Below, piece after piece: positions 1 to 38,544 of a DNA stretch of 38,544 nt. The DNA comes from a virus. The position numbers were made by a program, and so were the translations under genes. The notes beneath the pieces were generated by a model. It saw nothing but the letters and a program-made list of their open reading frames with translations. It ran no database searches and had not been told where the DNA came from. The DNA is taken from positions 1 through 38,544 of IMG/VR virus record IMGVR_UViG_3300035674_000008; one strand, 5' to 3'. The stretch's first letter is position 1. Every line of letters begins with the position of its first letter.

Positions 1-55
1 GGGGGGGGGGGGGGGGGCGGGGGGGGGGGGCCCCGCGGGCGGCGCGCCCCCCCCC
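1..55. other. G/C homopolymer run, probable sequencing or assembly artefact
   Basis: The first bases are an almost uninterrupted run of G, followed by alternating C and G blocks. Nothing else in the window has this composition. Poly-G ends are typical of low-signal reads from two-colour sequencers or of a collapsed contig end. The leftward gene at 56-253 runs into it, so its true 3' end is not readable. Treat these bases as unreliable. Confidence 0.8.
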
Positions 56-253
56 CGATCCGGTGTCCCATTGCAGGACGTGTTCGAGGGCGGCGAGGGT
101 GACCGGGTCGTAGTTGCCGCGGCGGCCTTTCTCGATGTCGCTGAGGGTGCGCATGCTGATGCCGAGGGCGTCGGCGAAGGGCTGCCGTTGCCGGTAGCCG
201 AGTTCGACGCGTCGGTTGACGACGTATTGGCCGAGGCGTTCCCAGTCACTCAC
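56..253 (-). CDS. XRE-family helix-turn-helix protein, 3' truncated by the contig end
   Basis: A leftward reading frame begins at a GTG on the complement of 251-253, preceded by GAGAGG eight bases upstream. About 66 codons are legible. The product contains R-R-V-E-L-G-Y-R-Q-R-Q, then F-A-D-A-L-G-I-S, then T-L-S-D-I-E-K-G-R-R, which is the helix 2 - turn - recognition-helix pattern of Cro/C1-type XRE domains. It diverges from another HTH gene at 456. That is the classic layout of a lysogeny-control switch, so a repressor role is inferred. The C-terminus is lost in the poly-G run. An oligomerisation or cleavage domain may therefore be missing from view. Confidence 0.75.
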
Positions 254-455
254 GGGGCCATCCTCTCGGAAACGGCAGGCAGCAGAAAGCATAGACATGC
301 CGAGTGTTGTCACGTCCACTCCTCCCCAGGCGCGCGACGAAGGAGATTCAGGTTAGGCCACTACATAGATCAATGAAAGATCACGTAGCACCTTGAGGCG
401 TGACGTTGCCGCCTGTTGCTTGCGTTGTTGCGTGCTGTTGCGTAGCCTCTCCACT
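254..455. promoter_or_regulatory. Divergent control region with four GTTGC repeats
   Basis: This 202-bp space separates the leftward XRE gene from the rightward Cro-like gene and has no convincing ORF of its own. Close to the rightward start, GTTGC occurs at 405, 415, 427 and 437, that is, two pairs with 10-bp internal spacing set 12 bp apart. This suggests stacked operator half-sites on one face of the helix. A TATGCT-like hexamer on the minus strand near 290-300 could be a leftward -10 element. The promoter assignments are tentative. Confidence 0.45.
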
Positions 456-719
456 ATGCGACCCGTTAACGGCGCCGCCGTGAAGGCCCTCCGCAAGGCT
501 TACGGCTGGAAGGGCGTCAAGTTCGCCGCCGCCATCGGCGTCACCCATGGCCACCTGTCCAACATCGAGAACGGCGTGCGCAGCTCCGCCTCCGCCGAAC
601 TCGCCCGGAAGATCGCCGACGCCCTCGGCGTCCCCCTCGCCGCCATCACCAGCGACTACGCCGTCGAGGACATCACCGACGAGACCCCGACTGTCGCGGC
701 CACTCAGGCGGCCGCCTGA
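456..719 (+). CDS. Cro-like XRE-family DNA-binding protein
   Basis: This 87-residue protein has an XRE domain over most of its length. K-A-L-R-K-A-Y-G-W-K is helix 1, K-F-A-A-A-I-G-V-T is helix 2 and H-L-S-N-I-E-N-G is the recognition helix, followed by A-R-K-I-A-D-A-L-G-V. An Ala/Thr/Asp-rich tail follows. An in-frame GTG 63 bases upstream would add a Cys-rich leader that overlaps the GTTGC repeats, so the ATG at 456 is preferred. It diverges from the repressor-like gene at 253 and its TGA overlaps the next ATG (TGATG). By position it is the first gene of the rightward early operon. A Cro-type role is inferred. Confidence 0.7.
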   Translation: MRPVNGAAVKALRKAYGWKGVKFAAAIGVTHGHLSNIENGVRSSASAELARKIADALGVPLAAITSDYAVEDITDETPTVAATQAAA

Positions 720-940
720 TGACCGCCACCGTGCAGCTGCTCACCATCGAGCAGGTCGCCGAAGCCCTCGGCACCAGCGCCCAGACCGTGTACCGCCGGG
801 TCTGGTCGGGCGAGCTGCCCACCATCAACATCGGCCCGAAGGACGGCAAGCCGCGCCTGCGGGTGCGCGAGTCCGACCTGCAGGCCTACACCGACGCCCG
901 GGAGGTCCAGATCCCCGCCCGACGCCGGAGCGTCGCATGA
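719..940 (+). CDS. Excisionase/MerR-like helix-turn-helix protein
   Basis: This 73-residue protein has the HTH_17 (excisionase-type winged HTH) pattern: L-L-T-I-E-Q-V-A-E-A-L-G-T-S at residues 7-20, then T-V-Y-R-R-V-W-S-G-E-L-P, an I-G-P-K-D-G-K-P-R-L-R-V wing and a final S-D-L-Q-A-Y helix. Its ATG overlaps the stop of the upstream XRE gene by one base, and its own stop overlaps the next gene (ATGA). Proteins of this kind act as phage excisionases or as small transcription factors. Without a visible integrase the choice cannot be made here. Confidence 0.75.
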   Translation: MTATVQLLTIEQVAEALGTSAQTVYRRVWSGELPTINIGPKDGKPRLRVRESDLQAYTDAREVQIPARRRSVA

Positions 941-1449
941 CCGTCATGGCACGCGCCGTCGCCAACGGTGTCGACCCGCTCACCCTGCCGCGCAACGCGG
1001 ACGGGCACGGCTACCTGTACGTGCTCCAGTTCTCCACCGGGCTCCTCAAGGTCGGATGCACGCGCAACCCGTACACCCGCATGTCGAACTACCGCACGAC
1101 GCTCACGCCGTTCGACATCACCATCAACGAATGCTGGGTCTCCCGCCCGCACCCCGGCTACCTGGCCACCGAGCTCGACCTGATCGCCGCGGCATCCGAG
1201 ATGGCGTCCGATTCCCGCCAGTCGGAGTACTTCCTCGGCGTCGACTTCGGACGCCTCGTCAGCGCGTTCGAGTCGCAGCATCCGGATCTGAAGCCGGAAC
1301 CGCCGGCTGTTGAGGTCAAGCCGCCCCATGGGGACCTCCTCGCCGCTATCCGGGAGATCCACCTCATTGAGCTTCGCCGGGATGCTGTGATGGCCGCCCA
1401 CCGTCGTCGGTACCAGGATCGCCGTGACGGGCGGAGGGCCGCCGCATGA
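937..1449 (+). CDS. GIY-YIG / T5orf172-like protein
   Basis: The 170-residue product begins at the ATG that overlaps the preceding stop. A longer frame open from 547 is only a shadow of the two upstream genes. Around residues 25-50 it reads G-Y-L-Y-V-L-Q-F, then L-L-K-V-G-C-T-R-N-P, then R-M-S-N-Y-R. This matches the T5orf172/Mug113 branch of the GIY-YIG nuclease fold, where the second motif is K-V/I-G-x-T. The rest is an alpha-rich tail with basic R-R-R repeats at the end. Nuclease activity is possible, but the canonical GIY...YIG tyrosines are not both present. A DNA-binding or regulatory role is an alternative. Confidence 0.65.
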   Translation: MTVMARAVANGVDPLTLPRNADGHGYLYVLQFSTGLLKVGCTRNPYTRMSNYRTTLTPFDITINECWVSRPHPGYLATELDLIAAASEMASDSRQSEYFLGVDFGRLVSAFESQHPDLKPEPPAVEVKPPHGDLLAAIREIHLIELRRDAVMAAHRRRYQDRRDGRRAAA

Positions 1450-1679
1450 CCGCCGGCTCGATCCACCGGCTCAAGAGCGGCGGCGTCCTGGTCGACGTCG
1501 GCGACGAGTTCCCAGTTTGGCGGGCGGATGCGGGTGCTGCGCGGCGTCTGCTGCTGGAGCGGGATCTGCTGCGCCACCACTTCGACGTCCCGGCGTCTTC
1601 CTCCGTCGCGCCGGGATTGCCCGCCTCCCCCGGCGGGCCGGCGGCTGGGTCCACGTCCCCGGACTCGGCCGCCACCTAG
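1446..1679 (+). CDS. Unknown small protein
   Basis: The frame encodes 77 residues and starts at an ATG overlapping the previous stop (ATGA). The N-terminal 50 residues are mixed polar/hydrophobic and include a G-G-V-L-V-D-V-G-D-E-F patch. The C-terminal third is rich in Pro, Gly, Ala and Ser and is probably disordered. No family is recognised. It is the last gene before a terminator-like hairpin at 1696, so it closes the first early transcription unit. Confidence 0.55.
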   Translation: MTAGSIHRLKSGGVLVDVGDEFPVWRADAGAARRLLLERDLLRHHFDVPASSSVAPGLPASPGGPAAGSTSPDSAAT

Positions 1680-1695
1680 ACCCCGAAAAGCGCGA

Positions 1696-1723
1696 GTCCC
1701 GAGCGGCTGGAATCGCCCGGGAC
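1696..1723 (+). terminator. Terminator-like hairpin without a T-run
   Basis: GTCCCG (1696-1701) pairs with CGGGAC (1718-1723) and GCG (1703-1705) with CGC (1714-1716) across one A/C mismatch, leaving an 8-base loop. It is followed by a weakly T-rich stretch rather than a T-run. Actinobacterial terminators often lack the T-run, so it plausibly ends the 456-1679 unit. Confidence 0.5.
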
Positions 1724-1846
1724 CGGCCTTGCTTCATCTGACCGCAACCCGCCCATGAGTCGAGGTTCGATGTCTTCGCTGAGTATCGGTGCGCCTGGTT
1801 GTGCGCGCACCTGTTGTTCGCCATCTGTGACGAGGGACGCCCTGCT

Positions 1847-2122
1847 GTGCGTCTCCGGATCTTGCGCGGTGGCGTGGTGAGCGTCGAGGCGCGCCTGCTG
1901 CCGTCGCCTACGTCGCCGTTGTGGTCCGACATGGACGTGGTGTGCGAGCTGGTCGGTGCGGACCCTGCGGTGGTGGCGTACTGGTCGTCTCGGGTGTCGC
2001 CCGCTGCGCACGCCCTGGCGCATCCGCAGCCGCTATTCGGCTGCCCGGGGTGCCCGCCGGGCGGTGTGGACGAGGACCGGTCCGCGGAGATCCACGTGTG
2101 GCGTTTGGCGGTCGGGTCGTGA
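1847..2122 (+). CDS. Unknown protein
   Basis: The frame is open from 1742 but has no ATG. The candidate starts are TTG 1799 and GTG 1847. GTG 1847 has a GAGGGA sequence about ten bases upstream and gives a 91-residue product, so it is preferred; TTG 1799 would give 107. The sequence has an N-terminal basic beta-like stretch (R-L-R-I-L-R-G-G), an acidic/hydrophobic centre and a C-x-x-C pair in F-G-C-P-G-C-P-P-G that may bind metal. The stop overlaps the next GTG. No family is recognised. Confidence 0.5.
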   Translation: MRLRILRGGVVSVEARLLPSPTSPLWSDMDVVCELVGADPAVVAYWSSRVSPAAHALAHPQPLFGCPGCPPGGVDEDRSAEIHVWRLAVGS

Positions 2123-2322
2123 GCCTCAGTCCCCTGCAGGCCCTGCGTGCTCGTCGCGCGTGGGCGAACGCCGACCCGTACACCGTGGAGGAGCGTGAGC
2201 AGCTGCGCCAGTGCGTGGCGGTGGAGGCTGTCGCGGCGTGGAAGGCGGCGCAGCGTCCGATCGTCAAGGCGTTGTCGCGGCGTGCCCGCAGGCGTTGGCG
2301 GTCGCAGGGCGGCGCGTCGTGA
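2119..2322 (+). CDS. Small basic protein, unknown
   Basis: This is a 67-residue helical protein starting at the GTG that overlaps the previous stop (GTGA). It has a P-Y-T-V-E-E-R-E-Q-L-R-Q segment and a strongly basic C-terminus (R-R-A-R-R-R-W-R-S). It is translationally coupled with both neighbours. The basic tail could contact nucleic acid or an anionic membrane, but no family is recognised. Confidence 0.55.
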   Translation: MSLSPLQALRARRAWANADPYTVEEREQLRQCVAVEAVAAWKAAQRPIVKALSRRARRRWRSQGGAS

Positions 2323-2555
2323 CGGCCGTGCTGGTGGGGCTGGCGGTGGGCGTCTCCTCCGGGATCGGGGTCGCCTGCCTGCTGATCCGCCGCGCCCGCG
2401 GTCGCTGGGTCGCCGCCGGTCAGGCCCTCGAGGCGAACGCGCACGGGGTTGCGCCGCCGGTGCGCGAGCCCCGCCGGATCGCCCGCCAGATCGCCCGGCA
2501 GCGGGACTGGCGCCTGGTCGACAAGCAGTTGCCGGCGGAGCTGTACCGCCGCTGA
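2319..2555 (+). CDS. Small single-pass membrane protein
   Basis: This is a 78-residue product from a GTG overlapping the previous stop. Residues 2-22 are a hydrophobic Val/Leu/Gly/Ala segment, followed immediately by R-R-A-R-G-R, so an N-out/C-in orientation is expected. The cytoplasmic part contains R-R-I-A-R-Q-I-A-R-Q-R and ends with L-Y-R-R. Its role is unknown. It is one of three predicted small membrane proteins in this left arm. Confidence 0.6.
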   Translation: MTAVLVGLAVGVSSGIGVACLLIRRARGRWVAAGQALEANAHGVAPPVREPRRIARQIARQRDWRLVDKQLPAELYRR

Positions 2556-2630
2556 GCCGCGCCGCCGGCCGTGCATTCCGGCGCCCTATCCCTGCCGCAC
2601 CTTCCCCTCCCCAGACCCTGGAGGCAGTAC

Positions 2631-2855
2631 ATGAGTACGACCGATTCCATCCCGAAGGTCCGCGTGGTTGTGCCGCGGCACCTGGAGGACACCACGAAAC
2701 GGATCAGTCTGCGGCGGAAGGTGTTCCCGTACGAGGGCCGCCGCCGTCCGATGCCGGCCTTGCCGTCGCCGGTGCCTGCTCCGCTGCCCCCTTCGCCGGT
2801 GTCGTGGTGGCGGCGGGCGTTGGGCGCGGTCAAGCGGTCCGGGCGGGCGTCGTGA
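2631..2855 (+). CDS. Unknown small basic protein
   Basis: This is a 74-residue product from an ATG with a strong GGAGG Shine-Dalgarno a few bases upstream. It is one of the few genes here not coupled by overlap, so it probably initiates independently. It contains basic patches (K-R-I-S-L-R-R-K), a Pro-rich linker and a C-terminal amphipathic S-W-W-R-R-A-L-G segment. No family is recognised. Its TGA overlaps the next GTG. Confidence 0.6.
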   Translation: MSTTDSIPKVRVVVPRHLEDTTKRISLRRKVFPYEGRRRPMPALPSPVPAPLPPSPVSWWRRALGAVKRSGRAS

Positions 2856-3118
2856 GCGGCAAGCTGCCCGTCCTGCTGGTCTTGGCGGTGGTGTTCGGGT
2901 TGATCCTGTTCGTGTTCGGGGCCGCCATCCGTAAGGCGTCGCAGCTCCTGGACCGGGTCCTCGCCGAGGAGCCCACGGCCGAGCTGTTCCGGTCCGGTGA
3001 CGACCCGGGCGAGCTGGAGTTGATGGCCCGCACGGTCGGGGTGTGGTGGGAGGAGAACCCGGCCGAGTCCGCGGCGATGGCCCGTGCCCGGCAGATCCTG
3101 GCGGGTGATCGGCCGTGA
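2852..3118 (+). CDS. Small membrane-anchored protein
   Basis: This is an 88-residue product. After a short V-S-G-K-L leader, residues 6-24 form a transmembrane helix (P-V-L-L-V-L-A-V-V-F-G and onward). The remainder is a helical, acidic cytoplasmic domain with W-W-E-E-N-P-A-E-S. The GTG start overlaps the previous stop and the stop overlaps the next GTG. The function is unknown. Membrane localisation is the only supported statement. Confidence 0.6.
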   Translation: MSGKLPVLLVLAVVFGLILFVFGAAIRKASQLLDRVLAEEPTAELFRSGDDPGELELMARTVGVWWEENPAESAAMARARQILAGDRP

Positions 3119-3534
3119 CCGCCGACATCAACTACGACCTGCTTGGACAGCTGGCCACCAAGCCGCACAAGCACCTCAACTTCAAGGACGACGAACAGTA
3201 CGGCCTCATGGTCGACGGCGTGCTCCACGACGCCTGCAACAGCGTCAACGAAGTCATGCAGGAAGCGCGCACCGTCCAGCACCTCTGCGACTTGGCGAGC
3301 ATTCCCGAAGGCCGCGTCTACGACGCACACATCGACGCCCGCGTCTATCGCCTGACGGTGGAGCTGCAAGCGGCCCGCGAGCGGCTCGACCGGATCGCCA
3401 ACTGGCATTCACGCGAGACAGCCGGTGGCGGCATGGTCGGCGGCTTCTGCAACGAATGCGGCGAGCCGTGGCCGTGCGATACCCGCCGGATGGCCGACGG
3501 ATCGTACGTCGATGAGGACGGTGATCCCTCGTGA
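3115..3534 (+). CDS. Unknown protein with a C-terminal Cys knuckle
   Basis: This is a 139-residue protein from a GTG overlapping the previous stop. The first 100 residues look all-helical. Near residue 112 comes F-C-N-E-C-G-E-P-W-P-C, a C-x-x-C plus third Cys arrangement seen at the ends of many actinophage early proteins and likely to bind zinc. The context is the operon of small early genes from 2631 to 4218. The function is unknown. Confidence 0.65.
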   Translation: MTADINYDLLGQLATKPHKHLNFKDDEQYGLMVDGVLHDACNSVNEVMQEARTVQHLCDLASIPEGRVYDAHIDARVYRLTVELQAARERLDRIANWHSRETAGGGMVGGFCNECGEPWPCDTRRMADGSYVDEDGDPS

Positions 3535-3740
3535 CACCGGCATCGTCGCCGGGGTTCCCGGTGAACCGGCCGTACCGGCACCTGAAGAAGGCACGGCCGG
3601 GCTCGAACGCGGGCGGGCACTACCCGGCGGATCCGGTGACCGACCGGGCCAGGGAGATCATCGCGGAGGTCGCCGCGTACCTGGAGGCCGAGCGCGCCGT
3701 GGAGCAGATCGCCACCTTCCTGGACGGGGCATCCCAGTGA
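3531..3740 (+). CDS. Unknown small protein
   Basis: This is a 69-residue product from a GTG overlapping the previous TGA. The N-terminal 30 residues are Pro/Gly/Lys rich (P-Y-R-H-L-K-K-A-R-P-G). Residues 35-65 form a predicted amphipathic helix (A-R-E-I-I-A-E-V-A-A-Y-L-E-A-E). No family is recognised, and its stop overlaps the next start. Confidence 0.55.
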   Translation: MTPASSPGFPVNRPYRHLKKARPGSNAGGHYPADPVTDRAREIIAEVAAYLEAERAVEQIATFLDGASQ

Positions 3741-4063
3741 GTGACGTGCAGGTGTTCACGGTGCGGGAAGTCGCCGACCTCATCCGGGCCCACCTCGGCC
3801 CGCTGGCCGAACGGTACGCGGAGCAGGCCCGGCGGATGGGCGGGGCGGACCCGGATGCGCGGGCGAACCGGGCGCACTGGATCGGTCAGGCCCAAGGCGT
3901 CACGGACGCCCTCGAGGTGCTGCTGCCGGCGTTCGGGGTGGAGTCCCCGGGCGGTCGGCAGCCGTCCGGCCCGGCCCTGTTGCGGGAGCGGCAGGGGTCG
4001 CCGCAAGCGGTGGGCCGGGTGGCTGGCAACCGGGGTCCGGCGCTGGATCGGTGGGCGTCATGA
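3737..4063 (+). CDS. Unknown protein with an N-terminal HTH-like segment
   Basis: This is a 108-residue product. GTG 3737, which overlaps the previous TGA, is chosen because the nearby GTG at 3741 is out of frame. It opens V-F-T-V-R-E-V-A-D-L-I-R-A-H-L, reminiscent of the first two helices of an excisionase-type HTH, but the pattern then continues as a plain helix. The C-terminal 35 residues are Gly/Pro/Arg rich. DNA binding is possible but not established. Confidence 0.55.
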   Translation: MSDVQVFTVREVADLIRAHLGPLAERYAEQARRMGGADPDARANRAHWIGQAQGVTDALEVLLPAFGVESPGGRQPSGPALLRERQGSPQAVGRVAGNRGPALDRWAS

Positions 4064-4218
4064 CGTCGTGGCTGGGGGCGGCCCTGGCGGTCGCGCTGGT
4101 GGTGGCGTGCGGGCTGGCCGGGTTGTGGGTGACGCGGCGGGACCGGTCGTGGCAGGGCAGGCGGCCGGACTGGGATCGGCCGCGGCGCATTCCGGGGCAG
4201 CGGGGGCGGTCCGAGTGA
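4060..4218 (+). CDS. Small single-pass membrane protein (52 residues)
   Basis: This short gene starts at an ATG overlapping the previous TGA (ATGA) and ends just before the convergent gene at 4224. After T-S-W-L-G it has about 20 Ala/Val/Leu/Gly residues forming a transmembrane helix, then T-R-R-D-R-S-W and a basic, Arg/Pro-rich tail. The positive-inside rule puts the tail in the cytoplasm. Support is positional (perfect overlap coupling) and compositional. The function is unknown. Confidence 0.55.
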   Translation: MTSWLGAALAVALVVACGLAGLWVTRRDRSWQGRRPDWDRPRRIPGQRGRSE

Positions 4219-4223
4219 GCGGG

Positions 4224-4493
4224 TCAGGCGTCAGGTGTCCAGCCATCGCGCTTGTTGGCTTCGGCCACGACGCGGCTGACGTACTCGCGGGACCAGCCCA
4301 CCCGGCGGGCGACCTCGGCGAGCGTCAGGTCGGACTGCTTGGCGAGGACTTCCCGGCCCATTGCGACGACGGCTTCCTTGAGTTCGGCGCTGATGGCGGC
4401 GAGCTGCTTCTCGGTGCGGTCGTAACGCTTGACGACCTCGTCGAGGGTGCGGCTGGCGTCGGTCTCCTGGTAGGCGCGGGTGCGGCGTGGCAT
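4224..4493 (-). CDS. Leftward helix-turn-helix regulator
   Basis: This is an 89-residue product if read from the ATG at 4493. The frame is open to an ATG at 4580, but that start would place the TTCGTGATG boxes inside the gene. The N-terminal half is a helical, coiled-coil-like region (V-V-K-R-Y-D-R-T-E-K-Q-L-A-A-I). Near residues 60-82 lies L-T-L-A-E-V-A-R-R-V-G-W-S-R-E-Y-V-S-R, a clear helix-turn-helix. It diverges from the operon starting at 4649 and is convergent with 4218. It probably represses that operon and itself through the repeated boxes upstream. A GACAAT hexamer eight bases before the ATG would make the transcript nearly leaderless. Confidence 0.7.
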   Translation of the reverse strand: MPRRTRAYQETDASRTLDEVVKRYDRTEKQLAAISAELKEAVVAMGREVLAKQSDLTLAEVARRVGWSREYVSRVVAEANKRDGWTPDA

Positions 4494-4648
4494 GGGGCGG
4501 ATTGTCGCACGCCGCGGTCCGCGACTGCTGTTCGTGATCCCATCCATCTTTCGTGATGCAACTTGACTTCGTGATGTCATAGCGTGATGCTACATCACGA
4601 ACTTGCGGTACAGTAGACGCAAGCAACCAAAGCCACTGGGAGCACCTC
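4494..4648. promoter_or_regulatory. Divergent promoter/operator with TTCGTGATG boxes
   Basis: The nine-mer TTCGTGATG is at 4550-4558 and 4568-4576, with a near copy TTCGTGATC at 4531-4539. CGTGATG at 4583-4589 pairs with CATCACGAA at 4593-4601 to form a 7-3-7 perfect palindrome. The copies fall 18-19 bp apart and then 13 bp. TTGACT at 4563-4568 followed after 17 bp by GATGCT could be the rightward promoter, lying inside the boxes, so occupation should repress it. The regulator encoded at 4224-4493 is the obvious candidate ligand. Confidence 0.65.
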
Positions 4649-5065
4649 ATGACCGCCACGAAGCCGTTCCACCTCGGCGACATCCTGTCCGTCACGACGG
4701 GCTGCCTCGTCTTGCCGCGACACATCGACGGCGTCTACGACATCTTGAACTGGATGACGGGTGACAACCTGTTCACCCACCAGCTTCCCCGCGCCTGCGG
4801 CGAGTGCGAGCCGCACCTCAAGGCGCAGCACCCGGATCTGGCGGACGTGTCGGTGCCGGAGTTCGACGACGGCGACCTCGACCACGTCAAGGCCCAGGTT
4901 GAGGCGTGGCTGGCGACGCAGGTCGAGCGGTTCGGCGAGTTCCGCGAGGTGGCACCTCTCAGCGGCGGCGACCACACGGTCATCGACCCGCTAGTCGAGC
5001 TCGCGATGAACCACCCGCATCTGCAGGTCATCCCCGTGCGCGTCGACGAGGGCGGTGCCGCGTGA
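4649..5065 (+). CDS. Conserved actinophage protein (DUF7736-like)
   Basis: This is a 138-residue protein from an ATG with a GGGAGCACC ribosome-binding region. It opens with F-H-L-G-D-I-L-S-V-T-T-G, then H-I-D-G-V-Y-D-I-L-N-W-M-T-G-D-N-L-F-T-H-Q-L-P-R. I recall this block as highly conserved in Streptomyces and actinophage proteins (I believe DUF7736); this is not verified. A C-G-E-C pair follows. As first gene of the operon under the 4494-4648 operator it is an early product. The biochemical function is unknown. Confidence 0.7.
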   Translation: MTATKPFHLGDILSVTTGCLVLPRHIDGVYDILNWMTGDNLFTHQLPRACGECEPHLKAQHPDLADVSVPEFDDGDLDHVKAQVEAWLATQVERFGEFREVAPLSGGDHTVIDPLVELAMNHPHLQVIPVRVDEGGAA

Positions 5066-5322
5066 GCGCCCGCACCGCCCGCCGGATGGCGGACCGCGCC
5101 GAGGCCAACCGCAACACCTGCGGCATCCCGCCCGGCGACTGGGCGGCGATGTCCCGCAACCAGAGGAAGCGTGCTGTGTCCCGCGCCCGACGGCAGGCCG
5201 TTGCGTGCCCGACGTGCGGCGACCCGGTTCCGGGGCTGCTGGCCGGCTGCGCGAAGGACGCCTGCCGGACGGCCGCGCACGCCTACGACGCCCAACTCGA
5301 TGCCAGGTGTGACCGTGACTGA
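5062..5322 (+). CDS. Small zinc-ribbon-like protein
   Basis: This is an 86-residue product from a GTG overlapping the previous stop. The N-terminal half is basic and Asn/Arg rich (S-R-N-Q-R-K-R-A-V-S-R-A-R-R). Then come V-A-C-P-T-C-G-D-P and, about 20 residues later, G-C-A-K-D-A-C-R, giving a four-cysteine arrangement consistent with a zinc ribbon. It overlaps the start of the exonuclease gene by a few bases. A nucleic-acid partner role for the exonuclease is only an inference from position. Confidence 0.6.
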   Translation: MSARTARRMADRAEANRNTCGIPPGDWAAMSRNQRKRAVSRARRQAVACPTCGDPVPGLLAGCAKDACRTAAHAYDAQLDARCDRD

Positions 5323-6391
5323 CCTCGACCTCGAGACCGACGCCGCCGAGGTGATCCGGCGGGACCTGCCGTTCCACTCCGTGGAGGAGTCCGACGACGG
5401 CCGCTGGTACATCATCGACGGGCAGCGCCTCATGTCGGTGACCACCGCGTTCAACGCCATCGCGAAGCGCGGGCTGGTGCCGTGGGCGGGCAAGCTCGCC
5501 GCGGAGCAGGCGTTCCTTGAGCTGCCCACGCTCGTGCTGGCGTCGCGTCGCCGGCCGTGTGAGCGCACCTCCAATCGGTGCGCCCACGACCCGGCCGAGG
5601 TGTGTGAGCGCTGCCCCTGTCGGGAGTGCCGCGCCTGCGTCGCGAAGTGGGTCGGTGACCGTCACCTGCGCGAGTCGGCCCGCCGCGCCGACGAAGGCAC
5701 CCGCGTCCACGACGTGGCCGAGTGGTGGTCGTTCCACGGAGAAATCCGCGACCACGACGAGGGCATCGCCTCCTATGTGAAGTCGTTCCAGGCGTTCGTC
5801 GACGAATACGGCATCACCCCCGACGACGTACTGATGGCCGAGGCGCTGCTCGTGCACCGCGACATCGGCGCCGCCGGCACCACCGACGGAATCATCCGCT
5901 TCCACGCCGACCGGACCGAGGCGGCGGCGAAGCTGATTTCCCGGCTGCTGCAGGTGCCGTGGAAGCAGGCGCAGAAGCGGCACCTGACCGTGGACCTGCT
6001 CATCGACTACAAGACCCGGGAGGGCGACGCGGCGAAGCTGTACCCGGAGAACGCGCTGCAGCTCGCCGGGTACCGGCACTTCCCCGTCGTCCGGGTGAAG
6101 AACTCCGACCACGAGGAGCCGTTGCAGCCCACCGACGGTGGCCTGATCGTGCAGCTGCGCCCGGACGGATACACCGCCCGCCCTGTGGTGTGTGACGAGG
6201 CCACCTACCGCGACGGGTTCCTGAACGCGCTGAACCTGTACCGCTGGCTCGTCGAGGACGGCCCGGCGTCGATCTCCTCCCGCACGTTCGTCCTCCCCGA
6301 GACGGTGGCCGCCCGCGCCCGCAAGGCCGCGAAGGACCCCGCCGACGCATCCGCGACTTCTCCCGCCGACTCCGCAGCCCCGGCCGCGTAA
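5315..6391 (+). CDS. PD-(D/E)XK exonuclease, RecB/Cas4-like
   Basis: GTG 5315 has AGG seven bases upstream and overlaps the previous stop, giving 358 residues. ATG 5300 or GTG 5309 are alternatives. The nuclease core is visible: H132 in G-T-R-V-H-D-V, E176 in M-A-E-A-L-L, D191 in G-T-T-D-G-I, D231-x-K233 in L-I-D-Y-K-T and Q249-L-x-x-Y253. This is the order found in RecB-like and Cas4-like 5'-3' exonucleases. Seven cysteines lie between residues 82 and 108, a probable metal-binding insert in front of the catalytic core. With the gp3-like protein, HNH, resolvase and SSB it forms the recombination block. Confidence 0.85.
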   Translation: MTDLDLETDAAEVIRRDLPFHSVEESDDGRWYIIDGQRLMSVTTAFNAIAKRGLVPWAGKLAAEQAFLELPTLVLASRRRPCERTSNRCAHDPAEVCERCPCRECRACVAKWVGDRHLRESARRADEGTRVHDVAEWWSFHGEIRDHDEGIASYVKSFQAFVDEYGITPDDVLMAEALLVHRDIGAAGTTDGIIRFHADRTEAAAKLISRLLQVPWKQAQKRHLTVDLLIDYKTREGDAAKLYPENALQLAGYRHFPVVRVKNSDHEEPLQPTDGGLIVQLRPDGYTARPVVCDEATYRDGFLNALNLYRWLVEDGPASISSRTFVLPETVAARARKAAKDPADASATSPADSAAPAA

Positions 6392-6401
6392 GGAGCCCAC
6401 C

Positions 6402-7610
6402 TTGCCCATCAAGACCGTCCAGTCGCGCCTCACCCAGGTCGGGGTGATCCGCCTCGGCGAGCAGCGCGTCTCCCAGCGCGGCAGCAAGTACCCGGCGAAG
6501 CTCGAAACCTTCCGCTTCACGTCCCCGTCGAAGCCGCTGATCGACGCCGTCGCCGCCCTGTACGGCGGTGAGGTGAAGCCGTGGCAGGCCACCACCGGCC
6601 CGCAGTTCGAGGTCGTCACCGGCGCGAAGGAGGTGCCGGTGCTGGTGCCGCCGCAGCGCATCGACCCGAACCTCGAACTGTGGGGCAACGGGTTCCGGTC
6701 GCGCATGTGTGACGGGGAGACGGAGAAGCTGCGCAACCAGCCGTGCTTGTGCGCCGCAGCGGCGGCGGCCGGCCGTCGGGCGGATCCGCGGGAGACGTGT
6801 AAACCGACGACGCGGATGTCGCTGATGCTGGCCGACGTGCCGACCCTGGGCACCTTCAAGATCGAGTCGCACGGATGGAACGCCGCCGCTGAGCTGCCCA
6901 CCCTGGCGTCCGCGATCGAGAACGCCCCGCAGCCGATCCCGGCCCGTCTGGTGGTGGAGTTGCGGGAGAAGAAGGTGTTCGACCCGTCGAAGCCGCCGAA
7001 GGAGCAGGTCGAGACCCGCACGTTCATGGTGCCGGTGGTCCTGTTCGACTTCGTGACTCCGGCGCAGGCGTTCGGCGGCCAGATCGGCGCCGCCGCCCGC
7101 ACCGCTCTGGGCGGCGGGCGGCCCGCGCGGCAGGCGATCGAGTCGGCCGAGCCCGCGCAGGTTGAGCCGGCCCGGCGCAAGTACACGCCCGCCGAGTACG
7201 TGGGCATGGCGGAGCTCGCCACGAACATCGACCAAGTCCGGGCGTTGTGGACCGACGCGAACACCGACGAGGCACTGACCGACGCGGTGAAGGCGGCGCT
7301 GCAGGGGCGGGTCGGCGAGCTGAAGACTGCGGCGCAGAAGCCGGCCGAGGCTCAGGCGGAGGCGCAGCCCACGAACCAGCCCGCCCCTACCGCCCCGCAG
7401 GGCGACGTGCACGAGGTCGTCGACGCCGAGGTGGAGCCCAACGCCGACCAGGTCTGGATGCAGATCCAGGCCGCCGCCGGCGGGAAGGGCTGGAACGCCC
7501 CGCAGTTGGAGGAGCGGGTGCTGGCATTCCTGCACAAGCCGTCGGACGAGGCCAACGGGTTCGACCTGCAGCGCTTCCTCACCGCAGTCCAGGCGGGTGA
7601 GGTCGCGTGA
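6402..7610 (+). CDS. phiC31 gp3-like (recombination directionality factor family) protein
   Basis: This is a 402-residue product from a TTG start with a strong AAGGAG eight bases upstream. The first 250 residues follow the actinophage/Streptomyces family I recall as Gp3-like: V-Q-S-R-L-T-Q-V-G-V-I-R-L-G, K-L-E-T-F-R-F-T-S, a Cys cluster around residues 102-130, then T-R-M-S-L-M-L-A-D-V-P-T-L-G-T-F and E-S-H-G-W-N-A-A-A-E-L-P. In phiC31/phiBT1 the homologue switches serine integrase toward excision. It also sits among replication genes there, so a second DNA-metabolic role is plausible. The C-terminal 150 residues add an Ala/Gln-rich linker and a small helical domain. No integrase is in view, so the RDF role is unproven. 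Confidence 0.65.
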   Translation: MPIKTVQSRLTQVGVIRLGEQRVSQRGSKYPAKLETFRFTSPSKPLIDAVAALYGGEVKPWQATTGPQFEVVTGAKEVPVLVPPQRIDPNLELWGNGFRSRMCDGETEKLRNQPCLCAAAAAAGRRADPRETCKPTTRMSLMLADVPTLGTFKIESHGWNAAAELPTLASAIENAPQPIPARLVVELREKKVFDPSKPPKEQVETRTFMVPVVLFDFVTPAQAFGGQIGAAARTALGGGRPARQAIESAEPAQVEPARRKYTPAEYVGMAELATNIDQVRALWTDANTDEALTDAVKAALQGRVGELKTAAQKPAEAQAEAQPTNQPAPTAPQGDVHEVVDAEVEPNADQVWMQIQAAAGGKGWNAPQLEERVLAFLHKPSDEANGFDLQRFLTAVQAGEVA

Positions 7611-7954
7611 CGGTCATCAACCCCGTGGACGTGGAGTCGGCGATCCGCGCCACGTCGAACCGGATCGCCGAGGGCGTGATGGTTTGCGACCAGCGGTACA
7701 AGGCGTTCCTTAAGGCCGACCACGCCTACGACGTGGCGTTCGCGCGGGCCTACATCGCCCATGTCGGCGCGGCGCACGAGAAGAAGTTCGCGGCCGAGCT
7801 CGCCACCGTCAACGAGCGCAAGGAGCGCGACCTGGCGGATGCGGCCTACAAGTACGCGGACCGTCAGGCGAAAGCCCTCGACGCGGAGCTGCGGAGCTGG
7901 CAGTCGATCGGGGCGTCGGTCCGGGCGATGTTCGCTGGGGCGGGTGCGTCGTGA
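7607..7954 (+). CDS. Helical coiled-coil protein of the recombination operon
   Basis: This is a 115-residue product from a GTG overlapping the previous TGA. It is predicted to be almost entirely alpha-helical, with heptad-like Ala/Lys/Glu repeats (A-A-H-E-K-K-F-A-A-E-L) and a conserved-looking end W-Q-S-I-G-A-S-V-R-A-M-F. Small helical proteins of this shape sit next to phage recombinases and exonucleases in many Gram-positive phages. A partner role is inferred from position only. Confidence 0.6.
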   Translation: MTVINPVDVESAIRATSNRIAEGVMVCDQRYKAFLKADHAYDVAFARAYIAHVGAAHEKKFAAELATVNERKERDLADAAYKYADRQAKALDAELRSWQSIGASVRAMFAGAGAS

Positions 7955-8451
7955 AGCGCTCCGAGCTGTCCCGTACGACGCCGCTGCTGCGGAAGACGCC
8001 TCTCACGTCGTTGACGCCGCTGGCCCGGTCGTCGCTGTCGCGGAACGCGGGCCCGAAGCTGCCGGCGAAGCCGAAGCGGGCGCGGGACACCGGCCCGTCG
8101 CAGCGCGTGCGGGGCCTGGTGGCGTTGCGGTCGGGTGGCATCTGCGAGTGGCCCGGGTGCGGCCAGCAGGCCACTGACCAGCACCATCGCTTGAATCGGA
8201 AGGCTGGCGGGCGGCACGGCGAGATGGCCGAGCGGATCAACCAGGCGGCGTGGCTGCTGCATGCCTGCCGCGACCACCACCGGGTGGTGACGTCCCCGGT
8301 TGGTGAGGCCCGTCTTCAGTCCCTGGCGATGGGTTGGCTGCTGCTGGAGGGCCACGACGCGCTGCGGGTGCCTGCGGTGACGCGGCACGGGCGGGTGTGG
8401 CTGACCAATGACGGCCGCTTCATCTGGTCCCCGACGGGGGTGTCCGAGTGA
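7951..8451 (+). CDS. HNH endonuclease-like protein
   Basis: This is a 166-residue product from a GTG overlapping the previous TGA. The N-terminal 48 residues are Ser/Thr/Lys/Arg rich and probably flexible. The core has G-G-I-C65-E-W-P-G-C70, then H78-H79-R, N97 and L-L-H104-A-C106-R-D-H109-H110. This is the zinc-ribbon plus His-Asn-His layout of phage HNH proteins such as NinG-type recombination nucleases. It lies directly before the Hjc-like resolvase, so a junction- or repair-related DNA cleavage role is favoured over a homing role. Confidence 0.75.
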   Translation: MKRSELSRTTPLLRKTPLTSLTPLARSSLSRNAGPKLPAKPKRARDTGPSQRVRGLVALRSGGICEWPGCGQQATDQHHRLNRKAGGRHGEMAERINQAAWLLHACRDHHRVVTSPVGEARLQSLAMGWLLLEGHDALRVPAVTRHGRVWLTNDGRFIWSPTGVSE

Positions 8452-8813
8452 GCAGCTACGCCCGGGGTCGCAAGTTCGAGTGGGACGTCCGCGACGACCT
8501 CGCCGAGAACGGCTACTCCGTGATCCGCGCCGCCGGCAGCAAGGGCAACGCGAAGGTCGACCTGATCGCCATCAAGCCCGGCCAGATCCTTTTCGTTCAG
8601 TGCAAAACCACGAAGGGAGCGCTGGGTCCGGACGAGTGGGACCGCCTCGTCGAGGTGTCGGCGTGGGTGGCTGCGGTGCCCGTACTGGCGTGCAAGGGCG
8701 GCCGGGGTGAAGGCATCCAGTACACCCGGCTGTTGGGCCCGAAGCGGCGTGGTGCTCGGACGCAGAACGTGGAGCCGTTCGTGGTCGACGAGCTCGCCGG
8801 GGCCGTCCCGTGA
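8448..8813 (+). CDS. Hjc-like Holliday junction resolvase (PD-(D/E)XK)
   Basis: This is a 121-residue product, the usual length for archaeal Hjc-type enzymes. The signature is complete: G-R-K-F-E11 in helix 1, R-A-A-G-S-K-G after the first strand, D38-L-I-A-I and V-Q51-C-K53. E11, D38 and the Q-x-K pair are the catalytic acidic and lysine residues. It would resolve branched DNA before packaging. The GTG start overlaps the HNH stop and the stop overlaps the next GTG, so it is tightly coupled to the recombination operon. Confidence 0.85.
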   Translation: MSSYARGRKFEWDVRDDLAENGYSVIRAAGSKGNAKVDLIAIKPGQILFVQCKTTKGALGPDEWDRLVEVSAWVAAVPVLACKGGRGEGIQYTRLLGPKRRGARTQNVEPFVVDELAGAVP

Positions 8814-9016
8814 CCGCCGCCCTGGTCGCCCCGGTCTACATCGCTACGCCGGGCCGTTGTGGCGCTGCCCACGTCGATGGCGGCCCGTGCTGCGGTGCCA
8901 CACCCGCGCGGCTGTACCCGGGCGGGTGGCGGTGCGCCGGCTGCGCCCCGGTCAACCGGGAGACGGGCCGCCCGCACCCGTTCCTGCATGTCGTGAAGGA
9001 GGACCCTCATGCCTGA
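8810..9016 (+). CDS. Small zinc-ribbon protein
   Basis: This is a 68-residue product from a GTG overlapping the previous stop. The cysteine pattern is G-R-C-G-A, P-C-C-G-A-T, then W-R-C-A-G-C-A-P, which would make one compact zinc ribbon, followed by a His-containing tail. Tiny one-ribbon proteins of this type are common in actinophage early operons. The function is unknown. Confidence 0.6.
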   Translation: MTAALVAPVYIATPGRCGAAHVDGGPCCGATPARLYPGGWRCAGCAPVNRETGRPHPFLHVVKEDPHA

Positions 9017-9452
9017 CCTGATGACGGATGCCCGTCCGGATGCCCGCGGGGTGTGCCAGGCGGTGTTCGCGCAGCTGCCCCCGACGGTGGACAGCACCCG
9101 AGTGCGGGCCGCCGTGTCCGCTGCGGTGACCGAGTTGGTGGCGCAGCAGTCCCCCACCCATCCGCTGCGCATGGCGGCGGTCGCGGTGCGGGCGCATCGG
9201 CGCGTCCGCCGCCGCCTGGTGGTGCGCCACGACCCGGACCGGCCGATCACCGACCGCCAGCTGCAGCTGCTGCACCTGCTCGCGCAGGGAAACACCGCCC
9301 AGGAGTCCGCGAAGGCCCTCTACGTCGGCGTCGACACCGTCAAGACGCATCTGCGCCGGCTGTACCAGCGGCTGGGTGCGCGCGATCGTGGGCACGCGGT
9401 CGCGATCGGGTTCCGCACCGGCCTGCTCGCGTGGGAGGCCTCGGATGCGTGA
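9009..9452 (+). CDS. LuxR-type (GerE) helix-turn-helix protein
   Basis: This is a 147-residue product whose ATG lies inside the end of the previous gene (8-base overlap), with GGAGG upstream at 8999-9003. The C-terminal 65 residues carry the LuxR/FixJ DNA-binding domain: I-T-D-R-Q-L-Q-L-L-H-L-L-A-Q-G-N-T-A, then V-G-V-D-T-V-K-T-H-L-R-R-L-Y-Q-R-L-G. The N-terminal 80 residues show no receiver or autoinducer domain. It could control later phage genes or host promoters; its targets are unknown. Confidence 0.8.
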   Translation: MPDLMTDARPDARGVCQAVFAQLPPTVDSTRVRAAVSAAVTELVAQQSPTHPLRMAAVAVRAHRRVRRRLVVRHDPDRPITDRQLQLLHLLAQGNTAQESAKALYVGVDTVKTHLRRLYQRLGARDRGHAVAIGFRTGLLAWEASDA

Positions 9453-9705
9453 CCCGTCGGCTGGGCCCGTGTTGCAGTTCCGTGCCTGCTGGATGGCGCT
9501 GGCCAACGGTGAGTTGGTGCCCGCGCACACCTGGGACAGCCGGGTGTCGTGCCCGCGCCATGACTGGCCGATGTCGCAGGTGCCGCCGCGGACGACCGGG
9601 GCGTGTATCCGCACGTACCGGCAGGTCGATGACGCCCCCAGCTTGCCGCCGGGGCCGTGGCATCGCCGGATGCCGCTGCTGGCCCGCGTGTGGGGTGCCC
9701 GGTGA
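9445..9705 (+). CDS. Unknown protein
   Basis: This is an 86-residue product whose ATG overlaps the previous gene by eight bases. It is rich in Trp, Pro, Arg and Cys (C-W-M-A-L-A-N-G-E-L-V-P, S-C-P-R-H-D-W-P-M). There is no clear domain. It lies between two DNA-binding proteins and is coupled to the next gene by a GTGA overlap. Confidence 0.5.
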   Translation: MRDPSAGPVLQFRACWMALANGELVPAHTWDSRVSCPRHDWPMSQVPPRTTGACIRTYRQVDDAPSLPPGPWHRRMPLLARVWGAR

Positions 9706-10202
9706 GCCTGTTCACGCTGCGGTGGGTGTGGCCGGTCGTGGACCCGGCGGCGTTCCCGTCGGAGTCGGTCGCGTTCGCCCGTGCCGAACTGGCGGAGATC
9801 GCCGAAGCCCGCGGTGTGGTGTACGCGGGTGAGCCGGTGTTCCGGATCGTCGACTGCACGCCGGAGCAGGCGCGCCAGGTGAAGGCGGCCACGGCGGTGG
9901 TGGGCGAGGTCGAGGTCGTACCGGCCGGCGCGCCGATCCCTGACCGCCCCGCGGCCACGCTGCGCCCGGTCCCGTCCGTGCCGGTCCCGGCCGGGGTGGA
10001 CCCCCTGATCGGGCAGCTGTTGCACCTGCGCACCCGGCGCAACCTCCCCCCGTTCCAGCTGAACCAGGAGGCGGGGTTGGCGCGGGGCAGCGTGCAGCAG
10101 ATCGAGGCCGGCGCTCGGGTGCCGAAGCTGTCTACCCTGCGCGCCCTGGCGGACTTGTTCGACTGCGACCTGGTGCTCGTCGCCCGGGACGGTGCCCGAT
10201 GA
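9702..10202 (+). CDS. Two-part protein with C-terminal XRE helix-turn-helix
   Basis: This is a 166-residue product from a GTG overlapping the previous stop. Residues 1-90 are an alpha/beta region without an obvious match. A Pro-rich linker (P-V-P-S-V-P-V-P-A-G) leads to an XRE domain: L-R-T-R-R-N-L, N-Q-E-A-G-L-A-R-G-S-V-Q-Q-I-E-A-G, then L-R-A-L-A-D-L-F-D-C-D-L-V-L-V. The last segment recurs almost word for word in the next gene and in the one at 12293, indicating paralogy. Confidence 0.7.
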   Translation: MSLFTLRWVWPVVDPAAFPSESVAFARAELAEIAEARGVVYAGEPVFRIVDCTPEQARQVKAATAVVGEVEVVPAGAPIPDRPAATLRPVPSVPVPAGVDPLIGQLLHLRTRRNLPPFQLNQEAGLARGSVQQIEAGARVPKLSTLRALADLFDCDLVLVARDGAR

Positions 10203-10462
10203 GCCGCCCCGACCCGCTCCTGGTTGCCCTGCGCGCCCGGCGCTTCCGGCGGGGGATGACCGCGTCGGAGCTAGCCGCCGCCGCCGGCATCTCCCGGCAG
10301 GCCGCCTACGACATCGACGCCGGGCGGCGCGACCCGCACCTGTCGCGGCTCCGCGCCCTGGCTGACGCGCTGGACTGCGACCTGGCCTTGGTGCCCCGCA
10401 CCACGAACCGGCTTCCTTCCGCCGCCGAGGGCGGCACCCAACCTGAGAGGACAGCAGCATGA
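10199..10462 (+). CDS. XRE-family helix-turn-helix protein
   Basis: This is an 87-residue, single-domain product from an ATG overlapping the previous TGA. The HTH is R-R-F-R-R-G-M-T-A-S-E-L-A-A-A-A-G-I-S, R-Q-A-A-Y-D-I-D-A-G-R-R-D-P, then L-R-A-L-A-D-A-L-D-C-D-L-A-L-V. The closing helix and strand match the C-terminus of the preceding protein. It sits directly before ssb and may tune expression of the recombination operon. Confidence 0.75.
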   Translation: MSRPDPLLVALRARRFRRGMTASELAAAAGISRQAAYDIDAGRRDPHLSRLRALADALDCDLALVPRTTNRLPSAAEGGTQPERTAA

Positions 10463-10920
10463 GCGGAGAACCCCTGATCACCATCGTCGGCAACGCCACC
10501 GCCGACGCGGACCTGCGGTACACCCCGTCCGGGGCGGCCGTTGCCGCGTTCAACGTGGCCGTCACCCCGCGCGTCCGGAAGGGCGACACGTGGGAGGACG
10601 GGCAGACCACGTTCTTCCGGTGCACGGCGTGGCGGGAGATGGCCGAGTCGTGCGCCGAGTCGATCGTCAAGGGGACGCGGCTGATCGTGCACGGCCGGTT
10701 CAAGACCCGCCAGTACGAGAAGGACGGTCAGACCCGCACGTCGGTGGAGATCGACGTGGATGAGGTGGGCCCGTCGCTGCGGTACGCCACGGCGAAAGTG
10801 CAGAGGATGCAGCGCTCGTCCGGCGGTGGTCAGCCGGCGCGGGGCGGCGATGACCCGTGGGCGTCGGGCGCTCCGGCGGGCAGCCCGCAGTCGTCGTTCG
10901 ACGCGGAACCGCCTTTTTGA
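10459..10920 (+). CDS. ssb: Single-stranded DNA-binding protein
   Basis: This is a 153-residue product from an ATG overlapping the previous stop, with GAGAGG upstream. It has a full OB fold: I-T-I-V-G-N-A-T-A-D-A-D-L-R-Y-T-P-S-G, V-A-A-F-N-V-A-V-T-P, F-F-R-C-T-A-W-R-E-M-A-E and L-I-V-H-G-R-F-K-T-R. A Gly/Ala/Ser/Pro linker of about 35 residues ends in D-A-E-P-P-F, the acidic tip that recruits replication partners. It coats ssDNA during phage replication and recombination, and its length is normal for the family. Confidence 0.93.
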   Translation: MSGEPLITIVGNATADADLRYTPSGAAVAAFNVAVTPRVRKGDTWEDGQTTFFRCTAWREMAESCAESIVKGTRLIVHGRFKTRQYEKDGQTRTSVEIDVDEVGPSLRYATAKVQRMQRSSGGGQPARGGDDPWASGAPAGSPQSSFDAEPPF

Positions 10921-10922
10921 TC

Positions 10923-11351
10923 ATGTTGTCGGCTTGCTTCGTCCACGGCCTCATGTCGTGCCCTCACTCGACCTGCGCCGCCGACCTGCGGGTGCGGGCC
11001 GCCGTCGCTGACGTCAGGGCGCGGCACGCCGAACTGACAGTCCTGTACAAGCGCCTGTCCGCGCCGTGCGCCCAACCGGGCTACACCAACCGATCCGAGG
11101 AGAACCGCGTGAACTGCTCGAAGCACAAGGCCCGCAACTGCACCCAGCCGGACTGCCGGCGTGAGCGTGAGCGTCGCACGGCGGGCGGTGGGTCCAGGGA
11201 TGACCTTTCCGAGGCGTCGTCGGTGTCGTACCACGCCGTGTACGACAGCGGCTCCTACGGCTCGTCGGACTGCGGTTCGTCGTCCAGCGGCTCGTACGAC
11301 TCGGGCTCGTCCAGTTCGTCGAGCTCGTCGTCGGACTGCAGCAGCTACTGA
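10923..11351 (+). CDS. Cys/Ser-rich protein, possibly two translation products
   Basis: The frame is open from an ATG three bases after ssb and encodes 142 residues. The first 62 form a short helical segment with scattered Cys. At 11109 a GTG follows a strong GAGGAG and begins an 80-residue product: C-S-K-H-K-A-R-N-C-T-Q-P-D-C, then a tail from about residue 45 made almost wholly of Ser, Gly, Tyr, Asp and Cys, ending in nine consecutive Ser and S-D-C-S-S-Y. The internal start looks at least as good as the first, so the shorter protein may be the main product. A perfect hairpin follows at 11368. The function is unknown. Confidence 0.55.
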   Translation: MLSACFVHGLMSCPHSTCAADLRVRAAVADVRARHAELTVLYKRLSAPCAQPGYTNRSEENRVNCSKHKARNCTQPDCRRERERRTAGGGSRDDLSEASSVSYHAVYDSGSYGSSDCGSSSSGSYDSGSSSSSSSSSDCSSY

Positions 11352-11367
11352 TCCGGCCAGCTCCTAA

Positions 11368-11395
11368 GGGTGCGGCCTTCCTCGAGGCCGCACCC
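11368..11395 (+). terminator. Strong perfect hairpin, likely terminator
   Basis: An 11-bp perfect stem, GGGTGCGGCCT at 11368-11378 with its complement at 11385-11395, closes a TCCTCG loop. No T-run follows. It lies 17 bases past the stop of the serine-rich gene and ahead of a new gene with its own GGAG, so it most likely ends the 4649-11351 unit. Confidence 0.7.
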
Positions 11396-11420
11396 CACCC
11401 TCCCCCGATTGGAGTCCTCG

Positions 11421-11648
11421 ATGACGTCACCGACGGCCGCCGATGAGCGGCATGTGGCTGCTGTGGCCGAGCAGCTGCACGATCTGTACTGCCGATCCTT
11501 CTACGAGCGTGACCCGCGCTGGTCGCAGTTCCACCACGACATGGACCGGGAGAAGGCCGCCAAGGTCGTCGCCGGGCTCGCCGCGGCCGGGTGGCTGCTG
11601 GCCGAGGCGGGCGTAGTCGGCGGCGCTGCTGTTGCGGGGTTGCCGTGA
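11421..11648 (+). CDS. Unknown protein with C-terminal hydrophobic segment
   Basis: This is a 75-residue product from an ATG with TTGGAG upstream. It is the first gene after the terminator hairpin. The polar N-terminal part contains L-Y-C-R-S-F-Y-E-R-D-P-R-W and H-H-D-M-D-R-E-K-A-A-K. The last 25 residues are Ala/Gly/Val rich and could insert into the membrane. No family is recognised. Its stop overlaps the next GTG. Confidence 0.55.
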   Translation: MTSPTAADERHVAAVAEQLHDLYCRSFYERDPRWSQFHHDMDREKAAKVVAGLAAAGWLLAEAGVVGGAAVAGLP

Positions 11649-11782
11649 TCGCCGCCGCGGCGCGGGTTGCCCGCCACGCCTGCCGCTACACGCTCATCCG
11701 GCCGCTGCGCCTCGTCGACGCCGTCACGCAATGGGCCAGCGGCGAACCCCGAACCCCACCGACCGAAGGAGCCGCACCGTGA
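11645..11782 (+). CDS. Unknown very small protein (45 residues)
   Basis: It starts at a GTG overlapping the previous TGA and ends overlapping the next GTG, so both junctions are coupled. The sequence is a basic amphipathic helix (A-R-V-A-R-H-A-C-R-Y-T-L-I-R-P-L-R) and a short Pro-rich tail. The function is unknown. Support is mainly positional. Confidence 0.45.
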   Translation: MIAAAARVARHACRYTLIRPLRLVDAVTQWASGEPRTPPTEGAAP

Positions 11783-12048
11783 GCGACCCCCGCACCGAGA
11801 TCCGCGACCGCATCGTCCGCCGCCTCAACACCGACGAGTGGATGACCGAACACTTCGGCATCGCCTGCCACGCCGGGGACGTCGCCGACGCCGTCCTGGA
11901 GCTGTTCGGCGAGGTCGGTGAGGAGTCCTTCTTCGCCACCGAGGGCGTCATCGGGCCACCCGGCGGACCGGGTTCGGCCAGTCACCGCAGCCTTGTGCTG
12001 CGCACCGTCCCCGAGGAGCTCCCGACCGAGGAGGGAAGTCAGCCGTGA
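11779..12048 (+). CDS. Unknown protein
   Basis: This is an 89-residue product from a GTG with AAGGAG upstream, overlapping the previous stop. It has an acidic N-terminal helical region (E-I-R-D-R-I-V-R-R-L-N-T-D-E-W-M) and a Gly/Pro-rich middle. Similar starts occur in small Streptomyces phage proteins, but no function is known to me. It is coupled to the LexA-like gene that follows. Confidence 0.55.
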   Translation: MSDPRTEIRDRIVRRLNTDEWMTEHFGIACHAGDVADAVLELFGEVGEESFFATEGVIGPPGGPGSASHRSLVLRTVPEELPTEEGSQP

Positions 12049-12293
12049 CCGCCGCCGTGGCCCCGCTGCTGACTGGTCGGCAGCGCGCCGTCCTGGACTT
12101 CATCCGCCGCCACTACCTGGATCACGGCTACTGCCCGTCCCTGCGGGAGGTGGCCGCGGCGACCGGTCTGGCGTCGGCGTCCACCGCCAACCATCACGTG
12201 CAGGAACTGCAGCGCATGGGGTGGATCACGCGGGTGCCGGGGCGGCCGCGGACCATCCGGGTGCTGAACCCGGCGGACGGGAGCGACACGTGA
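12045..12293 (+). CDS. Stand-alone LexA-type DNA-binding domain
   Basis: This is an 82-residue product from a GTG overlapping the previous stop. It matches the LexA N-terminal winged helix: L-T-G-R-Q-R-A-V-L-D-F-I, Y-C-P-S-L-R-E-V-A-A-A-T-G-L-A-S, then V-Q-E-L-Q-R-M-G-W-I and a wing ending R-T-I-R-V-L. The LexA C-terminal autoprotease (Ser/Lys dyad) is absent. It could bind SOS-type operators without being cleaved, so an SOS-independent repressor or decoy role is inferred. Confidence 0.8.
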   Translation: MTAAVAPLLTGRQRAVLDFIRRHYLDHGYCPSLREVAAATGLASASTANHHVQELQRMGWITRVPGRPRTIRVLNPADGSDT

Positions 12294-12793
12294 TGCGCGC
12301 CACCCACACTGCCGCCCGACGCGGCGGCGCCCGGCCCGGCCCTAACGACGTGCTGCCCTGCGGCACTGACAGCGCCAGGCGCCGGCACCTCGCCAAGGCC
12401 GAATTGTGCCCCGTCTGCGAACCCGCTGACGCCCCCGCCGGGCGTCGTGTCGCCTGCCCCGGCTGCGGGGAACGCGTCCCGGCCGTTGACGGCGCCATCG
12501 CCGGGCACGGGGTGCGGGTCGTGCGGGGCGGGCAGCGCATCACCACCCCCACCGTGTGCACGGGCTCTGGCACGCCGGTGCGGCCGTTGAGCCCGCTGTC
12601 GGCGGCGCTGCGGGAACGCCGGGAACGTCTCGGGCTGACGCAGGCGCAGGTCGCGGACCGGGCGCAGCTGCCCCGCTCGGTCGTCGCCGGCCTGGAGACG
12701 GGCGTTTCGCAGTTGCAGGTCCCGAACCTGATGGCGGTCGCGGACGCGCTGGGCTGCGAGCTGGTGGCGGCGCCGCGCGGGGCGGCGTCGTGA
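12293..12793 (+). CDS. Zinc-ribbon plus XRE helix-turn-helix protein
   Basis: This is a 166-residue product whose ATG shares one base with the previous TGA. The N-terminal part has L-P-C-G-T, L-C-P-V-C and then V-A-C-P-G-C-G-E-R-V-P followed by H-G-V-R-V-V-R-G-G-Q and a later C-T-G. The C-terminal 65 residues are an XRE domain (R-E-R-R-E-R-L-G-L-T-Q-A-Q-V-A-D-R-A-Q-L, S-V-V-A-G-L-E-T-G) closing with A-V-A-D-A-L-G-C-E-L-V. It is probably a zinc-stabilised transcription factor. The following gene repeats the ribbon/GG module without the HTH. Confidence 0.7.
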   Translation: MRATHTAARRGGARPGPNDVLPCGTDSARRRHLAKAELCPVCEPADAPAGRRVACPGCGERVPAVDGAIAGHGVRVVRGGQRITTPTVCTGSGTPVRPLSPLSAALRERRERLGLTQAQVADRAQLPRSVVAGLETGVSQLQVPNLMAVADALGCELVAAPRGAAS

Positions 12794-13194
12794 ACGTGTT
12801 GTACGGGTGGGCGCACGGCCGCGAAGGGGTGCAGTGCGCGTTCCCGGCCGGCGAGGCGGCGGTCGCGCTGTGTGGTGCTCGGGTGCAGCACATGCCGCCG
12901 GTGCAGCCGCCCTACTCGCCAGCGAATCTGCATGACGTGTGCCGCGACGCGGTGTGGGGGTCGTGGAACTACCAGCCGGGTGTGCGGGCCGCCGCGCTGG
13001 CCGACCTGCCCGCCGACCTGCCCGCCGAGCCGGTGTTGCAGCCGATGGGCGAGTGCCCGGTCTGCGGGGGTCACGTGTGCCTCGACAACGGCGTGGTCGT
13101 GCCGCACGGGGCTTGGGTGGTGCGCGGGGGGCGGGTGTTGGTGTCGGAGACGCCGTGCGACGGCAAAGGCATGCCGCCCGTGGAGGAGCCGTGA
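12790..13194 (+). CDS. Zinc-ribbon protein, paralogous module to the upstream gene
   Basis: This is a 134-residue product from a GTG overlapping the previous stop. Residues 85-125 read G-E-C-P-V-C-G-G-H-V-C, then V-P-H-G-A-W-V-V-R-G-G-R and E-T-P-C-D-G, the same order as in the preceding protein (C-P-x-C-G ... H-G-x-x-V-V-R-G-G ... C-x-G). The N-terminal part contains Trp and Cys residues and a P-P-Y-S-P-A-N-L-H-D-V-C segment. It is the last rightward gene before the convergent ribbon-helix-helix gene. The function is unknown. Confidence 0.6.
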   Translation: MNVLYGWAHGREGVQCAFPAGEAAVALCGARVQHMPPVQPPYSPANLHDVCRDAVWGSWNYQPGVRAAALADLPADLPAEPVLQPMGECPVCGGHVCLDNGVVVPHGAWVVRGGRVLVSETPCDGKGMPPVEEP

Positions 13195-13199
13195 GCAGG

Positions 13200-13421
13200 T
13201 CAGGCCTGAGGCGACGACTTGGGCTTCGGCATCGCGACCTTCCGAGTCCGCTTCACGGGGCCACGCCGCTTGCCGGGCAGCGGTGTCGTGGGGTTGTCGA
13301 GCCGCCAGTCGATGTAGGCCTTCAGGTCGGCGGATCGCCCCCCGTCGCCGACGAGTTCGCCGTATGCCTCCCACGTCTCCTTGTCGAGACGGAACCGGCG
13401 GAGGTCGCTGCTGTCGGGCAC
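13200..13421 (-). CDS. Leftward ribbon-helix-helix regulator
   Basis: This is a 73-residue product from GTG 13421; an ATG at 13499 would give 99 residues with a Pro/Thr-rich leader lying over the operator-like repeats. D-L-R-R-F-R-L-D-K-E-T-W forms the DNA-contacting strand, E-A-Y-G-E-L-V-G-D helix A, then G-G-R-S-A-D-L-K-A-Y-I-D-W-R-L helix B. This is the order of Arc/CopG-type proteins, and a Lys/Arg-rich tail follows. It diverges from the 13573 operon. A TACGCT hexamer six bases before the GTG would make the message leaderless. Autoregulation through 12-bp spaced GTRGC sites is inferred. Confidence 0.65.
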   Translation of the reverse strand: MPDSSDLRRFRLDKETWEAYGELVGDGGRSADLKAYIDWRLDNPTTPLPGKRRGPVKRTRKVAMPKPKSSPQA

Positions 13422-13572
13422 GCCGCCAGCGTAGGCGTCGGTCCTGGGGCTGGTCCACATCCGTGGCGACGTGTGTGGCACGTGTCCTGCTTGCGTCATG
13501 CCGCCATGGTAGCTACTTTTGTGGCTACAAGCGAGGCCACAGATCATCCCGCTTGAAGCATCGGAGGAACCC
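13422..13572. promoter_or_regulatory. Divergent promoter/operator with GTRGC half-sites
   Basis: GTRGC occurs as two pairs with 12-bp spacing: GTGGC at 13463 and 13475, then GTAGC at 13509 and GTGGC at 13521. The last pair lies in the near-repeats GTAGCTAC and GTGGCTAC. TGTGGC at 13520 and GCCACA at 13536 also form an inverted pair. TTGCGT (13491-13496), 17 bp, TACTTT (13514-13519) is a reasonable rightward promoter overlapping the second pair. Evenly phased half-sites are what ribbon-helix-helix dimers bind. Confidence 0.55.
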
Positions 13573-13770
13573 ATGACCGACCACGCCACACCCGTCCTCG
13601 ACGCCAACGGCAACGAGGTGCGCGTACCTGACGGCATCCAGCCCGACGACATGTTCCGCGCCTTCATGGCTGGCCGCGTCCCGGCCGGTTGCGGGCACCA
13701 CATCGCCGCCAGCGAGGCCCGCGCCGGATTCGACACCTGCGAGCGTTGCGCCGCCGGAGGTGCCGCATGA
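13573..13770 (+). CDS. Small Cys/His protein, unknown
   Basis: This is a 65-residue product from an ATG with a strong GGAGG. It is the first gene of the operon controlled by the 13422-13572 region. It has a beta-like start (T-P-V-L-D-A-N-G-N-E-V-R-V-P), a helix and then G-C-G-H-H-I-A followed by D-T-C-E-R-C-A, a C-x-H...C-x-x-C arrangement likely to bind zinc. The function is unknown. Confidence 0.65.
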   Translation: MTDHATPVLDANGNEVRVPDGIQPDDMFRAFMAGRVPAGCGHHIAASEARAGFDTCERCAAGGAA

Positions 13771-14180
13771 GCGCCGCCACCTGGCCCCCGCCCTGGACCC
13801 TCAAGCCCACCGAGGGCGACCCCCACGACGCAGAACCCCTCGACGGATGTGAGGGCATCGGCTGGGACCTGTCGTTCGGGTTCCGCCTCAACATCGCCCA
13901 CGACACCGCCGAGGACGTCAACTCGCCCCTCACGATCGGCGCGCACTTCAGCGACGCCGACCTGGCGCGTGGCTTCGTCCAGCGTCAGGTGACGCCCGAC
14001 CAGCTCGACACGCTGGCCCGGCTGCTGCTCGGCATCGCCGCGAAGCAGCGCGCCCGCGAGGCTGCCGCCAGTTCGCACTGCGAAGGCATCACGGAGGCCG
14101 AGGCCGACCTCTTCATGACCGCCCGGTGCGGCCGCAACGACCCGCACCGCGCCCACCGGCACGCGGAGGTGGCCCGATGA
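13767..14180 (+). CDS. Unknown protein
   Basis: This is a 137-residue product whose ATG overlaps the previous stop, with GGAGG upstream. It has a Trp/Pro-rich N-terminus (T-W-P-P-P-W-T-L-K-P-T-E), a middle acidic segment and a His/Arg end. No domain is recognised. It is coupled on both sides in a run of eleven overlapping genes. Confidence 0.6.
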   Translation: MSAATWPPPWTLKPTEGDPHDAEPLDGCEGIGWDLSFGFRLNIAHDTAEDVNSPLTIGAHFSDADLARGFVQRQVTPDQLDTLARLLLGIAAKQRAREAAASSHCEGITEAEADLFMTARCGRNDPHRAHRHAEVAR

Positions 14181-14440
14181 GCGCCAACGTTGCACACGCC
14201 CTCCGCGCCCTCGTTGACGAGATCAAGGCCGACCGCGGCGATGTCGAGGAGTACCTGATCGTCGACGACGTCCTCGAGCGGCTGCCCCGCTATGCCGCCG
14301 AGCTCGACTACCACGCCGAGCGGCTGGCGAAGGCCTACGACGTGGCCCGCGTGTGGCGGGGCTGGCGGCGCAACGCTGTCGGCCGGGTCCCTGACGCCAT
14401 CGCGGAAGTCCTCGACAAGCTGGTGGAGGACATGCCGTGA
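14177..14440 (+). CDS. Small helical protein, unknown
   Basis: This is an 87-residue, almost wholly alpha-helical product from an ATG overlapping the previous stop (GGAGG in front). It is acidic in the first half (D-E-I-K-A-D-R-G-D-V-E-E-Y) and basic in the second (R-V-W-R-G-W-R-R-N). There is no family match that I know. Confidence 0.55.
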   Translation: MSANVAHALRALVDEIKADRGDVEEYLIVDDVLERLPRYAAELDYHAERLAKAYDVARVWRGWRRNAVGRVPDAIAEVLDKLVEDMP

Positions 14441-14565
14441 GCGCCCCTGATGTGCTGCGTCAGGCAGCCACCCTCATCCGCCTGGCCATCTCCGCAAGTT
14501 GGTGTCAGGGCTGCGGCCGATACCACTGGTTCGGCGGCTGCGACGCGTTCGGTGATGACCAGTGA
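14437..14565 (+). CDS. Unknown very small Cys protein (42 residues)
   Basis: It starts at a GTG overlapping the previous TGA, and its TGA overlaps the next GTG. A short helix (V-L-R-Q-A-A-T-L-I-R-L-A) is followed by W-C-Q-G-C-G-R-Y-H-W-F-G-G-C, a compact C-x-x-C...H...C cluster that could hold one zinc ion. The double overlap and the metal-site pattern support a real gene despite its size. Confidence 0.5.
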   Translation: MSAPDVLRQAATLIRLAISASWCQGCGRYHWFGGCDAFGDDQ

Positions 14566-14885
14566 GTAGCGCCGTGGACGTCACCCTGCTCATCACGGAG
14601 ATCGTGGTCAGCGTCCTACCCAACGACCACGAGCTGTTCGACACCTACGCCATCACGGTGGCCTGGCGGGGCAACGACCAGTACGCAGTCGTGCGGCGCG
14701 GTCAATGCCTCGGCGTCGACGGGACCTGGACGTACGAGCTGCGTCCGTCCTCGCGCACCGACGAGTGGATCGCTGCCCACCGGTTCCCGTACATGGAAGC
14801 GCTACGGATCGCCCGCCGGGCAGTCCTCGAGGTGACGGTGAACGGCAAGACCGCCGCCGACCTGCTCGCTGAGGAGGCCGCATGA
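14562..14885 (+). CDS. Unknown protein
   Basis: This is a 107-residue product from a GTG overlapping the previous stop. It is a predicted alpha/beta protein with alternating hydrophobic strands (V-T-L-L-I-T-E-I-V-V-S-V-L) and a helical end (A-L-R-I-A-R-R-A-V-L-E-V). No family is recognised. It is coupled to the next ATG by the overlap at 14882. Confidence 0.6.
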   Translation: MSSAVDVTLLITEIVVSVLPNDHELFDTYAITVAWRGNDQYAVVRRGQCLGVDGTWTYELRPSSRTDEWIAAHRFPYMEALRIARRAVLEVTVNGKTAADLLAEEAA

Positions 14886-15082
14886 CCACCCCTCACGCGG
14901 AGGTGTTGGCCGCCGCCCTCCACCACGACACCGACCAGGTCCGCGCCGGCATCGCCCGCCTGGACCAGCCCACCACCGAACGGCTCCGCCACGCCTGCGT
15001 CCGCGTCGCGGAGGCGTGCATGGATCACGAAGACCGGCTCGCCTGGGACCGGCGACACCAAGCCAAGGAAAACGCCGCATGA
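14882..15082 (+). CDS. Small helical protein, unknown
   Basis: This is a 66-residue helical product from an ATG overlapping the previous stop, with GAGGAGG upstream. It is rich in His, Arg and Ala (E-R-L-R-H-A-C-V-R-V-A-E-A-C-M). No family is recognised. Confidence 0.55.
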   Translation: MTTPHAEVLAAALHHDTDQVRAGIARLDQPTTERLRHACVRVAEACMDHEDRLAWDRRHQAKENAA

Positions 15083-15324
15083 GCGACACCCGCACCGACA
15101 TCACCAAGCTCGCCTTCAACGCCACCGACAAGGCCATGGCCGCCCTCAACGAGGCCGCCGACCGCACCGGCCTGTCCCGCACCGACGCCGCGAACCGCGC
15201 CCTGCAGCTGTACGCCGCGGTCCTCGCCGCCGAACCCGGCCAGGCCCTCACCTTCGACGAGCCGCAGCTTGGCCCGCGCGTCCTCGCCGTGTTCGCAGCC
15301 GACGACCAGGAGGCCACCGCATGA
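15079..15324 (+). CDS. Ribbon-helix-helix-like protein
   Basis: This is an 81-residue product from an ATG overlapping the previous TGA with AAGGAA upstream. The N-terminal 55 residues follow an RHH scheme: T-D-I-T-K-L-A-F-N-A strand, D-K-A-M-A-A-L-N-E-A-A-D-R-T-G helix, then L-S-R-T-D-A-A-N-R-A-L-Q-L-Y helix. The acidic C-terminal 25 residues may contact a partner. It could be a second regulator of this small-gene region; targets are unknown. Confidence 0.6.
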   Translation: MSDTRTDITKLAFNATDKAMAALNEAADRTGLSRTDAANRALQLYAAVLAAEPGQALTFDEPQLGPRVLAVFAADDQEATA

Positions 15325-15641
15325 CCGTCTACGTCGACAACTTCCGCGCCCCCGCCCGTGTCGGGAACATCCGCGGACGCTGGTCCCACCTCACCGCTGA
15401 CACCCCCGCTGAACTGCACCAGTTCGCCACCCTCATCGGGCTCAAGACGAGCTGGTTCCAGGCCAAGTGCAAGCACGGCCCGTGCCCCACCATCGACGGT
15501 GTCTGCGCCCATTTCCACTACGACGTCGTCGACGCCAAGCGCACTGAGGCTATCGCTGCCGGCGCCAAGGGCATCGACATCCGCGAGCTGGGCGCGATCG
15601 TCTCCGCGCGCCGCCCCGAGTACCGGAGGGCGAGCGCATGA
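15321..15641 (+). CDS. DUF4031 family protein
   Basis: This is a 106-residue product from an ATG overlapping the previous stop. It matches DUF4031 as I know it: M-T-V-Y-V-D-N at the start, then W-S-H-L-T-A-D-T-P-A-E-L-H-Q-F-A, I-G-L-K-T-S-W-F-Q and, near the middle, H-F-H-Y-D-V-V-D-A-K-R. A C-K-H-G-P-C insert is present. The family is widespread in actinobacteria and their phages and has no assigned biochemical role. Confidence 0.8.
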   Translation: MTVYVDNFRAPARVGNIRGRWSHLTADTPAELHQFATLIGLKTSWFQAKCKHGPCPTIDGVCAHFHYDVVDAKRTEAIAAGAKGIDIRELGAIVSARRPEYRRASA

Positions 15642-15853
15642 GCACCGCCAGCACCGTCGACGCCTGGAACAAGCGTGTCGTCGTCGGCACCCACGTCCGC
15701 TACTGGACCGGCGTTCGTGAGGACGAGCCGAAGACCGGCGAGACCCGCAGCCAGGCGCAGCTGCTCGGAGGGCACACGCCCGTCGTGTGGGTGACCGGAC
15801 ACGCCGCGTGCATCGCCCTGACCCACGTCGACCCGATCGAAGCCGCCGCATGA
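15638..15853 (+). CDS. Conserved small actinophage protein, unknown
   Basis: This is a 71-residue product from an ATG overlapping the previous stop. It has the pattern V-R-Y-W-T-G, then L-L-G-G-H-T-P-V-V-W-V-T-G-H and C-I-A-L-T-H-V-D-P, which I recall from many Streptomyces phage early regions. It is predicted to be a small beta-barrel-like fold. The function is unknown. Confidence 0.6.
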   Translation: MSTASTVDAWNKRVVVGTHVRYWTGVREDEPKTGETRSQAQLLGGHTPVVWVTGHAACIALTHVDPIEAAA

Positions 15854-16068
15854 CCGCCGCCAACCTGCCCCGCTGGGTGTGGGACCTCGTCATCCACCTC
15901 CAGCGCGCCGAAGCCGAACACGGCCCCATGTACCTCGACCGCACCGCCGAAGGGCAGGGTTTCGTCGCCGCCCCCTGGTGCCCGAAGAGTGCCCTGGACG
16001 AGGTGCCTGCCGACGTCCAGGCCAACGCCGCCGCCATCCGCGCCTACGTAGGAGACACGCTGCTGTGA
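15850..16068 (+). CDS. Unknown small protein
   Basis: This is a 72-residue product from an ATG overlapping the previous TGA. It starts L-P-R-W-V-W-D-L-V-I-H-L-Q-R-A-E-A-E-H-G and has a W-C-P-K-S motif and a helical end. No family is recognised. It is coupled to the next GTG. Confidence 0.55.
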   Translation: MTAANLPRWVWDLVIHLQRAEAEHGPMYLDRTAEGQGFVAAPWCPKSALDEVPADVQANAAAIRAYVGDTLL

Positions 16069-16205
16069 CCGCCCAGCCCTCCCGTGACCAGCCCGCCCCG
16101 GACCGGCCCGAACGCGACCGATTCCAGCCCGCCCCCGCAGAGCAGGCCGACGCGCGCCGCATCACCGACGCCGTCATGGCACGACTCGACGAGGGGCGCC
16201 GATGA
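16065..16205 (+). CDS. Unknown very small charged protein (46 residues)
   Basis: It starts at a GTG overlapping the previous TGA with GGAGA upstream, and its TGA overlaps the next ATG. It is Pro/Arg/Asp rich and disordered-looking in the first half, with a short helix at the end (I-T-D-A-V-M-A-R-L-D-E). Support is positional. Confidence 0.45.
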   Translation: MTAQPSRDQPAPDRPERDRFQPAPAEQADARRITDAVMARLDEGRR

Positions 16206-16372
16206 ACCGCCACCTGTTCGCCGTGGTCTACACCGGGACGGCCACGCTGCTCGGCTGGGCCGTCACCCTCGCATACCAGGTGGGCGTGCCGTTCTGGGCC
16301 CGCGCCGCAGCCGTGTTCACCACCCTGCCGGCCTTGTGCTGGTGGCTGAACCGGCGCCTGCGCCAGGACTGA
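16202..16372 (+). CDS. Small two-helix membrane protein (56 residues)
   Basis: The ATG overlaps the previous TGA (GATGA) with GAGGGG upstream. Two hydrophobic segments are visible: residues 5-25 (L-F-A-V-V-Y-T-G-T-A and on) and residues 32-49 (P-F-W-A-R-A-A-A-V-F-T-T-L). It ends W-L-N-R-R-L-R-Q-D, a positive cytoplasmic tail. It closes the 13573-16372 operon. The function is unknown; the two-TM shape resembles a small holin, but lysis genes are not otherwise present here. Confidence 0.55.
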   Translation: MNRHLFAVVYTGTATLLGWAVTLAYQVGVPFWARAAAVFTTLPALCWWLNRRLRQD

Positions 16373-16611
16373 CCTCTCCCCGCAACACCCTCCCGACCGC
16401 ACCACCCGATAGGGCTATTGCGGACTTGGAGATGAGCAATCCCGTTACAGCACAACGGATTCAGCGGAAGAAACACTGATCGGAATGAGGGTGTGGCGTG
16501 CTCGAACACACGTCGGAGCGCCGTAGAATTAGAACGCGCGGCCAAGGTGCTGGACACACCCTGACCGCGCTAACCCGACCGCTTCCGACCAAACCGGAAG
16601 GGGGCCAGGCT
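16373..16611 (+). promoter_or_regulatory. Leader region: TAGAAT promoter and two hairpins
   Basis: This non-coding stretch separates the small-gene operon from the replication operon. TAGAAT at 16524-16529 is the best -10 element seen in the window, with TCGAAC 16 bases upstream as a weak -35. Transcription would begin near 16535, right at a stem formed by GCGCGG (16536-16541) and CCGCGC (16565-16570) enclosing GGTG/CACC (16546-16549, 16557-16560). A second hairpin, CTTCCG (16582-16587) with CGGAAG (16595-16600), covers the GGAAGG preceding the GTG at 16612. This suggests leader-based control of translation. From 16373 to 16523 I see nothing else. Confidence 0.5.
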
Positions 16612-16719
16612 GTGCAAAAGCCTACGGCTTCAGCCTACGCCTTCAGCAACGAACTCGCCGTGCACGCCCCCAGCGCGTCTGTCAACTACTCGACCAAGTT
16701 GGCGGGAGTAGCGCGGTGA
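16612..16719 (+). CDS. Possible 35-residue upstream ORF coupled to the replication gene
   Basis: GTG 16612 is preceded by GGAAGGGGG and opens a 35-codon frame whose TGA overlaps the GTG of the next gene (GTGA at 16716). The product is Ser/Ala/Thr rich with no domain. The frame is open from 16498, but that start lies upstream of the putative transcription start. It may be a leader peptide that couples translation of the replisome gene rather than a functional protein. Confidence 0.4.
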   Translation: MQKPTASAYAFSNELAVHAPSASVNYSTKLAGVAR

Positions 16720-17606
16720 CATGGTTCAAAGTCGACGACTCGTTCTACGACCACCTCAAGGTGTTCGACGCCCCCGACTGCGCCGTGGCGTTGTGGGTTC
16801 GCGCCGGCGCCTGGGCCGCACGGAACCTCACCGACGGGTTCGTGCCGTCCGGGATGCCCGCACGTCTCTGCGACGACGCCGACAACGCAGTCAAGGAACT
16901 CGTCCGCCGCAAGCTGTGGTCACGCGTGAAGGACGGTTACCGGTTCCACGACTGGACGAAGTACCAACCGACACGAGAGTCAGTCGAACACGAGCGTGAG
17001 GCCGCGACCGAACGCAAGCGGCGCGAGCGGGACCGCCGCAAATCCGAGAAGGCGCAGGTCAACACGCCTGCCGTCACGGACACGTCACGGCGTGACGCCC
17101 CCGTGACGGCAGGCGTGACTCACGGGGCTGTCACAGCCCCCCGACCCGACCCGACCACTTCTTCTAACGAAGAAGTCCTTGGGTCGCCTGCGGCTCCCCC
17201 CGGCATCGAAGACGACCGGACCAAGAACGGCACCCGGATCCCCGACGACTTCCAGGTCACCCCTGCGATGGTCGAGTGGGCCAAGCGGGTCTGCCCAGAC
17301 ATCGACGGCAGGTCCGAGACCGCCAAGTTCATCAACTACTGGCAGGCCAAGCCCGGCAAGGACGGACTGAAGCTCAGCTGGAACCGCACCTGGCAGAACT
17401 GGATGCGCACCGCTCAAGAGCGACGAACGCAGCCTCGCCAGAACGGGTCGCTGGGATCGTTCGGCGCGGAATCCAACGCCCCGAAGAACTACAAGGCCGG
17501 CCTTCGCTGCGAACTGCACCCCTCGCAACCGAAGAACACCTGCGGATCGTGCCGCGCCGAACAACTCGCCGCCGGCCGTCCCGCCACAACACGGAGGGCG
17601 TCATGA
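16716..17606 (+). CDS. Replisome organiser / replication initiation-like protein
   Basis: This is a 296-residue product from a GTG overlapping the previous stop. The N-terminal 85 residues are typical of phage replication organisers: M-T-W-F-K-V-D-D-S-F, W-V-R-A-G-A-W-A-A, D-G-F-V-P and L-W, ending F-H-D-W-T-K-Y-Q-P-T. A charged linker (R-K-R-R-E-R-D-R-R-K) follows. Residues 170-235 resemble a DnaT/DnaD-like domain: I-P-D-D-F, M-V-E-W-A-K-R, F-I-N-Y-W and W-N-R-T-W-Q-N-W-M. It ends with a C-E-L-H...C-G-S-C zinc knuckle. It sits directly before DnaB and probably loads that helicase at the phage origin. Confidence 0.75.
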   Translation: MTWFKVDDSFYDHLKVFDAPDCAVALWVRAGAWAARNLTDGFVPSGMPARLCDDADNAVKELVRRKLWSRVKDGYRFHDWTKYQPTRESVEHEREAATERKRRERDRRKSEKAQVNTPAVTDTSRRDAPVTAGVTHGAVTAPRPDPTTSSNEEVLGSPAAPPGIEDDRTKNGTRIPDDFQVTPAMVEWAKRVCPDIDGRSETAKFINYWQAKPGKDGLKLSWNRTWQNWMRTAQERRTQPRQNGSLGSFGAESNAPKNYKAGLRCELHPSQPKNTCGSCRAEQLAAGRPATTRRAS

Positions 17607-18994
17607 GCACAGCACCCGAGGAAGCCACACCCGCACGGCATCTACACGCCGTTGATGACGTCACCTGGTCTCAACATCCAATGGCCGACACGGCCGCCGA
17701 ACAGGTCGTCCTCGGCATGATGATGACTTCCCTCAGGGCGGTCGACGAGGTCGCCGACCAGATCACCGCCCGCGACTTCTCCACCGTCCGCCACAGCACC
17801 CTGTTCACTGCGCTCATCGGCCTGTGGGCGGCCAACGGCCCTACCGACCCCGTAGCTGTCGCCCGCGAGCTCGATTCCGCCGGGGAACTCGAACGCGCTG
17901 GCGGGATCCCGTACCTGCACACCCTCACCGAGCGGGTCCCCACGACCGCCGGCACTGCCAGCTTCTACGCCCGGATCGTCACCGACTGGGCGAAGCGGCG
18001 CCGGATCCGCGAAGCGGGACTACGGATCGTGCACACCTCGCAATCGCTGCAGAAGCCCGTCGACGAAGTTGTCGACACCGCCCAAGCCGAAATCCACGCA
18101 GCGACCGTCAACCAGACCACCGGCACCCTCGCCCACTACGGCGAGTTCGCCGACGGAGAACTCGACCACCTGGAGAAGCTCATGAACGGTGACATCAGCA
18201 AGGGCCTCAGTTCGGGCATCGGCGCCCTGGACGACCTGATCGGCGGGTTCCTGCCCGGCCAACTCGTCATCCCCGCCGGCCGCCCCGGGATGGGCAAGTC
18301 GACGGCTGGCCTCGGATTCGCCATCGCGGCCGCCCGGCGCGGACACCCGGCGCTCGTGTTCAGCCTCGAGATGTCGAAGCGGGAACTGACGTGGCGGATG
18401 CTGTCGGCCGTCGGAGACATCGAACTGTCCGCGTTCACGACCGGGCGGATGACCCCGCAGCAGTTCGCAGCCGCCAAGAAGGCGTCGAAGGAAGTCGCGT
18501 CGTGGCCCATCCACATCGACGACCAGTCCCACACCGTGGCTGACATCCGTTCGGCGGCCCGTCGGTTCCGGCAGCGCCACGACAGCCTCGGCATCGTGTT
18601 CGTCGACTACCTGCAGCGGATCCGTTCAACGCAGAAGTTCGACCGGCGCGACCTCGAGGTCGGCCGCAACGCCTCTGACCTGAAGACGCTGGGGCAGGAG
18701 CTCGGTACCACGATGATCGTCCCGGCGCAGCTGAACCGGGGGCCGGAGTCCCGCACGGACCGCCGGCCACAGCTGTCCGACATGCGTGACAGCGGTGAGA
18801 TCGAGCAGGAAGCCGACATCGTCATCCTGCTGCACCGAGACGACTACTACGACAAGGAGTCCCCCCGAGCAGGTGAAGCGGACTTCATCGTGGCCAAGCA
18901 CCGTAACGGGCCGACCGACACGGTCACGGTCGCGGCGCTGCTGCACCGCTCCCAGTTCGCCGACTACGGCATCCCGTCCGAGCCGGCGGTCTGA
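17603..18994 (+). CDS. dnaB: Replicative DNA helicase, DnaB family
   Basis: This is a 463-residue product, normal for DnaB. The ATG overlaps the previous TGA with GGAGGG upstream. The N-terminal helical domain (A-A-E-Q-V-V-L-G-M-M-M) is followed by a linker and the RecA-like motor. Walker A is G-R-P-G-M-G-K232-S-T, motif H1a is F-S-L-E-M-S, Walker B is V-F-V-D335-Y-L-Q, and motif H3/H4 contains P-A-Q-L-N-R-G, S-G-E-I-E-Q-E-A-D and K-H-R-N-G. It unwinds DNA at the phage fork, loaded by the upstream organiser. Confidence 0.93.
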   Translation: MSTAPEEATPARHLHAVDDVTWSQHPMADTAAEQVVLGMMMTSLRAVDEVADQITARDFSTVRHSTLFTALIGLWAANGPTDPVAVARELDSAGELERAGGIPYLHTLTERVPTTAGTASFYARIVTDWAKRRRIREAGLRIVHTSQSLQKPVDEVVDTAQAEIHAATVNQTTGTLAHYGEFADGELDHLEKLMNGDISKGLSSGIGALDDLIGGFLPGQLVIPAGRPGMGKSTAGLGFAIAAARRGHPALVFSLEMSKRELTWRMLSAVGDIELSAFTTGRMTPQQFAAAKKASKEVASWPIHIDDQSHTVADIRSAARRFRQRHDSLGIVFVDYLQRIRSTQKFDRRDLEVGRNASDLKTLGQELGTTMIVPAQLNRGPESRTDRRPQLSDMRDSGEIEQEADIVILLHRDDYYDKESPRAGEADFIVAKHRNGPTDTVTVAALLHRSQFADYGIPSEPAV

Positions 18995-18997
18995 CCG

Positions 18998-19744
18998 ATG
19001 CCCGCTCTGACCGTGCGCAACGCAGAGATCCGCACCGCCAGCGTCGAAGTCAAGACCCTCGCCATGTCGGGCAAGCAGGTCACCCTGGCCGTCTTCCGGC
19101 AACTGCGGGAGCAGCCCCTCATCGCGGAGGACGGCCGACTGAACGGCCAGCCGTGGGGCGTCATCAACTACCACCCCGACAAGTGCGCCGACGCGCTCCC
19201 CCACCTGCACGTGGTGTGGCAGTCCGGCTCGGACCTGTTCCGGGCCAGCGAGTTGGTCGACGCGCAGTTCGACCCGTACTTCGACGCTGCCGCTGGATCC
19301 GACTACTTGGAATCGCAGGTCCGATACACCCTCGCTTGCGGCGTCGGCAGGCTCCCCGGGTCGCGCGACGAGCAGATTCGGAAGGAGGTCAACGGTCTGA
19401 CGGTACGCATCAAGGTCAGTGACGCTGTGATTGCGGCCCTGTCGGTGCATGAGTTGTTGGAGGGCTATCGGGGCGACCTCGCGGGCCGGGGTGACGAACT
19501 CGTCTGGACTTACGAGTCGCGAGTCGATGGCGGCGGCGGCCGGGTGGAGAGGCCTCTGAGGCAGGTCGTGGCCAAGCTTGAGGCTCAACTTGACGAGCGG
19601 ATCAACAAGCTGAATGGGACTGCGTTGCAGGCTGCGACCCAGCGGCTGGTGGATGAGGTTGCCGTCGAGTGTGAGCGCCGCGTCCGACATCGCGCCGCGA
19701 GGAAGGCTCTCGCCGACCTGCCACAGCTTTTCATCGCGGTTTAG
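18998..19744 (+). CDS. Conserved unknown protein after DnaB
   Basis: This is a 248-residue product starting at an ATG three bases after the helicase stop. The first 120 residues (V-R-N-A-E-I-R-T-A-S-V-E-V, S-G-K-Q-V-T-L-A-V-F-R-Q-L, W-G-V-I-N-Y-H-P-D) are a mixed alpha/beta domain I recall from other actinophage replication operons, without a known function. The C-terminal part is helical. The gene ends at a strong hairpin. A role in replication is inferred from position. Confidence 0.65.
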   Translation: MPALTVRNAEIRTASVEVKTLAMSGKQVTLAVFRQLREQPLIAEDGRLNGQPWGVINYHPDKCADALPHLHVVWQSGSDLFRASELVDAQFDPYFDAAAGSDYLESQVRYTLACGVGRLPGSRDEQIRKEVNGLTVRIKVSDAVIAALSVHELLEGYRGDLAGRGDELVWTYESRVDGGGGRVERPLRQVVAKLEAQLDERINKLNGTALQAATQRLVDEVAVECERRVRHRAARKALADLPQLFIAV

Positions 19745-19754
19745 CCCGGCGGGC

Positions 19755-19787
19755 GGGGATCGACCTGCCGATATCAAGTCGATCCCC
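19755..19787 (+). terminator. Perfect 10-bp hairpin terminating the replication operon
   Basis: GGGGATCGAC (19755-19764) pairs perfectly with GTCGATCCCC (19778-19787) around a 13-base loop, just past the stop at 19744. No T-run follows. A new gene with its own GGGAG site begins 37 bases later, so it probably separates transcription units. Confidence 0.7.
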
Positions 19788-19824
19788 GCGCCCCCATCCT
19801 GCACCACCCGATCGAGGGAGAAGC

Positions 19825-20229
19825 ATGAACCGCGACATTGAGGACCAGGCCGCCACCGCCATGCCGCTGCGCGTCAAGAAATGGGAGCACAGGGTTCCCG
19901 CCGGCGGCGAGCTGACGGTTGAGCAGTGGCTGCCGCGCTTCGACTTCGCCGCCAGCATCGAGCGCGTGATGAACGCGACCCCGGAGGAGCGTGCCCGGTG
20001 GGCGGCCGAGAGCGCGCGCCGGGAGGCGGAGGCTGAGCAGGCCCGTGCCGCTGAGCGTGCGGCGACCGCACCCGTTGGCCTGACCGTGGACGCCCTCGCG
20101 GCGCGTATGGGCTGGTCCCGTGAGTACGCGGAGCATCTGGTGCAGCCGTACTGCGGCTGCGAGGAGGAGTCGTACGGCGGCGGGTGGTCGTACTGCCGGC
20201 ACGCCCGCGACCTGGACCTGGAGCAGTGA
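19825..20229 (+). CDS. Unknown protein with HTH-like and Cys-rich end
   Basis: This is a 134-residue product from an ATG with GAGGGAGA upstream. A helical, Arg/Glu/Ala-rich centre (E-E-R-A-R-W-A-A-E-S-A-R-R) leads to L-T-V-D-A-L-A-A-R-M-G-W-S-R-E-Y-A-E-H, an HTH-like element echoing the W-S-R-E-Y of the regulator at 4224. The end has Y-C-G-C-E-E-E...Y-C-R-H. DNA binding is possible. The function is unknown. Confidence 0.6.
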   Translation: MNRDIEDQAATAMPLRVKKWEHRVPAGGELTVEQWLPRFDFAASIERVMNATPEERARWAAESARREAEAEQARAAERAATAPVGLTVDALAARMGWSREYAEHLVQPYCGCEEESYGGGWSYCRHARDLDLEQ

Positions 20230-20233
20230 TCCA

Positions 20234-20557
20234 GTGAACACCAGGTACCCGTACTGGCCGGACCTGACCGACGACGAGGGCGACGCACTCACCGCCTGGT
20301 TCGACGACACCTGCGCCGACTGCATCGAGGGGCGCTGCCACTGGGGCGGCGCGCGTTCCCGCGAGTCGGTCGCCGCTGTGGAGCGGGGCGAAGAGTACGA
20401 AGATCCGACCTTCGGGCGGTGCAGATGCGCTCGCCACGAGACGAGCGTCCTCGCCCGACCGTATCGCCGGGATAACGCCAGCCCGCAGGCCACCGCGCTG
20501 GCGTGGCGGGCGGCCAAGGAGCGAGGCGACGTGCGGGTCGTAGAGGAGGACTGGTGA
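20234..20557 (+). CDS. Unknown Cys-rich protein
   Basis: This is a 107-residue product from GTG 20234. It is acidic at the start (D-L-T-D-D-E-G-D-A-L), with C-A-D-C-I-E-G-R-C-H-W and later G-R-C-R-C-A-R-H, a plausible binuclear or single zinc site. It ends in a helical region coupled to the next GTG. No family is recognised. Confidence 0.6.
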   Translation: MNTRYPYWPDLTDDEGDALTAWFDDTCADCIEGRCHWGGARSRESVAAVERGEEYEDPTFGRCRCARHETSVLARPYRRDNASPQATALAWRAAKERGDVRVVEEDW

Positions 20558-21072
20558 CGATCTGGCAGACCGTTTCGGCGACGGGTCACCGCCCGCAGCA
20601 TCTGGACCCGGACGTGCACGGCTGGGTGCGTGACGAGTTGGCCCGGCTGGCCGGCAAGCTCCGCGCCGGGCACGGCCTGACCCTCGGCATCTCCGGCATG
20701 GCGATCGGGACCGACCTGTGGTGGGCGGATGCTCTCTGCAAGGCGGGTGTGCCGTTCGAGGCGCACGTGCCGTTCCCGCAGCAGCCGAAGCCATGGGGCG
20801 AGCCGGATCAAGCGGAGTGGCACCGCCTCGTCGGCCTGGCGGCGAAGACGGTCACGTACGGCGCGGACTTCGACGTGAAGCTGCTGCACGCCCGCAACGA
20901 CGGCATGCTCCGCCGCTCGAGCGCGCTGGTCGCGGTGCACCTGCCGGCCATGCGGACCGGTGGGACGGCGTCGGCCGTCCGGAAGGCCACCGCGATGCGG
21001 CTGCCGATCATCCACATCAACCCGGCCGCGCGGACGACGACGCTGCGGAACGCCGCCCGGCTGGCGGCTTGA
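20554..21072 (+). CDS. SLOG-family (YpsA/DprA-like) nucleotide-binding protein
   Basis: This is a 172-residue product from a GTG with GAGGAGG upstream, overlapping the previous stop. It has the SLOG Rossmannoid pattern: S-A-T-G-H-R-P at the first strand, T-L-G-I-S-G-M-A-I-G-T-D-L-W-W as the glycine-rich loop, then A-H-V-P-F-P-Q-Q and G-G-T-A-S-A-V-R-K-A. SLOG proteins bind nucleotides or nucleotide-derived signals, including in some antiviral systems. In phages they may sense or modify a nucleotide; the actual ligand is unknown. Confidence 0.75.
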   Translation: MTIWQTVSATGHRPQHLDPDVHGWVRDELARLAGKLRAGHGLTLGISGMAIGTDLWWADALCKAGVPFEAHVPFPQQPKPWGEPDQAEWHRLVGLAAKTVTYGADFDVKLLHARNDGMLRRSSALVAVHLPAMRTGGTASAVRKATAMRLPIIHINPAARTTTLRNAARLAA

Positions 21073-21083
21073 GAAGGGGACCA

Positions 21084-21698
21084 ATGCACTTCACCGGCGA
21101 GTCGGCCCTACCCGACATGATGCGCTGCGCCCAGGCCCCGGCGTGCGGGTACGCGCAGGCCACTCTCGGCCCCGGCCGTGACGATGAGAGCGTCGCCTGG
21201 CTGCGTCGCTCTGGCTGGCAGGTGGTGGACGGCGCATGGACGTGCCCCAACCACCTGCCGGAGGACCGCAAGCACGTGCCGGGCGCGATGGGCCGCCCGC
21301 TGAACCCGCACTGCACGGTGTGTGGCGACACCCGGGGCGGCGCCTACGGGCACGAGGCGTTCGAGTGCACGATGCGGCCGGATGGGGTCGAGGGCCAGGA
21401 GGAACCGGCCGTGCGGCCCGCTGAGCGCGACGTACAGCCAAGATCCGGGCTGCCTGGCCCTGCGCCCCCCCACCGCCAAGCCCTCTACGGCGAAACCAGC
21501 GCCCCAGCCGACCCGGTCCAGTACGACGCCCTCGGTGACCCCTGGACCCACCGCGGCGACGAACTCGCCATCAAGGTCCGCCAGATCGTCGACGACGTCC
21601 TCGAACGCGCCCGCACCCAAGCGTGGCCGGCGGAAGAGGTCGCGCTCCGGATTCTGCGGGTGCTGTCCGGCGAAGACGACCCGAAGCGGCGGCCGTGA
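21084..21698 (+). CDS. Unknown protein with zinc-binding N-terminal half
   Basis: This is a 204-residue product from an ATG with GAAGGGG upstream. The first 100 residues carry C-A-Q-A-P-A-C-G-Y, W-T-C-P-N-H-L and H-C-T-V-C-G-D with a later Cys, consistent with one or two zinc sites. A Pro-rich linker leads to a helical C-terminal segment (I-K-V-R-Q-I-V-D-D-V-L-E-R-A). The function is unknown. Its stop overlaps the next GTG. Confidence 0.6.
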   Translation: MHFTGESALPDMMRCAQAPACGYAQATLGPGRDDESVAWLRRSGWQVVDGAWTCPNHLPEDRKHVPGAMGRPLNPHCTVCGDTRGGAYGHEAFECTMRPDGVEGQEEPAVRPAERDVQPRSGLPGPAPPHRQALYGETSAPADPVQYDALGDPWTHRGDELAIKVRQIVDDVLERARTQAWPAEEVALRILRVLSGEDDPKRRP

Positions 21699-21982
21699 GC
21701 GGCAACCCGGTGGACGAATCGCCAGACGTGCGGTGGACCGGCCGCGTCTCCGACGTTGAGGGCGACCTGTTCACAGCCGAACTCGAACGACCCGACGGGC
21801 CGCCCCTAGTCGCCGACTTCCGCCGATCCCTGCTGCCCGACGTGCGCTGCGGCGACGTCATCACAGTGACGCCGAGCGCGGTTGAGCGCGTGGACCTCGG
21901 TGTGTGGACGGCCGAGGAGCTGGACCGGGCGAAGGCGAGAGCACGGGCGATGACGGGGGTGCTGGCCGAATGCGCCGACTGA
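21695..21982 (+). CDS. Unknown small protein
   Basis: This is a 95-residue product from a GTG overlapping the previous stop. It is a predicted beta-rich domain (V-R-W-T-G-R-V-S-D-V-E-G-D-L-F-T-A-E-L) with G-D-V-I-T-V-T-P, resembling a small SH3- or OB-like barrel, and a C-terminal helix. No family is recognised. Confidence 0.55.
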   Translation: MSGNPVDESPDVRWTGRVSDVEGDLFTAELERPDGPPLVADFRRSLLPDVRCGDVITVTPSAVERVDLGVWTAEELDRAKARARAMTGVLAECAD

Positions 21983-22053
21983 CGCCGCGCGGCATCACCG
22001 GCACCCCGCCTGAGCAGGGTAAACTGTCCCCCATGGAGCTGGGGAGCGAAGCC

Positions 22054-22353
22054 ATGACGTGCCCGCGGTGCGGCGGCAGCACCCATCAAGGATTCGCCGA
22101 AGTCGTCCGATTCGGCAGCATCGACGTCGACCGAGTCCCCACCGATCACCCGCGCTGCGACGACGACACCTGCACGGGCGATGACGGCACTAACCGCATC
22201 GTCCCGCCACCCACCGCCGATCAGTTTCGCCGCGAAGTCGAGGACCTGTTCCTGGCCCGGCAGTACGCCATCATCGAGACCCGCCCGCAGGACTGGGCCG
22301 AACCGGCACGCGAAATTCTTCGGCAGCGCGGCGCGTGGAGAGGGCGGTCATGA
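22054..22353 (+). CDS. Small zinc-ribbon protein, unknown
   Basis: The 99-residue form begins at ATG 22054 with GGGGAG eight bases upstream. ATG 22033 and ATG 21970 are in frame and would add residues, the latter overlapping the previous gene. M-T-C-P-R-C-G-G-S is followed by H-P-R-C-D-D-D-T-C, giving a four-Cys ribbon, then a helical part (F-R-R-E-V-E-D-L-F-L-A-R-Q-Y). A TAAACT hexamer at 22019 may be a local -10. The function is unknown. Confidence 0.6.
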   Translation: MTCPRCGGSTHQGFAEVVRFGSIDVDRVPTDHPRCDDDTCTGDDGTNRIVPPPTADQFRREVEDLFLARQYAIIETRPQDWAEPAREILRQRGAWRGRS

Positions 22354-22772
22354 CCCGATACCAGGCAACCCGCACGATGCGACCAGTGTCACGCATCGTG
22401 CGGGCGTGGCGGAAGTTGCGGCACCCGCACGGCTCTCACACCACCATGACGTCCGAGTCGCGCCTCGACATCGCGTTCCGCACGCTCATCCCATACCCGC
22501 TGCGGTCGGCACACCGACTGTGGGCCCACCGGCGCGGCTACTTCTGGATGCCCTGCCCGCTCTGCGGCCGCGACTTCGGCGGCCACGAGAGCCGCAGCAT
22601 CGCCGGCAAACCCGCATCCGTGCCGGACCCCACGTGCCCGCCGCGCGGACCGTGCGGCCCCCTCATGTCGGTGACGATCTGCCCGCCGTGCACGCGGGCC
22701 GGACGCGGCGTCGAGGTCGAACTCCCCGACGATCCCTCGTTCGGGCCTGCGGCGGGGTGGGGCGCTAGATAG
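22350..22772 (+). CDS. Unknown protein with Cys-rich C-terminus
   Basis: This is a 140-residue product from an ATG overlapping the previous TGA. The N-terminal half is basic (I-V-R-A-W-R-K-L-R-H-P-H-G) and contains P-L-R-S-A-H-R-L-W-A-H-R-R. The second half has M-P-C-P-L-C-G-R-D-F-G-G-H, C-P-P-R-G-P-C and I-C-P-P-C-T, a probable zinc-binding domain. It closes this unit at a strong hairpin. The function is unknown. Confidence 0.6.
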   Translation: MTRYQATRTMRPVSRIVRAWRKLRHPHGSHTTMTSESRLDIAFRTLIPYPLRSAHRLWAHRRGYFWMPCPLCGRDFGGHESRSIAGKPASVPDPTCPPRGPCGPLMSVTICPPCTRAGRGVEVELPDDPSFGPAAGWGAR

Positions 22773-22775
22773 CGA

Positions 22776-22809
22776 AGCGGGCCCCGGCATTTGCATGCCA
22801 AGGCCCGCT
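22776..22809 (+). terminator. Long perfect hairpin after 22772
   Basis: AGCGGGCC (22776-22783) pairs with GGCCCGCT (22802-22809). Inside, GGCAT (22786-22790) pairs with ATGCC (22795-22799) around TTGC. There is no T-run. It starts four bases after the TAG of the preceding gene, which is the expected place for a terminator. Confidence 0.7.
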
Positions 22810-22901
22810 CCCCGCCATCACCGCAGCCGAGGTTCCCGCCATAGGCCCGGGTGATCGCCCGAAAAGGTAGCCGATACCGGCGCAAAAGGGGGTCACCCGT
22901 G

Positions 22902-23789
22902 ATGATGAAAGCTGGCTGCGGCTGCGCCTGCCACAACGGCCCGTACTACGCCTGCGACGTGCCCGGCGGCTGCGGCTCCACCGGATGCGCACGCACCACC
23001 ACCGCGGGAACGTGCCTGTCCGCAGAGCACTGCAAAGCGTTCAACCCTGTCACCAAACGCGCCGCCGACACCCCCGACCCGCTCTGCGGCGACTGCATCG
23101 ACGCCGCCGGCCGTGACGTGCGCGCCCTCGTCTACGACTACCTCGACCTCGCCCAGCTCCACGAGGCGTCCATGTCGCAGGCCATCAACGAGAAAACCGC
23201 CGGGTCGAAGGACTCCCCCATGCTCATCGCCGGGCACGTCGAGGCCCTGCAGGCCGAGATCGTGCACGTCGCGACGACCTGGGAGTACGAGGTCCGCGTC
23301 GCCGCCCGCCTCTCCGACCCGCACGCCCGCGTGCCGGTCGCGGACTGGCACACCACCCTCAGCAGGCCCGCACCCGAGCCGAAGGTCCGCGCCGGGCACG
23401 CCGTGCAGCGCGCCGTCGGGATCCTCGCGCCCCGCCTGCGCACCCTGTCCCTCACCCCGCCCACGGCCGTGTGCCCCACCGGCGTCGAAGATGACCCGCA
23501 AGATGTGGCCGGCTGGGAGGCCGTGCACCACCTGCAAAGCCTGCACCGCACCGCCCGGCACATGCTCGGCCGCACCCGCCGCACCTTCTGGCTCGCCGGC
23601 GACTGCCCCAACTGCGACGCCCGCACCGTCCCCGGCGTCGACGGCCCCCTGTACCGCTCCGAACCCGCCCACCCCCACGACCCGATGAGCGTGTGCTGCG
23701 ACCGCTGCCGCATGGCCCGCCCCTACGTCGACTACGAGCACTACATGCTCAACCTGGCGTGGCCGCAGACCGCTGGGGCGGCCGCGTGA
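22902..23789 (+). CDS. Unknown Cys-rich protein with two zinc-type regions
   Basis: This is a 295-residue product. GTG 22899, ATG 22902 and ATG 22905 all follow AAGGGGG; ATG 22902 gives the best spacing. The N-terminus is dense in Cys (C-G-C-A-C-H-N-G-P-Y-Y-A-C), with more at C-G-D-C. The middle is a helical domain (L-A-Q-L-H-E-A-S-M-S). The C-terminal part has G-D-C-P-N-C-D and C-C-D-R-C-R. I recall similar proteins from Streptomyces phages next to the following HTH gene. The function is unknown. Confidence 0.65.
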   Translation: MMKAGCGCACHNGPYYACDVPGGCGSTGCARTTTAGTCLSAEHCKAFNPVTKRAADTPDPLCGDCIDAAGRDVRALVYDYLDLAQLHEASMSQAINEKTAGSKDSPMLIAGHVEALQAEIVHVATTWEYEVRVAARLSDPHARVPVADWHTTLSRPAPEPKVRAGHAVQRAVGILAPRLRTLSLTPPTAVCPTGVEDDPQDVAGWEAVHHLQSLHRTARHMLGRTRRTFWLAGDCPNCDARTVPGVDGPLYRSEPAHPHDPMSVCCDRCRMARPYVDYEHYMLNLAWPQTAGAAA

Positions 23790-24211
23790 ACCCCGACCTC
23801 GACCGGCAGAACCCCGGCCCCCGCTGGCCCTACCCCCTCGACCAGCCCGTCGACCGCGCCCGGAAGATCGCCCAGATGTACCGGGCCCGGCTACGCGCCC
23901 TCGACGTCGGCGCCTGCGACGTCCTCGACGAAACCGCGGTCAGCTTCGGCGAAGACTGGATGGTCGAGAAACCCGACGTCGTCGACCCCGACCGGGAACT
24001 CACCACCGCCGAGGCCGCCGAACTCGTCCGCGTCCACCCCGACACCATCCGCAAGTGGGCGTGCGCGCCGCACCCGACCGAGAAGGATCAGCCGTTGCTG
24101 CCCCGGTTCAAGAAACGCGGACGGGAACGCACCTACCTTGCGCAGCACGTCCTCGAGGCGGCGGCGATCGTGCGGCGCGCGCAACACACCAGGGCGAGAA
24201 GCTTGCGCTAG
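23786..24211 (+). CDS. Helix-turn-helix protein (excisionase/MerR type)
   Basis: This is a 141-residue product from a GTG overlapping the previous TGA. The C-terminal 70 residues contain L-T-T-A-E-A-A-E-L-V-R-V-H-P-D-T-I-R-K-W, the HTH of the MerR/excisionase class, then a wing with R-F-K-K-R-G-R-E-R-T-Y and a final helix. The N-terminal 60 residues are helical. It is the last gene before a canonical terminator and the boundary to the SNase-like and packaging genes, so it could control the late switch (inference). Confidence 0.7.
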   Translation: MNPDLDRQNPGPRWPYPLDQPVDRARKIAQMYRARLRALDVGACDVLDETAVSFGEDWMVEKPDVVDPDRELTTAEAAELVRVHPDTIRKWACAPHPTEKDQPLLPRFKKRGRERTYLAQHVLEAAAIVRRAQHTRARSLR

Positions 24212-24255
24212 CTGTGCCGGTGGCCTACTTTGGCGGCGGACGTAGTGTCTTCCAG

Positions 24256-24288
24256 CCCGCCTGAGCCTCCCCGGTTCGGCGGGTTTTT
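24256..24288 (+). terminator. Intrinsic terminator with T5 tract
   Basis: CCCGCC (24256-24261) and GAGCC (24263-24267) pair with GGTTC (24273-24277) and GGCGGG (24278-24283) across a one-base bulge, with a five-base loop, followed at once by TTTTT. It is the only hairpin here with a proper T-tract. It ends the early region. Confidence 0.9.
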
Positions 24289-24313
24289 CGCATTCCCGGA
24301 AAGCGGGTGTGCG

Positions 24314-24964
24314 ATGCCGCTCTGGTCGTTTCCCGCCGTCGTCGGTGATGTGGTCGGCTCCACGGTGTTCACGGCCGAGCTGGATTTGGGCATGCGCCTG
24401 GCGCACCCCCTCGCGGTGCGTGTCGCCGGCACCCGCCCCCGCAACAAGGCCCGCCTCCGCGAATTCGTCGCCACCGGCCAGCGGGTCGTGCTCATCACCG
24501 GGCATCTGGGTGACTGCCGGGAGCCGGTGGCCTGCCACGTCGCCTTGGACGACGGCCGTGACCTCGCGCATCTGCTGCGCGGCACCGGCCGCCCGGGTGC
24601 GTTCCGCGCCGACTACGGTGCGGGCCTCGACGAGGTGTGGCGCTACCCGGCCACGGTGCTGCGCCCCGGGGACGGCGATACACCGCGGATGCGCATCAAT
24701 GTCGGCGTGCCCACCCGGGTCACGGCGCCCGTTCGGGTGGCGCACATCGACTGCGCCGAGACCGGCACCGCCCAGGGCGGCCACGACACCGTGTACGGCG
24801 CGGCCATGCTGACCCCGGGCCTCAACGTCACGCTGACGAGCCGGGAACTGGACAAGTACGGCCGCGTTCTGGGCGACATCGCCCTCCCGGACGGCCGGGA
24901 CTACGCGACCGCGATGCTCGACGCCGGCCACGCCAAACCCTACGAAGGCCACGGCCCCCGCTAA
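24314..24964 (+). CDS. Tandem SNase-like (micrococcal nuclease fold) protein
   Basis: This is a 216-residue product from ATG 24314. The C-terminal half is recognisably SNase-like: V-R-V-A-H-I-D-C-A-E-T-G, L-T-P-G-L-N-V-T-L, D-K-Y-G-R-V-L-G-D-I and a final A-M-L-D-A-G-H-A-K-P-Y. The N-terminal half repeats the plan (L-A-V-R-V-A-G-T-R, G-Q-R-V-V-L-I-T-G, D-G-R-D-L-A-H-L-L-R-G) without the acidic active-site residues. It thus looks like a duplication in which only the second copy might cut, and even there the catalytic set is incomplete. It is the first gene after the early terminator. Confidence 0.7.
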   Translation: MPLWSFPAVVGDVVGSTVFTAELDLGMRLAHPLAVRVAGTRPRNKARLREFVATGQRVVLITGHLGDCREPVACHVALDDGRDLAHLLRGTGRPGAFRADYGAGLDEVWRYPATVLRPGDGDTPRMRINVGVPTRVTAPVRVAHIDCAETGTAQGGHDTVYGAAMLTPGLNVTLTSRELDKYGRVLGDIALPDGRDYATAMLDAGHAKPYEGHGPR

Positions 24965-24982
24965 CCCGCCGCGGAGGTGCCC

Positions 24983-25177
24983 GTGACCCAGCCCCGAGAC
25001 GAGCTCGCCTTCAGCCTCGACATGCTCGCCTCCGGCGGCACCATCACCCGCCCCCTGTCCGTCTGCGACGACGGGCACCTCGTCGTCGTGGGGCGCACCC
25101 ATTGGGCGCCGGTCAGGTTCTCGCCCGACAGGCGGGCCGTGGTGTGTGCCTGGGTGGAACACCAGGAGGCGCCGTGA
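24983..25177 (+). CDS. Unknown small protein
   Basis: This is a 64-residue product from GTG 24983, five bases after GGAGG; the GTG at 24977 lies on the Shine-Dalgarno itself. It is beta-rich (G-G-T-I-T-R-P-L-S-V, L-V-V-V-G-R-T-H-W-A-P-V) and ends coupled to the next GTG. No family is recognised. Confidence 0.55.
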   Translation: MTQPRDELAFSLDMLASGGTITRPLSVCDDGHLVVVGRTHWAPVRFSPDRRAVVCAWVEHQEAP

Positions 25178-25626
25178 TCGGCCAGCCAGGTTCGCCCCTC
25201 AGCCTGCGCGCCCGCGTCCAGGCCGCCATCCGCGACTACCTCGGCATCAGCGACGTCGTCCGCAGCCAGGCCCGCAACCGCCTGACCCTCATCAAGCTAG
25301 GAGTCACCGTGGCAACAATCAGCGACGCCCTCACCCGACTGGCCGAGCAGGTCAACGCGGTGTCCGCCGCGCAGGCCACCAGCTTCACCAACCTGCAGAA
25401 CGCCGTCGCGCGCCTGCGCTCCGGTGAGCTGACCGCGGAGCAGCAGGACGCCGTCGACCAGATCGAGCGGTCGCTGCTGACGATGGGCGAGGGCGCGCAG
25501 CGCGCCGACGACGACGTGGAGGGTGACGACGCCCCGCCCGCGGACGCCCCGGCCGAGCAGCTGGCTACCGATGCCTCAGCCGACGGCGAGACCGTACCCG
25601 ACGCCGACGCGCCCGCCGGCCGCTGA
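25174..25626 (+). CDS. Coiled-coil protein upstream of the packaging genes
   Basis: This is a 150-residue product from a GTG overlapping the previous stop. After a basic leader (R-D-Y-L-G-I-S-D-V-V-R-S-Q-A-R), residues 46-105 form a coiled coil (I-S-D-A-L-T-R-L-A-E-Q-V-N-A-V and A-A-Q-A-T-S-F-T-N-L-Q). The acidic Ala/Asp/Pro tail is disordered. An internal GTG at 25309 with TAGGAG upstream would give a shorter coiled-coil-only form. The position suggests a structural or scaffolding accessory; the function is unknown. Confidence 0.6.
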   Translation: MIGQPGSPLSLRARVQAAIRDYLGISDVVRSQARNRLTLIKLGVTVATISDALTRLAEQVNAVSAAQATSFTNLQNAVARLRSGELTAEQQDAVDQIERSLLTMGEGAQRADDDVEGDDAPPADAPAEQLATDASADGETVPDADAPAGR

Positions 25627-25638
25627 GACGGGGCCCCC

Positions 25639-25974
25639 ATGTGCGACGTCAACGGCACTGATCCGTTCACCGACGAGTTCCAGCTCTGCGACAACGACGG
25701 CTGGGTGCGGCGTGGCGCGATGCACCACGGCGAGGACTATCTCTGCACCAGCCACGCGCACTTCGCAGGAATGCACATCCGCTGCACCAGCCCGGCCCAT
25801 GCGCCGAAGGTCTACGTGTCCTCTGCGTTCAACTACGTCGGCCCGGGCTTCCCGTCCAACTGGGCGGGCGGGTGGATCAGCAGCGGTCCGGGGACGTCGG
25901 CGGCGCCCTACGTCGTGCCGGTGACGACTGCGCCGACCGCGACCGTCTACCCGGCTGGGACCGCCCAGCGCTGA
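25639..25974 (+). CDS. Unknown protein with Cys/His N-terminus
   Basis: This is a 111-residue product from an ATG. It contains F-Q-L-C-D-N-D-G-W, Y-L-C-T-S-H-A-H-F and H-I-R-C-T-S-P-A-H, a plausible zinc-binding arrangement, then a Gly/Ser/Thr/Pro-rich second half (G-W-I-S-S-G-P-G-T-S). No family is recognised. It precedes the non-coding region before the terminase genes. Confidence 0.55.
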   Translation: MCDVNGTDPFTDEFQLCDNDGWVRRGAMHHGEDYLCTSHAHFAGMHIRCTSPAHAPKVYVSSAFNYVGPGFPSNWAGGWISSGPGTSAAPYVVPVTTAPTATVYPAGTAQR

Positions 25975-26170
25975 CACCCCCTTGGCGTGCGGGCCGTGCT
26001 GCTGCGATACGCCGCGGCCCGCGCCGCCAACTTCCACTCAGCGCTACGGCTAGGGCGGCTGACCCGGGACGGGTTCACGCTTCCAGTCCGGATGAAGATC
26101 GAACTTGGCCGGATCCGCGGGACCAACACCCCGCCTCAGCGCCGAACGGCACCAAAGGGGGTCGCAGACC
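25975..26170 (+). promoter_or_regulatory. Spacer before terminase with a long inverted repeat
   Basis: About 196 bases without a convincing gene. GCGGGCCG (25989-25996) and CGGCCCGC (26015-26022) are perfect inverted arms, and extra GC/GC pairs extend the stem inward. It is probably the terminator of the 24314-25974 unit. A late promoter and possibly the packaging site would be expected near here; I cannot identify either. A weak 65-codon frame overlaps it and is not accepted. Confidence 0.5.
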
Positions 26171-26818
26171 ATGACACTGCGTGATCCCAGCGGCGGCCAT
26201 GACAGGAACGTCTGCCGCGCCAAGAAGCACAACAAGCAGCGGCCCGGCGCCAAGACCGGCAAGAACCCCCTCCACGACGCCGAGGGCAACGAACTCTGCA
26301 CCCGGCCCGCCGGATGGGGAACCGACCACCCCGGCCACGGCCCCTGCAAGCTGCACGGCGGGAACACCACCAGCCACGTGACAGCCGGAGTCGTCGCCAT
26401 GGCCGAGTCCGCCGTCAAGACGTTCGGCCTGTCCCGGGAGATTGACCCCCGCGACGCCCTCCTCGAAGAGGTGTACCGCACCGCCGGCGCCGTCGACTGG
26501 CTGGCCAAGCAGGTCCAGGCCCTCGACACGGCCTCCGTGGTGTGGGGGCGCACCGAGGAAACCGACGAGGGCGTGAAGCACAAGGCCGCCCCGAACGTGT
26601 GGGTGCAGCTGTACCAGCAGGAGCGGGCCCACCTGGTCCGGGTGGCCAAGGAAGCCATCGCCGCCGGCATCGAGGAGCGCAAGGTTCGCCTCGCCGAGCA
26701 GCAGGGTGCGATGCTCGCCTCCGTCATCAAAGCCGTCCTCGCTGACCTCGACCTCACCGCCGACCAGCAGGCCCGCGTGCCCGAGGTGGTGCCGCGCCAC
26801 CTGCGCGCGGTGGGCTAG
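26171..26818 (+). CDS. Terminase small subunit (probable)
   Basis: This is a 215-residue product from an ATG with AAAGGGGG upstream. The first 70 residues contain R-N-V-C-R-A-K-K-H-N, then L-C-T-R-P-A-G-W-G-T, H-P-G-H-G-P-C-K-L-H-G-G-N, a Cys/His signature I know from actinophage small terminases. The rest is helical (V-Y-R-T-A-G-A-V-D-W, V-W-V-Q-L-Y-Q-Q-E-R). It lies two bases before the large terminase gene. It would recognise the packaging site and regulate the large subunit. Confidence 0.75.
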   Translation: MTLRDPSGGHDRNVCRAKKHNKQRPGAKTGKNPLHDAEGNELCTRPAGWGTDHPGHGPCKLHGGNTTSHVTAGVVAMAESAVKTFGLSREIDPRDALLEEVYRTAGAVDWLAKQVQALDTASVVWGRTEETDEGVKHKAAPNVWVQLYQQERAHLVRVAKEAIAAGIEERKVRLAEQQGAMLASVIKAVLADLDLTADQQARVPEVVPRHLRAVG

Positions 26819-26820
26819 CC

Positions 26821-28347
26821 GTGAGCGTGCTCGACCGGCCCCTGTCGGCATGGGAGCAAGCAGCCCGCGAGTTCGAGGCGCCGCAGCGCCGGTGGGCGTC
26901 ACCCCTGGACATGGCGCAGCAGCTGGACCCGACGATCGTCCGCACCCCCGCGCTGGAACTCATCAACCGAGCTTTGGTCGACGTGGCCGAGGGCCGCGAA
27001 GACCGCCTGATGATCTCGATGCCGCCGCAGGAGGCGAAGAGTTCCACAGCGTCGTACCGGTTCCCGACGTGGCTGCTCGCCGATGTCGACCCGGACATGC
27101 GCATCGTGATGATCTCGTATTCGGATGAGATCGCCCGCCGGTGGGGCTCCGACGTCAAGCGGGACTTCGAGACGTACAACGGCGACGACGACACCGTGGA
27201 CCTCGGGGTTCGGCTGCGCGCCGACTCCCGGGCTGCCGGCCGCTGGCAGGTCGAGGGCCGCAAGGGCGGCATGTTCTGCGCGGGCGTGGCCGGTTCCGTG
27301 ACGGGCCGCCCTGCGGAGCTCATCATCATCGATGACCCCATCAAGGACCTTGAGCAGGCGCAGTCGCCGGTCTACCGCGAACGCTTCCAACGTTTCTGGC
27401 AAGGCGTCGCCGTCCCCCGCCTCGGCCCTGGCGCCAAGGTCGTGTTGATCCAGACGCGCTGGCACGAAGAGGACGCGGCGGGCTGGCTGCTGCAGAACGA
27501 AGGCGACCGTCGCCAAGGCGGACGTTGGAAGGTCATCAACATCCCGGCTCAGGCCGAGGATGAGGACGACCCACTCGGCCGTAAGCCCGGCGAGTACATG
27601 ATCTCAGCGCGCGGTAACCGCGACTGGGAAGGCATCAAGCGCTCGGTGGGCTCGTACGTCTGGGCCAGTCTTTACATGGGTCGTCCCGCTCCCGCCGAGG
27701 GTGGGCTGTTCAAGCGGATGCACTGGCGCTACTGGTCGGGCTCCGGCACCCGCCTGCAGTTGGGCGGCCGGGAAGCGGACCTGCGCGACGCGTGGCGGTT
27801 CGCCACCGTCGACCTCGCCGCCTCCACTCGCACCTCCGCGGACTACACCGTCATCGCCGCGTGGGCGCGCACTGTCGCCGGCGACTTGGTCCTGCTCGAC
27901 ATGGTGCGGGCGCGGATCGGTGAGGCGCAGCACTTCGCGCACGCCGCCCCGCTGGTGCAGCGCTGGCAACTCGACACCGTGTTCATCGAGGCGTCGCAGT
28001 ACGGCACCACGCTGGTGCGGGAGGCCACCCACCAGGGTGTGCCGATCACTCCCATCCAGGCCGAGAGCGACAAGTTCTCCCGGGCGCTGCCCTACTCGGC
28101 GTGGGTGTCGTCGGGGCGGGTGTGGCTGCCGGCCGGGGCGCACTGGCTGGACGCCTGGACGAACGAGCACGCCGCGTTCCCTGCGGGCCAGCACGACGAC
28201 ACCGTGGATGTGGGGTCGCTTGGGGTGCGGGTGGCTGTCACCCGGGCAGCCCCGACGGCGTTCACGGCCGCGGCGAGGACCCCGGTCCGGGAGCCGGTGC
28301 ACGACGAGTTGCGGCCTTCCGGCGTGGACTTCTTCAGCGTGATGTGA
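26821..28347 (+). CDS. terL: Terminase large subunit
   Basis: This is a 508-residue product from a GTG. The ATPase has P-P-Q-E-A-K73-S-S as Walker A, where the usual motif ends G-K-S, and L-I-I-I-D171-D-P as Walker B, with an I-Q-T-R-W-H-E-E coupling segment. The nuclease domain shows T-V-D331-L-A-A-S, F-I-E390-A-S and H-D-D460-T-V-D, the RNase H-like metal ligands. It cuts concatemers and drives DNA into the prohead. It starts the head operon together with the small subunit. Confidence 0.93.
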   Translation: MSVLDRPLSAWEQAAREFEAPQRRWASPLDMAQQLDPTIVRTPALELINRALVDVAEGREDRLMISMPPQEAKSSTASYRFPTWLLADVDPDMRIVMISYSDEIARRWGSDVKRDFETYNGDDDTVDLGVRLRADSRAAGRWQVEGRKGGMFCAGVAGSVTGRPAELIIIDDPIKDLEQAQSPVYRERFQRFWQGVAVPRLGPGAKVVLIQTRWHEEDAAGWLLQNEGDRRQGGRWKVINIPAQAEDEDDPLGRKPGEYMISARGNRDWEGIKRSVGSYVWASLYMGRPAPAEGGLFKRMHWRYWSGSGTRLQLGGREADLRDAWRFATVDLAASTRTSADYTVIAAWARTVAGDLVLLDMVRARIGEAQHFAHAAPLVQRWQLDTVFIEASQYGTTLVREATHQGVPITPIQAESDKFSRALPYSAWVSSGRVWLPAGAHWLDAWTNEHAAFPAGQHDDTVDVGSLGVRVAVTRAAPTAFTAAARTPVREPVHDELRPSGVDFFSVM

Positions 28348-28365
28348 GCCGGTCGGGGGTGGCCC

Positions 28366-30417
28366 ATGCCCGCCCTGCCCACCCGGACCCTCGGCCACGT
28401 CGACGACAGCACCTACGGTGCGCTGCTGTCCGACGCGCTCGAACACGTCGGCGACGTGCAGTGGCCGACGTCGACGCGCACGTATTCGATGATGCGCCGC
28501 GATCCGCAGCTCACCGGTGTGGTCGACGCCTATCAGCTGTTGGTGCGGCGGGCTTCGTGGACGCTGGACCCGGCGGGCTGCCGGCCGGAGGTGTGCCGTC
28601 TCGTCGCCGACGACTTGGGCCTGCCGCTGGCCGGTCAGGACCAGCCGGGTGCGGCGCGGGTGCGTGGCGTGTCGTGGCGTGAGCACCTGCGGATGGTCAC
28701 CGAGTCGTTCGTGTTCGGCCACTACGGCTTCGAGCTCGAAGCCGACGTGTCCAGCGGTCAGGCGCGCCTGGCCGGGCTGTGGGAGCGGCCGCCGCACACG
28801 ATCAGCCGGATCCACGCCGACGGGAAGACCGGCGCGCTGAAGGGCGTCAGCCAGACCCCGGCGTGGAAGGAAGGCGCCCCGGAGATCCGCGCGGAACATC
28901 TGGCGTGGTACTGCTTCGACAAGGGTGTCGGCTGGACCGGCACGAGCCTGCTGCGTCCCGGATTCGGACCGTGGCTGATTAAGCGGGAGCTTCAAGCCGC
29001 GCTGGCCACCGGGTCACGACGGTTCTCAATGGGCGTCCCCCTGGTGGAGTGGGCGACGGATGCCCGCCCGACCCCGGAGCAGCACGCGCAGGCCCACGCG
29101 GTCGCGTCCGCGGCCCGGGGCGGTGAGACCGCCGGCGCCGCCCTCCCCCCGGGCGCCCGCCTGGTGCTGGCCGGGCTGCAAGGCTCCGTGCCCGACACGC
29201 TCGGGTTCCTCAAGTGGATCGATTCCCAGCTGTCCGGCATGGCCCTGGCCCGGTTCATGGACCTGGGCGAGTCGTCCAACGGCTCCCGCGCCCTCGGTGA
29301 GAGCTTCGTCGAGTTCTTCACCCTCGCCGTGCAGACCGCCGCCGACGACATTGCCGAGGTCGCCACGAGGCAGGTGGCGGCGCGCCTCGTCGAGTGGAAC
29401 TACGGACCCGACGAGCCCGTCCCGGCCGTCCGGGTCGCTGACGTGCGGTCCCGGCGTGAGGTGACCGCGGAGGCGCTGAAGACTCTGCTGGACTCCGGCG
29501 GGCTGTCGTCGGATCCCGGCCTGGAGGAGTACATCCGGCGGGAGTGGCGGCTGCCGCAGCGCGAGCAGGCGTCGCCGCCCGCGCCAGTACCGACGCCGTC
29601 TCCCGCTCCGCCCGTGGCGGCATCACGCCCGCGGTCGAAGCGCCGGCAGCCGTCAGGGCAGATGGCCCTGTTCGCCGCCGCGGAGGACCCCGACCCGGCC
29701 CCGGACTACGCGCAGATCCAAGCCCAGTGGGAGCAGGCCAAAGCGGACCTGCTCGCGCAGTGGCCGGTTGCGGCGCAGCCGGTGGTGGATGAGCTCGTTC
29801 AGCAGGCCGAGGGCGCCGTGGAAGCCGACGACCTCGGCCTGCTGGGCGCCCTCGCGGTGTCGGCGGGTGTGGTGGCGGCGGTGTCGCTGCTGATCGGCGA
29901 CGCGGGTGTGGGTTTGGCGGTGGAGGCGGCGGCGGGTGTGGTGGCTGAGGCCGCCGCGCAGGGTGTCACCGTCGCCGCCCCGGACACGCCTGGCGCCGAG
30001 CGGGTGCGGCAGACCGCGGACGCGGTGGCCGCGGTGATCGCCGCCGGGTACGCGTCCGGTGCCGCACGGGCGGCGTTGCAGGTTGCGGGCGCGGACCGGG
30101 ACACGGTGAGTGCCGCGGTCCGGGCGCACCTGGACGAGCTCGGCACGTCCGTCAACGGGCTCGTCGGGGACAACGTGGGCGCGCTGCTGTCGGCGGCGCA
30201 GAACGCCGGACGCCTCGCCGTTCTTGAGGCGGCGCCCGCTGCCACCTACAGGGCTGTAGAGGTCAACGACAAGAGTCGATGCGGCCCTTGCTCGGAGATC
30301 GCGGACACCGAATTTGCCAGCCTCGCCGAAGCCGTCGCCGCATATCCCGCCTCGGGGTTCCGCGACTGCGACGGAAAGGGCCGCTGCAGAGGCTTCCTTT
30401 TTCCGCTGTTCACCTGA
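28366..30417 (+). CDS. Portal protein fused to a MuF-like head morphogenesis domain
   Basis: This is a 683-residue product. Residues 1-400 have the DUF935/Mu gp29-type portal layout (S-M-M-R-R-D-P-Q-L, W-R-E-H-L-R-M-V-T-E-S-F-V-F-G-H-Y-G-F-E, G-E-S-F-V-E-F-F-T-L-A-V-Q-T). A Pro/Ser/Arg-rich linker of about 35 residues follows. The C-terminal 240 residues are helical and end in a MuF signature: V-N-D-K-S-R-C639-G-P-C642, Y-P-A-S-G-F-R-D-C-D-G-K-G-R-C-R-G. In most phages these are separate genes. The portal forms the DNA entry ring, and the MuF part is usually a minor capsid or injected protein. Confidence 0.85.
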   Translation: MPALPTRTLGHVDDSTYGALLSDALEHVGDVQWPTSTRTYSMMRRDPQLTGVVDAYQLLVRRASWTLDPAGCRPEVCRLVADDLGLPLAGQDQPGAARVRGVSWREHLRMVTESFVFGHYGFELEADVSSGQARLAGLWERPPHTISRIHADGKTGALKGVSQTPAWKEGAPEIRAEHLAWYCFDKGVGWTGTSLLRPGFGPWLIKRELQAALATGSRRFSMGVPLVEWATDARPTPEQHAQAHAVASAARGGETAGAALPPGARLVLAGLQGSVPDTLGFLKWIDSQLSGMALARFMDLGESSNGSRALGESFVEFFTLAVQTAADDIAEVATRQVAARLVEWNYGPDEPVPAVRVADVRSRREVTAEALKTLLDSGGLSSDPGLEEYIRREWRLPQREQASPPAPVPTPSPAPPVAASRPRSKRRQPSGQMALFAAAEDPDPAPDYAQIQAQWEQAKADLLAQWPVAAQPVVDELVQQAEGAVEADDLGLLGALAVSAGVVAAVSLLIGDAGVGLAVEAAAGVVAEAAAQGVTVAAPDTPGAERVRQTADAVAAVIAAGYASGAARAALQVAGADRDTVSAAVRAHLDELGTSVNGLVGDNVGALLSAAQNAGRLAVLEAAPAATYRAVEVNDKSRCGPCSEIADTEFASLAEAVAAYPASGFRDCDGKGRCRGFLFPLFT

Positions 30418-30428
30418 TCGGAGCGCAC

Positions 30429-30641
30429 GTGCGCAACCTCGAAGGGCGCCACCCCGGCACGGCAGGGATCGCCCGGTTCTTCACCTACGAACACCTCCCC
30501 CAGCATCTGCAGGCCACGTCGAAGGCATGCCACGACCTCGCCGACCAGATGATCGGCGACCTGCCCGACCGCCCCGAGCTGACCGCGGGGCTGCGCAAGC
30601 TCCTCGAAGCCAAGGACTGCTTCGTCCGCGCCGCTCTCTAG
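30429..30641 (+). CDS. Acb2/Tad1-hairpin-like protein, candidate cyclic-nucleotide sponge
   Basis: This is a 70-residue product from GTG 30429. It consists of F-F-T-Y20-E-H-L-P-Q-H-L-Q followed by a helix (S-K-A-C-H-D-L-A-D-Q-M-I), a P-D-R-P-E turn and a second helix (L-T-A-G-L-R-K-L-L-E-A-K-D-C-F-V-R). The F-x-Y plus helical hairpin, and the A/G-L-x-x-L-x-x-A-K end, match phage Acb2 (T4 Vs.4-type) and related small proteins that sequester CBASS signals. The match is from memory and the protein is short, so function is inferred. It lies between the portal and the 2H/protease gene in the head operon. Confidence 0.6.
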   Translation: MRNLEGRHPGTAGIARFFTYEHLPQHLQATSKACHDLADQMIGDLPDRPELTAGLRKLLEAKDCFVRAAL

Positions 30642-30653
30642 AAGGGGGTGGCT

Positions 30654-32471
30654 GTGGCTGACCAGCCGAAGACGAAGGGCATGGTCGCCCTCGTCCCCAC
30701 CGAGGCGGACGCCGCGCGCCTCGCCACTGAGGGCGGCCTACCGGCCGGCGAGCTGCACCTGACGCTCCTGTTCCTCGGCGACGCCGACGACTGGGACGAC
30801 GACGCCCGGACGGCGCTCGTCGAAGCAATGCGCGGCCTCGAACGGTCCGGCGTGGTCAACGGAGACGCGTTCGCGCTGTCCGTCTTCAACCCGGGCACCG
30901 ACGAACGGGACACCTGCATCGTCCTCGGCGTCGGCGGGACAGCCGTGGACGACGCCCACACCGCCGCCGTGGGCGCAGCCCCACCAGACAGCCTGCCGGA
31001 GCAACACCAGCCGTGGGCGGCGCACGTCTCCCTGATCTACACCGATGACCTGTCGAAGCTGGCCGAGCTCGTTGACCGCACCGGCCCGATCGTGTTCGAC
31101 CGGATCCGGGTCGCGTTCGCCGACACCGTCACTGACATCCCTCTCGCCTCCCAGGCGGACGACGCTGCCCCGGAGGCGCGCGTGAATCCCTTCCTGCGTA
31201 ACCCGTCCGCGTACAAGCGGACCCCGATCCGCGCCGAGCTGCCGACGGCGAAGTCCGGCCCGGCCGGCGTCGTGACGCTGCGCCTGTACGACCCGATCGA
31301 CGACTGGGGCGCCGACTGGGGCGTGTCCGCGAAGGAGTTCGCCGCGGTCCTCGATGCCCTCCCCGACGACACCCGCGAAATCCGGCTGCTGATCAACTCG
31401 CCCGGCGGGAACGTCTGGGACGGCCTCGCCATCCTGAACACGCTGCGGTCTCACCCGGCCCGCTTCGTCGCCGTGGTGGAAGGCATCGCCGCGTCGGCGG
31501 CGTCGTTCATCGCCGCGGGCGCCGACGAGCTGACGATGATGCCGAACGCGCGCCTCATGATTCACCGGGCCTGGGGCGGCTGCATCGGCAACGCCGTCGA
31601 CATGGAAAAGATGTCCGCCGACCTGGCCGGCGAAGACCAGAACCTCGCCTCGATCTACGCCGCCAAGGCCGGCGGGACGGCCGAGGAGTGGCTGGCCCGC
31701 ATGACCAGCGAGACCTTCATCTCCGCCGACGAGGCCGTCGAGCTGGGCCTCGCGGACAGGATCGTCGAGCCCCCGCCGGGCGCGAAGGACGCGGTTGCGG
31801 AGGCGAAGGCCCGCTTCGACCTGTCGGTGTTCCAGAACCGGGCCAGCATGCCCGGCTCCCCTGCGGGGTCCGCACCGACGGCCGACCCGCCAACCCATCC
31901 GGCCGCCCCCGGCGCCGTCACCGAACTCCCGGCCGCCGAGCCGGAGCCCACAACCGAGAAAGAGGAGGACCCTGTGTCCGACGATCTGAGCGAGGTCAGC
32001 TCGCGGCTCGGCCTCGCAGACGACGCCGACATGGTCGCCATCCTGGCCGCCGTGGACGCGCTGAAGGCCCAGGCCGAAACCCCCGCCGAGCCGGTCGCGG
32101 CCGTCGAAACCGAGGCGGTGAAGCAGGAGGCCGACGAGCTCCGCAAGGAGGTCAGCGTCCTGGCGTCCACGGTGCAGTCGATGTCGGCGAAGCTCGCCGC
32201 GTCGGAGGCCGAGAAGGCCGCCGGCATCAAGGCCAGCGTCCTGGACGAGGCGCAGCGCCTCGGCAAGTTCGCCCCGGCTGACCGGGCGACGTGGGAGGCC
32301 GACTACGACGAGGCGCCGGGTGCGATCACCCGCCTGCTGAACCGGATCGAGCCCGGCACCGCCGTGCCGATCCGCGCGAAGGGCGAGGTCGGCGACGCCG
32401 AGCCGGACGTCGACCAGGCCCGCATCGCCGAGATCGACAGCATCTTCTCCGTCAAGCCGAAGGGGAACTGA
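30654..32471 (+). CDS. 2H phosphoesterase - ClpP-like head protease - scaffold fusion
   Basis: GTG 30654 is placed six bases after GAAGGGGG; GTG 30648 overlaps that site. Of 605 residues, about 1-165 form a 2H phosphoesterase domain with E-L-H35-L-T37-L and A-A-H124-V-S126-L, the paired H-x-T/S motifs. About residues 205-375 are a ClpP/S49-type protease (I-N-S-P-G-G-N-V, G-I-A-A-S281-A-A-S as serine elbow, M-I-H304-R-A-W-G). The last 170 residues are a Glu/Ala coiled coil typical of scaffolding. The protease processes the prohead. The 2H domain may cut 2'-5' or cyclic phosphodiester bonds. Confidence 0.85.
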   Translation: MADQPKTKGMVALVPTEADAARLATEGGLPAGELHLTLLFLGDADDWDDDARTALVEAMRGLERSGVVNGDAFALSVFNPGTDERDTCIVLGVGGTAVDDAHTAAVGAAPPDSLPEQHQPWAAHVSLIYTDDLSKLAELVDRTGPIVFDRIRVAFADTVTDIPLASQADDAAPEARVNPFLRNPSAYKRTPIRAELPTAKSGPAGVVTLRLYDPIDDWGADWGVSAKEFAAVLDALPDDTREIRLLINSPGGNVWDGLAILNTLRSHPARFVAVVEGIAASAASFIAAGADELTMMPNARLMIHRAWGGCIGNAVDMEKMSADLAGEDQNLASIYAAKAGGTAEEWLARMTSETFISADEAVELGLADRIVEPPPGAKDAVAEAKARFDLSVFQNRASMPGSPAGSAPTADPPTHPAAPGAVTELPAAEPEPTTEKEEDPVSDDLSEVSSRLGLADDADMVAILAAVDALKAQAETPAEPVAAVETEAVKQEADELRKEVSVLASTVQSMSAKLAASEAEKAAGIKASVLDEAQRLGKFAPADRATWEADYDEAPGAITRLLNRIEPGTAVPIRAKGEVGDAEPDVDQARIAEIDSIFSVKPKGN

Positions 32472-32473
32472 CC

Positions 32474-32833
32474 GTGGCCGAGTACACCGCGCCGATCCCT
32501 TCCGCGCACGCCTACACCCTGACCGCGTCCGCCGCCGTCACCGGCGGCCGCGCGGTCGCCGTCTCGGGCAACGGCACCGTCGCCCACGCCGGTGCCGCCG
32601 CCCCGAACGTGGTCGGCGTCGCCTCCGTCGACATCCCCGCCAACGGCGAAGGCAAGGTCGACCTGCGTGGCCCCGTCCACGAGGCCACCGCCTCGGGCGC
32701 GATCACCGCCGGGGACCGCGTCAACGCCGCCGCGAACGGCACCGTCGCCACCGGCGCCGCCGCGTTCACGAACATCGGCATCGCCCTCACCACCGCCGCC
32801 GACGGCGCGCTGGTCCGCTACGTCGGCCTCTGA
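32474..32833 (+). CDS. Head decoration protein (DUF2190-like)
   Basis: This is a 119-residue product from GTG 32474, two bases after the protease-scaffold stop. The sequence is beta-rich and Ala/Gly/Val heavy: V-T-G-G-R-A-V-A-V-S-G, V-V-G-V-A-S-V-D-I-P, and I-T-A-G-D-R-V-N-A-A-A-N-G-T-V. This is typical of DUF2190 capsid cement proteins. It lies between the scaffold and the major capsid gene, as such proteins do, and would bind the expanded head surface. Confidence 0.8.
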   Translation: MAEYTAPIPSAHAYTLTASAAVTGGRAVAVSGNGTVAHAGAAAPNVVGVASVDIPANGEGKVDLRGPVHEATASGAITAGDRVNAAANGTVATGAAAFTNIGIALTTAADGALVRYVGL

Positions 32834-32868
32834 TCCGGGCCTGAAGACAAACAAGGAGCTGATCTTTC

Positions 32869-33801
32869 ATGCCCGGTTCTTACCCCGGCGCTGCGGCCAC
32901 CCTCTCGGGTGTCCTCCTCCAGATCGACACCCTGCTCAACTCGCCCACGCTGATTCGCCGGCGGCTGCAGACCCTCGGTGATCTGCGGTTCGCCGCGGAC
33001 CAGATCCTCACCGGCCGGTACCGCTCCAGCGGCGGTGCGGTGATGGGTGAGCAGAACGAGCCGCTGTTCACCAACCGCCCCGTCGAGGCTGTGGCGCCGG
33101 GCGCGGAGTACCCGTTCGCGAACGTGACGCGCGGTGTGCCGACGCTGCAGGCGGTGAAGAAGTGGGGTCAGGCGGTCGAGCTGACCGACGAGCGGATCAA
33201 GCGGTACGTGAACGGTGGTGACGAGGTCGACCGGATTTTCCGGCTGGTCATCAACTCGGTCATCAAGAAGGTCGACGCCCTCGCGATCGCGAAGATCGCG
33301 TCGAACGTGTCGGCCACGCAGCCCGCGTCGGCGGGTTGGGCGAACTCGTCGGCGACGATCCTGCGGGACATCGAGCGTGCCCGCGCCGCCGTCGTCGACC
33401 TCGACATGGGGTTCGTGCCCGACACGATCCTGATGAAGACCACCCGCTACGCCGACATGATCACCGACGAGAAGGTGAACACGCTGCGGCGTCGGGAGAC
33501 CACCGACAACCCGATCTACGGCGGCGCGGTGGACACGTTCGCCGGCCTGAAGGTGGTCACGACGTCGGCGGGCAACCTCCCGACCGACGACGTCTGGCTC
33601 ATCGACAGCAACCAGCTGGGCGGCATGGCCGACGAGGCCGAGGTCGACCCCGGCTACACCGTCGCCGAGCAGGCCGTGCAGATCCAGTCCGAGCGGATCC
33701 CGCGCCGCGACAAGTGGGACCTGTGGGGCCGACGCATCACCGTGCCCGTCGTCAACGAGCCCGGTGCCGCCATCCGGATCACCGGCACGAACGCCGCCTG
33801 A
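32869..33801 (+). CDS. Major capsid protein, HK97 fold
   Basis: This is a 310-residue product from an ATG with AAGGAG upstream. The sequence has features of actinophage HK97-type capsid proteins: an N-arm with L-L-N-S-P-T-L-I-R-R-R-L, E-Y-P-F-A-N-V-T-R-G, W-G-Q-A-V-E-L-T-D-E-R, and a C-terminal P-domain strand (R-R-D-K-W-D-L-W-G-R-R). No long cleavable delta domain is present, in keeping with a separate scaffold in the upstream fusion. It is the dominant virion protein. Confidence 0.9.
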   Translation: MPGSYPGAAATLSGVLLQIDTLLNSPTLIRRRLQTLGDLRFAADQILTGRYRSSGGAVMGEQNEPLFTNRPVEAVAPGAEYPFANVTRGVPTLQAVKKWGQAVELTDERIKRYVNGGDEVDRIFRLVINSVIKKVDALAIAKIASNVSATQPASAGWANSSATILRDIERARAAVVDLDMGFVPDTILMKTTRYADMITDEKVNTLRRRETTDNPIYGGAVDTFAGLKVVTTSAGNLPTDDVWLIDSNQLGGMADEAEVDPGYTVAEQAVQIQSERIPRRDKWDLWGRRITVPVVNEPGAAIRITGTNAA

Positions 33802-33812
33802 GGGGACTGACC

Positions 33813-34358
33813 ATGGCTGAGCAGTATCAGGTCGTCGGCGCGCTCGCCGACTTCACCGTCTCCGACGACGAGGGCAACGCCCAGAAGATCACCTTCTACA
33901 AGGGCAGCGTCGTGCCCCCGGGCGTCCCGCAGAACGAACTCGACCACAACCTGTCGGTGCGGCTCATCGCCCCGATGGGCTCCCCGGAGGAGGCGGTCCC
34001 GGCGATGACGGGCCCGCTGGGCGACGGGCAGACGCGCGCCCCGGAGGGCAACGCCCTGGCCGAGCCGGTGCCGGTGCAGTCGGCGCCGGTGGCGGTGTCG
34101 CCGATGGTGGCGACGGACGAGCAGGTGCAGGCGGGCGCGGTCGTCGCGACCGAGCAGTCGACGGGTGGCGTATCGGATGCGGAGCGGCAGGCGGCGCAGC
34201 AGAAGCTGGCCGCGCTCAACGGTGAGGCCCCGGACGGCCGCCACTCGAAGGCGGTCCACGTCGAGTACCTGGTGAGCCAAGGGTATTCGTACGACGAGGT
34301 CTCCAAGCTGGACTCCGCCGCGGTCAAGGATATGACGAAGCAGGTTTCGCAGTCCTGA
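33813..34358 (+). CDS. Unknown protein after the capsid gene
   Basis: This is a 181-residue product from an ATG with AGGGGA upstream. The N-terminal 50 residues are a small beta domain (I-T-F-Y-K-G-S-V-V-P-P-G-V). The middle is low complexity (Ala/Val/Pro/Gln), and the C-terminal 60 residues are helical (S-D-A-E-R-Q-A-A-Q-Q-K-L, D-E-V-S-K-L-D). The position next to the capsid gene suggests a virion or assembly protein. No family is recognised. Confidence 0.6.
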   Translation: MAEQYQVVGALADFTVSDDEGNAQKITFYKGSVVPPGVPQNELDHNLSVRLIAPMGSPEEAVPAMTGPLGDGQTRAPEGNALAEPVPVQSAPVAVSPMVATDEQVQAGAVVATEQSTGGVSDAERQAAQQKLAALNGEAPDGRHSKAVHVEYLVSQGYSYDEVSKLDSAAVKDMTKQVSQS

Positions 34359-34368
34359 CGTAGTCGTG

Positions 34369-34402
34369 GGGCCGGTCGTCCAACGCCCCGGACGGCCGGC
34401 CC
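34369..34402 (+). terminator. Long hairpin after the capsid unit
   Basis: GGGCCGG (34369-34375) and CGTCC (34377-34381) pair with GGACG (34390-34394) and CCGGCCC (34396-34402), with one mismatch and an eight-base loop. A weakly T-rich stretch follows. It may attenuate transcription so that capsid genes are expressed above connector genes. Confidence 0.7.
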
Positions 34403-34469
34403 TACACCCCTTGTGTTTGTTGATGCCGCTTCGGGCGGCCATGTCGTGCTGCCCGAGGAGGGCCCTGTC

Positions 34470-34901
34470 GTGCCTGTTCGTATTTCCACCGCGGCCCGTA
34501 ACGCTGAGGTCGCTGCGGTCCGTGACGTGATCGACGCCGGTTCGGGTGCGGGCCGTCTGCGGATCTACTCCGGTAGCCAGCCCGCGGGCCCGGGTACCGC
34601 GCCGTCGGGGACGCTGCTGGTCGAGGTGGTCCTGAACGACCCGTCGTTCGGTGCGCCCGCGACGGGGACGATCACGGCGGGCCAGTCCCCCGCCCTGTCC
34701 GGCACCGGCCTGGCGGCTGGCACCGCGGGGTGGGCACGAATCGTGGATTCCACCGAGGCGGCCGGGACCGGCCTAGGCGTGGTCGACATGTCGGTGTCCG
34801 CGACGGGCGGCGGCGGTGACCTGCAGCTCGCCACCACCACCATCTCGGTGGGCCTGGCGGTGCCGGTCACCTCCCTGACCATCACCCAGCCCGCGAGCTG
34901 A
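34470..34901 (+). CDS. Beta-rich structural protein
   Basis: The frame is open from 34413, but GTG 34470 has GAGGAGG upstream and gives 143 residues starting V-P-V-R-I-S-T-A-A-R-N-A. The second half is Gly/Thr/Val rich with strand periodicity (T-G-T-I-T-A-G-Q-S-P-A-L-S-G). I recall this opening (V-P-V-R-I-S-T, I-D-A-G-S-G) from actinophage head regions. A decoration or fibre-like virion protein is likely; the exact role is unknown. Confidence 0.6.
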   Translation: MPVRISTAARNAEVAAVRDVIDAGSGAGRLRIYSGSQPAGPGTAPSGTLLVEVVLNDPSFGAPATGTITAGQSPALSGTGLAAGTAGWARIVDSTEAAGTGLGVVDMSVSATGGGGDLQLATTTISVGLAVPVTSLTITQPAS

Positions 34902-34903
34902 CC

Positions 34904-35428
34904 GTGGCGACCGGGTCAATCCTCATGTCGCCGGGCGCCGCCACCCTCCCGGACGGCACAGCAGGCAACGCCGCACCGGGCCTGCTCGTCCTCAAAGGCA
35001 CCGCCACTGCTCCGGCCCCGTACCGGCTGCGGCTGCGGTTCGACGCTGTCACGGAGCAGTGGTGCACGTTCGGCGGGCTGCGCGTCCCGGCCGACTACGC
35101 GTCGGCTCCGGTGGCGTACGTGCAGTTCCAGATGGACACGGCCACCACCGGGTCGGTGGTGTGGGGTGTGCAGGTCGCCGCGGTCACCCCCGGCGACGCG
35201 GTCACGGTCGCGGCGAAACCGTTCGCGGCCGTCAACACCGCCACCGTCACCGTGCCCGGCACCGCCGGGTACGTGGGCGAGGCGACGATCCCGCTGACGA
35301 ACAACGACGGCATGGCGGCCGGGGACGAGTTGGTGTTCCGGCTGGCCCGTGTTGCTGCCGATGCCGCAGACACGGCCGCCGGGTTTGCGTACGTGAGCGC
35401 GTTCGCGGTCGCCTACACCACCAGCTAA
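34904..35428 (+). CDS. Beta-rich structural protein
   Basis: This is a 174-residue product from GTG 34904, two bases after the previous stop. It consists of long Val/Thr/Ala strands (V-A-Y-V-Q-F-Q-M-D-T-A, A-V-T-V-A-A-K-P-F-A, A-T-V-T-V-P-G-T-A) resembling a jelly-roll or Ig-like surface domain. It is probably a virion decoration protein paired with its neighbour. No family is recognised. Confidence 0.6.
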   Translation: MATGSILMSPGAATLPDGTAGNAAPGLLVLKGTATAPAPYRLRLRFDAVTEQWCTFGGLRVPADYASAPVAYVQFQMDTATTGSVVWGVQVAAVTPGDAVTVAAKPFAAVNTATVTVPGTAGYVGEATIPLTNNDGMAAGDELVFRLARVAADAADTAAGFAYVSAFAVAYTTS

Positions 35429-35440
35429 GGGAGAGGTGTC

Positions 35441-35707
35441 GTGCCTGTTCTACCTGCGCTGGCCCGCAAGGCCGTGTCCGCGACGTTCATGCGAGAGGAG
35501 ACCAGCGAATCGTTCCCCTTCACGAAGCCGCAGCTCGCCGCAGCCGTGGCCGCGGCGGATGACTGGGTGGAGGCGAATGTGGCGTCGTTCAACGCGGCCC
35601 TACCTGCAGGGTTTCGTACGTCGGCGTCGGCCGGGCAGAAGGTGGCGGTGCTGACGCTGGTCCTGATGCGGCGTATCGGAAGGCTCCGCGTCTCCGAGGA
35701 CGGCTGA
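35441..35707 (+). CDS. Unknown small protein of the connector region
   Basis: This is an 88-residue product from GTG 35441 with GGGAGAGG upstream. It is a helical protein (F-T-K-P-Q-L-A-A-A-V-A-A-A-D-D-W-V) with W-V-E-A-N-V-A-S-F-N-A-A-L-P, a pattern I recall in Streptomyces phage structural operons. Its TGA shares a base with the next ATG. Confidence 0.6.
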   Translation: MPVLPALARKAVSATFMREETSESFPFTKPQLAAAVAAADDWVEANVASFNAALPAGFRTSASAGQKVAVLTLVLMRRIGRLRVSEDG

Positions 35708-37134
35708 TGGCGCGCCGGTTCACAGCGGCAAGCACTGAGGGGCTGACGACGGCTGCAGGCGGCGTCGTGACGCCTACGGCGTTCTCGTTCGCCTTTGTCA
35801 TCCGCCACGTCGCCAACGGGGCTGCACAGCAGCTGTTCCGCGTGAACACCGCCGCAAATGGACCCGTTTTTTCCGGCTCCTTTGACGGCTCTGCGAGGCT
35901 CTCCATATTCAACTCTTCCACGTCGGTGGCGGGGACTGTTGCCGCTAATGACTGGACCCTGGTTACGGCAAGTAAGCCTGCGGGAAACAGTCCCGTTACG
36001 GCGGGGTATTTCACGTTTTCGTCGGGTTCCTGGGTCCGAGAGACGCTGGGTACACTGGCCGATCCTACGAACACCCCACCGGCTTCCGTCGCGATCGGTC
36101 GGCACCCCACGCTCACCCAGTACTTCAACGGCGACATGGCCGCAGGGGCTCTGTGGTCCCGGGCGTTGTCGACTAGTGAGCTGGATCAGCTCCCGCTGTC
36201 ACTGGCCAACTGGCTATCGGCTGGGCCGACGGCTATGTGGGTGTTCGATCAGGCTTCGCCAGCGCAGGCCTTGTTGGACTGGACGGGTGGCGGTGCCAAC
36301 CAGACGGCCATTATCGGTACGTCGGTCTCTACGGACTCGGTGCCCGTCCTCGGCTACGGCCACCCGATCATCCTGTCCACTCGGACCGCGCCTACAGGCG
36401 GTGGCGAGCCTGGCCCGAACTCGGGCACGGCCGCGCTCACCCTGCCCGCCCTGTCTGCGGCGGGCGCGGGAACACCGTCTGACCCCGGGTCGGCCGCACT
36501 CGCGCTGCCGTCGACCACGGCCGCGGCAGCGGGCACACCCCGATCTTCCGGCACGGCGGCACTGGCCTTGCCCGCGTCGACGGGGCAGGGCACCGGCACT
36601 CCCGCGTCGTCCGCTACCGCCGCGTTCGCGCTGCCTCCGCTGGCGGCTGTGGGCACCGCCACCCCGACAGCGTCGGGCGCGGCTGCCCTGACCCTGCCCG
36701 CCATGCAGGCGGCGGGCACGTCGGCCAGTCAGGCCACTGCGACCGCTGACCTGATCCTGCCCGCACTCACCGCAGCGGCGGCCGGGACACCGGCGGCGGC
36801 GGCGACCGCGACCGCCGCCCTGCCAGCCGTCGCCGCGGCAGCCGCCGGAGCACCCACCACTACGGGTGCAGCCGTGCTCACCCTGCCGCCCCTGCACCTC
36901 GCCGGGGTGGCCGACAACAGCGACGCCCCCGGCACCGCCAACCTGTCCCTCCCGGCACTGCTCGCCGCCGGGACGGGCGCACCGGCATCCGTAGCCGTGG
37001 CCGCGCTGCTGCTGCCCGCCCTGACCGCGGCCGGGAACGACAACCCGGTGTACCCGCGCCGCCCCGGCATCCTCACCGCAGGCTCCCACCGGTCCCGCCT
37101 GACCGCCGGAACGCTGAGGGGGCCATCGACGTGA
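35707..37134 (+). CDS. LamG-like protein with ten 21-residue repeats
   Basis: This is a 475-residue product. Residues 1-225 form a concanavalin/LamG-like jelly roll (F-A-F-V-I-R-H-V, D-W-T-L-V-T-A-S-K, Y-F-N-G-D-M-A-A-G-A-L-W-S-R-A-L-S-T-S-E-L). From residue 240 ten tandem repeats follow with consensus G-T-A-A-L-x-L-P-A-L-x-A-A-G-x-G-T-P. A basic tail ends the protein. Carbohydrate-binding decoration of the virion is plausible, with the repeats as a rigid stalk; the order of genes argues for a head or neck location. Confidence 0.75.
   Translation: MARRFTAASTEGLTTAAGGVVTPTAFSFAFVIRHVANGAAQQLFRVNTAANGPVFSGSFDGSARLSIFNSSTSVAGTVAANDWTLVTASKPAGNSPVTAGYFTFSSGSWVRETLGTLADPTNTPPASVAIGRHPTLTQYFNGDMAAGALWSRALSTSELDQLPLSLANWLSAGPTAMWVFDQASPAQALLDWTGGGANQTAIIGTSVSTDSVPVLGYGHPIILSTRTAPTGGGEPGPNSGTAALTLPALSAAGAGTPSDPGSAALALPSTTAAAAGTPRSSGTAALALPASTGQGTGTPASSATAAFALPPLAAVGTATPTASGAAALTLPAMQAAGTSASQATATADLILPALTAAAAGTPAAAATATAALPAVAAAAAGAPTTTGAAVLTLPPLHLAGVADNSDAPGTANLSLPALLAAGTGAPASVAVAALLLPALTAAGNDNPVYPRRPGILTAGSHRSRLTAGTLRGPST
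36424..37041 (+). repeat. Ten tandem 63-bp units within the LamG-like gene
   Basis: Units begin at 36424, 36487, 36550, 36613, 36676, 36739, 36802, 36865, 36931 and 36994. Every step is 63 bp except 36865 to 36931, which is 66, so the frame is kept. Each unit encodes 21 residues centred on L-x-L-P. The units are diverged in DNA, so this is an old, selected protein repeat rather than a recent slippage array. Confidence 0.9.
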
Positions 37135-37901
37135 CCACCGACCTCGGCCAAGGCGACGCCAGCACCCCGTACCTGGACGTGGCACCCGCCGCCGGAGACA
37201 CCGCCGTCACCCTCCAGGTTCGGCCCCCGGCCGGCGACCCGTACGCGGTGACGATGACCGCCGGGCCCCTCACCCCCATCCCCGACACGGACCCGGTCGA
37301 ACACACCCAGCGGTGGACCGCCGACACCCCCGTCACCTACACCCAGCCGGGCCGGTGGGTGCTGCACTACGACGTCACCGGCACCGGCGAGGGCGCCGAA
37401 GACGTCGAGGTGTACGTCGTCGCCTCCCCCATCGCCGGCGGCCCAACGTGGCTGCCCGGCCGGTCCAGGGTCGCCGCGTACGTCCCCGACCGCACCCTCG
37501 TCCGGTCCATGTCGACCGTCACCGGCGGCCAGGACGCCTACGCGCTCACGTTCACCCCTGAGACGCGGCCCACCGGGCTCCAAGTCGACCGCCTCATCGC
37601 AGACGGCGCCGCCTGGGTGGGCTCCCGGCTCGCCCCCCTGCACCCCACCTCCGAACAGGCCGCCGCCGTATGTGTCGCCATCTTCTGCGCGGCGATGATC
37701 GAGAGGACATGGCCGGACGACGACCAAGCCTTGCAGCGCGCCAAGGATCTGGAAGCCCGCTTGGATCGGATGCTTACTGACTTAATGGCGTCGAACATGA
37801 ACGCCAACGATCAGGACGCCGGAACCGGCGCGTTTGCCGTCGACATCGTGCCGCTGCACAGCTTCCCACCCGCACCCGTCCACGGCGACTGGCTGCTCTG
37901 A
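37131..37901 (+). CDS. Head-tail adaptor with N-terminal Ig-like domain
   Basis: This is a 256-residue product from a GTG overlapping the previous TGA. Residues 1-105 are an Ig-like beta sandwich (T-A-V-T-L-Q-V-R-P-P-A-G, Y-T-Q-P-G-R-W-V-L-H-Y-D-V-T-G-T-G). The rest is an adaptor-like helical part: S-R-V-A-A-Y-V-P-D, V-D-R-L-I-A-D-G-A-A-W-V, A-A-M-I-E-R-T-W-P-D, D-L-E-A-R-L-D-R. Connectors of the gp6/gp15 class attach below the portal. The Ig-like part is an unusual addition here. Confidence 0.7.
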   Translation: MTTDLGQGDASTPYLDVAPAAGDTAVTLQVRPPAGDPYAVTMTAGPLTPIPDTDPVEHTQRWTADTPVTYTQPGRWVLHYDVTGTGEGAEDVEVYVVASPIAGGPTWLPGRSRVAAYVPDRTLVRSMSTVTGGQDAYALTFTPETRPTGLQVDRLIADGAAWVGSRLAPLHPTSEQAAAVCVAIFCAAMIERTWPDDDQALQRAKDLEARLDRMLTDLMASNMNANDQDAGTGAFAVDIVPLHSFPPAPVHGDWLL

Positions 37902-37925
37902 CCCGAGATTGAGGCCGCCGGCTGA

Positions 37926-38318
37926 ATGGGGGTTGATGACGTGCGCGTGACGTTCAAGGCGAACCGGGCCGGCATCCTCGCCGCCGCCCGCTCCGAAGGC
38001 GTGCACCGCGACCTCGACCGGCGCGGCGACCGCGTCATCTCCGCCGCCGCCGCATCCGTTGCGGAGAAGACCGGCGACTACCGGCGCGGCCTGCAGAAGG
38101 AACACATCCGTGCCCGAGGTGCCGCGGGGGTGCGGATAACCGCCACCGCCCCGCACTCGGCCACCCGCGAGTTTGGGTCCCGGCCCCACGTCATCGAGGC
38201 CCGCAACGGCAAGGCCCTGGCCTGGCCCGGCGGCGCCCACCCCGTCCGCAGGGTGAACCACCCGGGCACGCCCGCGTTCCACACCCTGCGCACCGCGCTC
38301 CGCGTGGCGGGCCGGTAG
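37926..38318 (+). CDS. HK97 gp10-like neck/tail-attachment protein
   Basis: This is a 130-residue product from ATG 37926; GTG 37941 with a GGGGG upstream is an alternative that would remove five residues. The layout fits HK97 gp10: a helical start (R-G-D-R-V-I-S-A-A-A-A-S-V-A), T-G-D-Y-R-R-G-L and strand-rich middle with A-P-H-S-A-T-R-E-F-G-S, then H-P-G-T-P-A-F and a final helix. It would join the neck or tail tube in the expected gene order. Confidence 0.75.
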   Translation: MGVDDVRVTFKANRAGILAAARSEGVHRDLDRRGDRVISAAAASVAEKTGDYRRGLQKEHIRARGAAGVRITATAPHSATREFGSRPHVIEARNGKALAWPGGAHPVRRVNHPGTPAFHTLRTALRVAGR

Positions 38319-38544
38319 TGGCCAGCTACGCCGACCCGGAGACGCTGGTCGCGGGCTGGCTGCACGCCACCATCGGCGTCAAGGCGTGGGCCGACCCGAA
38401 CCTGCCCGGCAACGAACGGTTCACCGCGCCCCTCGCCCACGTGCAGCGCTCCCCCGGCATCACAGACGCGCCACTCACGCTGGACATCGCCGTCCTCGAC
38501 ATCGACGTGTACGCCGCCGTCGCCGACCACGCCCGCCAGGCCGC
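38318..38544 (+). CDS. Tail terminator-like protein, 3' truncated by the window
   Basis: The GTG at 38318 shares a base with the previous TAG, and 75 codons are visible before the edge. L-V-A-G-W-L-H-A-T and I-G-V-K-A-W followed by P-L-A-H-V-Q-R-S-P and D-I-A-V-L-D-I-D-V-Y fit tail-completion (gpU/gp17-like) proteins that follow gp10 in this gene order. The identity is inferred largely from synteny. Confidence 0.6.
   Translation, partial: MASYADPETLVAGWLHATIGVKAWADPNLPGNERFTAPLAHVQRSPGITDAPLTLDIAVLDIDVYAAVADHARQA

What the first reader, a model, noticed from the sequence alone, without database searches (positions are those of the whole stretch)
30429..30641. Acb2-like candidate anti-CBASS sponge in a Streptomyces-type phage
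The 70-residue protein has the F-x-Y start, helix, P-D-x-P-E turn and second helix of Acb2/Tad1-hairpin proteins, which bind cyclic di- and trinucleotides made by CBASS. Most studied examples come from Pseudomonas and coliphages. An actinophage example in the head operon, made late, would be of interest.
Basis: partly seen in the sequence, partly recalled or inferred. Interest (0 to 1): 0.75.

Follow-up and report, generated by a model that had tools for sequence, protein, structure and literature searches.

The report
Divergent Acb2-like phage sponge candidate
A small 70-residue phage protein belongs to a widespread, unannotated family that is distantly related to Acb2, a known phage protein that soaks up bacterial alarm molecules; its binding site is altered, so it probably soaks up a different signal, but nobody has tested this.

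Summary
The gene is real: 70 aa, GTG 30429 to TAG 30641, with an SD-like GGAG, sitting between a portal-MuF gene and a head-maturation protease. It belongs to PHROG 5120/1761 (unknown function). Homologues occur in 375 of 50,697 phage records, over 500 IMG/VR contigs and prophages of many phyla. It is not a member of Pfam Acb2_Tad1_hairpin (PF24729) by score. However, profile-profile comparison with genuine Acb2 is far above every control: score 41 (prob 95%) against at most 18 for 70 unrelated families and at most 17.5 for 200 column shuffles (made with the narrower profile, which scores 38). The confident AF2 model (pLDDT 96) is a short helix plus a hairpin. After its own family, its best named match among predicted viral structures is an Acb2/Tad1 protein.

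"Acb2 sponge" goes too far. Two positions shown elsewhere to matter for T4 Acb2 binding (Y8, T68) are His22 and Arg56 here, both near-invariant in this family, and the K/R before helix 1 is Ser31. Best reading: a distinct Acb2-related sponge subfamily with a different ligand. Ligand, hexamer and anti-defence activity are untested. Actinophage Acb2 genes were already reported.

The parts
30429..30641 (+). 70-aa hairpin protein gene (GTG start, TAG stop), PHROG 5120/1761 family
30420..30423 (+). GGAG, Shine-Dalgarno-like, 5 nt before the GTG
   Evidence: read in sequence
30453..30482 (+). short N-terminal helix, residues 9-18
   Evidence: AF2 model
30480..30500 (+). F-x-Y-x-H-L-P motif, residues 18-24; F18 in 52/52, H22 in 51/52, L23 in 49/52 relatives; counterpart of the F-x-x-H-x-P motif of genuine Acb2 (Y8 in T4)
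30501..30560 (+). hairpin helix 1, residues 25-44, with S31 at the position of the conserved K/R of Acb2
30561..30578 (+). turn L-P-D-R-P-E, residues 45-50 (Acb2: L-P-x-G-R-E)
30573..30632 (+). hairpin helix 2, residues 49-68, carrying the near-invariant GLRKLLEAKDCFVR (54-67; Acb2: TKLEEAMFWANAA); R56 lies where T4 Acb2 has T68
28366..30417 (+). upstream neighbour: Mu-type portal with a MuF-like C-terminus (context)
30648..32471 (+). downstream neighbour: ClpP-type head maturation protease with an N-terminal 2H phosphoesterase domain (context; true start may be 30654)

Best explanation
The protein is a small all-helical phage accessory protein of a widespread unannotated family that descends from the same hairpin domain as Acb2 and Tad1. 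Most likely it works as they do: several copies assemble, pockets form between the N-terminal F-x-Y-x-H-L-P segment and the two hairpin helices of neighbouring copies, and a host nucleotide-type alarm signal is bound and held away from its effector, so that abortive defence is not triggered while the virion is being built. Its pocket has been remade: Y8/T68 of T4 Acb2 correspond to H22/R56, and the K/R before helix 1 corresponds to S31. The ligand is therefore probably not the standard Acb2 set, or is bound differently. Shown here: real gene, family, distribution, hairpin fold prediction, distant homology to Acb2, and substitution of the binding positions. Inferred: oligomer, ligand, sponge action, late expression.
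For: Profile-profile comparison of this family with genuine Acb2 gives prob 93.9-94.9 and score 37.6 (A1) or 41.2 (A5), aligned over the hairpin without gaps. Decoys: reversed profiles 8.9-10.5 and 200 column shuffles at most 17.5, both with A1; 70 unrelated natural phage and host families at most 18.1, prob 1.2, with A5. AF2 gives a short helix plus hairpin at pLDDT 96. In BFVD, after its own family, the first named match is an Acb2/Tad1 hairpin protein (Foldseek prob 0.98, TM 0.63/0.68), with five more in the first 41. A genuine Acb2 model run the same way recovers solved Acb2 structures and shares about seven BFVD matches with ours. PF24729 is one of the two families most often matched sub-threshold by relatives (6 of 52). 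H22, S31, R56, K57, K62, D63 and R67 are near-invariant; the basic ones suit a phosphate-bearing ligand. The gene sits at many different genome positions, is absent at the homologous portal-protease site of relatives, and is more conserved (77%) than portal, capsid or protease (40-55%) in the nearest relative L006. This fits an accessory gene whose partner is an unchanging small molecule.
Against: No Pfam, NCBIfam or PADLOC match for the protein itself. No solved relative by sequence, and no PDB fold match below E 1. The residues known to matter for Acb2 binding are not kept. Homology to a sponge domain does not prove sponge function. The reciprocal BFVD search with Acb2 does not list this family in its first 50. 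No link to CBASS or Thoeris hosts was tested.
Confidence: 0.5

Rival explanations
1. Same hairpin ancestry, other job: the domain was reused as a small inhibitor or adaptor that binds a conserved host or phage protein (for example RNA polymerase, a protease or a translation factor) rather than a nucleotide signal.
For: The helix-2 signature GLRKLLEAKDCFVR is extremely conserved across phages of Actinobacteria, Proteobacteria and other phyla, known Acb2 ligand positions are replaced, and the domain is fused to a P-loop-like domain in Erwinia phage Y3 and to a zinc finger in Ochrobactrum phage OH.
Against: A protein target conserved across so many phyla is less likely than a shared small molecule; genuine Acb2 shows similarly extreme helix-2 conservation.
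Confidence: 0.28
2. Head-assembly accessory: a small scaffold, cement or protease-associated factor encoded in the head operon.
For: In the window it lies between portal and protease; in Acinetobacter phages between a MuF protein and the capsid genes; in Rhodococcoides L304 it is fused to the N-terminus of a protease-capsid ORF.
Against: Elsewhere it sits next to endolysin or terminase genes, among tail and lysis genes (Gustav), near the right end (BigNuz) or in early or metabolic regions of unrelated phages. Related head operons lack it.
Confidence: 0.08
3. Chance resemblance: an unrelated small helical hairpin that only looks like Acb2.
For: Two-helix hairpins are common; the PDB fold search gave only generic helical matches; no Pfam hit for the protein.
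Against: hhalign score 41 against at most 18 in 70 natural decoy families; aligned turn LP(D/E)G(P/R)E and K-L-x-E-A; repeated Acb2/Tad1 matches in BFVD.
Confidence: 0.12

Closest known systems
Acb2 (T4 Vs.4, PDB 7uq2; Pseudomonas phage p26, PDB 8h2x; 'Acb2 homolog 43', PDB 9ptq with 3'cADPR)
   Same: F-x(-x)-H-x-P N-terminal motif, antiparallel hairpin, LP-x-G-x-E turn, K-L-x-E-A at the start of helix 2, size of about 65-90 aa, phage accessory gene
   Different: Below the PF24729 score; 23% identity over 35 aligned columns; extra N-terminal helix; about 6 residues fewer between the N-motif and the S31/K-R position; Y8, K23 and T68 (T4) are H22, S31 and R56; helix-2 signature RKLLEAKDCFVR instead of TKLEEAMFWANA
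Tad1 C-terminal hairpin (PF24729; PDB 7uav, 8smd)
   Same: Shares the hairpin superfamily; the Acb2 profile reaches Tad1 chains
   Different: No beta-sheet domain in the 70-aa protein; not matched directly
PHROG 5120 and PHROG 1761 (unknown function)
   Same: Direct family: E 4e-28 and 2.5e-27
   Different: No function assigned; the 1761 profile has an extra N-terminal part
Xandras gp101 and Statler gp57, reported actinophage Acb2 (PMC11953737, PMC13348362)
   Same: Actinophage genes proposed as CBASS antagonists
   Different: Xandras gp101 is a true PF24729 member; the window protein is not; Statler gp57 was not compared here

Membership tests
Acb2 / Pfam PF24729 Acb2_Tad1_hairpin | Scores above the curated Pfam cut-off (27 bits) | tested here: not met
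   No match for P0001; no member of A1 or A5 better than E 0.01; T4 Vs.4 and Xandras gp101 score 71 and 59 bits in the same library
Acb2 / Pfam PF24729 Acb2_Tad1_hairpin | Common ancestry of the hairpin | tested here: met
   hhalign prob 94-95, score 38-41, against decoys of at most 18
[quoted passage not shown]
   AF2 helices 9-18, 25-44, 49-68, pLDDT 96; Acb2 description from PMC10419184
Acb2 | Fold match to solved Acb2 | tested here: inconclusive
   Foldseek and VIA against PDB list only generic helical chains; BFVD gives Acb2/Tad1 proteins
Acb2 | Ligand positions Y8 and T68 (T4 numbering; Y8A and T68M impair binding, PMC12657230) | tested here: not met
   Corresponding residues are H22 and R56; genuine actinophage Acb2 also has H in place of Y8, so only T68 is a clear departure
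Acb2 | Homo-hexamer | not testable with these tools
   No multimer prediction was available
Acb2 | Binds cyclic di- and trinucleotides and blocks CBASS | not testable with these tools
   Needs ITC/EMSA and plaque assays
PHROG 5120 / 1761 | Profile match over most of the protein | tested here: met
   98.5 bits over residues 3-70 and 96.9 bits over residues 10-70

The most novel reading that the evidence does not exclude
PHROG 5120/1761 is an unrecognised sponge subfamily, related to Acb2/Tad1 but with a remade pocket for a different immune signal (for example a Thoeris-type ADP-ribose signal or an unlisted nucleotide), spread through phages of Actinobacteria, Proteobacteria and other phyla and often placed in late or head operons where high copy number suits stoichiometric sequestration.
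Probability: 0.3. Interest if true: 0.75.

Novelty: new variant of a known kind. Interest (0 to 1): 0.52.

Why it matters
Hundreds of phage genomes carry this gene as 'hypothetical protein'. Linking it to the Acb2/Tad1 hairpin gives a concrete, cheap test (expression and a nucleotide-signal panel) and, if positive, adds a large sponge family with a ligand pocket unlike those studied.

Tried and rejected
Pfam, NCBIfam, PADLOC and PDB sequence searches of the protein itself gave nothing. A profile search of PDB gave only chance helical matches. Foldseek and VIA against PDB were not informative for a 70-aa helical protein, although the same VIA run with a genuine Acb2 model does list Acb2 entries on top. 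A constructed Acb2-like probe typed in for one search is not a natural sequence and is not used as evidence. The idea that the hairpin gene and the neighbouring 2H phosphoesterase (the superfamily of Acb1) form a two-gene anti-CBASS module was tested by co-occurrence: only 3 of 49 records (the window included) have a PF13563 match, against 1 of 41 Acb2 carriers, so no general link. No CD-NTase (SMODS) in the window. No canonical PF24729 gene over the cut-off in 41 records searched as carriers of this family, but without a background rate this says little. A literature search for the PHROG names found nothing. The most relevant recent papers (Tal 2026 Science; Hadary 2025 bioRxiv; Chen 2026 Nat Commun; cited in PMC13232231) are not held, so prior recognition of this family cannot be excluded.

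Full report
OBSERVATION. It begins 12 bases after the stop of the portal gene (30417), has GGAG five bases before its GTG, and ends a few bases before the next gene. Codon-position GC matches the neighbours, and differences to nine near relatives fall 96/92/264 on codon positions 1/2/3. It is a real, selected gene.

FAMILY. The protein has no Pfam, NCBIfam or PADLOC match but hits PHROG 5120 and 1761, both of unknown function. tblastn finds it in 375 of 50,697 phage records, led by Vibrio, Mycobacterium, Erwinia, Acinetobacter, Brevibacterium and Gordonia phages, nearly all annotated 'hypothetical protein' in the rows shown. IMG/VR gives 507 relatives. One genome per species gives 64 loci, mostly actinomycetes but also Acinetobacter, Rhodobacterales, Chloroflexota, a cyanobacterium, Bacillales and Planctomycetota. 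The core is F-x-[YF]-x-H-L-P ... S ... L-A ... L-P-D-G-P-E ... G-L-R-K-L-L-E-A-K-D-C-F-V-R. The conservation of helix 2 is somewhat overstated, because the search patterns were taken from it.

RELATION TO ACB2. Genuine Acb2 proteins (T4 Vs.4, Xandras gp101) hit PF24729 at 71 and 59 bits; the window protein does not. A profile of 51 Acb2 proteins was compared with profiles of this family: probability 93.9, score 37.6, and with a more diverse set 94.9, score 41.2, aligning residues 27-61 without gaps to Acb2 19-53. Controls: reversed profiles scored 8.9-10.5 and 200 column shuffles at most 17.5 with the first profile; 70 unrelated natural families at most 18.1 (prob 1.2) with the second. In Pfam scans 6 of 52 relatives touch PF24729 below threshold (best E 0.028).

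STRUCTURE. AF2 gives a confident short helix plus hairpin (helices 9-18, 25-44, 49-68; pLDDT 96). PDB searches are uninformative for so small a helical protein. Among predicted viral proteins, after the family itself, the first named match is an Acb2/Tad1 hairpin protein of Providencia phage PS3 (prob 0.98), and five more Acb2/Tad1 proteins follow in the first 41. As a control, a genuine Acb2 alignment folded the same way gives a hairpin 13-36/41-63, finds solved Acb2 entries at the top of PDB and shares about seven BFVD matches with our model, although our family is not in its first 50. Helix and turn positions agree with the profile alignment (offset 8).

LIGAND SITE. For T4 Acb2, Y8A abolishes activity as a binding-deficient mutant and T68M lowers affinity (PMC12657230). 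T68 aligns with R56, which is R in 50 of 52 relatives. Y8 corresponds to the His of the N-terminal motif (H22 here, 51 of 52); genuine actinophage Acb2 also has His there. The conserved K/R (K23 in T4, R23) aligns with S31 (45 of 52). The assignment of K23 as a contact rests on the analogous K26 of the Pseudomonas protein, recalled and not checked here. The pocket, if there is one, is remade; basic residues R56, K57, K62 and R67 are near-invariant.

CONTEXT. Window order: terminase, portal-MuF, this gene, 2H-ClpP head protease, cement, capsid. The nearest relative L006 has the same order, and there the small protein is more conserved (77%) than portal, capsid or protease (40-55%); more distant portal homologues and Gordonia phage Vasanti lack it at this site. 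Elsewhere the gene lies next to endolysin, terminase, portal or MuF genes, in the tail and lysis region, near a genome end or in early or metabolic regions. It is also fused to a P-loop-like domain, a zinc finger, or the N-terminus of a protease-capsid ORF in Rhodococcoides. This is the pattern of a mobile accessory gene, not of a head part. 'Late' expression in the window is inferred from position only.

MECHANISM. The most likely reading is a sponge: small oligomer, inter-subunit pockets, stoichiometric sequestration of a host nucleotide-type signal. Acb2-family proteins already vary in ligand: a PDB entry shows 'Acb2 homolog 43' with 3'cADPR. Strong conservation across host phyla fits a chemically fixed ligand better than a changing protein target. 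Oligomer, ligand and biological effect are not shown.

VERDICT. Actinophage Acb2 is not new in itself (PMC11953737, PMC13348362). Recent sponge surveys could not be read, so this family may already be known to specialists.

Noticed in passing
window 30705-31082 (+): 2H phosphoesterase domain (PF13563; motifs HLT at residue 37 and HVS at 126) fused to the N-terminus of the ClpP-type head maturation protease; same superfamily as anti-CBASS Acb1, function unknown. A similar fusion exists in the nearest relative L006 (protein at 4248-6416).
   Followed up: partly
L304:5001-6866: In a Rhodococcoides fascians prophage the hairpin domain is read in frame with a prohead-protease and capsid-like ORF; L310 shows the start of a similar fusion.
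   Followed up: no
L171:2758-3177; L174:765-1130: The hairpin domain follows a P-loop-like domain in Erwinia jumbo phage Y3 and a DnaJ/anti-TRAP-like zinc finger in Ochrobactrum phage OH.
   Followed up: no
window 30153-30243 (+): ARAGORN calls tRNA-Asp inside the MuF-like end of the portal gene; Rfam finds no tRNA there, so it is probably a false call.
   Followed up: yes
window 28366-30417: The portal protein carries a MuF-like C-terminus (CGPCSEI...GRCRG), apparently a portal-MuF fusion (read by eye).
   Followed up: no
window 1-55: The record starts with a run of G and then C-rich sequence, possibly an assembly artefact.
   Followed up: no

Follow-up and report, generated by a model that had tools for sequence, protein, structure and literature searches.

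A sponge-like hairpin gene and a neighbouring LigT-like 2H phosphoesterase domain among the head genes of a phage

Results

The phage head operon studied here probably carries two independent cargo elements side by side, a member of a sponge-like hairpin branch (ORF A) and a virion-linked 2H phosphoesterase domain (part of ORF B), which would act separately; we put the probability of this reading at roughly 0.6. By profile comparison, ORF A belongs to a new branch of the Acb2/Tad1 hairpin superfamily that is large, very widespread and unstudied, and this family may blunt bacterial alarm signals. The 2H domain fits a virion-linked kind that had already been described.

Organization of the head operon

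The DNA analysed, referred to as the window, is IMG/VR virus record IMGVR_UViG_3300035674_000008, a stretch of 38,544 bases for which no near-identical DNA relative was found among annotated phage records. ORF A and ORF B are separated by a gap of 6 bases, and both lie between the Mu-type portal gene upstream and the cement and major capsid genes downstream (Table 1). The original prediction that a sponge-like gene and a 2H domain adjoin each other in the portal-to-capsid interval was confirmed in part. The 2H domain that it placed next to ORF A is real but does not constitute a separate gene, as it forms the N-terminus of the ORF B head protease precursor. Elsewhere in the window, genes for a recombination directionality factor-like protein (6402-7610, PF18897), an Hjc-like resolvase (8448-8813, PF01870), a LexA-type DNA-binding protein just 82 aa long (12045-12293, PF01726) and a DnaB helicase (17276-18994, PF03796) hint at a temperate phage.

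Table 1. Features of the head operon in the window, with the support for each assignment.
Feature	Position	Strand	Support
Portal protein, Mu type, with MuF-like C-terminal part (aa 501-683, labelled by eye)	28366..30417	+	PF06074 E 2.7e-39; phrog_113
ORF A, 70 aa, GTG start; putative nucleotide sponge, divergent Acb2/Tad1 hairpin relative	30429..30641	+	phrog_5120 3.1e-28; model; hairpin profile; hhalign with controls
ORF B, 607 aa: 2H domain, ClpP-type head maturation protease and scaffold-like tail	30648..32471	+	
2H phosphoesterase domain, LigT-like, ORF B aa 1-175	30648..31172	+	PF13563 28.4 bits; model pLDDT 91.5; LigT-type folds Z ~15
First 2H motif, H37-L-T39	30756..30764	+	sequence
Second 2H motif, H126-V-S128	31023..31031	+	sequence
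ClpP-like head maturation protease domain, ORF B ~aa 206-390	31263..31817	+	PF00574 1.9e-33; NF045542 166.5 bits (cut-off 120 bits)
Mu I-like scaffold part, ORF B aa 434-571	31947..32360	+	PF10123 25.7 bits (cut-off 25.2)
Phage cement protein	32474..32833	+	PF09956 4.7e-11
Major capsid protein	32869..33801	+	PF25209 3.8e-15; phrog_1650 1.1e-67

Kinship of ORF A with the Acb2/Tad1 hairpins

ORF A is a genuine and common gene. Its relatives are present in 368 phage records and 507 viral-contig stretches, and the titles of the bacterial genomes that carry them cover Actinomycetota, Pseudomonadota, Bacillota, Cyanobacteria, Chloroflexota, Planctomycetota and others. ORF A had no match in Pfam or NCBIfam, and in PHROGs it matched only families of unknown function. 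The core of the family, PELxxGLRKLLEAKDCFVR, is near-invariant among relatives collected with search patterns that favoured that core. The position of the gene varies from the early regions of Gordonia and Rhodococcus phages to the head region in Acinetobacter, and in further phages it lies near the terminase, portal, tail or amidase genes; this mobility between genome regions fits accessory cargo. In two loci, L047 (6001-6210) and L113 (8001-8210, a Glycomyces artemisiae prophage), the ORF A relative has an in-frame stop after 16 residues.

ORF A had been labelled as Acb2-type in the original prediction. ORF A itself did not match PF24729, the Pfam model of the Acb2/Tad1 hairpin (cut-off 27 bits), and it is not a member of the family as Pfam defines it. 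The best PF24729 match among 122 ORF A relatives had an E-value of 0.01, and true Acb2-family proteins reach 59-71 bits with this model; across 49 broad ORF A relatives, PF24729 was the most frequent sub-threshold Pfam match. A PF24729 search of the ORF A phage records found none, and so did a search of some bacterial genomes, which carries little weight because the controls were silent too. Direct membership was also examined and rejected: no Acb2 emerged when solved structures were searched with phmmer or with a profile, and neither hhalign nor hmmsearch supported a relation to PaMx- or T4-type Acb2, indicating that ORF A has no direct similarity to the Acb2 proteins tested.

Comparisons between profiles gave a different result. 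When a profile of 46 actinophage hairpins, gathered around locus L316, was searched against 16,056 six-frame ORFs of the ORF A loci, all 13 matches at E<0.1 were ORF A genes. Aligned with this set in hhalign, ORF A reached 84.7% and a score of 31.3, compared with a maximum of 16.3 over 200 column shuffles. Against a smaller hairpin set it scored 28.9 (maximum over 300 column shuffles, 17.4; reversed alignment, 10), while T4 Acb2 and PaMx-type Acb2 scored 24.1 and 23.7 against that same set, indicating that ORF A is no more distant from the hairpin group than accepted members are. With the ORF A profile, Saintus and 1706 each outscored all 3,000 shuffles. Together, the profile comparisons show ORF A to be a remote homologue of the Acb2/Tad1 hairpin superfamily, and the bridge runs through the actinophage/Lactococcus 1706 type of PF24729 only. 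What stands of the Acb2-type label is a profile-level kinship to the actinophage branch.

The AlphaFold model of ORF A (pLDDT 96) consists of a short helix (residues 9-18) and two long antiparallel helices (25-44 and 49-68). The Acb2 protomer has the same layout, with a short N-terminal helix and two long antiparallel helices (PMC12043709), and by eye the invariant R67-A68 of ORF A seems to align gaplessly with the conserved R-A of Acb2 helix 2. With Foldseek against the PDB and with VIA-align, the matches listed were all generic helical bundles, with no Acb2 chain among them, and in a viral structure library several weak matches beyond the direct relatives bear the name Acb2/Tad1 hairpin. We infer a sponge function for ORF A.

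In one prophage locus, L145 (Rhodococcoides fascians, 7992-9866), the gene directly after the portal gene begins with an ORF A-type hairpin domain and continues in frame into what looks like an HK97-type prohead protease and major capsid protein. The same fusion starts at ~7992 in the L151 prophage (Rhodococcus sp.), after which the contig ends. The protease and capsid labels in both loci were assigned by eye, and a sequence search of solved structures gave no match. Such a fusion could reflect either a virion-linked sponge or a role in head assembly.

A LigT-like 2H domain at the start of ORF B

The isolated 2H domain scored 28.4 bits with PF13563 (cut-off 27), compared with 25.3 bits for full-length ORF B. 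With both HxT/S motifs intact and a 2H fold in the model, the domain belongs to the 2H superfamily. Among 85 sequences (the window and 84 relatives), the first motif is HxT in every one, and the second is HxT/S in 55, HxC in 28 and HxA in 2. HxC replaces HxT/S in the second motif of about one third of the head-fused 2H domains (L214-L293), a pattern that would fit altered catalysis in one sub-branch.

The domain had been taken to be of the Acb1 type, and this assignment did not hold. T4 Acb1 matches PF23474, the Pfam Acb1 family, at 202.7 bits (E 2.7e-60), whereas the 2H domain of the window gave no PF23474 match at E<=1 and is LigT-like instead. In structure searches with the 2H model (pLDDT 91.5), LigT-type enzymes came out on top at Z ~15 and Acb1 scored Z 11.5; because the Foldseek TM-scores were only ~0.5-0.6, the order of the matches alone was used. 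A profile of the 2H domain searched against solved structures gave low E-values for LigT-type relatives only.

Relatives of the 2H domain occur in head polyproteins that also contain a MuF, Mu-type protease or ADP-ribosyltransferase domain. ORF B likewise has its 2H domain fused to a head protein, which fits the virion-linked polyvalent 2H proteins. Fusions of this kind were published in 2017 by Iyer et al., who proposed that they act as RNases or destroy defence nucleotides after delivery (PMC5512222). In L300 (2344-5787) and L303 (1999-3801), a repeated helical segment lies on either side of the 2H domains, and a single in-frame TGA lies within the frame that encodes the 2H domain of Gordonia phage SCentae (MK977696, 40822-41319; L211).

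Co-occurrence of the two elements

The original prediction proposed a candidate two-step module, and the survey that we ran does not bear out a conserved one. Among 148 other ORF A loci, a 2H domain lies inside the flank (~5 kb) in four (L002, L012, L065 and L101) and is adjacent in two. It should be noted that a tblastn-based count of pairs missed three of the four, all of which were recovered by profile search. A 2H domain was found in 1 of 47 canonical hairpin loci, namely the seed, and only one of 80 head-type 2H loci, L262, has an ORF A gene, on the same contig as L002. At the level of whole records, 2H was present in 1 of 24 ORF A viral records (G002). Looser associations are a canonical hairpin gene ~3 kb from a head-type 2H domain in L247, and Gordonia phage SCentae, which has both ORF A and 2H, ~35 kb apart. 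An apparent hairpin-2H fusion in L303 was not counted, since its 16-bit match lay over a different, helical repeat region.

The window is nevertheless not the only place where a sponge-like gene sits beside a catalytic-looking 2H domain. That observation, made for this head operon, was borne out, and L002, L012 and L316 also have the two side by side, which makes no fewer than three arrangements. One lineage comprises the window and L002, where the 2H domain is built into head precursors whose proteases are of two different types. In L012, a different phage, ORF A (853-1071) overlaps by 8 nt a stand-alone 2H gene (1064-1543) of 159 aa with two HxT motifs. In L316, which shares its contig with L327, a canonical Acb2/Tad1 hairpin gene (3702-3911) overlaps by 1 nt the stop of a 2H-bearing gene (1105-3702), whose 865-aa product has ART-like, ParB-like and 2H parts (the ART and ParB labels were assigned by eye). 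The flanks total 1.76 Mb and hold four 2H genes, from which a rough estimate on very small numbers gives ~0.02 adjacent cases by chance. Recurrence above this level makes some functional link possible, but a common parking place for counter-defence cargo accounts for it as well as joint action does.

Discussion

In the mechanism that we consider most likely, the ORF A protein would oligomerise and soak up a host nucleotide alarm signal. The 2H domain, following Iyer et al. (2017), would hydrolyse a 2',3'-cyclic or 2'-5'/3'-5' nucleotide or an RNA end, and it would do so either while particles assemble or once the virion has delivered it (PMC5512222). The adjacency of ORF A and ORF B would then arise because both elements use late operons as a parking place. 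Because the pair rarely neighbours elsewhere, a dedicated two-step module is unlikely.

A paired mode of action, in which one cyclic-nucleotide signal is bound by ORF A and broken down by the 2H domain, perhaps from the virion, draws on the side-by-side placement seen in the window, L002, L012 and L316 (where the neighbour is a canonical hairpin), on the intact HxT/S motifs of the window copy, on the presence of a nuclease and a sponge together in T4 (PMC11722364), and on the proposal that head-protein 2H domains degrade defence nucleotides (PMC5512222). We regard it as quite improbable, given that the pair is missing from 144 of the 148 other ORF A loci and from all canonical hairpin loci except the seed, that the 2H domain falls outside the Acb1 family, and that the window and L002 count as one lineage. 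It would also be a long shot that ORF A founds a huge nucleotide-sponge family whose members can be virion-linked, being encoded beside head protease and capsid precursors or fused into them (the window, L002 and L145/L151), and which, with a packaged 2H domain, would provide capsid-borne early counter-signalling.

Two further alternatives each concern one of the elements. ORF A could be a head-assembly or scaffold helper, with the hairpin as a structural part of capsid precursors rather than a sponge. Its frequent location near terminase and portal genes fits this idea, as does the L145/L151 fusion, in which an ORF A-type domain is joined in frame to what looks like a prohead protease and capsid protein; the fusion sits ill with the reading of two independent cargo elements, since a purely independent sponge leaves it unaccounted for. 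A helper of this kind is unlikely, however, because ORF A occurs as a lone gene far from the head genes in the early regions of Gordonia and Rhodococcus phages, is patchily present among unrelated phages, and is homologous to the Acb2/Tad1 hairpin superfamily. The 2H domain, for its part, may work on RNA ends or tRNA fragments, in repair or as an RNase similar to LigT or Usb1, or may be a partly structural insert, and in either case would be unconnected to nucleotide signals. We take this as a serious possibility at somewhat less than even odds: LigT- and Usb1-type enzymes lead the matches, and 30 of the 85 sequences have HxC or HxA as their second motif, which suggests that catalysis is not always retained, whereas the window copy has both motifs intact and its fold relatives include enzymes that cut defence nucleotides. 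Set against these alternatives, two separately acting cargo elements remain our preferred reading.

If ORF A proteins are sponges, hundreds of phages across many host phyla would gain anti-signalling equipment among what is now phrog_5120 and phrog_1761, of unknown function, and curated models would greatly understate how common Acb2-like counter-defence is. The in-frame fusion of an ORF A-type domain to an apparent capsid precursor would make virion-delivered counter-signalling directly testable.

Compared with known systems, the arrangement is not new in general, as both head-operon sponges and phages with a nuclease plus a sponge are already known. T4 encodes Acb1 plus Acb2, a nuclease and a sponge in one phage (PMC11722364), JBD67 has an Acb2-family gene (PF24729 E 3.4e-16) between the genes for the major head protein and the head-tail adaptor, Vibrio phage D79 has one after the portal gene, and the virion-linked 2H fusions date from 2017.

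Like the Acb2/Tad1 hairpins of the Mycobacterium phage Saintus type and the Acb2 proteins of T4 and PaMx, ORF A is a small roaming phage gene for a short helix and two long antiparallel helices, and the motif F-x-Y..P..LA..LP.g.E....L..A is common to both in register; the core differs, being PELxxGLRKLLEAKDCFVRA in ORF A and EKxLAxTxLExAxxWANA in the Acb2/Tad1 hairpins. The 2H domain of the window shares the 2H fold and two HxT/S motifs with Acb1 (T4 57B, PF23474), but it is closer to LigT and is fused to a head protease. The LigT or 2'-5' RNA ligase-like phosphoesterases (PF13563) are its best fold and profile matches, and, unlike these enzymes, it is built into a head maturation protease precursor. 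In having a 2H domain fused to a phage head protein, ORF B resembles the virion-linked polyvalent proteins described previously (PMC5512222), whereas its fusion partner is a ClpP-type maturation protease with a scaffold instead of MuF or portal, and a sponge-like gene adjoins it.
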